Shown here: one piece after another, positions 1-40,169 of the stretch | How the letters are laid out: the number at the start of each line of letters is the position of its first letter | How positions within the stretch are numbered: position 1 is the stretch's first letter | Source of the DNA: an uncultured Bacteroidota bacterium | GTDB taxonomy: Bacteria > Bacteroidota > Bacteroidia > Chitinophagales > Saprospiraceae | DNA length: 40,169 bases | Direction of reading: 5' to 3' | Assembly (NCBI GenBank): GCA_903905445.1 | Contig: CAIVGO010000337.1 | Location: 1 to 40,169 of the forward strand | Translations under genes and position numbers: made by a program | Notes under the pieces: model-generated | The model's database searches: none | What the model was told of the DNA's origin: nothing | What the model saw: only the letters and a program-made list of their open reading frames with translations

Positions 1-2
1 AT

Positions 3-302
3 TGGCATGCGCCCCGTGCCGAAAATGATGTACGGGTGGGTGGGGCTTTTACAACCCGCATGGAAGCCCGCGATGGCAGTTTTGGGTTTGATTTCAGGGG
101 CACCTATACGGAAGTCGTTATGCATGAAAAAATTGCCTACATGGCTGAAGACGGACGGAAAGTGGAAATTTGGTTCAAAGCGAACGGGGCCGAAACTGAA
201 GTGATTGAAAGTTTTGAGCCGGAGCAAGAGAACCCATATGAACTGCAACAGGAGGGCTGGCAATCAATCCTGAATAATTTTGCCAAATATACCCAGATTT
301 AA
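3..302 (+). CDS. SRPBCC/AHSA1-like (Hsp90 ATPase activator homolog-like) protein, 5' truncated by window edge
   Basis: Frame 3 is open from the window edge: WHAPRAENDVRVGGAFTTRMEARDGSFGFDFRGTYTEV...GWQSILNNFAKYTQI, typical of AHSA1/SRPBCC C-termini. Confidence 0.75.
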   Translation, partial: WHAPRAENDVRVGGAFTTRMEARDGSFGFDFRGTYTEVVMHEKIAYMAEDGRKVEIWFKANGAETEVIESFEPEQENPYELQQEGWQSILNNFAKYTQI

Positions 303-388
303 ATGGATTTAAAGGATGGATGGATAAAAGAAATTGATTTTCAATGGATTAGAAGCCAACTGCTTTCATAACCACTTAGCGTTGACTA
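295..388 (+). repeat. Dispersed ~92-bp intergenic repeat, copy 1
   Basis: AGATTTAAATGGATTT..GGATGGATGGATAAAA..GATTTTCAATGGATTAGA..CTTTCATAACCACTTAGCGTTG; also at 28081-28172 (+) and 30251-30342 (-). Confidence 0.85.
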
Positions 389-424
389 TACGTTCAAGGA
401 CACTAAATACTAATTTTTTAGGCG

Positions 425-841
425 ATGGAAACATTTACGATTGACCGGGATATTTCAGTGGTTCGGGTGGCAGCGGCTACCTTTCCGGATGGCGTTTTGG
501 CTGCGCATCAACAGTTGCACCAGGCGTTTTCGCCGGAATGCTTCCTTCAATATTATGGGATATCGCAAGGCAGCCCGGATGGCAGGATTTTGTACTGGGC
601 CGCTGGCGAACTCGTGCCAGGCGAGGATACCCAAAAGCCTGGTGTCGAGTTGTTTGTACTCCGACAAGGTCGATATGCCGGGGTTGATATAGACAATTAT
701 ATGCAAAACCCGGCGGCGATTGGGCAGTGTTTCGAACAACTTTTGCAGCATCCTGCGTTGGATCCAAATGGGTATTGCCTAGAATGGTATATTACTAGAG
801 ATTTGGTGCGTTGTATGGTTAGATTGAACCAGGAAGCATAA
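425..841 (+). CDS. Hypothetical protein, possibly GyrI-like/effector-binding fold
   Basis: 138-aa ORF with sensible composition (METFTIDRDISVVRVAAATFPDG...); family assignment is weak. Confidence 0.55.
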   Translation: METFTIDRDISVVRVAAATFPDGVLAAHQQLHQAFSPECFLQYYGISQGSPDGRILYWAAGELVPGEDTQKPGVELFVLRQGRYAGVDIDNYMQNPAAIGQCFEQLLQHPALDPNGYCLEWYITRDLVRCMVRLNQEA

Positions 842-1667
842 GCAAAAACGGAAGCGCCTTAGCGTAATCCAGCGCAGCATATTCCAAGCCCAATGCACGG
901 ATGTTGTTGTAATAGGTCTGATGCTGTGCGTAATAGTTTCTTTCACTGGGCACAAACCAGGCTTTGTCGCCCAATTTTTGCGCCAAAAACCATTTTTCGA
1001 TCAATCTTGCACTGCGTCCATTGCCATCGTTCCAAGGGTGAATTTTTACAAATAACAAATGGATCATGGCTGCAAAAAAGAAAACTTCGGGTAGGCTGAG
1101 CGTTTCTTTCAGCAGCAAGTCAAGGTCGGCGTATAGTTTTTCCATTTCGGTTTCCACCTCATCTGGTAGTGCAGCAACATATTCTATCCTGCCATCAGGG
1201 GTGGTGACATACATATTCTGCAAGCGTAATTTGCCCTGCATGTGTTGCGCAACAAGGTGTTTGCTCAACAATTTATGCGCTTCACGGATGTTAATTTTGT
1301 TCAGGGCATGGTGCTGTGCAAAAGTATAGGCATTGTATAAGTCATCGATTTTTTTGGTGTAATCGGGCAAAAACGCAATCCCAAACCGTTTGTGTTTGAT
1401 GTAACTGTCTAATTCAATATCTTCTCCTTCAATTTTGCTTGAAAATACCGAGGCTACGGAAGTGTAAAAACTGAACGTATCGTTGGATAACTCGGCATCT
1501 TGGAGGTTTTCAAACTTGGTTGGCAAGGCCTTATCCACCTGCGTGGTATACTGCTCCAGTAAGTCAGTTGGGATGATTTTTAGTTTTAGATGCATTGCTG
1601 GTATAAATGGTATGGATGGTAAAATGCCTTTCGTGGTTGCTACATCCAGTCCAAAAATATTATCCAT
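819..1667 (-). CDS. Fic domain protein
   Basis: Fic core KIHPWNDGNGRSARLIEKW (HPFx[D/E]GNGRxxR type) in a 282-aa ORF. Confidence 0.9.
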   Translation of the reverse strand: MDNIFGLDVATTKGILPSIPFIPAMHLKLKIIPTDLLEQYTTQVDKALPTKFENLQDAELSNDTFSFYTSVASVFSSKIEGEDIELDSYIKHKRFGIAFLPDYTKKIDDLYNAYTFAQHHALNKINIREAHKLLSKHLVAQHMQGKLRLQNMYVTTPDGRIEYVAALPDEVETEMEKLYADLDLLLKETLSLPEVFFFAAMIHLLFVKIHPWNDGNGRSARLIEKWFLAQKLGDKAWFVPSERNYYAQHQTYYNNIRALGLEYAALDYAKALPFLLMLPGSI

Positions 1668-1735
1668 TCGTTGAATGCTTATACTTTTTCACTGGAAAAA
1701 GTATACCAGGAGAATTGTATTCTGTTAGGACTCAA

Positions 1736-1897
1736 TTAGCGTCCAATAAGTTTGGTTTGATTGTCGGCAAGTTGCTGTTGGATATATGCCTTTAACTCCT
1801 CAAAAGTCATATTTTGAGTTTCAGCACTAATTTTATTTCTGATATCCCGCATCATTTTTACAGCGTCAAACTGTTTCTCTTTTTTAATCGTCTCCAT
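1736..1897 (-). CDS. Small 53-aa protein, candidate antitoxin partner of the PIN protein
   Basis: METIKKEKQFDAVKMMRDIRNKISAETQNMTFEELKAYIQQQLADNQTKLIGR*; overlaps the 3' end of the PIN ORF by 14 nt; below the ORF-track length cutoff. Confidence 0.65.
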   Translation of the reverse strand: METIKKEKQFDAVKMMRDIRNKISAETQNMTFEELKAYIQQQLADNQTKLIGR

Positions 1898-2348
1898 AGT
1901 TTACCAAGTCTTTTGGACTTCTAATTTCAATCATTGAGTAACCAAGTCGCAAATTGATTGAATTGTAGCCCTTTATTTTGTCAAGATTTACAATATGTTT
2001 AAAGTTCCAACTTGCTAAAACATCCACTTTGTAAATGGTCGCTAATGCAATGTGACGGCAGTCTTCCAAACTTGTTTTACCAACAACTTTTTCCTCAATA
2101 TAAATGTTGGCAAGTTTGACAGCCTCTTCTGTTAGTTCAATCCGCTGGAATTTTTCAGCCGGGTATTTTAATAAATGCTCTCTAACATGTTGTGGTGCAT
2201 TTATTAATTCAAGATCAAGCAAGTCAGAGACAACAAAAATGATTTCGTCATTATTGAGTCGCTCAAATAGCTTAATCGTAGATTCTTTGAATTCTTCGTC
2301 AAAGTAACCACCAACAACCGAAGTGTCAATATATATTCGTTGTTTCAT
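1884..2348 (-). CDS. PIN domain protein (VapC-like putative RNase toxin)
   Basis: MKQRIYIDTSVVGGYFDEEF... with acidic residues at IYIDTS, LDLEL and LEDCRHIA, typical of PIN domains; start set at 2348. Confidence 0.8.
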   Translation of the reverse strand: MKQRIYIDTSVVGGYFDEEFKESTIKLFERLNNDEIIFVVSDLLDLELINAPQHVREHLLKYPAEKFQRIELTEEAVKLANIYIEEKVVGKTSLEDCRHIALATIYKVDVLASWNFKHIVNLDKIKGYNSINLRLGYSMIEIRSPKDLVNYGDD

Positions 2349-2419
2349 GTGGATACAAAGATAAATCAAACGCATCAAATCTCCAAAAGTCAATCAAACC
2401 ACCAACCCTAGAAAATACT

Positions 2420-2462
2420 AAAACGGGAATTAACACGGCAAAACCCGCATTAATCCCCGTTT
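2420..2462 (-). terminator. Imperfect terminator hairpin after the sortilin-like gene
   Basis: AAACGGGaATTAACACGG..CCGCATTAATcCCCGTTT imperfect inverted repeat just downstream of the stop at 2485, followed on the - strand by TTTTAGTATTTTC. Confidence 0.55.
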
Positions 2463-2484
2463 CTTAATTATCACACATAGGTTC

Positions 2485-5400
2485 TTAATCCTGCTCGTCC
2501 ATCATCTCTTCCCAACCCGATTTGCCACCTTGCGCCGGCGCATTGTAGTTTTTCAAGAAGGTTTCCTGGGCAAGGATGGTCAACGGTGCCAGTTTTTCTT
2601 TTTTCAAGCCTGCATTCAGGGTTTCCGTGCGTTTAATCAAATCAGCCGCCGTAGCCTGGTGCTTTTTCATTTCTTCCTGCAAAAACGCCATCCGCTTGAT
2701 GGTCGATTCAGTAGGCAACTGGTCGGAACTTTCGGTCATCACATACAAACGACCAACAAATACCCGCATTTTCTCCTCCCCGGTAATCCCTTTGGATTCA
2801 ATGGTTTCTGTCAGGAGTTTGCGCAGGTTTTCCAAATCGGTGCTCAATTGGGTCAGGTTGGTTTTCAGTTTTTTATCTTTCACCAAAGCCACGCGGGTGT
2901 TGCTGCTGTCTTTCAAAGCCTGCACTTTCGCTACCAAAAAGCCCAGTTCTTCGACCATGCCAAACAAGGTTTTAGAGATGGTTTCGCGCTTTTTGTAGTC
3001 CAAATCAGGTGCGATCGGGTCGGGTATCAATTCCAATACCCCTTCGTCGGTCACGGTGGGTGTTTTGAGGCGGATTTTATATTTTCCAGGTACGGCCATC
3101 GGACCAAAAGCACCTGCGAATACGCCCATTTCACCTTGCACCAACACGCCTTTTGCTGCTTTCGGTGCTTTGGTGCGCATATCCCACGAAGCAATATTGA
3201 TACCCTTGCGTTTGGTGCCCGGAATGGTCAACAGCACTTTATCCTGCTGATCCAAAATTTCAATATTGACATCCCCGGCGGAGATCCGGTCTTTCAAGTA
3301 GTAAATGATCTGTGCCTGGCTATTCGGGTTGCGGCTCACATACGAACCGGTGTTCGGGAACGATTGTCCGTAGTGGCCATTGGTGAGCGCTGCTGGGCGT
3401 GTTGGCAACAAGGCCGCGTCTTTTTGCATCAACTCGGGCGTAAGGGCACGCAAAGGCGAAATATCGTCAATGATGTACAAACTCCGGCCGTGGGTGGCGA
3501 CCACCAAATCATTCGTAGTCGGGTGGATCACCATATCATGCACCGATACATACTCCGGGAAACCTGCTTTAAACAATACCCAACTTTGGCCGCCATTGTT
3601 CGAAACATACAAACCAAATTCTGTACCCAAAAACAACAAACGGGCATTCACCAGGTCTTCCCGGATAATGCGCGCAAAACCCTGTGCACCCTCGGTAGAA
3701 AGCGCCGTCCAGGTTTTGCCTTGGTCGGTCGATTTGGCGACGTAGGTTTTCATATCGCCATAACTGTGGTTTTCAAACGTAGCATACACCGTATTGCGGT
3801 CAAAACGACTGGGTTCGATGCTGCTCACCCAGGTGCCTGCAGGAATACCCGGAATGTTTTTAGAGATCAATTCCCAATTTTTACCGCCATCGCGGGTGAT
3901 TTGCAAGTTGCCATCGTCGGTACCTACATATAGCAGGTTTTCATCGAGGGGCGAAGGCGCAATGGCAAAAATGGTGCAGTGGTTTTCAGCCGAAGTATTG
4001 TCGACTGTCAAACCGCCGCTTGCTGCCTGCTTTTGTTTGATGGTATCGTTTGTTGTCAAATCGGGCGAAATACGCGTCCAGCTTTGGCCACGGTTATCGG
4101 TTTTATATAAAAACTGGGAACCGATATAAAGTACTTTGGGATTTACAATACTGCGCACAATCGGCGTGTTCCAGTTCCAGCGCAATTTGGGTTCACCTTG
4201 TCCCGCCTGTGGTTGTACGGGTTGTGCCTGGTTGGTTTTGGCATTGTAACATACAATATTGCCGCCCTGACTTTCCGCAAATACATAATCAGGATCCAAT
4301 GCATCGGGTTGTACCCAAAAGCCGTCGCCGCCTGCAACGCCAACCCAGTCGCGGTTGGCAATACCGCCTGCACTGGCAGATGGGCCGCGCCAGGAACCGT
4401 TATCTTGCAAGCCACCGTACACATTGTATGGAATTTTATTATCAACCTGCACGTGGTAGTACTGTGCAACCGGCAGGGTATTGAGGTGGTTCCAGGTTAC
4501 GCCGCGGTCGAGGCTCATGTACACGCCGCCATCGGTACCAAGGTACATCTGGTGGGTATTTTTAGGATTGATCCAAAGGGCATGGTGGTCGGAGTGCACC
4601 CAGCCGCCCGCATCGCTGGCATCCGAGAAGGAGTAGCCGCCATCATTGGAGATCGATAAGGAAAATGCAGGGCGATACACCCGTTTTGCATCATAAGGAT
4701 CAACTTCGAGGGTGCTAAAGTAGAAAGGGCGGGCCGTTACATTGGAACTAGCGCTTTGCAGTTTCCAGCTTTCTCCCGCATCGGAAGAGATGTACAAGCC
4801 GGTATTGGCGCTTTCGACAATGGCCAACAGGTTGTCGGGTGCACTAGGCGCCTGCGCGAGGGCGATACGGCCAAAGGTTGTAGTAGGCAAACCATTGGTG
4901 ATTTTGCGCCAGTTTTTGCCGCCATCGGTCGATTTGTACAAGGCGCTGCCCGGGCCACCCGAGTCAAAAGAATAGGGCGTACGGCGGAATTGCCACATAG
5001 CAGCCCACAGCACTTCCGGGTTGCGCGGATCCATCAATACATCGGCGCAGCCTGTTTTTTCGTCGGTGTAGAGGATTTTTTCCCAGGATTTGCCGCCGTC
5101 GGTGGTTTTGTAGAGGCCACGGTCGGGACTGTCGCTCCAGAGTTTGCCGGGGACAGAAACGTAGAGGATATTGGAATTATCCGGGTGGATAATAATTTTA
5201 GAGATGTGCTCGCTGTTTTCCAGGCCGGTTTTTACCCAGTTGCGGCCGCCGTCGGTGGTGCGGAAAATGCCTTGGCCGATGGATACGCTGTTGCGCATAT
5301 TGCTTTCGCCGGTGCCCACCCAAACGGTGTCCGGGTGTTTTTGGTCGATGGCCAGGGCACCAATCGATTGTGGGTATTTGTCGAACAAAGGTTCGAAGGT

Positions 5401-5631
5401 GTAGCCGCCGGTTTTGGTTTTCCAAACACCACCGCCAGCCGTGCCGATATAAAGGGTAGTAGGGGAGCGGTCAATACCTTCAATCGCCGTAATACGGCCG
5501 CCCATTAAGGCTGGACCGAGGGCGCGGGCGTCCATTTGACCGAATGTGGCGGAGCTGAGGTTGGTTGGTTTTTGAGCGAAAAGGGTAGCACTGGCGAGGA
5601 GCGCCAAAACAAGGGTGGATAGTAAGCGCAT
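2485..5631 (-). CDS. Secreted sortilin/VPS10-like BNR beta-propeller protein
   Basis: Signal peptide MRLLSTLVLALLASATLFAQ; about ten Asp-box/BNR motifs (TTDGGRNW, TTDGGKSW, STDGGKNW, TRDGGKNW, NNGGQSW). Start set at 5631 rather than the 5778 of the ORF track. Confidence 0.88.
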   Translation of the reverse strand: MRLLSTLVLALLASATLFAQKPTNLSSATFGQMDARALGPALMGGRITAIEGIDRSPTTLYIGTAGGGVWKTKTGGYTFEPLFDKYPQSIGALAIDQKHPDTVWVGTGESNMRNSVSIGQGIFRTTDGGRNWVKTGLENSEHISKIIIHPDNSNILYVSVPGKLWSDSPDRGLYKTTDGGKSWEKILYTDEKTGCADVLMDPRNPEVLWAAMWQFRRTPYSFDSGGPGSALYKSTDGGKNWRKITNGLPTTTFGRIALAQAPSAPDNLLAIVESANTGLYISSDAGESWKLQSASSNVTARPFYFSTLEVDPYDAKRVYRPAFSLSISNDGGYSFSDASDAGGWVHSDHHALWINPKNTHQMYLGTDGGVYMSLDRGVTWNHLNTLPVAQYYHVQVDNKIPYNVYGGLQDNGSWRGPSASAGGIANRDWVGVAGGDGFWVQPDALDPDYVFAESQGGNIVCYNAKTNQAQPVQPQAGQGEPKLRWNWNTPIVRSIVNPKVLYIGSQFLYKTDNRGQSWTRISPDLTTNDTIKQKQAASGGLTVDNTSAENHCTIFAIAPSPLDENLLYVGTDDGNLQITRDGGKNWELISKNIPGIPAGTWVSSIEPSRFDRNTVYATFENHSYGDMKTYVAKSTDQGKTWTALSTEGAQGFARIIREDLVNARLLFLGTEFGLYVSNNGGQSWVLFKAGFPEYVSVHDMVIHPTTNDLVVATHGRSLYIIDDISPLRALTPELMQKDAALLPTRPAALTNGHYGQSFPNTGSYVSRNPNSQAQIIYYLKDRISAGDVNIEILDQQDKVLLTIPGTKRKGINIASWDMRTKAPKAAKGVLVQGEMGVFAGAFGPMAVPGKYKIRLKTPTVTDEGVLELIPDPIAPDLDYKKRETISKTLFGMVEELGFLVAKVQALKDSSNTRVALVKDKKLKTNLTQLSTDLENLRKLLTETIESKGITGEEKMRVFVGRLYVMTESSDQLPTESTIKRMAFLQEEMKKHQATAADLIKRTETLNAGLKKEKLAPLTILAQETFLKNYNAPAQGGKSGWEEMMDEQD

Positions 5632-5823
5632 AGAAAATTGGTTTTGATCTTCAGCGTAAGGAGAGATAGTAGCATTTGTTTTTGCTGCGCGCTGATTGTA
5701 AATGATGTAGACCTTAGGCCTGCACAAAACGATACGGCGCGCAGTATAAACAAGAACGCGAAGGACACGTTGGGTCAACGATGCGTCCTCCGCGCTCTAT
5801 TAGGTAAAAAATAGGGCTATTTC

Positions 5824-6546
5824 CTATTTTTTCGCCATTTCGAAGATTTTATCGTCGACGGGTTCGTTCACCGTAATTTTAGTGATGGTGGTAACAGAAG
5901 CGCCCATGCCTGGATCGTTTTGCTCAATGGTGTGCGGGAATTTAACACCTGCTACATCTTTAAAATTGGAGAAAACAGATTCTGATTTTGCTTCTTGGCC
6001 ATCCACCGTTGCAACCGTGATGCTTTTTACCTGCATATTCGTTTCGGGGTCGATCAGTGCATATTCTGTTTTCGTAGGACTGATTACCACCTTGATTTTG
6101 TGAACATCGGTTCCTTCCATGTCTTCCTTGCCCAAATACTCCACCGTATACCCTTTCTTTTTATAGTCGTACAAGGAGCCGCTCAAGTCGGTCATTTGTT
6201 TCATTTCTTTCACCTGATCGGCGGTGAGTGGTTCTGGTTCTGTTTTGCCTTGGAATGGGTTGTTGGCCCAGCCTTGGTCGCCGTTGATGCAGGATACTTG
6301 TGTCATACCCATGGCAGAAACTTCGATCCGAGCGGCTTTTTTATTGACCACCGTCATAATCATCGGAATTTCCATACCAGGGGCAGCCTGAATGGTCAAG
6401 GTTGCTTCTGTTTTTACGGTATTGATTTTTTCCCAGGCAGTTCCACCAATTGCAGTGATGTGTTTTGCAATGATTTCATCGGCAGTTTGTGCTTGTGCCG
6501 CAAAAGCGACCAAAAAAAGAAATCCTGAAAGGAGTGCGTTTTTCAT
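5824..6546 (-). CDS. Outer-membrane lipoprotein-sorting (LolA-like fold) protein
   Basis: Signal peptide MKNALLSGFLFLVAFAAQAQ, then TADEIIAKHITAIGGTAWEKINTVKTEATL, typical of Bacteroidota LolA-like proteins. Confidence 0.7.
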   Translation of the reverse strand: MKNALLSGFLFLVAFAAQAQTADEIIAKHITAIGGTAWEKINTVKTEATLTIQAAPGMEIPMIMTVVNKKAARIEVSAMGMTQVSCINGDQGWANNPFQGKTEPEPLTADQVKEMKQMTDLSGSLYDYKKKGYTVEYLGKEDMEGTDVHKIKVVISPTKTEYALIDPETNMQVKSITVATVDGQEAKSESVFSNFKDVAGVKFPHTIEQNDPGMGASVTTITKITVNEPVDDKIFEMAKK

Positions 6547-6847
6547 GTTTGAAATGATGTAAGGTAATTTTATAAATTGTGTGACAAGTTGCAGTTCTTA
6601 TTTGGCTTCAAAGTTCCACAAATCAACGCGTTCGTTGTAGGTTTTATGCGGAATATTCGATCAGTAGTCGCCAAAATCGGATAAATGAAGCCGAATGGAA
6701 TGGTGATGCCGTCGGGCAGATTCGCATGTTTAATGCGTCGTTTTTACGTAATGTGGTTTATTCGCACACAACAACGCAAGGTTGTTGATTGTTCGAATCA
6801 ACTGGCGAATGCGCAACGGGATAATACACTGGAGCAATTAGTGATGA

Positions 6848-6889
6848 GTGAGGAGTGATGAGAGGAACTTATCACTTATCACTCCTCAC
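6848..6889. repeat. Inverted repeat/hairpin abutting the DUF481 stop codon
   Basis: GTGAGGAGTGAT (6848-6859) and ATCACTCCTCAC (6878-6889) are perfect 12-bp arms. Confidence 0.7.
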
Positions 6890-7647
6890 CATTGCCAAGC
6901 CACCCCATTCACCCAATTATAAGCTTCCAAAGGGGCTGCCTGCGGCAAACCACGGTCAACGCTGTAGGTAATGTTGGTGGTGAAGCGCAGATGTTCGGTG
7001 ATGGGAAGTTCGAGCGTCCATTCGGTCGAGTAGCGTACGTTTTTGATGTACCCGATGGCGGGTTGCCAATAGGTGGTGCCGCGCAAAATAATGCTCGATT
7101 TAGGTGCCCGCAGGCTGATAGACAGGTAGTTACTCATCCGATGCCAATCGCGTTTTCCATACGATTCTGTAAAAATGTTCTTTTCGTATAGGTAGGCAAC
7201 CCCCAGGTACATGCGGCTGGTTTTGGATTTGTTAAGAAAAAAGCGTCGGCGCAGCCCGGTGCCCAGTAGCGTGCGACTTTTCATCAGTTGTAACTGATTG
7301 CTTTGTTGCTGCCCGTACAATTCCCAGGATAAAACAGGATTGATTTTGTAGTTGTAGCGCAGGTGGGCGAAGGCTGTATTGACAAAATTTTGCGCGCCAG
7401 CGCGTAAAAAATTGGCATTAAGCAACAACAACAACACGTTCCGGTGGTATTTGTATTGCAAACGGGAATCTGCTTGAAGAACGGTGGTTTGTTCCTGTAC
7501 TTTGGTGAGGGTAAAGGCTGCTTGGGTGGAACCGTACCAACGGGTAGAATCATTGGTGCCCGTAATGCGCATATCCTCAATATTTACAATTTGAGCAGAC
7601 AATAGCTTGGAGTAAAAAAGCAAGGCAATAATCCCGAATTTACGCAT
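6886..7647 (-). CDS. DUF481-like outer-membrane protein
   Basis: Signal peptide, repeated amphipathic strands, ending NITYSVDRGLPQAAPLEAYNWVNGVAWQW. Confidence 0.65.
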   Translation of the reverse strand: MRKFGIIALLFYSKLLSAQIVNIEDMRITGTNDSTRWYGSTQAAFTLTKVQEQTTVLQADSRLQYKYHRNVLLLLLNANFLRAGAQNFVNTAFAHLRYNYKINPVLSWELYGQQQSNQLQLMKSRTLLGTGLRRRFFLNKSKTSRMYLGVAYLYEKNIFTESYGKRDWHRMSNYLSISLRAPKSSIILRGTTYWQPAIGYIKNVRYSTEWTLELPITEHLRFTTNITYSVDRGLPQAAPLEAYNWVNGVAWQW

Positions 7648-7888
7648 GAAACAATGGGTTTAGGCTTCAAAACTGTAGGTTTTTAAGCAAGACATAGGGA
7701 AATAGGCGTTTCTGCTTGGGGGGCGTTTAGACGCGACCGGCGGGATTTTGCGATGGTTTTGCCTGTTTGCAATATTTGGGCCAAACTTGGGACAGCGCGT
7801 ACCTGCTTAGATGATTAAGATCCCATAAGACCATGATGTCCGTTACTTTATATGGTATCGTTTAAGCCGACCTTGCCCCGTATAAATA

Positions 7889-8470
7889 ATGGATCCAATG
7901 AAGCAATCAATTCTTTTGAAGTATGTAATACCATTTGCGATCTGGTATGGGATTATGATATTCGTGACCATTGCAATTGATTTTGTATTGCATACTTATC
8001 ATTACGAATCGGTTGGGTTATATTTAGGTTATATTGGTACTTTTTTAATTATTTCTTCTTTTTTATATTCTCTCAGAAAGCGCAAATACATTGATACGGG
8101 CTCCCCCAAACATTATTTGATGTACCATGAATACGTGGCCTGGATTGGATCTGTCATGATTTTGGTGCATGCGGGCATTCATTTCAATGCACACCTGCCT
8201 TGGCTTGCGGTGATTATGCTCTTAATTAATGTTGCAAGTGGATTGGTGGGCAAGTTTTTATTAAAAAGATCAGCGGAATCTTTGGTCACTGATAAATTGG
8301 CCATGGCTGAAGCGGGGATTAGTACGGTCGACATTGATAAAAAACTGTTTTTTGATGCCGTCACGGTAAATGCTATGCGACAATGGCGGGCCATTCATCT
8401 ACCCATCGCGCTGATGTTGGGCATCTTATCCCTGATTCATATCACCACGGTATTTATGTTTACAAAATGA
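7889..8470 (+). CDS. Cytochrome-b-like integral membrane protein (193 aa)
   Basis: Multiple TM segments with spaced His: YHEYVAWIGSVMILVHAGIH and RAIHLPIALMLGILSLIHITTVFMF; resembles the C-terminal part of 24660-25520. Confidence 0.7.
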   Translation: MDPMKQSILLKYVIPFAIWYGIMIFVTIAIDFVLHTYHYESVGLYLGYIGTFLIISSFLYSLRKRKYIDTGSPKHYLMYHEYVAWIGSVMILVHAGIHFNAHLPWLAVIMLLINVASGLVGKFLLKRSAESLVTDKLAMAEAGISTVDIDKKLFFDAVTVNAMRQWRAIHLPIALMLGILSLIHITTVFMFTK

Positions 8471-9339
8471 AAAATTTAACTGTTCTCGGGATAATAGCGG
8501 GTATTGTTTTTTTAATTTTTCAATACCCACATAAAATGCTCAGTCCGGGCGAATTAATACAAGGACACCAGGATTTAAACAACAATTGCATCGCTTGCCA
8601 TGCGCCCTTTGGTGGCGTTCCGAATGACAAGTGTATTGCTTGTCATAAGTTGTCTGAAATTGGCGTGAAAAGCGCTAAATCAAGCATCAATACATCTATA
8701 AAAGAAAACGTACTGTTTCACCAAAATCTTGCAACCCAATCTTGTGTTGCGTGTCATACGGACCATAAAGGGACAAATCCTGTACTAATTTCCGGTCAAT
8801 TTAAACATGATTTATTGACTGAAAATACCCGAAATAATTGTCTGAATTGCCACGCCAAACCAACAGATAATTTACATGCACAAATATCTTCGGCATGTAT
8901 CAGTTGTCATAATTTCGAAGGATGGAAATCGGCTACTTTTAATCATGCCATGTTATTGGCCGCTGATAAAAATAATTGTGCTGCATGTCACAAAAAACCA
9001 ACGGATGCCATGCATGCTTCGACCGATGCCAATTGCAACCAATGCCACACAACAACCAAATGGATTCCTTCCACCTTTGATCATGACTCCTATTTTGTTT
9101 TAGACGGCGATCACAATGCAAAGTGTGCCGTTTGCCATAAAAACAATGTCTTTACTACCTATACTTGTTATGGTTGTCATGAACATACCCCCAATAATAT
9201 ATGGGCAGAGCACAATGAAGAGGGCATTTCCGATATAAACAATTGCGTGCGTTGTCATAAAAGCGCCAATGAACATGGTGAAAACGGCGGTGAAGGACGT
9301 GAAGAAGGCCGCGGTAAAGAGGGGGATCGTGATGATTAA
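8467..9339 (+). CDS. Membrane-anchored multiheme cytochrome c, 10 CxxCH
   Basis: Start at ATG 8467 overlaps the upstream TGA (ATGA). N-terminal hydrophobic anchor MKNLTVLGIIAGIVFLIFQYP; ten CxxCH counted. Confidence 0.9.
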   Translation: MKNLTVLGIIAGIVFLIFQYPHKMLSPGELIQGHQDLNNNCIACHAPFGGVPNDKCIACHKLSEIGVKSAKSSINTSIKENVLFHQNLATQSCVACHTDHKGTNPVLISGQFKHDLLTENTRNNCLNCHAKPTDNLHAQISSACISCHNFEGWKSATFNHAMLLAADKNNCAACHKKPTDAMHASTDANCNQCHTTTKWIPSTFDHDSYFVLDGDHNAKCAVCHKNNVFTTYTCYGCHEHTPNNIWAEHNEEGISDINNCVRCHKSANEHGENGGEGREEGRGKEGDRDD

Positions 9340-9412
9340 GATTGTTGTTTTAAATCCAACTCCGATTAGACTGTGATTCAATAGTTCTAATTCCTAATTC
9401 CCTATTTTGCAC

Positions 9413-12400
9413 ATGAAATTTTTAAAAAAACTGAACGACACGCTGTTTTCTACATCCGCAGCGGGTTTGTATATTGCCTTGTTTGCAATATCGATTGGCG
9501 TTGCCACTTTTATTGAAAATGACTTCGGCACCAGTGCCGCACAAAAGGTCATTTTTAAGACCCATTGGTTTGAATTTATACTTGTTCTCTTTGGCGGATC
9601 GCTTATTGCCAACATTTTTCGATTTCGCATGGTACAGCAAAAGAAATGGGCGATTCTCACTTTCCATGCATCCATGATTATTATTTTGATTGGAGCAGGC
9701 GTTACCCGGTACTTTGGCAGTGAAGGCATGATGGGTATTCGGGAAGGTAGCGCCTCCAATGCATTTTTATCCGCCGAAACGTATATTTTGGTGAAAGTGC
9801 AACATGCGGGAAGAAAATACTCCTTTGATGAGCCTGTTTTGTTTGCTTCCTTAGGCGACAACCATTTTAATAAATCCTATTTAGTTGGCAACCAGGAACT
9901 TAATCTGGAAGTTGCCCAATTTATTCCGAATCCGAAGGAAACCTTGGTGGAAGATCCCAACGGCGGACCGATCCTGAAAGTAGTGTTGGGTGGCGCAGGT
10001 GGCCGGGAAGAATACTTGGTACACTATGGCGAAATTGTCAATGTACAAGGCACTATTTTCAATTTTGGAAACCCGGAAGATCCGGCGGCATTTAATATCA
10101 AATACGAACAAAATAATTTGACGTTCAAGGCGCCCACGGTATTTGCCCAAATGGTGATGGCCACGCAAACACGGGATACCCTGGCAGCGGGCGTTGAACA
10201 TCCCTTGATGTTGCGCAGTTTGTATTCCAATGGCGTGGAGAGTTTTGTTTTTGGCGATTTCAAACCCAATGCGCGTTCGGAAGTAAGTTCAACGGCACCC
10301 AAAATGACCAGCAAAAGCTCGGCTGCGCTGGAATTGAAAGTGCGCTTTGGCGGGGAAGAAAAACCATTGCTGATTTCAGGCACCCAAGGCATTGAAGGAC
10401 AATATGGCATTGTTGATTTTGGTCCCAACAGTGCCATTGCGGTATCTTATGGCTCAAAAAGTGTGCAACTGCCGTTTTCTGTCCAATTAAGGGACTTTAT
10501 TATGGAACGCTATCCGGGAACCAACAGTGCCTCTTCCTACGCGAGTGAAGTTACTTTGGTAGACGCCCGGAAAAATTTGAAGCACGATCAACGCATTTAC
10601 ATGAACCACATCCTGGATTATGACGGATATCGGTTTTTTCAGTCTTCTTTTGATCAGGATGAATTGGGTACCTATTTGAGCGTCAACCATGATGCGCCCG
10701 GAACCTTGATTTCTTATCTTGGGTATTTACTGCTTACAGTCGGAATGATTCTGACCCTTTTTAGCAAAAAAAGCCGCTTTCAACAATTAGCAGAAAATAT
10801 TAAACGGCTGCGCCAGGATGGTAAAATAGCGGTTTTACTGCTTCCCGTCTTGTTCTTTTTAGCAACACCCGTAATGGGTGGTCCACCCTCGCCGGGGGAT
10901 CATCTTATTAATCCTGCGCATGCTACCCGTTTTGGCAAAATCCTGATGCAGGACAACAATGGCCGTTTGAAACCGATGAACACCTTTGCCAATGAAGTCA
11001 TGCGGAAGGTGTCTCGAAAAGAAACTTACGCCGGACAAACGGCAGAACAAGTACTGCTCGGCATGGCCTCCAATCCGGATGCATGGTTTGATGTGCCCAT
11101 GATCAAAGTAGGCAAACAAGAGGAAATCAAGAAACTGTTGCAAATCAGCACAGAAATGGCTGCTTACAATGATTTTTTCAATGCGGATGGTTCGTACAAA
11201 CTGAAGGATATTGTACAAAAAGCATACAATGCAGCGCCACGCGATCGCGGGGTGTTTGAAAAAGAGGTGGTTAAAATTGACGAACGGGTAAACATCTGTA
11301 ACATGATCTTTTCCGGCCGATTCATGAAAGTATTTCCCATGCCCGGTGATACGGCCAATACCTGGATTTCACCCGCCGAACCCGGGCATCAACATGGTGT
11401 AACCGGGGGAATTGTCCAGCAGTTTTACCCAATGTACATTCCCGCATTGCAAGAGGCAGTACATTCTAATGACTGGAGCATTGCGGATCAAATGGTGTCG
11501 GAGTTAAGTCAATATCAACAAAAAAATGGAGGCGCTATCCTGCCCGAACCCTTAAAGGTAACCGCCGAATTGTTGCTCAATCGACTCAATATTTTTAATC
11601 GGCTGAGCGGCTTGTACGGCATTTTGGGCCTGTTGTTTTTGGGGTTGCTTTTCGGTTCCGTATTTAATCCGAACCGCAATTTTAATTTCCCGTTTAAAAT
11701 AGCGCTCGGGTTGTTGTTGTTCGGATTTACCATGCACACCTTTGGTTTAGGTATGCGCTGGTATATTTCGGGCCGCGCACCCTGGAGCAATGGGTATGAA
11801 TCCTTAATTTACATTGGATGGACAACAACCCTGGCAGGACTCTTGTTTTCGCGCAAATCTATGGGTGCTTTAGCCGCGACCACTGTACTGACGGCCACGA
11901 TCCTGATGGTTGCGGGCCTAAGCTGGCTCGACCCGGAAATTACCCCCTTGGTACCCGTATTAAAATCTTATTGGTTGACCATCCACGTTTCTCTGGAAGC
12001 AGGTAGTTACGGTTTTTTGGTTTTAGGGGCGATTATCGGCGTTTTGAACTTGATTTTTATGATTTTTGGCAATGCTAAGAACGGCGAACGGGTGTACCGC
12101 ATCATCAAGGAAATGTCGTATATCAGTGAAATGACCTTGATTGGCGGATTGTTTATGCTAAGCATTGGTACTTATCTCGGTGGTGTTTGGGCCAATGAAT
12201 CATGGGGACGGTATTGGGGTTGGGATGCCAAAGAGACCTGGGCCTTGGTGTCTATCCTGGTTTATTCTTTCATTTTGCACATGCGGTTTATTCCTGGTTT
12301 GCGCGGGTTGTTTGCTTTTAATGTGGCAACGCTTTTTGGTTGGGCTTCTGTGGCCATGACCTATTTTGGGGTAAACTACTATTTATCGGGTTTGCACTCT

Positions 12401-12520
12401 TATGCCGCCGGCGATCCGGTTCCGGTGCCATCTTTTGTTTATTACATTGTATTTTCATTAATCGGCATAAGTATGGTCGCTTATTGGAGATACCGAGCGT
12501 ATATGAAGTTGAGTAAATAG
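9413..12520 (+). CDS. ccsBA: Fused cytochrome c biogenesis protein CcsB/CcsA (ResB-ResC, System II)
   Basis: N-terminal ResB-like domain and C-terminal CcsA with the WWD heme-handling motif WANESWGRYWGWDAKETWALVS. Confidence 0.93.
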   Translation: MKFLKKLNDTLFSTSAAGLYIALFAISIGVATFIENDFGTSAAQKVIFKTHWFEFILVLFGGSLIANIFRFRMVQQKKWAILTFHASMIIILIGAGVTRYFGSEGMMGIREGSASNAFLSAETYILVKVQHAGRKYSFDEPVLFASLGDNHFNKSYLVGNQELNLEVAQFIPNPKETLVEDPNGGPILKVVLGGAGGREEYLVHYGEIVNVQGTIFNFGNPEDPAAFNIKYEQNNLTFKAPTVFAQMVMATQTRDTLAAGVEHPLMLRSLYSNGVESFVFGDFKPNARSEVSSTAPKMTSKSSAALELKVRFGGEEKPLLISGTQGIEGQYGIVDFGPNSAIAVSYGSKSVQLPFSVQLRDFIMERYPGTNSASSYASEVTLVDARKNLKHDQRIYMNHILDYDGYRFFQSSFDQDELGTYLSVNHDAPGTLISYLGYLLLTVGMILTLFSKKSRFQQLAENIKRLRQDGKIAVLLLPVLFFLATPVMGGPPSPGDHLINPAHATRFGKILMQDNNGRLKPMNTFANEVMRKVSRKETYAGQTAEQVLLGMASNPDAWFDVPMIKVGKQEEIKKLLQISTEMAAYNDFFNADGSYKLKDIVQKAYNAAPRDRGVFEKEVVKIDERVNICNMIFSGRFMKVFPMPGDTANTWISPAEPGHQHGVTGGIVQQFYPMYIPALQEAVHSNDWSIADQMVSELSQYQQKNGGAILPEPLKVTAELLLNRLNIFNRLSGLYGILGLLFLGLLFGSVFNPNRNFNFPFKIALGLLLFGFTMHTFGLGMRWYISGRAPWSNGYESLIYIGWTTTLAGLLFSRKSMGALAATTVLTATILMVAGLSWLDPEITPLVPVLKSYWLTIHVSLEAGSYGFLVLGAIIGVLNLIFMIFGNAKNGERVYRIIKEMSYISEMTLIGGLFMLSIGTYLGGVWANESWGRYWGWDAKETWALVSILVYSFILHMRFIPGLRGLFAFNVATLFGWASVAMTYFGVNYYLSGLHSYAAGDPVPVPSFVYYIVFSLIGISMVAYWRYRAYMKLSK

Positions 12521-12560
12521 TTGAAGTGCCGAGCGATTGCTCCTGCAGTTTATAAAATGG

Positions 12561-12595
12561 AAACGCCCACCACAATTGTCCTGTGGTGGGCGTTT
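12561..12595. terminator. Bidirectional rho-independent terminator between converging operons
   Basis: AAACGCCCACCACA-ATTGTCC-TGTGGTGGGCGTTT: perfect 14-bp stem with T-run on the + side. Confidence 0.92.
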
Positions 12596-12635
12596 TTTTA
12601 TAAATGTATTCTACCGCCTTTATAAAAAACGGAGG

Positions 12636-13415
12636 TTATTTGACCGCAACAGCCGTTTCCATAATGTAATCGTACCGGTAGCCTGCGCCAAAATCACGGT
12701 TCAAGGCGATGATTCCTTCCATCGTTAAAATGGTACCTAATGGGATGTTTTCTGTTGTGGTAACGGTCAGATCCAAATCCTTTCCGGATCCATCCTGCAA
12801 ATGCAGCCAGTTTCTACCCATAATCATGGGATTCACTTTGACGCATTTTCCGGTGATTTTCACGGTTTTACCTTCATATTTCTTCAAATTGGAGACCAAC
12901 TCGGAGATTTTGATCGCGCCTGGTGCAGGTTTCAGGTTTTTGGGTGGCTCCAGTGCTTCTTTGGCATTGGGCATGGCCCCCTGTCCAGTTGCCGCTGCGG
13001 CCGCATTTTCATCGCGGAAGTCAGAAATCAAATACACCGTTTCAAAAACGCGGTTAAACTCCTTGCTTAGGAAGTTTTTCTTCATAATACCGCCTGTGTA
13101 CAGGTAGGAGCCGCCCACTTTTACGTCGCGTTTGGCAATGGCAACCCAATATTCTGCCCCATTTTCCTTCACCCGCAAATAGCTGTATTTATCGGTATTC
13201 AGTACTTCGGATACGGTGATTTTGTGTTCTTCTCCGGTCATCGGAGCAGCAGGTGCGTCTGCACCATTGCCGGGTGTGGGGGCTTGAGCATCCTGAAAAA
13301 TGGGCCCCTTGCTTGAGCCGCCCGTCGTTTCGGCTTCGATCACCTTGGGTTTTGAATCGCAGGATGTGAACGCAACTAAGAGCAAACTGACGAATAAAAA
13401 AATTGAAATACGCAT
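12636..13415 (-). CDS. Lipoprotein with two OB-fold-like segments
   Basis: MRISIFLFVSLLLVAFTSC signal/lipobox; HKITVSEVLNTDKYSYLRVKENGAEYWVAI and ISELVSNLKKYEGKTVKITGKCVKVNPMIMGRNWLHLQDGSG segments. Confidence 0.65.
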   Translation of the reverse strand: MRISIFLFVSLLLVAFTSCDSKPKVIEAETTGGSSKGPIFQDAQAPTPGNGADAPAAPMTGEEHKITVSEVLNTDKYSYLRVKENGAEYWVAIAKRDVKVGGSYLYTGGIMKKNFLSKEFNRVFETVYLISDFRDENAAAAATGQGAMPNAKEALEPPKNLKPAPGAIKISELVSNLKKYEGKTVKITGKCVKVNPMIMGRNWLHLQDGSGKDLDLTVTTTENIPLGTILTMEGIIALNRDFGAGYRYDYIMETAVAVK

Positions 13416-13456
13416 TGTTGAATTTATTTTCAAAACATGAGCAATTGCGATAATCG

Positions 13457-15073
13457 TTAAAATCGCTGGATAATCCTCGTATTAAACCGGTGATAAGTTG
13501 GGCTTTTTGCATCAAAAGTACCTTCGTAATAAAGGTATAAGGCCAGTTTACGCGTGATCGACCACGACAAATTTACGCCGGGCGTGTGTTGTTGGACCTT
13601 GTTTTCGTAGTTTTTATAATTATAGTCAACAAACCGATACGACCCTTCCACTTGTACTTTATTTCGAACAAGATCTTTGGTAATGCGCGCCGTGTATATT
13701 TTACTGTCTAAGTAATTGGTTTGCAATAAATTGGCAGAAAGGGAGGCCGAAGCATTTAACCCGGGTATCCGACTAATATTGAGGTAGGTATTGATGTTTT
13801 TGGAAAGGTTCAAGTCGCTTTTTTGGAAACGCCAACTGACATTAAACCCCAGGGAGATCAATTTGGACAACCGATAATTTGATCCTGCACGCAATCCCTG
13901 ACGGGTTTCGTTGTCGATCAATTGTTCGATGTAACTTTTATAGGACTCATAATAGATGATATTTTTCCGATTGTCGTAAGACGCTGAAAAACTCAGATTC
14001 TTGGAAGCCCTGTACCGCAAGGATATCAACAAGTTGGTGAGACTGGGTTTGTTGGTTACCACCTCGTTGACGTTCTGGTATAAATCGACTTCAAAAGAGG
14101 CAAACAAGCTCAGGTCTTTGGACAGGTTATTGGAATGTTGGAAGTAAATAAACCTTCGATCGACCTTTAGGTGGTTGTGTTGTTCGATAAAGGCAAGACT
14201 GCTTTCGAAGGTTTTATTTGCTTTTCCGGCGGTATGGCTCAAATAGGCGCCTGCCTGAAAGAGATGCGTATTGAGTCCGTAATTCACATAATCGGGCCGC
14301 CAACCACCCAAAATTCCGAAAATAAAATGTCCGCGGCTTTTTTCGTATTGAATGCCATCCATAGCGCCCATACTCGAAATACGATAATTGATGCGGCGTC
14401 CTAAAGAGAGGCTGGACGTTTTATTAAAATCATATTTTACCGAAAAAGTGTACACTTTAAGCGCGTTGCCGAAGTTCGTTTTTACTTCTCCCCATTTTCC
14501 GTTTGTATGGCGGAACGCAACATAGGCTTCTGTCGAAAATTTTGAATTACCGATGTTATTTCCCTGAAAATTAAGGGTATAGCGCAATTGGTCGGTTTCT
14601 TTTCCTTTGTAAATGTTGCTGTAGGAAGCGGCCGAAATCCGCCCTTTTATTTTTTGGGTGGGTATCAGTTCCTCCTGATCGCTTGCTGGCGTACGCACCG
14701 TAGTTGGCGCCTTAAACGTACTATCGGTCGTTATTTTTGGGATGTTTGTTTTTTCTTTTGCCTTTTCAGGCGTTGGTTCAAACGTGTTTTTGGACACAAA
14801 TGCATCTCCAACCTTGGGCTTGTCGGATTGTAGCAACAAGCATACACAGGAAGTGGAGGATTTGTCTTTCACAACAAGCGCAGGAATTAAAAGGCTGTCT
14901 TTTGACAGAAAAAGGGTATCCCCTTTTTGGATGTTCGCTGTGGATGTAAATTTCACATACACATTTTGGGAAGAAACATAAGAAACGGTACCTTTCTCAA
15001 GAACCGTCTGTTTTTGTCCATACCCCCATTGCGCACCTGCAAGCAGCAGCAACCATATTAAAACGTGCTTCAT
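13457..15073 (-). CDS. Putative outer-membrane beta-barrel (porin-like) with N-terminal soluble domain
   Basis: Signal peptide MKHVLIWLLLLAGAQWGYGQ; many alternating amphipathic strands; C-terminal ...HRFNTRIIQRF ending in Phe. Start set at 15073, 11 nt after the giant cytochrome stop. Confidence 0.78.
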   Translation of the reverse strand: MKHVLIWLLLLAGAQWGYGQKQTVLEKGTVSYVSSQNVYVKFTSTANIQKGDTLFLSKDSLLIPALVVKDKSSTSCVCLLLQSDKPKVGDAFVSKNTFEPTPEKAKEKTNIPKITTDSTFKAPTTVRTPASDQEELIPTQKIKGRISAASYSNIYKGKETDQLRYTLNFQGNNIGNSKFSTEAYVAFRHTNGKWGEVKTNFGNALKVYTFSVKYDFNKTSSLSLGRRINYRISSMGAMDGIQYEKSRGHFIFGILGGWRPDYVNYGLNTHLFQAGAYLSHTAGKANKTFESSLAFIEQHNHLKVDRRFIYFQHSNNLSKDLSLFASFEVDLYQNVNEVVTNKPSLTNLLISLRYRASKNLSFSASYDNRKNIIYYESYKSYIEQLIDNETRQGLRAGSNYRLSKLISLGFNVSWRFQKSDLNLSKNINTYLNISRIPGLNASASLSANLLQTNYLDSKIYTARITKDLVRNKVQVEGSYRFVDYNYKNYENKVQQHTPGVNLSWSITRKLALYLYYEGTFDAKSPTYHRFNTRIIQRF

Positions 15074-15084
15074 AAGCGTGTTGA

Positions 15085-18000
15085 TTAGTCTGCCTGCCCA
15101 TTCGGGTGGCAGTTGTAACAAGCGGCACTATTGTATTGATAACCATTTACCCCTGAATGGTGCCCAGCCATCTCGGTTGGGTTATCATGTTCGTGGCAGG
15201 CAATACAGCTGAATGCCGTAAAATTATTGGGCGTGGTATGGCATTCGACGCACTGACTCCACTCATTTTTGTGTTTCCCGCTATAAATTGGGAAATACTG
15301 TTGGTCATGGTTGAAGGTAGAAGGATCCCAAGCTGTAGTGGTGTGGCAGTTTTGGCAGCTTGTTGGGAACCCGGCAGCGGCGTGATTCGGGTTGGTGGCC
15401 GAATTGTATTCCGCGGCATGGCAACCAAAGCAGGTGCTTGGGGTATTGTTATAATTGCCGTTGTGGCAGGCGGCACAATCATTTGCAATTGCAGCGTGTG
15501 CGCCCGTCAATGCCCAATAATTGTTGTGTATCGGAAAGGTAGCAGGCTGCCAATCGGGCACGGTGGTATGACACATTGCACAATCGGTCGGTAGATTGAG
15601 GGTCGTGTGGTTGGGATTTGTCGTGGTATTGTAATTGGCCTGGTGGCACCCATTGCAGGTGTTCGGCGTATTTGTATAGTTACCATTGTGGCAAATATTA
15701 CAATTGTCCGCAATAGCAAGGTGGGCACCGGTAAATGGATAGACGGCGCTGTGATTGAATGTAGACGGCACCCAGGACGACTCCGCATGGCAGACCGTAC
15801 AATCGGTTGGGAACTGTTGGGTCTGGTGATTCGGGTTGGTCGTTTGGTTATAATCAGGGAGGTGGCAACCAACACAAGTAGTTGGCGTATTATTGTAATT
15901 GCCGTTGTGGCAGGAGGCGCAGTTGTTGGCAATGGTAGCGTGCGCGCCATTAAGGGGCCAAAATGAATTATGAATCGGGAATGTGGCGGGTTGCCAGTCG
16001 GCGGAAGTGGTATGACACATCGCACAATCGGTTGGCAAGTTCAGGACCGTATGTTTAGGGTTCAGACTCGCGTTGTAGTCTGGCAAATGGCAAGCATTGC
16101 AGGTATTAGGGGTATTATTGTAATTGCCTTGGTGGCAGGCATTACAATCGTTGGCTATCGGAATATGCGCTCCGGTAAACGGATAAACGGTATTGTGGTT
16201 AAACGTAGAGGGTACCCAGGCCGTTTCGCTGTGGCATTGCGTACAATTGACGGGAAATTGCTGGGTAACGTGATTGGGCGCAGCAGTCTGCACATAATCA
16301 TCATTATGGCATCCATTACAAGTATTTGGCGTGTTATTATAATTCCCGTTGTGACACACCGCGCAATCATTTGCAATGGTAGCGTGGGCCCCATTCAGTG
16401 CATAAAAGGTATTGTGAATCGGAAATGTGGCAGGCGACCAGCCGGGTGCCGTGGTATGGCATTGGGCACAATCGGTTGGTAAATTGAGCGTCGTATGGCT
16501 CGGGTTGCTTGCACTGGAATAGTCGGCATTGTGACAACCATTGCAGGTGTTCGGTGTATTCGAATAATTGCCGTTGTGGCAGGCATTACAATCGTTTGCG
16601 ATGGCAATGTGTGCGCCCGTGAAGGAATAAACGGCATTGTGGTCAAAGGTAGAAGGCGCCCAGGCCGTTTCACTATGACACGTTGTGCAATCGGTGGGGA
16701 ATTGCTGGGTTACGTGGTTTGGATTAGTGGTTTGGGTGTACTCCGGATTGTGGCAGCCGTTGCAGGTATTGGGTGTATTGTTGTAATTGCCATTGTGACA
16801 AGTTGCACAGTTGTTGGCAATCGCGGCATGTGCGCCATTCAAGGCATAGAACGTATTATGAATCGGGAAACTTGCGGGTTCCCAGCCGGGCGCGGTGGTG
16901 TGGCACATGGCGCAATCCGTGGGGAGATTGAGTTGTGCGTGGTTGGGATTGGCCGCCTGGGTATAATTTGCGTTATGACAACCGTTGCAGGTGTTTGGCG
17001 TATTGTTGAAGTTACCGTGGTGGCAGGCATTACAATCGTTGGCGATCGCGATATGCGCACCGGTAAATGGATAAACTGTACTATGATCGAAGGTAGAAGG
17101 CGTCCATGCTGTTTCTGTATGGCACATTGCACAATCGGTCGGGAATTGGGATGCGGCGTGGTTTGGATTGGTGGTTTGGGTATATTCAGGATTATGACAA
17201 CCGTTGCAGGTATTGGGCGTATTGTTGTAATTGCCGTTGTGGCAGGTAGCGCAATCCGCTGCAATGGCCGCATGTGCGCCGTTTAAGGCATAGAACGTAT
17301 TATGAATCGGGAAACTTGCGGGTTCCCAGCCTGGCGCGGTGGTATGGCACATGGCGCAATCCGTCGGCAGATTGAGTTGCGCGTGGTTCGGGTTGCTTGC
17401 CTGGGTATAATCTGTGTTATGACAACCGTTGCAGGTATTGGGGGTATTGTTGAAGTTGCCGTGGTGACAGGCATTACAATCACTTGCAATGGCAACGTGC
17501 GCCCCGGTAAACGGATAAACCGTGTTATGATCGAAAGTAGAAGGCATCCAGGCCGTTTCCGTATGGCACAATGCGCAATCGGTGGGGAATTGGGACGCGG
17601 CATGGTTTGGATTGCTGGTTTGGGTGTATTCGGTATTGTGGCAGCCGTTGCAGGTATTGGGCGTATTGTTGTAATTGCCGTTGTGACAGGTAGCGCAATC
17701 GGTTGCGATCGCAGCATGCGCGCCGTTTAAGGCATAGTATGTATTGTGGATCGGGAAGGTAGCGGGTTCCCAGCCTGGCGCGGTGGTATGGCACATAGCG
17801 CAATCCGTGGGGAAATTCAGCGCCTGGTGTTTAGGATTGGTTGTTTGAACAAAATCCGAATTATGACATCCATTGCAGGTATTCGGCGTGCCGTTATAGA
17901 GCCCGTGGTGGCAGGCATTACAATCATTGGCAATGGCCGCATGCGCCCCGGTAAACGGATAAATGACGTTGTGGTCAAAAGTAGAAGGTGCCCAGGCGGT

Positions 18001-21000
18001 TTGGGTATGACAAAGTTTGCATTCAACCGGGAATTGCGCGGAAAAGTGGTTGGGACTGGTGGTTGAATTATACTCCGTGTTATGGCACCCATTGCAAGTA
18101 TTGGGCGTGTTGTTATAATTGCCGTTGTGGCAAGTTGCACAATCATTTGCAATGGCAGCATGTGCCCCTTCCAGCGTATAATAATTGTTGTGAATCGGGA
18201 AAGCCGCAGGCTCCCACCCAGGTGCAGTGGTATGACAAGTAGCACAATCGGTCGGAATATTGAGGGCCGGGTGGTTCGGGTTGGTCGATTGGGTATAATC
18301 CGTATTATGGCAGCCGTTGCAGGTATTGGGCGTATTGGTATAGTTTCCGTGGTGACAACCTGCACAGTCGTTGGCAATGGCAGCGTGTGCGCCGGTAAGC
18401 GGGTAAATGGTGTTGTGGTCGAAGGCAGCAGGTGCCCAGGCAGTTTCTACATGGCAACTGGCACAATTTGTCGGGAATTGGGATGCCGCGTGGTTCGGAT
18501 TGGTGGTTTGGTTGTAATCGGCGTTGTGGCAACCGTTACAGGTATTGGGCGTGCTGTTATAGTTCCCGTTGTGGCAGGTCGCACAATCTGTTGCGATGGC
18601 AGCATGTGCGCCATTCAACGCAAAGTAGTTGTTATGGATCGGGAAGGTAGCGGGTGCCCATCCAGGTGCTGTGGTATGGCAGGTGGCACAATCGGTCGGA
18701 ATACCAAGCGTAGCATGGTTGGGATTGCTTGCTTGCGCATAGTCGGCATTATGGCAACCATTGCAAGTATTGGGGGTATTGGTGTAATTCCCGTGGTGGC
18801 AGGCATTACAATCATTCGCAACACTGGCATGCGCACCCGTAAGCGGGTAAAAATTATTATGATCGAACGTGGAAGGCGCCCAGGCCGTTTCACTGTGACA
18901 CGATGCACAATCGGTTGGGAATTGCGCCGTTACGTGGTTCGGATTGGTGGTTTGCGCATAATTGTCGGCATGGCAGCCATTGCAGGTATTGGGCGTGTTG
19001 GTGTAGTTTCCGTTGTGGCAGGCATTGCAATCATTGGCAATGCTGGCATGTGCGCCGTTTAAGGCATATACACTGTTGTGGTTGGGAAAACTTGCGGGTG
19101 CCCATCCCGTAGTGGGCGTATGGCAGGTAGCACAATCGGTTGACAAATTGAGTGACAGGTGGTTCGGATTGGTTGCCTGGCTGAATTCGGTACTGTGGCA
19201 GGCCGAACACTGCGTGGGTGTTCCTGCAAATCCTGTTGCATGGCACTCGATACAATTGGTCGTTTGATGCACCCCCATTAAACCAAAGGCCGTGCTATTA
19301 TGGTCAAATACAACGCCTGCACTACCCGTAGGATGGCAGGCAAGGCACATGTTATTGCTGTAAGAATACCCGTTTACACCATTGTGCTGGTTGTTGGTTT
19401 CCGGGTTGGTATGGCAATTTATACAGGAATATTCTGCATAATTGGACGGATTGGTATGACAATCCACACATTGCGACCATTCCCCTTTGTGTTTTCCACT
19501 ATAAATCGGGAAATACTGCGCATCATGGTCGAAGGTGGACGGCACCCAGGTCGATTGTGTATGGCAAGATGCACAATCGGTTGGGAAATTGGCCGAGGCA
19601 TGGTTTGGATTGTTCGTTTGGTTATAATCCGTAGTGTGGCAAGCGATACAGGTGCTGGGCGTGTTGTTGTAATCCCCGTTGTGGCAAGTGGCACAATCGT
19701 TGGCAATCGCAGCGTGCGCGCCTTGCAGCGTGTAATAGTTATTGTGGATCGGGAAACTTGCCGGTGCCCAACCGGGCGCTGTGGTATGGCACATGGCGCA
19801 ATCGGTCGGAATATTCAGGGTTGTGTGTTTCGGGTTGGTTGTCTGGTTAAAATCGGTAGTGTGGCAGCCCGCGCAGGTATTGGGGGTATTGTTGTAATTG
19901 CCGTGGTGACAGGCATCACAATCATTCGCAATGGCTGCATGCGCACCCGTCAGCGGATACACCGAATTGTGGTCAAACATGGATGGCACCCAGGCCGTTT
20001 CGGAGTGACAAGTTGCGCAATTGGTCGGGAATTGCCCTGCTACGTGGTTGGGATTGGTGGTAGCATTAAAATCGGCAGTATGGCAACCATTGCACGTGTT
20101 GGGCGTATTGGTATAATTACCTTGATGGCAAGCCGCACAATCATTGGCGATTGCCGCGTGGGCCCCGTTCAATGGATGAAAGGTATTGTGGTTGGGAAAA
20201 TTGGCGGGTTCCCATCCAGGCGCCGTGGTATGGCAACTGGCACAATCGGTTGAGAGGTTCAGCGCAACGTGGTTGGGGTTGCTTGCCTGGCTGAAATCGG
20301 TGGTATGACAAGCCGCACACTGGGTAGGTGTACCCGCGTACCCTGCCGCATGGCATTCAATACAATTGGCCTGTACGTGGGCTCCCGTCAAAGGAAAATT
20401 CGTGTTGGCATGATCGAACACATTGTCCGCATCGCCCGTTGGATGGCAGGCGAGACAAGCCGTATTTTCATATACATACCCGTTTACGCTGGTGTGCGCG
20501 TCGTTGGTTTCCGGGTTGATATGGCAACTGGTACAGGTATATTCGGCGTAATTTGATGCATTGGTATGGCAATCCGTACACTGGGTCCATTGCCCTTTGT
20601 GTTTCCCGCTGTAAATCGGGAAATAAGTGGCATCGTGCATCGTAAACGCGGCCGGCATCCAGTCCGGATTGGTGGTATGGCATTGCGCGCAATCATTCGG
20701 AAAATGGGCTGTCTGGTGGTTCGGAGCTTGTGCCGTGTTGTAATCCTGCTGGTGGCAAGCCGTACAGGAAGTTGGGGTGGCAGAATAATTTCCCCCCGTA
20801 TGGCATTTATTACAATCGCTTACTTCATGCCCCAGGGTTAAGGGGAAAAAGTCGTGTTTTACCTTATTTGTTTTCCAATCGGGTGTAAATACATCATGGC
20901 ATTCAATACAATCCGTTGAAAAACCCGCGTGTTTGTGGTCGGGGCTGGTTGACGCATTGAAATCCTTGATATGGCAGCTGATACAATCATTCCCGATCCG

Positions 21001-21507
21001 GGTAAATTGTAAGGTAGAAGCAGCTGTATGGCATTGTTCACAACTTACAGCCGTGTGTACCCCTGTGAGTGGAAAACCATTTGACAGATGGAGTTCCGGG
21101 ATATTGTCGACCAGCCAGTTGGCGGGTGTATGGCAGCGCGCGCAATCGGTTCCAACCGTTTGCTGGTGCATATCCTGGTGGCAGGAAATACAATCCGACT
21201 TGGCTTCCGAAAAAACAAGGGTACTGTGACATTGCCGGCAATCAACGGCAGCATGTTGTCCTTTTAACGGAAATTGTGTTTTTGCATGGTAAAAACGAAT
21301 CGAATCTCTTCCGATCGGCATGCCCGTCGTTTTCGAAACATTGGCTTTGTCCGGATTAAACGTTTGCCAGTAATCCGCATCAATTTCCCACCCCTTCGGA
21401 TTATGGCACGACGCGCAATTGATCTTCAGATCAGCGCCATGCGGATTCTGGGCATACGCGGATGCCGCAAAAACAAGGGTGAAAATTATTGATGACAAAC
21501 TACGCAT
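15085..21507 (-). CDS. Giant multiheme cytochrome c, 2140 aa, ~85 CxxCH motifs
   Basis: Signal peptide MRSLSSIIFTLVFAASAYAQ; manual count of 85 CxxCH; tandem 73/75-aa units each with three CxxCH. Confidence 0.95.
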   Translation of the reverse strand: MRSLSSIIFTLVFAASAYAQNPHGADLKINCASCHNPKGWEIDADYWQTFNPDKANVSKTTGMPIGRDSIRFYHAKTQFPLKGQHAAVDCRQCHSTLVFSEAKSDCISCHQDMHQQTVGTDCARCHTPANWLVDNIPELHLSNGFPLTGVHTAVSCEQCHTAASTLQFTRIGNDCISCHIKDFNASTSPDHKHAGFSTDCIECHDVFTPDWKTNKVKHDFFPLTLGHEVSDCNKCHTGGNYSATPTSCTACHQQDYNTAQAPNHQTAHFPNDCAQCHTTNPDWMPAAFTMHDATYFPIYSGKHKGQWTQCTDCHTNASNYAEYTCTSCHINPETNDAHTSVNGYVYENTACLACHPTGDADNVFDHANTNFPLTGAHVQANCIECHAAGYAGTPTQCAACHTTDFSQASNPNHVALNLSTDCASCHTTAPGWEPANFPNHNTFHPLNGAHAAIANDCAACHQGNYTNTPNTCNGCHTADFNATTNPNHVAGQFPTNCATCHSETAWVPSMFDHNSVYPLTGAHAAIANDCDACHHGNYNNTPNTCAGCHTTDFNQTTNPKHTTLNIPTDCAMCHTTAPGWAPASFPIHNNYYTLQGAHAAIANDCATCHNGDYNNTPSTCIACHTTDYNQTNNPNHASANFPTDCASCHTQSTWVPSTFDHDAQYFPIYSGKHKGEWSQCVDCHTNPSNYAEYSCINCHTNPETNNQHNGVNGYSYSNNMCLACHPTGSAGVVFDHNSTAFGLMGVHQTTNCIECHATGFAGTPTQCSACHSTEFSQATNPNHLSLNLSTDCATCHTPTTGWAPASFPNHNSVYALNGAHASIANDCNACHNGNYTNTPNTCNGCHADNYAQTTNPNHVTAQFPTDCASCHSETAWAPSTFDHNNFYPLTGAHASVANDCNACHHGNYTNTPNTCNGCHNADYAQASNPNHATLGIPTDCATCHTTAPGWAPATFPIHNNYFALNGAHAAIATDCATCHNGNYNSTPNTCNGCHNADYNQTTNPNHAASQFPTNCASCHVETAWAPAAFDHNTIYPLTGAHAAIANDCAGCHHGNYTNTPNTCNGCHNTDYTQSTNPNHPALNIPTDCATCHTTAPGWEPAAFPIHNNYYTLEGAHAAIANDCATCHNGNYNNTPNTCNGCHNTEYNSTTSPNHFSAQFPVECKLCHTQTAWAPSTFDHNVIYPFTGAHAAIANDCNACHHGLYNGTPNTCNGCHNSDFVQTTNPKHQALNFPTDCAMCHTTAPGWEPATFPIHNTYYALNGAHAAIATDCATCHNGNYNNTPNTCNGCHNTEYTQTSNPNHAASQFPTDCALCHTETAWMPSTFDHNTVYPFTGAHVAIASDCNACHHGNFNNTPNTCNGCHNTDYTQASNPNHAQLNLPTDCAMCHTTAPGWEPASFPIHNTFYALNGAHAAIAADCATCHNGNYNNTPNTCNGCHNPEYTQTTNPNHAASQFPTDCAMCHTETAWTPSTFDHSTVYPFTGAHIAIANDCNACHHGNFNNTPNTCNGCHNANYTQAANPNHAQLNLPTDCAMCHTTAPGWEPASFPIHNTFYALNGAHAAIANNCATCHNGNYNNTPNTCNGCHNPEYTQTTNPNHVTQQFPTDCTTCHSETAWAPSTFDHNAVYSFTGAHIAIANDCNACHNGNYSNTPNTCNGCHNADYSSASNPSHTTLNLPTDCAQCHTTAPGWSPATFPIHNTFYALNGAHATIANDCAVCHNGNYNNTPNTCNGCHNDDYVQTAAPNHVTQQFPVNCTQCHSETAWVPSTFNHNTVYPFTGAHIPIANDCNACHQGNYNNTPNTCNACHLPDYNASLNPKHTVLNLPTDCAMCHTTSADWQPATFPIHNSFWPLNGAHATIANNCASCHNGNYNNTPTTCVGCHLPDYNQTTNPNHQTQQFPTDCTVCHAESSWVPSTFNHSAVYPFTGAHLAIADNCNICHNGNYTNTPNTCNGCHQANYNTTTNPNHTTLNLPTDCAMCHTTVPDWQPATFPIHNNYWALTGAHAAIANDCAACHNGNYNNTPSTCFGCHAAEYNSATNPNHAAAGFPTSCQNCHTTTAWDPSTFNHDQQYFPIYSGKHKNEWSQCVECHTTPNNFTAFSCIACHEHDNPTEMAGHHSGVNGYQYNSAACYNCHPNGQAD
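15300..20240 (-). repeat. Intragenic tandem repeat, 444-bp (148-aa, 6-CxxCH) period
   Basis: The same landmark (AATCGG.. upstream of the GCGC/GTGC-GGTGTGGCAC tract) recurs at 16417, 16861, 17305 and 17749: exact 444-bp spacing. Interrupted by the YSGKHK module near 19100-19500. Confidence 0.93.
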
Positions 21508-23303
21508 TCGTAAGATTTGAATTTATATTGAACAAACGTGATTTCTTTTTCAATTACGGATTTATGACAACCGGCACAATCGACCGTGGCATGTTTCCCT
21601 TCCAGTTTAAAATTGGTTTTATCGTGGTTGAACTTTGCGATATCCCAACTTTCATTTCCATGGCAACGCGCACAATTGGTGGCGCCTTTTACCTCAAATT
21701 GCCGATTGTGTACCTCTTCGTGGCAGTGGCTGCAAGTGGCCGGCAAACCCGCAAACTGCCCGTGGGGGTACGTTGCGTCCGGTTTGTGGCATGCGCGACA
21801 ATCTTGTTTTTCATGCGCTCCTTTGAGCACAAAGGCGGTTTTTTTATGGTCAAAACGGCTCTCTCGCCAACTTGAAGTCACATGACACTGCGCACACGCT
21901 TTGTTTGGATACCATTTCTCTGCAATTTGCCCGTTGTGAATGTCTTTATGACAATCGACGCACCCTACCCCCAATCCCACAAACTTCCACTTTGCCTCTA
22001 ATTTGTGGCACGCAAAACAAGGTGTCGCAATGTGTGCCCCATCCAGCGGAAATTTCGTTTTTGCATGTTGCTCCATGCTGAAATTGCTCTCTGAAAACCC
22101 CGATTCCGTATGACAAGCAGCACAATCCGGTACGATCAAATGGGTACTAAACTGTCCTTCATGATAATCCGTATGACAGGTAGCACAAGTGTTGTGTGGC
22201 ACCGGATCGGTCATGGATTCCGTTTTATGGCACTTTTTGCAATCGACGGATTCGTGTTTTCCTTTCAGTACAAAAGAGGTTCGGTTGTGGTCAAATTTGT
22301 CCAGGTTTCCAACTTTTCGAAAACCCTCTTCCGTGTGACATTCTGCGCAATTCGTTCCAAATTTCCCTTCATGCACATCTTTATGACAGGTATTGCAACT
22401 TTCCGTTTTTATACCCAGCCGATCTTGAAAAATAGCAATGGGTAAAACATTCATTTGATGGCATTCCCGACATTCTACTTTTTTATGTTTCCCCTTCAGC
22501 GGAAATTTCGTTTTGCTGTGGTTAAACTTGCTTAAGCCCGTTAAAACACTAAACGACACCTCCGTATGACACTCCTTGCAATTGGCTCCGAGTTTGTCCT
22601 TGTGCGGATCTTCATGGCAACTGTTGCAATTTTTGAAAGGCACATCGGCAAAGCGCTGAAAAGACAATCCATTTTTGGTTTCCTTTTTATGGCATTCCAG
22701 GCATTGCACCAATTTGTGTTTACCCTCCAGCGGAAAATCGGATCGATCGTGGTTAAACTTGCTCGCCGGAGTAAACTTTTCGGTCGTGTGGCATTTCGCG
22801 CAATCATTGCCGAGGGTTTTCTGGTGATAATCGGTATGACAGGCCAAACACTGCTGCCGTAAGCCTAAAAACGTGTCCTTCCTTTTTTTCAACTCCTGAT
22901 CGGCGATGTATCCGGTCTGGTGGCATTTGCGACAATCAATTTGCTTATGCGCCCCCGTGAGTTCGTACGAAGCCAAACTGTGGTTGAACTTTTTCTCGTC
23001 AAAGCGCACCATGTCAAAATTGCGGCCATGGTGGTCACTGTGGCATCGAAAACAATCCTTTCCGCGCACTTCCTGCGAGGCATGGTATCCTTCCTGCTTG
23101 TCAATCAGCGTTTTTATTTCCTTGTGGCACTGCAAACACTTGTCATTCAGCACCTTATTCCCAATTTCGTGGCATTGTGTGCAGTTGGTCATGCCTTCCA
23201 GTTCCTTGTGCGCATTGGACAATGCTCCGGGCGACAACTGCGCTTCCAACCTTCCGGCTAAAAACGCGAACAGCACAACAATGTAAATACGATGGGTTTT
23301 CAA
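21486..23303 (-). CDS. Periplasmic multiheme cytochrome c, 605 aa, 23 CxxCH
   Basis: Signal peptide MKTHRIYIVVLFAFLAGRLEAQ; 23 CxxCH counted; repeated KGKHxxVxCxxCH...CxxCHxDxHxGxFGxxCxxCH units. Overlaps the giant cytochrome start by 22 nt. Confidence 0.95.
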   Translation of the reverse strand: MKTHRIYIVVLFAFLAGRLEAQLSPGALSNAHKELEGMTNCTQCHEIGNKVLNDKCLQCHKEIKTLIDKQEGYHASQEVRGKDCFRCHSDHHGRNFDMVRFDEKKFNHSLASYELTGAHKQIDCRKCHQTGYIADQELKKRKDTFLGLRQQCLACHTDYHQKTLGNDCAKCHTTEKFTPASKFNHDRSDFPLEGKHKLVQCLECHKKETKNGLSFQRFADVPFKNCNSCHEDPHKDKLGANCKECHTEVSFSVLTGLSKFNHSKTKFPLKGKHKKVECRECHQMNVLPIAIFQDRLGIKTESCNTCHKDVHEGKFGTNCAECHTEEGFRKVGNLDKFDHNRTSFVLKGKHESVDCKKCHKTESMTDPVPHNTCATCHTDYHEGQFSTHLIVPDCAACHTESGFSESNFSMEQHAKTKFPLDGAHIATPCFACHKLEAKWKFVGLGVGCVDCHKDIHNGQIAEKWYPNKACAQCHVTSSWRESRFDHKKTAFVLKGAHEKQDCRACHKPDATYPHGQFAGLPATCSHCHEEVHNRQFEVKGATNCARCHGNESWDIAKFNHDKTNFKLEGKHATVDCAGCHKSVIEKEITFVQYKFKSYECVVCHQ

Positions 23304-23321
23304 AATGAATGTTCGTGTATG

Positions 23322-24650
23322 CTATTTGTGTTTTTTGACGGTGTATCCAAATCGCTTGGTAATCAGGACACCCGCTTTTTCCAAAAATTGTGTGGGCAAC
23401 TCGCCCCCAGCAAAAATGAGCACCAAGTCGTTTTCCATCGGATGCGGCTCCGGGTTTGCTTCCGTGGTAATCATCACCTGATCTTCTTCAATTTTTTTCA
23501 GATTACTTTTCAGCAGTACTTCCAACTTTTGTTGTTGAATCGCCGCATCCAACTTTTCCCGATTTTTCGGTTTTAACCGACTAAAAGCCTCACTTCGATA
23601 ACTCAGCGTCACCTTGTTTTGATCAATCAAAGAAAGTGCGGCTTCTATGGCCGAATCACCTCCTCCCACTACCATCACGCGCTTTCCCACCACCAACTCC
23701 GGCTCCAGGATTTTATAAGCCACTTTTTCAAGCGTTTCACCTGGAATACCTAATTTCCGGGGGCTTCCTCGTCTGCCAATCGCCAGCAACACATTTTTGG
23801 TTTTAAAACTTTCCCCTTTTAAGGTAATGACTTCAAAGCCATCCGGTTGCATCTCGATTTTCTCCACCTTGGTATGTTCCTGAATCACAATATTGTTCTT
23901 TTGCAATACCGGCAACCACAGGCCCAACAATTCGGTTTTACTGGTATCAAACAGTTTCACTTTTCCGTGCAAAGGCAAATTCATCGGAGCCGTCATCACA
24001 ATTTTAGAACGCGGGAAGTTGAAAACCGTCCCCCCTAAGGAATCCTGCTCCAAAGTCAGGAAGTTCAGATTGTGCTTTTTGGCCGTCAAAGAGGCTGAAA
24101 TGCCTGCCGGTCCGGCCCCCACAATGATGAGATCATACATCGCGGCATCTCTTTTGAAGCCCGATTTGACCATACTTTCTACCGCCGCTTCCCCTTGTTC
24201 CACACTGTTTTTAATCAGTCCCATGCCGCCCAATTCTCCCGCGATGTAGATGCCGGGTACATTGGTTTCAAAATTTTGGTTCACGTGCGGCAAATCCACC
24301 CCCCGTTTTTCCGTGCCAATCACCAGCGAAATCGCCTCCACCGGACAAGCGTGAAAACAAGCGCCATGCCCAATGCACTGCGACGCGTTAATCAAAGTAG
24401 CCCGCCCATTCACAATCCCGATAATATCTTTCTCCGGACAAGCCTCAATACAAGCACCACTTTTGATGCAGGAATATGGATCAATCACCGGATGCAGCGA
24501 AACAGGTTCAAACGTTCCATCCAGCTTTGCCTTTTCAATTTTCACCTCCGACAACTGCGAGGTCTTATGCTGCTTTCTTAAATACAGGTAAATGACCAAC
24601 CCGCAAAAAAGAAAAACGACCCCGTAAATGATGATTTCTTCCAGTAACAT
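23322..24650 (-). CDS. Membrane-anchored ferredoxin-domain / FAD-NAD(P)-binding oxidoreductase
   Basis: N-terminal TM helix; CIKSGACIEACP and CIGHGACFHACP; dinucleotide-binding GAGPAGISA and GGGDSAIEAA; thioredoxin-reductase-like fold. Confidence 0.88.
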   Translation of the reverse strand: MLLEEIIIYGVVFLFCGLVIYLYLRKQHKTSQLSEVKIEKAKLDGTFEPVSLHPVIDPYSCIKSGACIEACPEKDIIGIVNGRATLINASQCIGHGACFHACPVEAISLVIGTEKRGVDLPHVNQNFETNVPGIYIAGELGGMGLIKNSVEQGEAAVESMVKSGFKRDAAMYDLIIVGAGPAGISASLTAKKHNLNFLTLEQDSLGGTVFNFPRSKIVMTAPMNLPLHGKVKLFDTSKTELLGLWLPVLQKNNIVIQEHTKVEKIEMQPDGFEVITLKGESFKTKNVLLAIGRRGSPRKLGIPGETLEKVAYKILEPELVVGKRVMVVGGGDSAIEAALSLIDQNKVTLSYRSEAFSRLKPKNREKLDAAIQQQKLEVLLKSNLKKIEEDQVMITTEANPEPHPMENDLVLIFAGGELPTQFLEKAGVLITKRFGYTVKKHK

Positions 24651-24659
24651 ATCCAGTCC

Positions 24660-25520
24660 TTAAAAAATCCAATGATAACCCATGGCCATCGTGATGGCTA
24701 CATGAATGACCATAATCACCAGCATCACCAGCGCAAAGGGTAAATGCGCGACGTGCCAGTACTTAAAAAGTTGTTGCATCAGTTGCAACCTGCTGATGCG
24801 ATGATTCAGCGTAATTTCGTGTTTAACCAACTTCGTAACATGCTGAATATCAGGACGAGAAAGTTGGTTTTGCCAAAGTACCTGCCGTACGGTGCCGATT
24901 GTTTTTTTGTCTTGAAAATACTGGCCGAGCCAGGAACCCGCGTTGTTTGCCTGGGTTTGTACCGTTACCGATTGAAGAATGGTCTGACGACTGTTTTCAT
25001 CCAACCGGTACGTGTTTTGTAAAACATCCTCCAAATTTCCTTTCATCGCCTGCACCTCCTGAAGACTAAGTGCACGCCCTTCAATCGAACGCGGTATTTG
25101 AATATAAATGAAACGGCCAATGACGCCACTTGCGACTACTGCAATCATACTCCAGAAACTAATAGAAACCAGTCCCCCAAACTTGAAAGCAGTGTGAAAA
25201 AGAATCATGACAGGGCCAAGGGAGCAAAGAAAAATATGGAACTCCAGCCAGTATTTCAAGCGGCCCAAACGGGCCAATGCGCGGTATTTCTTTTTGGCTT
25301 GATAACCAAACACACCAATCAAAATGAGTAAGGTGCCGATAATACCCAACCCATGTCCATAAATACCACTCGGCTTGAACTGCTCGTGGTCGGGATGATA
25401 GAACCTTTCTTCGATCGGCATGCTGTAATACGACCACCCTTTTATAAAAAGGAAAGCCGCCGTTAGCACAACAATCGTTGTTAGGGTCGCAATATATATG
25501 CGATGCACCAAAGGAGACAT
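24660..25520 (-). CDS. Cytochrome-b-like integral membrane protein
   Basis: LEFHIFLCSLGPVMILFHTAFKFG and YWHVAHLPFALVMLVIMVIHVAITMAMGYHW; start MSPLVHRIYIATL at 25520. Confidence 0.72.
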   Translation of the reverse strand: MSPLVHRIYIATLTTIVVLTAAFLFIKGWSYYSMPIEERFYHPDHEQFKPSGIYGHGLGIIGTLLILIGVFGYQAKKKYRALARLGRLKYWLEFHIFLCSLGPVMILFHTAFKFGGLVSISFWSMIAVVASGVIGRFIYIQIPRSIEGRALSLQEVQAMKGNLEDVLQNTYRLDENSRQTILQSVTVQTQANNAGSWLGQYFQDKKTIGTVRQVLWQNQLSRPDIQHVTKLVKHEITLNHRISRLQLMQQLFKYWHVAHLPFALVMLVIMVIHVAITMAMGYHWIF

Positions 25521-25591
25521 AATTCGATTACTACTTTTAAAGGTTAATCGGCAAGGAGGATGAAGGATGTCGCAATGTACATGTGGGGAAA

Positions 25592-25616
25592 ATGACTTTT
25601 CCATGATAAAAGTCAT
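25592..25616. promoter_or_regulatory. Perfect 9-bp inverted repeat upstream of the - strand cytochrome operon, candidate operator
   Basis: ATGACTTTT-N7-AAAAGTCAT, 72 bp upstream of the predicted start at 25520. Confidence 0.4.
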
Positions 25617-25895
25617 GGGTCGAACAACTTTAACGTTTATAGCAAGACTATCACGAATAGAATTTAATTTTAATAAATATTTTATTATTTTAAAAAACGC
25701 AAAATTTCCGCATTTAATTTTAAATATTCACTCCAAGCAGATTTATGTATCAATTTTAAGATTAATCATTCTTACATAAAAATTCTTGTGCGCAATGTTA
25801 ATTTTTTGTGGCGGGTACATTTTCAGGTGCTGCCATACACAAACCCAGCCTGTAAGTTGCATGTTGGAAGGGCACGGGGCTCTGTTTCATTACCA

Positions 25896-26085
25896 AAAAT
25901 GAATATCGGGAAAATGAATATCGGGAAAATGAATATCGAACACCGAATATCGAACACCGAACACCGAAGTTAGGCGTTGCGTTAATCGACACCGCGAAAA
26001 TCTCAAAGTAGCGCGCCACTTCGAAATTCGGTGTTCGGTGTTCGATATTCTGTGTTTATTTTCCCGGTGTCCGATATTCGGTGTT
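25896..26085. repeat. Short tandem/inverted AACACCGAATATCG-type intergenic repeat cluster
   Basis: AAAATGAATATCGGG x2, AACACCGAATATCGAACACCGAACACCGAA, then inverted ..CACTTCGAAATTCGGTGTTCGGTGTTCGATATTC. Confidence 0.85.
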
Positions 26086-26126
26086 ATTTTTGAACCTTGC
26101 CACCCGCATTCAAACACCACCAATCC

Positions 26127-27026
26127 ATGAAATTACTTCCGGCCATCATGTTCTTGTCCTTTTTATCCACAGCCGCCGCCCAACAAACCCGTCCGCTCTA
26201 CCCCGATACCATTCCCAATGAAATTCCCGGCCCCGACAAGGAAACCACCGAAATAAAACCCGACGGCATTTTGGTCATCCATCAGATCAGCAAACCGACC
26301 ATTGCCGTTTATTTACCATCCAAACGCAAAGCCACAGGCACCGCCGTGATCATTTTCCCCGGCGGTGGATATTCTGTAAATGCCTACCAGCACGAAGGCA
26401 TTGATGTAGCCAAACAGTTGGTAAAAATGGGGGTGGCTGCTTTTGTCGTGAAATACCGGGTTCCCAACCCCGCCACCATGCCCAATCCCACCATCGGGCC
26501 TTTGCAGGATGCCCAACAAGCCATCAAAATGGTACGTGAAAACGCCAGCGCTTGGGGCATCCATCCCAGTAGGGTAGGGGTGCTGGGCTTTTCCGCGGGC
26601 GGACATTTAGCGGCCTCCGCTGGCACGCATTTTCAGGAGGTCCTGATTCCCAACGCGGAAAATACCTCCGTCCGGCCCGATTTCATGGTGCTCATCTATC
26701 CTGTCATCAGTTTTATGCCCGGCGTGGGACATACAGGATCTGCCGACCGATTGATTGGCAAAAATCCGACGGAAGCGCAGCAAAAAGCCTGGTCGAATGA
26801 ACTGCGGGTAAACGCCCAAACACCGCCCACTTTTTTGGTGCATGCCACTGATGATGGCGGCGTTAGTCCACTCAACAGCATCCTGTTTTATGAGGCGCTG
26901 CGCAAAAACAAGGTCGCCACCGAAATGCATTTGTACCAGCGCGGCGGACACGGGTTTGGGTTGTATATAAAAGGTAGCAAGGTGCGTTGGATGGATGCGT
27001 TTCGGGAATGGATGGGGGAAAAATGA
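26127..27026 (+). CDS. Secreted alpha/beta hydrolase (acetyl-xylan esterase/BD-FAE-like)
   Basis: Signal peptide MKLLPAIMFLSFLSTAAAQ; FPGGGY oxyanion region; GFSAGGH nucleophile elbow; HATDDG and RGGHGFG catalytic Asp/His regions. Confidence 0.88.
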   Translation: MKLLPAIMFLSFLSTAAAQQTRPLYPDTIPNEIPGPDKETTEIKPDGILVIHQISKPTIAVYLPSKRKATGTAVIIFPGGGYSVNAYQHEGIDVAKQLVKMGVAAFVVKYRVPNPATMPNPTIGPLQDAQQAIKMVRENASAWGIHPSRVGVLGFSAGGHLAASAGTHFQEVLIPNAENTSVRPDFMVLIYPVISFMPGVGHTGSADRLIGKNPTEAQQKAWSNELRVNAQTPPTFLVHATDDGGVSPLNSILFYEALRKNKVATEMHLYQRGGHGFGLYIKGSKVRWMDAFREWMGEK

Positions 27027-27092
27027 ACACCGAATATCGAATACCGAACACCGAATTTCGAAGTGGGGCGTTGCGTTTAACTGAATACCGAA
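27022..27092 (+). repeat. AACACCGAATATCG-type repeat at the esterase stop codon
   Basis: TGAACACCGAATATCGAATACCGAACACCGAATTTCGAAGTGGGGCGTTGCG; matches the inverse complement of the right half of 25896-26085. Confidence 0.8.
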
Positions 27093-27158
27093 AATCCACT
27101 TCAAGTATCTCATGCTTGATCGAAAGTTTAGATAAGGTCTCAGTTTTCTTGGAAATAA

Positions 27159-27186
27159 GAAAGCCCCACATTGCTGTGAGGCTTTC
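27159..27186 (-). terminator. Hairpin terminator after the rubrerythrin gene
   Basis: GAAAGCC-c-CACA-ttgc-TGTG-a-GGCTTTC; - strand continues TTATTTCC. Confidence 0.65.
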
Positions 27187-27209
27187 CTGCTCAATCCTTA
27201 AATACATTG

Positions 27210-27974
27210 TTATGAATTAAGATTTGTAATCTTTATAAACTTTTCTGAACTAGTCATAGATATGCCGCAGCGTTTTGGTGCAGTGGTGTCGTACGTGTTG
27301 CCACAAGTTGAACAAACATAGTAAACCAAGGGCAAAGATTTTACAGTATTGTTTTGTAGGGCTGCAAGTGCTTTTTCGTAAAGTGGCTTATGCTTTTGTT
27401 CAGTTTTGTAAGCATAATTTAAACTCACCAACGAAAGTTGGTTTCCTGCTGTGTTTGCATTTGTCAAAAACGCAGGGTACATGGTGCTGATTTCGTAACC
27501 CTCTCCGGCAATAGCGTCTTTTAGATTTTCTGCTGTTGTTTTAACAGAAAATTCAGGCGTAATTACCGGTGTTTTTTGTCCTGCATCTTCTATTACTGCT
27601 TTGTGATTGTTCGCATGAATGTTTTCTGATTTTGATGCAGTAAGAAACAGCAAAGCAATTTCATGGTGCCCTTCTGCTTCAGCTTTTTTACTGTAAGCTG
27701 CATACTTGGCACTTGCTGTAGTTTCCCCTTTAAAAGCCTCTTGCATGTTTTGCATGTTTATGGTATTGGCATCTGTAGCAATTTTTGCAGCAGTAGTTTT
27801 AACTTCTGATTCCATTTCAGAATCTTCCTTTTCAATTGAAGCAAGTTCAGTCTTTGCCGTCATTGATTCTGTGGTCGGATTTTGCATCCCAGCATTTGCT
27901 TTTGAATTACTGGTGCAGGATTGCAGCATGGCTACAGAAACGATTGCTGCGATTGCGATTGCGATTTTTTTCAT
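27210..27974 (-). CDS. Lipoprotein rubrerythrin-like protein with degenerate rubredoxin-like C-terminus
   Basis: MKKIAIAIAAIVSVAMLQSC lipobox; AFKGETTASAKYAAYSKKAEAEGHHEIALLFLTASKSENIHANNH diiron-type helix; YYVCSTCGNTYDTTAPKRCGISM. Confidence 0.85.
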   Translation of the reverse strand: MKKIAIAIAAIVSVAMLQSCTSNSKANAGMQNPTTESMTAKTELASIEKEDSEMESEVKTTAAKIATDANTINMQNMQEAFKGETTASAKYAAYSKKAEAEGHHEIALLFLTASKSENIHANNHKAVIEDAGQKTPVITPEFSVKTTAENLKDAIAGEGYEISTMYPAFLTNANTAGNQLSLVSLNYAYKTEQKHKPLYEKALAALQNNTVKSLPLVYYVCSTCGNTYDTTAPKRCGISMTSSEKFIKITNLNS

Positions 27975-28010
27975 TTTGTTGTTTTGTTGTTTGAATGTTA
28001 ATTGATGATA

Positions 28011-28070
28011 CAAAGGTGCAGGGGTGGGTATTCAAACAACCTTTTGGAATTCTTAAAATCTGCTTAAGAA
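28011..28070 (-). promoter_or_regulatory. Promoter/operator of the rubrerythrin gene
   Basis: - strand TTCTTAAGCAGATTTTAAGAA (28050-28070), 31-nt gap, CACCTTTG (28011-28018), similar to the Bacteroidota -7 box TAnnTTTG. Confidence 0.65.
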
Positions 28071-28080
28071 AATTATACCT

Positions 28081-28172
28081 GGATTTAAATGGATTTGGAG
28101 GATGGATGGATAAAAAAATGATTTTCAATGGATTAGATGCCATCTGTCTTTCATAACTACTTTGCGTTGAAT
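28081..28172 (+). repeat. Dispersed ~92-bp intergenic repeat, copy 2
   Basis: GGATTTAAATGGATTTGGAGGATGGATGGATAAAAAAATGATTTTCAATGGATTAGA...CTTTCATAACTACTTTGCGTTGA. Confidence 0.88.
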
Positions 28173-29536
28173 TTAAGCGTAAAGCTGCTACCTTGATGTA
28201 GCGTACTTTCAACGGTAAGGCTAATTTTTTGCAGTTCGCACAATTTTTTCACAATGGAAAGTCCAAGTCCATTGCCTTTGATAATTGAACTGCGCGATTC
28301 ATCAGCGCGATAAAAGCGATTGAAAATATTTGAAAGGTCATTGGCAGAAATACCAATGCCATCATCTTTTACAGAAAGTGTTCTCAAGGAATCATTCCAC
28401 AGCAAAAAAACATTTCCGTTTTCCTTTCCATACTTTATTGAATTGCTCATCAGGTTATCAAGTATTAATTCAATAAAAAGTTTATCGGCAACGATTGCAA
28501 TATCCTTTGCAATGTTTAAATGAAGTGCTATTTTTTTTTCACTTGCGGCTTCCTCCCATTTTGTTTGAAATGAATCAACGATTGGAAACAAGAGCAGGGT
28601 TTCTTTTTTTGCAACAGCAACTCCAGATTCTATGTGTGCAAGTTGAAGTAATTGTTCAAGTAATTTGTTGAGCCGGTCAACTTGCTGAATGATGTCGGTT
28701 ATTTTTTCTTCATAAAATTTTGGTTCGCGTTGTTTGCGAATCAAAACTTCTAATGTTCCTCTAATGGCTGTCAGGGGCGTTCTTATTTCATGCGATGCAT
28801 CGCTGGTAAATTGTTTTTGCTGAAGCATACTTATTTCAATGCGTGCAAGCAATTCATTGATTGTATTGGTAAGTTCAAACAACTCATCTTTCCTTTCCGG
28901 TAAAACCAGTCGCGTTTCAATATTAGCATCGCTGATGCCTGCTGCGATTTTTATAAGTCGATGAACAGGTTGAATAGCCTTGGATGCTGCAATAGAAGAA
29001 GCGATAAATTGAACAATAAGTACGATTGGAAAAGAGATAAGCAAAACCCAAAGCAAATTATTCAGCATACTATATGATTCTTGCTGTGAAATGGCAATAG
29101 ATAAATAACCAATAATTTTTTCATTTTCATTCTTAATCGGGAATTGGCCTAACCTTATTTTTTGCTCACCAATTTCACTGTTGTAAAATATTTCCTGTTC
29201 AATATTTGGATTAAAAAGGAATTGATCTTTTAATAAATTGGAAGAATGAAAAACTACTTTTCCTGTTATATCTACGATCTGTAAAAATGTTGGATTCACT
29301 TCTACCTTATTATGTTCAGCTTCGTCCCACTCTGGCATTTTGTTGATGATGATGGAATCTCGATGCCAGTCAAGATTATTGAATACTTCTTCCTTTTCCA
29401 ACAAAATATCATTGTCCAAATGTGTAAATGATGTTTTGTTCACCACAAAATAAATTACTACAAACACCATTGCCGTTGTTGCGGCAACGGCAATGGTGTT
29501 AAATGTAGCTATTCTGGTTTTAAACCTCAATTTCAT
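28157..29536 (-). CDS. Sensor histidine kinase (HAMP, HisKA, HATPase)
   Basis: SDASHEIRTPLTAIRGTLEVL H-box; N box LILDNLMSNSIKYG; G boxes VKDDGIGIS and GNGLGLSIVK; two TM helices. Confidence 0.95.
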   Translation of the reverse strand: MKLRFKTRIATFNTIAVAATTAMVFVVIYFVVNKTSFTHLDNDILLEKEEVFNNLDWHRDSIIINKMPEWDEAEHNKVEVNPTFLQIVDITGKVVFHSSNLLKDQFLFNPNIEQEIFYNSEIGEQKIRLGQFPIKNENEKIIGYLSIAISQQESYSMLNNLLWVLLISFPIVLIVQFIASSIAASKAIQPVHRLIKIAAGISDANIETRLVLPERKDELFELTNTINELLARIEISMLQQKQFTSDASHEIRTPLTAIRGTLEVLIRKQREPKFYEEKITDIIQQVDRLNKLLEQLLQLAHIESGVAVAKKETLLLFPIVDSFQTKWEEAASEKKIALHLNIAKDIAIVADKLFIELILDNLMSNSIKYGKENGNVFLLWNDSLRTLSVKDDGIGISANDLSNIFNRFYRADESRSSIIKGNGLGLSIVKKLCELQKISLTVESTLHQGSSFTLKFNAK

Positions 29537-30210
29537 ACTTCTGTTTCAATTTTATAACCTACACCCCTTACCGTAATAATTAAGGAGGGCATACCGGGTT
29601 CGTCTAATTTTTTTCGCAGAGCATTGATGTAAACATCTATCACTGAATTGTTGTACTCAAAATGGATGTCCCAAACTTTTTCAATAATGCGTGTGCGCCG
29701 GCAGACTTTTCCTTTGTTGCGCAAAAAATATTCAAGCAAGGCAAATTCCTTTTGAGTGAGTTCCACCGTTTTCCCATTTTTGGTAACAGTGTGTTTTTCA
29801 ATGTTCAGTTCAATTTTTCCTGCCCTGAAGACAATTACTTCATTTTCCTTTGTGCGAAGCAATACACGAATGCGGGCTAATAATTCTTCAAATGAAAATG
29901 GTTTACGTATGAAATCATTGGCTCCGGTTTCCAGACCGAAAACAGCATCATCGACGGTGTCTTTTGCAGTCAGAAAAATAATGGGAACAGTTTTGTTTTC
30001 CAGACGGATGCTTCGGCAAATTTCAATTCCATTCAAGCCGGGTAGCATCCAGTCTAATAAAATCAAATCATATTCTTCTATTCCATCTAATGCAAGCTGC
30101 AATCCTTTTTTTCCATTGTCAGCAACATCTACGGCAAAACCTTCTTCTTCCAATCCTTCACGCAGGAATTTGGCAATGGATGTTTCGTCTTCTACAATTA
30201 GTAATCTCAT
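29533..30210 (-). CDS. OmpR-family response regulator
   Basis: MRLLIVEDETSIAKFLREGLEEEG...LILLDWMLPGLNG...IFLTAKD...KPF; winged-helix C-terminus VIDVYINALRKKLDEPG..LIITVRGVGYKI. Overlaps the kinase start as ATGA. Confidence 0.96.
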   Translation of the reverse strand: MRLLIVEDETSIAKFLREGLEEEGFAVDVADNGKKGLQLALDGIEEYDLILLDWMLPGLNGIEICRSIRLENKTVPIIFLTAKDTVDDAVFGLETGANDFIRKPFSFEELLARIRVLLRTKENEVIVFRAGKIELNIEKHTVTKNGKTVELTQKEFALLEYFLRNKGKVCRRTRIIEKVWDIHFEYNNSVIDVYINALRKKLDEPGMPSLIITVRGVGYKIETEV

Positions 30211-30250
30211 GGTACACGCACTAAGTTGTTTCTTCAAAGGTAATGATTTA

Positions 30251-30342
30251 TAGCCAACGCTAAGTGGTTATGAAAACGACTGGATTCTAATCCATTGAAA
30301 ATCGAATTTTTATCCATCCATCCTCCAAATCCACCTAAATCT
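30251..30342 (-). repeat. Dispersed ~92-bp intergenic repeat, copy 3 (inverted relative to copy 2)
   Basis: Reverse complement AGATTTAGGTGGATTTGGAGGATGGATGGATAAAAATTCGATTTTCAATGGATTAGAATCC...TTTTCATAACCACTTAGCGTTGGCTA. Confidence 0.88.
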
Positions 30343-30351
30343 TGGTTTAAA

Positions 30352-30822
30352 CTACTCTTCCTCCGTTGGACTATTAAAATCGGGGAGCGCCAGTTCAACG
30401 CCTGCGCCGTGCGCATAAACCAATTGACCGCCAAGGTAGCCTGTGTATGAAACAGAGCCGATTAATGTCGTAAACAAGAGGATGCCAGCCCACTTAGTCC
30501 ATATTTTATGGTAATTAAAAAAGTAAATCACCATCCTGAAGACGGCCGTGATAATGGATAACCACAGCGTAAACAATGCAGCATCTTCATGCAATTCCAT
30601 CGGTACTTTCAGCGGACCATCTTCAATGCCTTCACCGGCATAACTTCCGCTGAGGTAGGCCGCAATGGCTCCTAATGCGCCAAGCAGCAAAAGGTAAAAA
30701 GCGGCACTTTTAAAAAATTCCTTCTTGCTAAACAGTGCAATTACTTCCGATAAAAAACCCGCCATGAGCAGTGCAATCGGGAAGTGAATCATCATGGCAT
30801 GTAGGTGCGTTGCTGAAATCAT
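30352..30822 (-). CDS. DUF2231-like integral membrane protein
   Basis: ATHLHAMMIHFPIALLMAGFLSEV...YAHGAGVELALPDF, characteristic of DUF2231; four TM helices. Confidence 0.82.
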   Translation of the reverse strand: MISATHLHAMMIHFPIALLMAGFLSEVIALFSKKEFFKSAAFYLLLLGALGAIAAYLSGSYAGEGIEDGPLKVPMELHEDAALFTLWLSIITAVFRMVIYFFNYHKIWTKWAGILLFTTLIGSVSYTGYLGGQLVYAHGAGVELALPDFNSPTEEE

Positions 30823-30850
30823 GTTGTTTTTTTTTAGTTTTGTTACGGTG

Positions 30851-30910
30851 CAAAGGTGGCCTGTTGAATATTTGAGAAACCTAATGATATTCTTAAAATT
30901 GGCTTAAGAA
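30851..30910 (-). promoter_or_regulatory. Promoter/operator of the DUF2231 gene
   Basis: - strand TTCTTAAGCCAATTTTAAGAA (30890-30910), 31-nt gap, CACCTTTG (30851-30858); same layout as 28011-28070. Confidence 0.65.
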
Positions 30911-30955
30911 TTAAACTTGCCCTAATTTAGGAGCGATTAATGGAGCGTTACTTAT

Positions 30956-31072
30956 TGCTGGGCTTTTCCGCGGGCGGACATTTAGCCACCTCCGCAGGTA
31001 CACACTTTCAGGAAGTCCTGATTCCCAACGCGGAAAACACCTCCGTTCGGCCCGATTTTATGGTGTTCACCT
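30956..31072 (+). pseudogene. Fragment of an esterase paralogue
   Basis: LLGFSAGGHLATSAGTHFQEVLIPNAENTSVRPDFMVF versus VLGFSAGGHLAASAGTHFQEVLIPNAENTSVRPDFMVL in 26127-27026; similarity stops abruptly on both sides. Confidence 0.85.
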
Positions 31073-31460
31073 TTGCTCCCTTCCTCGCTTGCATTAAATT
31101 TGGAAAAAAACAGATGCGCAAAAAATAAAATCACCTTGTTAGGTTTCAAATTCCCGAATCCGTAGGTGTTTTATCGTATCTTTTAAAAGCGATTTAATGA
31201 TTTGGCGTAGTTTTTGCATTTTTATTTTTCGCTATAACGCAAATTATTACCGATCACTTTTTGTCCCCCCGACAGGCAACGCACAGCGTTGTGATCCAAC
31301 AAACACTTAATCATTTTAATTTTCTGAACATCCGTGTGCGTGATCGCACTGGATAGGTCTACTTTATTTCCATGCCTCCTTGCGTTTTGTACGTTTTGCA
31401 ACGCTTGTCAGGCTAATCCGATTTCATTACAAAACATCATCATAATAATAAATACGCGTC

Positions 31461-32453
31461 ATGACTCAATCTTTACATTTTGCTTCAGCGCTGAAATGTT
31501 TTTTCATTTTAGGCTTTCTTTCTTTCCAAACAGTTGTTTTCGGACAAGCATCGATCCCCAAGATTAGTTTTCAGGGTGTTTTAAAAACAGCCTCTGGCGA
31601 ACCTGTTCCAGATGGCGAGTACACGTTTACATTTTCTTTCTGGAGCTCCTTGACGGGCACAGCCAACGCCGACAAATTACTTAAAATTGGTGCTACGGAT
31701 CCCAACGTTGCCAGCAACCAATGGGCAGAAACAGTTGCCCTGGGTGTAGCAGGCGGTATTTATTCCCACAACCTGGGCTCCGTAACCCCGCTCAACCCAC
31801 TCAATTTCAGCGGTCCGGTGTATTTGAACATCAGAGTAGGCGGTAAGGACCTGGTTCCGCGCACCGAATTTACCTATGCGCCTTTTTCTTTCTCGGTAGC
31901 CAGTGCCCAAACCGTGGTGTGTTCTGGCGCGGTGGGCGACATCAAATATTCCATTTTACCACCCGATAAATTCAAGGACGTAAACGGCAATTGTTGGGTA
32001 CCGCTGGATGGCCGTACGCTTGCCACCACCGACGCGTTGTATGCGCAAGGGGTAACCACCTTGCCCAATGCCGGTGGTATGTTTATCCGCGCCCAGGACT
32101 TCAGCGTAGTAGCAGGCAGTGAAGCCTGGAAGCCCAAAAACAACAGCGACAACGACCCCGGACGTACTTCCAGCACGGCGCCGGGCAATTTTCAGGGCGA
32201 TGAAAACAAATCGCATACGCATACCGGTACCACGAGTACCAATGGTAGCCATACCCACACTTGGAACCATGGTTTGGAGGGGGATGACTCCGGTTCGGGT
32301 GGTTCTAACGCAGAATATACCCGCATTGGCGGATCTGTATCCGATGCGATGGCCGCTGCAGGGAACCACAGCCACACGTTTACGACCGACGCATCGGGCG
32401 GGGAAGCGCGGCCTAAGAACATGAACTTCTGGATCTACATCCGCATCAACTAA
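31461..32453 (+). CDS. Secreted protein with phage tail-collar-like C-terminal region
   Basis: N-terminal signal region and SFQGVLKTASGEPVPDGEYTFTFSFW; C-terminal NKSHTHTGTTSTNGSHTHTW...GNHSHTFTTDASGGEARPKNMNFWIYIRIN. Confidence 0.78.
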   Translation: MTQSLHFASALKCFFILGFLSFQTVVFGQASIPKISFQGVLKTASGEPVPDGEYTFTFSFWSSLTGTANADKLLKIGATDPNVASNQWAETVALGVAGGIYSHNLGSVTPLNPLNFSGPVYLNIRVGGKDLVPRTEFTYAPFSFSVASAQTVVCSGAVGDIKYSILPPDKFKDVNGNCWVPLDGRTLATTDALYAQGVTTLPNAGGMFIRAQDFSVVAGSEAWKPKNNSDNDPGRTSSTAPGNFQGDENKSHTHTGTTSTNGSHTHTWNHGLEGDDSGSGGSNAEYTRIGGSVSDAMAAAGNHSHTFTTDASGGEARPKNMNFWIYIRIN

Positions 32454-32496
32454 ACCGGTATTCTCCTTTCTCCTGATTTGTTAAAATCATTCACCG

Positions 32497-35400
32497 ATGA
32501 ATAAAAGGTTTCTCGGTGTGGTTGCAGCGCTTTGTGCTGCAATCACAACCCTTTTAGCCCAATCCGCTACCACTTGTTTGCCCCCGGCAGCCAACGATTA
32601 CCAGGGTAGCGTTTATTTAAATTACGGCTTTGCCAACAACTCTTTTTCCACTCAATATCGAGTAAGTGGCACGGTAGGACAGCCCTTGGTAGAAACGGGT
32701 TTGAGTGCAACCAATATCACCGCGACAGGTTATTGGTCGCAGTTTTTGGTGCCCCCGCTTTCTCCTTCCGCGTCTGCCTCTCAGGGTGATTACCTCGATC
32801 GCATTCAGGTTAATTGGCAGCCCAATCCTTTAGGCGCCGCTCCGACAGGTGGTTACAAACTTTTCCGAGACGGGGTATATCAGGCCCTGCTCGACCCTAA
32901 TACCTTTAACTACAATGACTATAATGTCATAGCCGGTAAGGCTTATAAGTACTCGGTCAAAGGGGTAAATGAGTATGGAGACGGTTGCGCAACCGAAGCG
33001 GTAGGTTTTCAAGTGCCCAATGGTACCGTAACCGGGTGGGTTTCAACGCAGAATGCCAATGCTGTAAACGATGTATTGGTGTCGCTGATGCCTTTGCAGG
33101 GGTATTCGCTGGTTTTTGATGCGGCGGCAGGGACAGGTGCAGTTGGTGGCGCGGTTGCAGTGGATACTACATCAGGAAAAAAATTTTTCCCACTGACCGG
33201 AACGCAGGATTACACCATTACTTTTTGGATTAAAAATAAGGGGAACTTTAGTGGTACGGTGATGGAATTCGACGGATATCCGCTAGAGATCAAAGGATAT
33301 GGAGACGGTATTCAGGTGTATTTGAATGGTGCGGCTGCTACGAACAAGGTTGTGTTCGACGCAGGAACAGAGACAGCCTGGCACAACATTGCGGTAGCCC
33401 ATACCGGCCAGGTAATCCGGATATATGTGGATGGGAACTTAAAAACTTTGGCATCGGTCAGCTTGCCGACTGCACCCAGTACCCGTTTTTTTATTGGAAA
33501 TAAATTCCAGTCAACCAGTGGTTGGCGTGGTAACCTGGATGAATTGCGGATTTATCACAGCCGGTTGAATGAAATTGATTTGCGGGAAGTGATTGCGGGC
33601 ACCGCCTCTTCCAAAACGCCGAATTTGAAATATTACTGGAAATTTGACGAACAATTGGGCGACAAATCGTTCGATATCATCCACCGGGTGAAATTGTTTT
33701 TCTGTGGGGCCTATTTTTCCAATGCTGCTTTCAGCAACGGCGACCGTTCCGATATTCCCTTGGTGAGTACTTCTGCCCGCACCGACAGTACCGGTTTTTA
33801 TACGATTGAAAGTGCCAGTTACGGCACGGGAACAACGTTTGTTACCCGTCCTTCAAAAAATTTCTACATGCGTTGGGCCGTGCAGTTCCTGAAAAATAAT
33901 AAATCCTATGCTGCCCTTCCAGATTTCGCCCTTCCGCCTCAATCGACCCTCGAATTGACGGTGTACAGCGATGGTCCCGATCCAAGTACTCAAACACTGT
34001 TGTCTAAGTGGTGGGGCCCCAATCGGTTTTCCTTAAAACTGACCCCACAAGCCAATGATCCGGTAAAAAGTGATTTGATTATAGACATCAATGGTGGAAC
34101 CGGTCAGGGCAGTAAGGTAGGTGAGTTGTCAACAGGTTATGCGCATTTGGCATTTACCATCGACAGCACGAGCGCTTCTTCCCGAACAATTACTACCTAT
34201 ATCAACGGCGTGCTTTCCTCTACCAATGTATTTTCAAATGTGGATGGCAATTGGTCGGACCCCGATACCCGTTGGGTGTTGGGCGCGGATCGTTCTGGAA
34301 CCGGGGCGTACAATGATCCGAATAATTTTAATAATTTTTATGCTGGATTGATCGATGAGTTTGTGGTGTACAATAGCCTTTTGGATGTATTATCCATTCA
34401 AAACCACAACCTTAAGGCAAGGGATATGACTGAAAATGGCTTGTATGCCTATTTTCCGCTGGATGAAGGCGAGGGTTATCGACTCAACAATGGCGGCTCC
34501 TTTCCGCTTGGATTTGGCGAAGCTTACAACATTAAATGGAGCAATTATGCGAAGTTCCCAAAAACACAAGCGCATGAATTTACACCTAAATCACGTCAGG
34601 TAACGCTCAATCCGAGCATAACCTCCGTGGATCAGGTGGATTACACGGATATTTCTACCATTCCGATTACGGGTTATGTGCGGTATAAAAACACCGATTG
34701 CTTTGCTTCAGGCGTCGAAATTACCAACGAGGGCATTTCGTTTGTTCCAAAAGTAGTAACTGATTCTGTTGGTAAGTTCACCATTGATGTTGAGCCTGGC
34801 AAGGGTTTCAAACTGGTTCCCAAATATGAAGACCACAATTTTGTGCCTGCTTTATGGGAAGTGAACAAAGTGACGACACCAATTGCTGGTATCGTATTTA
34901 ATGATATTACCACGCGCACCGTGGAGGTAACGGTTGCTGGAGGCGATTGCAAAGTGAGTACGTTGGGCAACAATCTGGGTACGCCCTACAACAGTTTGAA
35001 ACTGCAAATTAAAACTGCGGATAGTGACTGTTTTGAGCAATACGGTACGATGACGAGCGGTACTACTTATACGTTTACCAATGTGCCGCCTTTCCGACAG
35101 CTGAACGTGGGTTTGTTTTCGCATGAAAATAACGAAATCAAAGACGCCATCCAGTCTTTAGGTGCCATCACAGTAGACATTACGAAAAAGGATACTGCGG
35201 TGGAGTTTATTTACCGAAATCCCAACCCGCAGGTGGATATTTTTGAAGGCCTGCTTGAAAACTGTACTGATTTGAAGTATTGGGATCCGGCGCTCCCACA
35301 AGGGGCATTGGCTGATATGGTAATCAATAAAGTGAGAAGATGGGAGCCGCCTTTGCCACTTGGTGCTGCACCGAACTACAGCACCAACAAGGTGAAGTAC

Positions 35401-38400
35401 AATAATGTTGATTATCCGATTGTCAACAGCAAAGTTACCCTAAACAACACCGATTATGCTTATAGCGAATACAACATCAATACCGCTGCGGGAACTGTAA
35501 ATATTGGGGGCGACAGTTATAGCCTTACTGCTTCTCCGGCAAAAACCGTTTTAGAAAAAGGCGGCAACGAAACCATCAAGTTGAAAGTGCTGGAGCAATA
35601 TCCTGGCGGAACTTGTACGCTTGATGAAGGTAGTTTGCGTTTTGTAAACGGGCTCGCCGACGAAGTGAAAGATACCAATTTGGTTGCTATAAACGTCAAA
35701 CAAACTGGTAACCTGACCGGACCTTCCGGAAGCGCCTTGGCCAATCAGGCCATAAAAGTTCGTCTGACCCTTCAGCCCAGCATTTTGGCCCCGGTTTCCG
35801 AGGCATACTATCAGGAAGTGCATGCCACCACCACCAGCGCAACCGGTGAATATACAGTATCATTAGGGGTGGGGATCCGTGACACGACGGTAGGCGGAAC
35901 CTTTGCGGAGGTGCCCTGGTACCCGAGTTCCAATGCGCCTTATTTGAAAATAGAAGTGGATAAACAAAATAACGGCGTTTACACACAGGATGGCGCTGTT
36001 TTGCGGGTAAACCGTCCTGCCACCACGCATACCTATAAATTCAGGGTGGGCGATACCAACCCGGTGAGTCCTTATTACAAAACCTTGCAGGTAATTGCTA
36101 CGACCGCAGATGGGCGTCAGGGTTCAATCCAAAAAATTGCAGTAATCAATGGCACGCGTTCAAATGGCGAACGCTTCACTTCTTATTTGCCAGAGCGTCC
36201 CAGTTTAATTCTGCGCGACCCGCCAGGCGATGCGAGTTATGCCTATTTAGCAAAAGATTCGACCATTTGCGATATTTATTCCTTTGGTTGGACGAATGAA
36301 CAAGGCCTGACCTTAGACAATGAATTTGATGCCAAACCAGAACTCGTAACATTTACGGGTATCGGTGTAGGTACCATCCAGTCTGCAGAATCAGGAGTAG
36401 CAGGCGGTTTTAGCGCCTCCATTGTTCGTACCCAGGTAAAGGAAAGTGGTTACCAGGAATGCATGACCTTTAGCACCAATATTTCCACGAATGATGGCGA
36501 TCTGATCGTGGGGGGCGCGCAAGGGGGCGATGTGTACGTTGGAAAGGCGCAAAACATTATTTTTGGTACTTCCGACCGCGTTCAGGTAAACAATTGTGTG
36601 ATTCAAGCCGATCAGGTAATTACCTTCAAACCTGGAGGGGCTACTGTTTTCCGGTACTCTGAATATTACATTAAACGGTACTTAATCCCGTACCTCAATA
36701 ACTTGGCAATTGCCTACGATGGGGCTGGCATCACAGATAGCGCTACCATCATGCGCAATTCTGCAAAAAACTGGAAATCCCATCTTCAATTGAATGCTGA
36801 TACAAAAGCGAATGCCACGTTTGCTAAAAATTTCTCTTTTGATGCGGGTACTACCTACGAGGATGTAAGCAGTATTGCACGGGATGATTACGAAATTGAC
36901 GAGACAACCTTATCCGAATCAACTTCGTTTTTCCTCAACTCGGGATTTGATGTTTTCGGGGCAGGTGCCTCTCAAACCTATACGTTAGATTTAAACTTCA
37001 ATCAGGTTTGGCATGATGAAGATGTCACGTCAAAAGCAACCACGGTGGGTTATGTGTTGGCCGACGATGATCCAGGCGATGCTTTTTATGTGGATGTTTA
37101 CAACGATCCGGTATTCAAAACGCCCGTTTTCAAAATAAAATCGGGCCAGTCCTCTTGTCCGCATGAAGCAGGCACAGCCTCGCGCGACAAGCCGTCGATC
37201 GAGCCTTTGGCAGGATATCCCTTGCAAGCGATCAATATCCCATCCAAAGAAGCAGCCATTTTCAGGTTTAATTTGGGCAACAATAGTCAAACCTTCGAAA
37301 CACGCTCTTACAACTTTACCGCAACCGGAGAAGACAATCCGAACGGTGCGATCATCAAACTCAACGGCGCAGTGCTCAACGGGGATGCCGGTTATGAAGT
37401 GTCTTCCAATGGTTCTGTTCCCATCACCATTACCGTAGAACGCGGTCCCGTAGAATATGAATACAATGATTTAGTCCTGGAATTCGCTTCCGGCTGTGAA
37501 GCCGAACGCGCCGGGGCACTCGCCCTGGATCCGGCCGTTATGCCTGACTTTACAACGGTAGATACCTTGGCTTATTCCAGCCAAAACATCAGCGTAACAT
37601 TTGTTCGTCCATGCAGCGAGGTAGACATCGATTATCCACGTGAGAATTATGTGGTGCTGCGCGAAGATCTGGCCGTTACCCCCATCAATTCTACGGTGCG
37701 TGACATTATTGTTAACAACTATAGTTTGATCGATCCTAATTTCCAGGCGATTCGCGTACAATACCGACGCTCCGATGGAAACGGTATTTGGACAAATATC
37801 CTGGCACCCGCATCTGTGACTGGCTCTAACCCGCACGAACGCTGGAATACCAAAAATCAAGAATACATCGACTGGGTGGGCAGTCCTAAACCAGATACAC
37901 TCCAACCGATTTCAACCACATTTAAATGGGAAACAGCCGGTTTGGTAGATGGCAGCTACGAATTGCGGGCAATATCTGTTTGTACCGGAAACGCTGCGGG
38001 CATGGAAGGTTCTTCCTATTATATTCCAATCCGCATCGACCGCGACCCACCAAAAATTGTGTCTTTTGAACCATCCGATGGGGTGTATAACATCGGGGAC
38101 GAAATTTCGGTGACGTTCGACAAACCGCTAAATACGGCCTTGTTTGCTCCACCGACAGGCAATCCTTTTGGTAAAATAGACCTGTTTGATACTGCGCCTT
38201 TGGCTGGAACAGGGTTGATTGATGCAACGGTTACAGCATACGAGAACAAAATTTACATCGTTCCGAATGTGCTAAACAAGTTTATTGAAAACAAAATTTT
38301 GCGCCTCGAACTCAAAAATCTCAAAGATTTGGTGGGCAACAGCACGGGTGGCGTGCCTATGAAATGGCTGGGCAAAACGCCTGAGTTTTATGTGAACCGC

Positions 38401-40169
38401 AACGAATTAGGCTGGCTTACCGATTCCGTGGGTATGACGAAACGGGTCGAATACACCAAATCCATCGAGGTGAATATTGAAAACCGCGGTACAGCGCCAA
38501 CACCGTTCGAAATCAGGGACTATCCTTCCTGGGTGCGGGTAGTGCCAAATGCGGGGACTTTGGCGCCGAATGAGATCCGTCCAATCACGTTTACGGCCGA
38601 CTCTTCCCTCGCCTTTGGTTACTGGAAAGATTCGATCACCTTGCGCACCCTCACCGGCGTTGCACCACCCCTGGCCTTTATGGGCGGCGACGAACGTATT
38701 CCCCTGGGTGTACGCGTGGTATGCAGTCCGCCCGATTGGGACCTGGATCCTGCACAGTTTGAAAACAGCATGAACCTGGTCGTAAAACTGAATGTGCAGG
38801 GCACCATTTCTACCGATGTGGAAGACATTTTGGGCGCCTTCATCGGCGGACAATTGCGCGGACGTTCGAATGTGCAATATGTGCCGCAGGTGAGTACGGC
38901 CAACAATAAGGTTTATCTGGCTTACTTGACGGTGTTTGGTTCAGCCGCCGATTTGAATAAACCCATCAACCTGCAAATTTGGGACGCTTCGGCTTGTTTG
39001 CTGTATGGTACCGTGGTTGAAAATTACGGATTTATTCCGGATGGCATTGCGGGCGATGCGAACACCCCCGTTACCGCTACCACCAACAGCATGGTATTGC
39101 GTCAGATCCCGATTACGCCGGGCTGGAACTGGTTGTCGTTCAACCTCGCGTTCCCAAATCCTGCGATTACACCTGCTTTGAGCAGCCTGAAATACCCGGC
39201 CAATGACCTGATGAAGAGCCAAACTCAGTTTGCCAATTATTATGGCACTTCCTGGGTAGGTAGTTTGACTACCCTCGACAACCGCAAAATGTATCAATAC
39301 CGGGCCGATAAAGCCGATACCCTGCAATTGCTTGGACTTTGCCTGCCGGATACCATGTCGGTGTATGTCAAAACCGGCTGGAACTGGATCGGCTACCTGC
39401 CAGCCCATTCTTTGTCGGTCAACAGCGCATTGTCCACGCTCAAAAATGATGGTAAAATTCAGGCGGGCGACCTGATCAAGAGTAGAACGGGTTTTGCCCA
39501 ATACATTATCAACCCGGTGTACACAGGCTGGTTGGGTAACCTCGAATACCTGATGCCGCCGTATGGTTACCAATTAAAACTGACCAAACCGGGTGTTAAC
39601 AACGCCAAGTTGACTTACCCACCGCAATCGTTTAAAGGAGACAATAGTCAGGTAGCAGGCAGAGGTGGCCCAACACCTGCTTTCTGGACGATCGATCCAT
39701 CGCAATACGAAAGCAGCGCAACCCTGATCGGGATGTTGAGCGCCGATGGCGTAAATGCCACCGGACCCAACATGGAACTGGGCGCTTTTGTGGGCAATGA
39801 GGTACGGGGCGTTGCGCAGGCGATGTTTATTGAGCCGCTGAATAGTTACCAATTCTTCCTGACCTATTACGCCAATAACAACGGCGATTTGGTGCAGTTC
39901 AAATTGTTTAACAGCGACAATGGGCAGATTCACCCGCTGAACGAATCCATATTTTTCAACGCCGACAACCATCAGGGCAGTATTGATGCACCGATGCCGT
40001 TTACCTACAATGGCCTGACAGGCACCGAGGATGTGTTGAGCAGCCTGAGTTTTGAAGTGCGACCCAATCCGTTTAGCCAGGCGACCGAGATCCGTTTTGC
40101 TTTAAAACAGGCATCTCCAGTGGATGTAACCGTGACCGATCTGAATGGCCGCACCGTAGCACATTTTAC
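32497..40169 (+). CDS. Giant secreted surface protein with LamG/concanavalin-like domains and a C-terminal T9SS-type sorting domain, 3' truncated by window edge
   Basis: Frame is open from ATG 32497 to the window end (about 2557 codons; checked by spot translation). LamG-like NFNNFYAGLIDEFVVYN, YYWKFDEQLGD; terminal FEVRPNPFSQATEIRFALKQASPVDVTVTDLNGRTVAHF. Missing from the ORF track because no stop lies in the window. Confidence 0.9.
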   Translation, partial: MNKRFLGVVAALCAAITTLLAQSATTCLPPAANDYQGSVYLNYGFANNSFSTQYRVSGTVGQPLVETGLSATNITATGYWSQFLVPPLSPSASASQGDYLDRIQVNWQPNPLGAAPTGGYKLFRDGVYQALLDPNTFNYNDYNVIAGKAYKYSVKGVNEYGDGCATEAVGFQVPNGTVTGWVSTQNANAVNDVLVSLMPLQGYSLVFDAAAGTGAVGGAVAVDTTSGKKFFPLTGTQDYTITFWIKNKGNFSGTVMEFDGYPLEIKGYGDGIQVYLNGAAATNKVVFDAGTETAWHNIAVAHTGQVIRIYVDGNLKTLASVSLPTAPSTRFFIGNKFQSTSGWRGNLDELRIYHSRLNEIDLREVIAGTASSKTPNLKYYWKFDEQLGDKSFDIIHRVKLFFCGAYFSNAAFSNGDRSDIPLVSTSARTDSTGFYTIESASYGTGTTFVTRPSKNFYMRWAVQFLKNNKSYAALPDFALPPQSTLELTVYSDGPDPSTQTLLSKWWGPNRFSLKLTPQANDPVKSDLIIDINGGTGQGSKVGELSTGYAHLAFTIDSTSASSRTITTYINGVLSSTNVFSNVDGNWSDPDTRWVLGADRSGTGAYNDPNNFNNFYAGLIDEFVVYNSLLDVLSIQNHNLKARDMTENGLYAYFPLDEGEGYRLNNGGSFPLGFGEAYNIKWSNYAKFPKTQAHEFTPKSRQVTLNPSITSVDQVDYTDISTIPITGYVRYKNTDCFASGVEITNEGISFVPKVVTDSVGKFTIDVEPGKGFKLVPKYEDHNFVPALWEVNKVTTPIAGIVFNDITTRTVEVTVAGGDCKVSTLGNNLGTPYNSLKLQIKTADSDCFEQYGTMTSGTTYTFTNVPPFRQLNVGLFSHENNEIKDAIQSLGAITVDITKKDTAVEFIYRNPNPQVDIFEGLLENCTDLKYWDPALPQGALADMVINKVRRWEPPLPLGAAPNYSTNKVKYNNVDYPIVNSKVTLNNTDYAYSEYNINTAAGTVNIGGDSYSLTASPAKTVLEKGGNETIKLKVLEQYPGGTCTLDEGSLRFVNGLADEVKDTNLVAINVKQTGNLTGPSGSALANQAIKVRLTLQPSILAPVSEAYYQEVHATTTSATGEYTVSLGVGIRDTTVGGTFAEVPWYPSSNAPYLKIEVDKQNNGVYTQDGAVLRVNRPATTHTYKFRVGDTNPVSPYYKTLQVIATTADGRQGSIQKIAVINGTRSNGERFTSYLPERPSLILRDPPGDASYAYLAKDSTICDIYSFGWTNEQGLTLDNEFDAKPELVTFTGIGVGTIQSAESGVAGGFSASIVRTQVKESGYQECMTFSTNISTNDGDLIVGGAQGGDVYVGKAQNIIFGTSDRVQVNNCVIQADQVITFKPGGATVFRYSEYYIKRYLIPYLNNLAIAYDGAGITDSATIMRNSAKNWKSHLQLNADTKANATFAKNFSFDAGTTYEDVSSIARDDYEIDETTLSESTSFFLNSGFDVFGAGASQTYTLDLNFNQVWHDEDVTSKATTVGYVLADDDPGDAFYVDVYNDPVFKTPVFKIKSGQSSCPHEAGTASRDKPSIEPLAGYPLQAINIPSKEAAIFRFNLGNNSQTFETRSYNFTATGEDNPNGAIIKLNGAVLNGDAGYEVSSNGSVPITITVERGPVEYEYNDLVLEFASGCEAERAGALALDPAVMPDFTTVDTLAYSSQNISVTFVRPCSEVDIDYPRENYVVLREDLAVTPINSTVRDIIVNNYSLIDPNFQAIRVQYRRSDGNGIWTNILAPASVTGSNPHERWNTKNQEYIDWVGSPKPDTLQPISTTFKWETAGLVDGSYELRAISVCTGNAAGMEGSSYYIPIRIDRDPPKIVSFEPSDGVYNIGDEISVTFDKPLNTALFAPPTGNPFGKIDLFDTAPLAGTGLIDATVTAYENKIYIVPNVLNKFIENKILRLELKNLKDLVGNSTGGVPMKWLGKTPEFYVNRNELGWLTDSVGMTKRVEYTKSIEVNIENRGTAPTPFEIRDYPSWVRVVPNAGTLAPNEIRPITFTADSSLAFGYWKDSITLRTLTGVAPPLAFMGGDERIPLGVRVVCSPPDWDLDPAQFENSMNLVVKLNVQGTISTDVEDILGAFIGGQLRGRSNVQYVPQVSTANNKVYLAYLTVFGSAADLNKPINLQIWDASACLLYGTVVENYGFIPDGIAGDANTPVTATTNSMVLRQIPITPGWNWLSFNLAFPNPAITPALSSLKYPANDLMKSQTQFANYYGTSWVGSLTTLDNRKMYQYRADKADTLQLLGLCLPDTMSVYVKTGWNWIGYLPAHSLSVNSALSTLKNDGKIQAGDLIKSRTGFAQYIINPVYTGWLGNLEYLMPPYGYQLKLTKPGVNNAKLTYPPQSFKGDNSQVAGRGGPTPAFWTIDPSQYESSATLIGMLSADGVNATGPNMELGAFVGNEVRGVAQAMFIEPLNSYQFFLTYYANNNGDLVQFKLFNSDNGQIHPLNESIFFNADNHQGSIDAPMPFTYNGLTGTEDVLSSLSFEVRPNPFSQATEIRFALKQASPVDVTVTDLNGRTVAHF

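Follow-up and report, generated by a model that had tools for sequence, protein, structure and literature searches.

A putative envelope rubrerythrin of Bacteroidota with a conserved serine in its knuckle, encoded beside DUF2231 and a two-component system

Rubrerythrins are regarded as enzymes of the cytosol, found for the most part in anaerobes. The closest described relatives of the protein discussed here are nigerythrin (1YUX/1YUZ) and the two-domain rubrerythrins (1B71 from D. vulgaris and 1NNQ from P. furiosus), in which a ferritin-like diiron domain is followed by a C-terminal short-spaced knuckle; in both nigerythrin and classical rubrerythrin the knuckle has four cysteines, and both are assigned to the cytosol. 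A second group, the aerobic-type rubrerythrins such as sulerythrin (1J30) and ferriperoxin, comes from aerobic or facultative hosts, has the diiron domain with altered electron input and lacks any knuckle (PMC5114695, PMC3317640). The 2016 survey that recognized classical, reverse, classical-B, aerobic and cyanobacterial types mentions neither signal peptides nor the periplasm, export or lipoproteins in its text (PMC5114695), and a phrase search found no exported or lipoprotein rubrerythrin, although this is weak evidence as it covered open-licence literature only, in which just one paper was found to name DUF2231, the domain of the partner protein described below. Finally, replacement of a metal-binding cysteine by serine is familiar from the Cys42Ser rubredoxin of Clostridium pasteurianum, a laboratory mutant (Xiao et al. 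1998, as cited in PMC10130062).

Here, we describe a rubrerythrin gene from a 40,169-nucleotide contig of an uncultured Saprospiraceae bacterium (CAIVGO010000337.1; the window), whose features are collected in Table 1. Its product shares the two-domain plan of nigerythrin and classical rubrerythrin, but differs from them in having an export signal, a linker of about 50 residues and serine in place of the fourth cysteine, and in that its gene shares an operon with DUF2231 and two-component genes. It resembles the aerobic types in its diiron domain, its aerobic or facultative hosts and its presumably altered electron input, yet keeps a conserved set of three cysteines and a serine where they have no knuckle.

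The function that we favour from sequence and model, and to which we give somewhat better than an even chance, is that of an envelope peroxide reductase under two-component control and supplied by a membrane electron donor. The exported and lipidated rubrerythrin would probably hang in the periplasm by its flexible linker, where the diiron site would reduce hydrogen peroxide, the presumed substrate, to water. DUF2231, with its conserved histidines facing the periplasm, would pass electrons from the membrane, whether from the quinol pool or from cytochromes, to the rubrerythrin, which they may enter through the knuckle or directly, while the kinase and regulator, whose genes lie between those for DUF2231 and the rubrerythrin, would activate both promoters through TTAAG-N6-TTAAG boxes. 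The host genome gives about ten matches of CCP/MauG type, which makes further periplasmic peroxidases likely, and the rubrerythrin is probably not the only one in the envelope.

Table 1. Features of the rubrerythrin locus and its surroundings in the window
Feature	Position	Strand	Basis
Multihaem cytochrome c, 23 CXXCH; possible accessory	21486..23303	-	Related 8-10-haem cytochromes in relatives
4Fe-4S / FAD pyridine-nucleotide oxidoreductase; possible cytoplasmic electron input	23322..24650	-	Profile matches
Membrane protein, distant relative of small cytochrome b-like protein; possible accessory	24660..25616	-	Profile match, E 6e-14
Putative exported lipoprotein rubrerythrin (P0001), 254 aa	27210..27974	-	ORF, PF02915, AlphaFold2 model
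Knuckle, C221-x2-C224 ... C236-G-I-S239-M240, Ser at fourth-Cys position	27255..27314	-	Alignment to 1nnq; 71/81 relatives
Predicted signal peptide and lipobox, residues 1-20 (MKKIAIAIAAIVSVAMLQS then C20)	27915..27974	-	Sequence, pattern, hydropathy
CACCTTTG, -7-like element of rubrerythrin, 33 nt after box	28011..28018	-	Sequence; fixed family spacing
Direct-repeat box TTAAGCAGATTTTAAG upstream of rubrerythrin	28052..28067	-	Family box analysis
Sensor histidine kinase	28157..29536	-	PF00512, PF02518; kinase in 62/83 loci
OmpR-type response regulator, probable box binder	29533..30210	-	PF00072, PF00486
DUF2231 four-helix membrane protein, His 6/8/13/78/138; proposed electron donor	30352..30822	-	PF09990, conservation, model, fusions
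CACCTTTG, -7-like element of DUF2231, 33 nt after box	30851..30858	-	Sequence; spacing same as rubrerythrin promoter
Direct-repeat box TTAAGCCAATTTTAAG upstream of DUF2231	30892..30907	-	Family box analysis

The rubrerythrin gene is an intact open reading frame with exact ends, running from ATG to stop, and its product matches the Pfam Rubrerythrin family PF02915 at 69.8 bits, where the cut-off is 22.8 (E 4e-19). The protein starts with MKKIAIAIAAIVSVAMLQSC, a signal of lipoprotein type in which a short basic start is followed by a hydrophobic stretch and then by LQS and C20, the lipobox and cysteine expected of a bacterial lipoprotein. The export suggested in the preliminary description thus agrees with the sequence of the window protein and of nearly all its relatives, which are predicted to carry signal peptides of either the lipoprotein or the plain kind. 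Such a signal argues against a cytosolic location, which is customary for rubrerythrins rather than definitional. Surface-exposed lipoproteins of Bacteroidota have K-(D/E)2 or Q-A-(D/E)2 just past the lipidated cysteine (PMC5080379); neither signal follows Cys20, where the sequence reads C-T-S-N-S-K-A-N. By pattern, a lipobox cysteine is found in 51 of 85 sequences, a count that leaves out a few whose residue at -2 or -3 is Pro or Glu. The exported rubrerythrins of Ignavibacteria have plain signal peptides, and in several close relatives of the window protein (L035, L036, L038, L040, L043, L044 and L054) LQSC is replaced by LQSF or FQSF, such that the lipidated cysteine seems to have been lost and the signal peptide retained.

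Alignment with known rubrerythrins, which had been put forward as a check, places all seven diiron ligands (E84, E117, H120, E158, E161, E192 and H195) and so excludes the possibility that they are missing. The order E, E-x2-H, E-x2-E, E-x2-H, together with the PF02915 match and the fold, identifies the protein as a member of the rubrerythrin family, and across 81 exported relatives the ligands are invariant in the alignment bar one cell, as are two conserved tyrosines throughout. The AlphaFold2 model is a confident two-domain fold (pLDDT about 98 for residues 71-250) whose nearest solved structure is nigerythrin, with an rmsd of 1.7 A over 179 columns; against the NCBIfam nigerythrin model NF045783 the protein scores 89 bits where 340 are needed. 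Residues 1-54 have no order in the model and one long helix begins at residue 55, of which residues 55-71 extend helix A. The linker, first taken to be some 80 residues long, is therefore shorter, at about 50 residues between Cys20 and approximately residue 71.

The C-terminal knuckle does have three cysteines, as originally read, but the residue at the fourth position is not the methionine assigned there. The C-P-V-C-G of P. furiosus rubrerythrin aligns against C-G-I-S-M, so the absent cysteine corresponds to Ser239; Met240 is the next residue and follows the cysteine in those relatives that read CGICM, which rules it out as the replacement. Position 239 is Ser in 71, Cys in nine and Thr in one of the 81 exported sequences of the tree, C221, C224 and C236 being kept in all but one. 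All four TCN codons (TCA, TCT, TCG and TCC) are used for the serine in the family, and silent change has thus continued while the residue stayed. What had been called an incomplete rubredoxin site is accordingly a conserved feature of the clade and not decay. It scores 13.7 bits against the rubredoxin-like knuckle model PF21349, under the cut-off of 26.5, and the four-cysteine site of the classical two-domain form is absent; as rubrerythrins free of rubredoxin exist, three cysteines and a serine bar the protein from the classical form and not from the family. The substitution falls at the same ligand position as in the Cys42Ser rubredoxin cited above, and the knuckle is a natural counterpart to such chemist-built mutants: where that example was made in a cytosolic protein, this is a conserved natural state known from sequence. 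One exported relative (L094:4250-4909) has a further decayed knuckle, with the second cysteine changed to Phe and the serine to Thr; it has no DUF2231 nearby, and cytochrome b-like and multihaem genes lie directly downstream.

The knuckle may hold iron with three cysteines and one serine, or zinc, or nothing. The last two possibilities lead to the best-surviving alternative, in which the protein is the same envelope peroxidase, with a knuckle that is empty or holds structural zinc and plays no part in redox chemistry, while electrons pass straight to the diiron site from DUF2231 or another donor. Neither aerobic-type rubrerythrins nor ferriperoxin need a rubredoxin domain to work (PMC5114695, PMC3317640), and L094 has dispensed with both its second cysteine and its serine; however, the very strong conservation of C221, C224, C236 and S239 and the confidently predicted fold sit poorly with an idle site, since unused cysteines in an oxidizing compartment would be expected to drift. 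We regard this arrangement as credible though unlikely.

Relatives were gathered from 297 genomes of the phylum and from a scan of 84,980 species, with one genome each, and the close ones all belong to Bacteroidota, Ignavibacteriota or Calditrichota where records name them. If the predicted signals are borne out, a rubrerythrin is placed in the envelope of many aerobic or facultative Bacteroidota, including Flavobacterium, Chryseobacterium, Labilibaculum and others. In the tree, a fully supported branch parts the exported clade from cytosolic outgroups, and the sequences with four cysteines, five next to the root of the exported clade and four others, imply four changes of state. The genome of the window has three rubrerythrin matches, one being a fragment at a contig end and another a second full copy (L002) with an export signal, serine in the knuckle and a DUF2231 gene directly after it. 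Spread on plasmids was considered and rejected, as plasmids gave no DUF2231 match and only remote rubrerythrins.

The co-occurrence with DUF2231 that the preliminary description had suggested testing proved to be close. A same-strand DUF2231 gene adjoins the exported rubrerythrin in 70 of the 73 loci with at least 3.5 kb of upstream sequence, versus none of 20 loci of cytosolic rubrerythrins from the same phylum, with flanks of up to 6 kb; overall, DUF2231 is present in 76 of 83 distinct exported-rubrerythrin loci. The commonest order, that of the window included, is DUF2231, response regulator, kinase and rubrerythrin, often with a second DUF2231 gene following. In the four-cysteine members nearest the root, DUF2231 immediately precedes the rubrerythrin and two-component genes are absent, from which the pairing with DUF2231 looks older than either the serine or the regulator. 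Gene order, common promoter boxes and the fusion of DUF2231 to redox domains elsewhere together give strong support to DUF2231 as the partner. VIT1 iron-transporter genes adjoin 18 of the 83 loci (for example L042:6300-7406 and L084:7328-8026), one VIT1 protein having an N-terminal rubrerythrin-like domain.

The partner matches PF09990 (DUF2231) with 73 bits against a gathering cut-off of 26.4 and is modelled as four long helices (mean pLDDT 89.7). His 8, 13 and 78 are invariant, His 6 is nearly so and His 138 reaches 90% conservation among proteins of the upstream type; helix order in the model would place all five near one face. In other Bacteroidota the C-terminus of DUF2231 is fused to a Rieske domain (L121, L122) or to planctomycete-type cytochrome c (PSCyt1) domains (L148-L151), and PF09990 is likewise coupled to a redox protein in the window, with the difference that its partner is a separate exported diiron protein of the same operon. 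Cytochromes c are matured outside the cytoplasm, so these fusions suggest that the histidine-bearing face is probably periplasmic. The top fold matches among solved structures are the haem bundles CcmF, CcmC, STEAP, cytochrome bd and cytochrome b561, with probabilities of up to 1.0 and E values above 0.1 (best 0.12) that make them individually insignificant. Together with the invariant histidines they are suggestive of bis-His ligation of haem b, as in membrane cytochromes. DUF2231 may be a small haem-binding membrane bundle, and this widespread domain of unknown function gains a candidate role as a membrane electron donor. A bolder proposal, which we advance tentatively and consider more doubtful than sound, is that the knuckle of a periplasmic rubrerythrin is a selected rubredoxin-type centre of natural origin, Fe(SCys)3(OSer), to which a DUF2231 cytochrome delivers electrons from the membrane, in an undescribed, regulated system of envelope peroxide reduction common to Bacteroidota, Ignavibacteriota and Calditrichota.

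A direct repeat, TTAAG-N6-TTAAG, with a period of 11 bp, precedes both the rubrerythrin and the DUF2231 gene. OmpR-family regulators bind direct repeats of this period, and both genes are probably targets of the operon's response regulator, the candidate binder of the boxes; a likely regulator and DNA site can be named for the exported rubrerythrin. Among the genes of these loci, the box precedes 38 of 80 for rubrerythrin and 48 of 100 for DUF2231, versus six of the 565 others (shuffled upstream sequences gave about 0.1), and in 53 of 86 cases TTTG stands exactly 37 nt past it, which we take to resemble the TTTG of the Bacteroidota -7 element. Presence of the box tracks that of the two-component genes (box in 50 of 62 loci that have them versus 5 of 21 that lack them, p 5e-6, related loci not being independent). 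A large regulon was rejected: the pattern occurs nine times in the window's genome versus ten for the reversed control, and matches in ten relatives have no further gene family in common. A generic scan for promoters and terminators did not exceed its yield from shuffled sequences.

The nearest NCBIfam models for the kinase and regulator are those of the CusRS, CopRS and HprRS systems (TIGR01386, TIGR01387 and NF008567), and it is here that the main functional rival to peroxide reduction arises, namely an exported diiron ferroxidase or metal handler that oxidizes or buffers iron in the periplasm, or copper with the three-cysteine knuckle as its site, under metal-sensing two-component control and with DUF2231 for electron balance. 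The VIT1 neighbours, one with its rubrerythrin-like domain, and the ferritin-like fold would suit such a protein, but all three two-component models are matched below their curated cut-offs (187 versus 293 bits for TIGR01386 and 228 versus 279 for TIGR01387), ligand E161 of the E-x-x-E pair and both tyrosines are retained as in a rubrerythrin, and the constancy of DUF2231, with its cytochrome c and Rieske fusions, points to electron transfer; we judge metal handling to be decidedly improbable. That the gene is a degenerating, functionless copy, its missing cysteine due to drift, chance or sequencing error, is suggested by the missed rubredoxin-like model and is scarcely conceivable given the family-wide serine with its varied codons, the intact ligands, the conserved operon and promoter boxes, and the same serine in the genome's second rubrerythrin.

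For the envelope peroxide reductase that we favour, the nearby cytochromes had been offered as another source of electrons. They do recur, yet as a minority context, in 12 of 83 loci including the window: a cytochrome b-like protein and an 8-10-haem cytochrome c adjoin the rubrerythrin in 11 relatives, and in the window the cytochrome b-like relative, Fe-S flavoprotein and 23-haem cytochrome lie downstream, past an opposite-strand esterase gene. The 4Fe-4S/FAD oxidoreductase was not seen as a conserved neighbour of the rubrerythrin in relatives. Adjoining the 23-haem protein is a giant multihaem cytochrome c of 2140 residues with 85 CXXCH motifs (15085-21507, minus strand), and further away are a 10-haem cytochrome (8383-9339, plus strand) and a ResB/CcsA-type cytochrome c assembly fusion (9407-12520, plus strand), which with the other two possibly form an extracellular electron transfer cluster.

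The locus also bears several repeats. A 122-bp piece of the esterase gene, the gene downstream of the rubrerythrin, is duplicated (26581-26702 and 30956-31077, 89-90%) just upstream of the DUF2231 promoter, with no further copies elsewhere in the window's genome. On either side of the esterase gene (25913-26091 and 27007-27096) stand arrays of ACCGAATATCGAA-type repeats, some copies direct and others inverted. Finally, an intergenic repeat of about 100 bp flanks the kinase-regulator pair in opposite orientations (28073-28176 and 30248-30350); the 45 matches that it has across the genome of the window mark it as dispersed and REP- or MITE-like.
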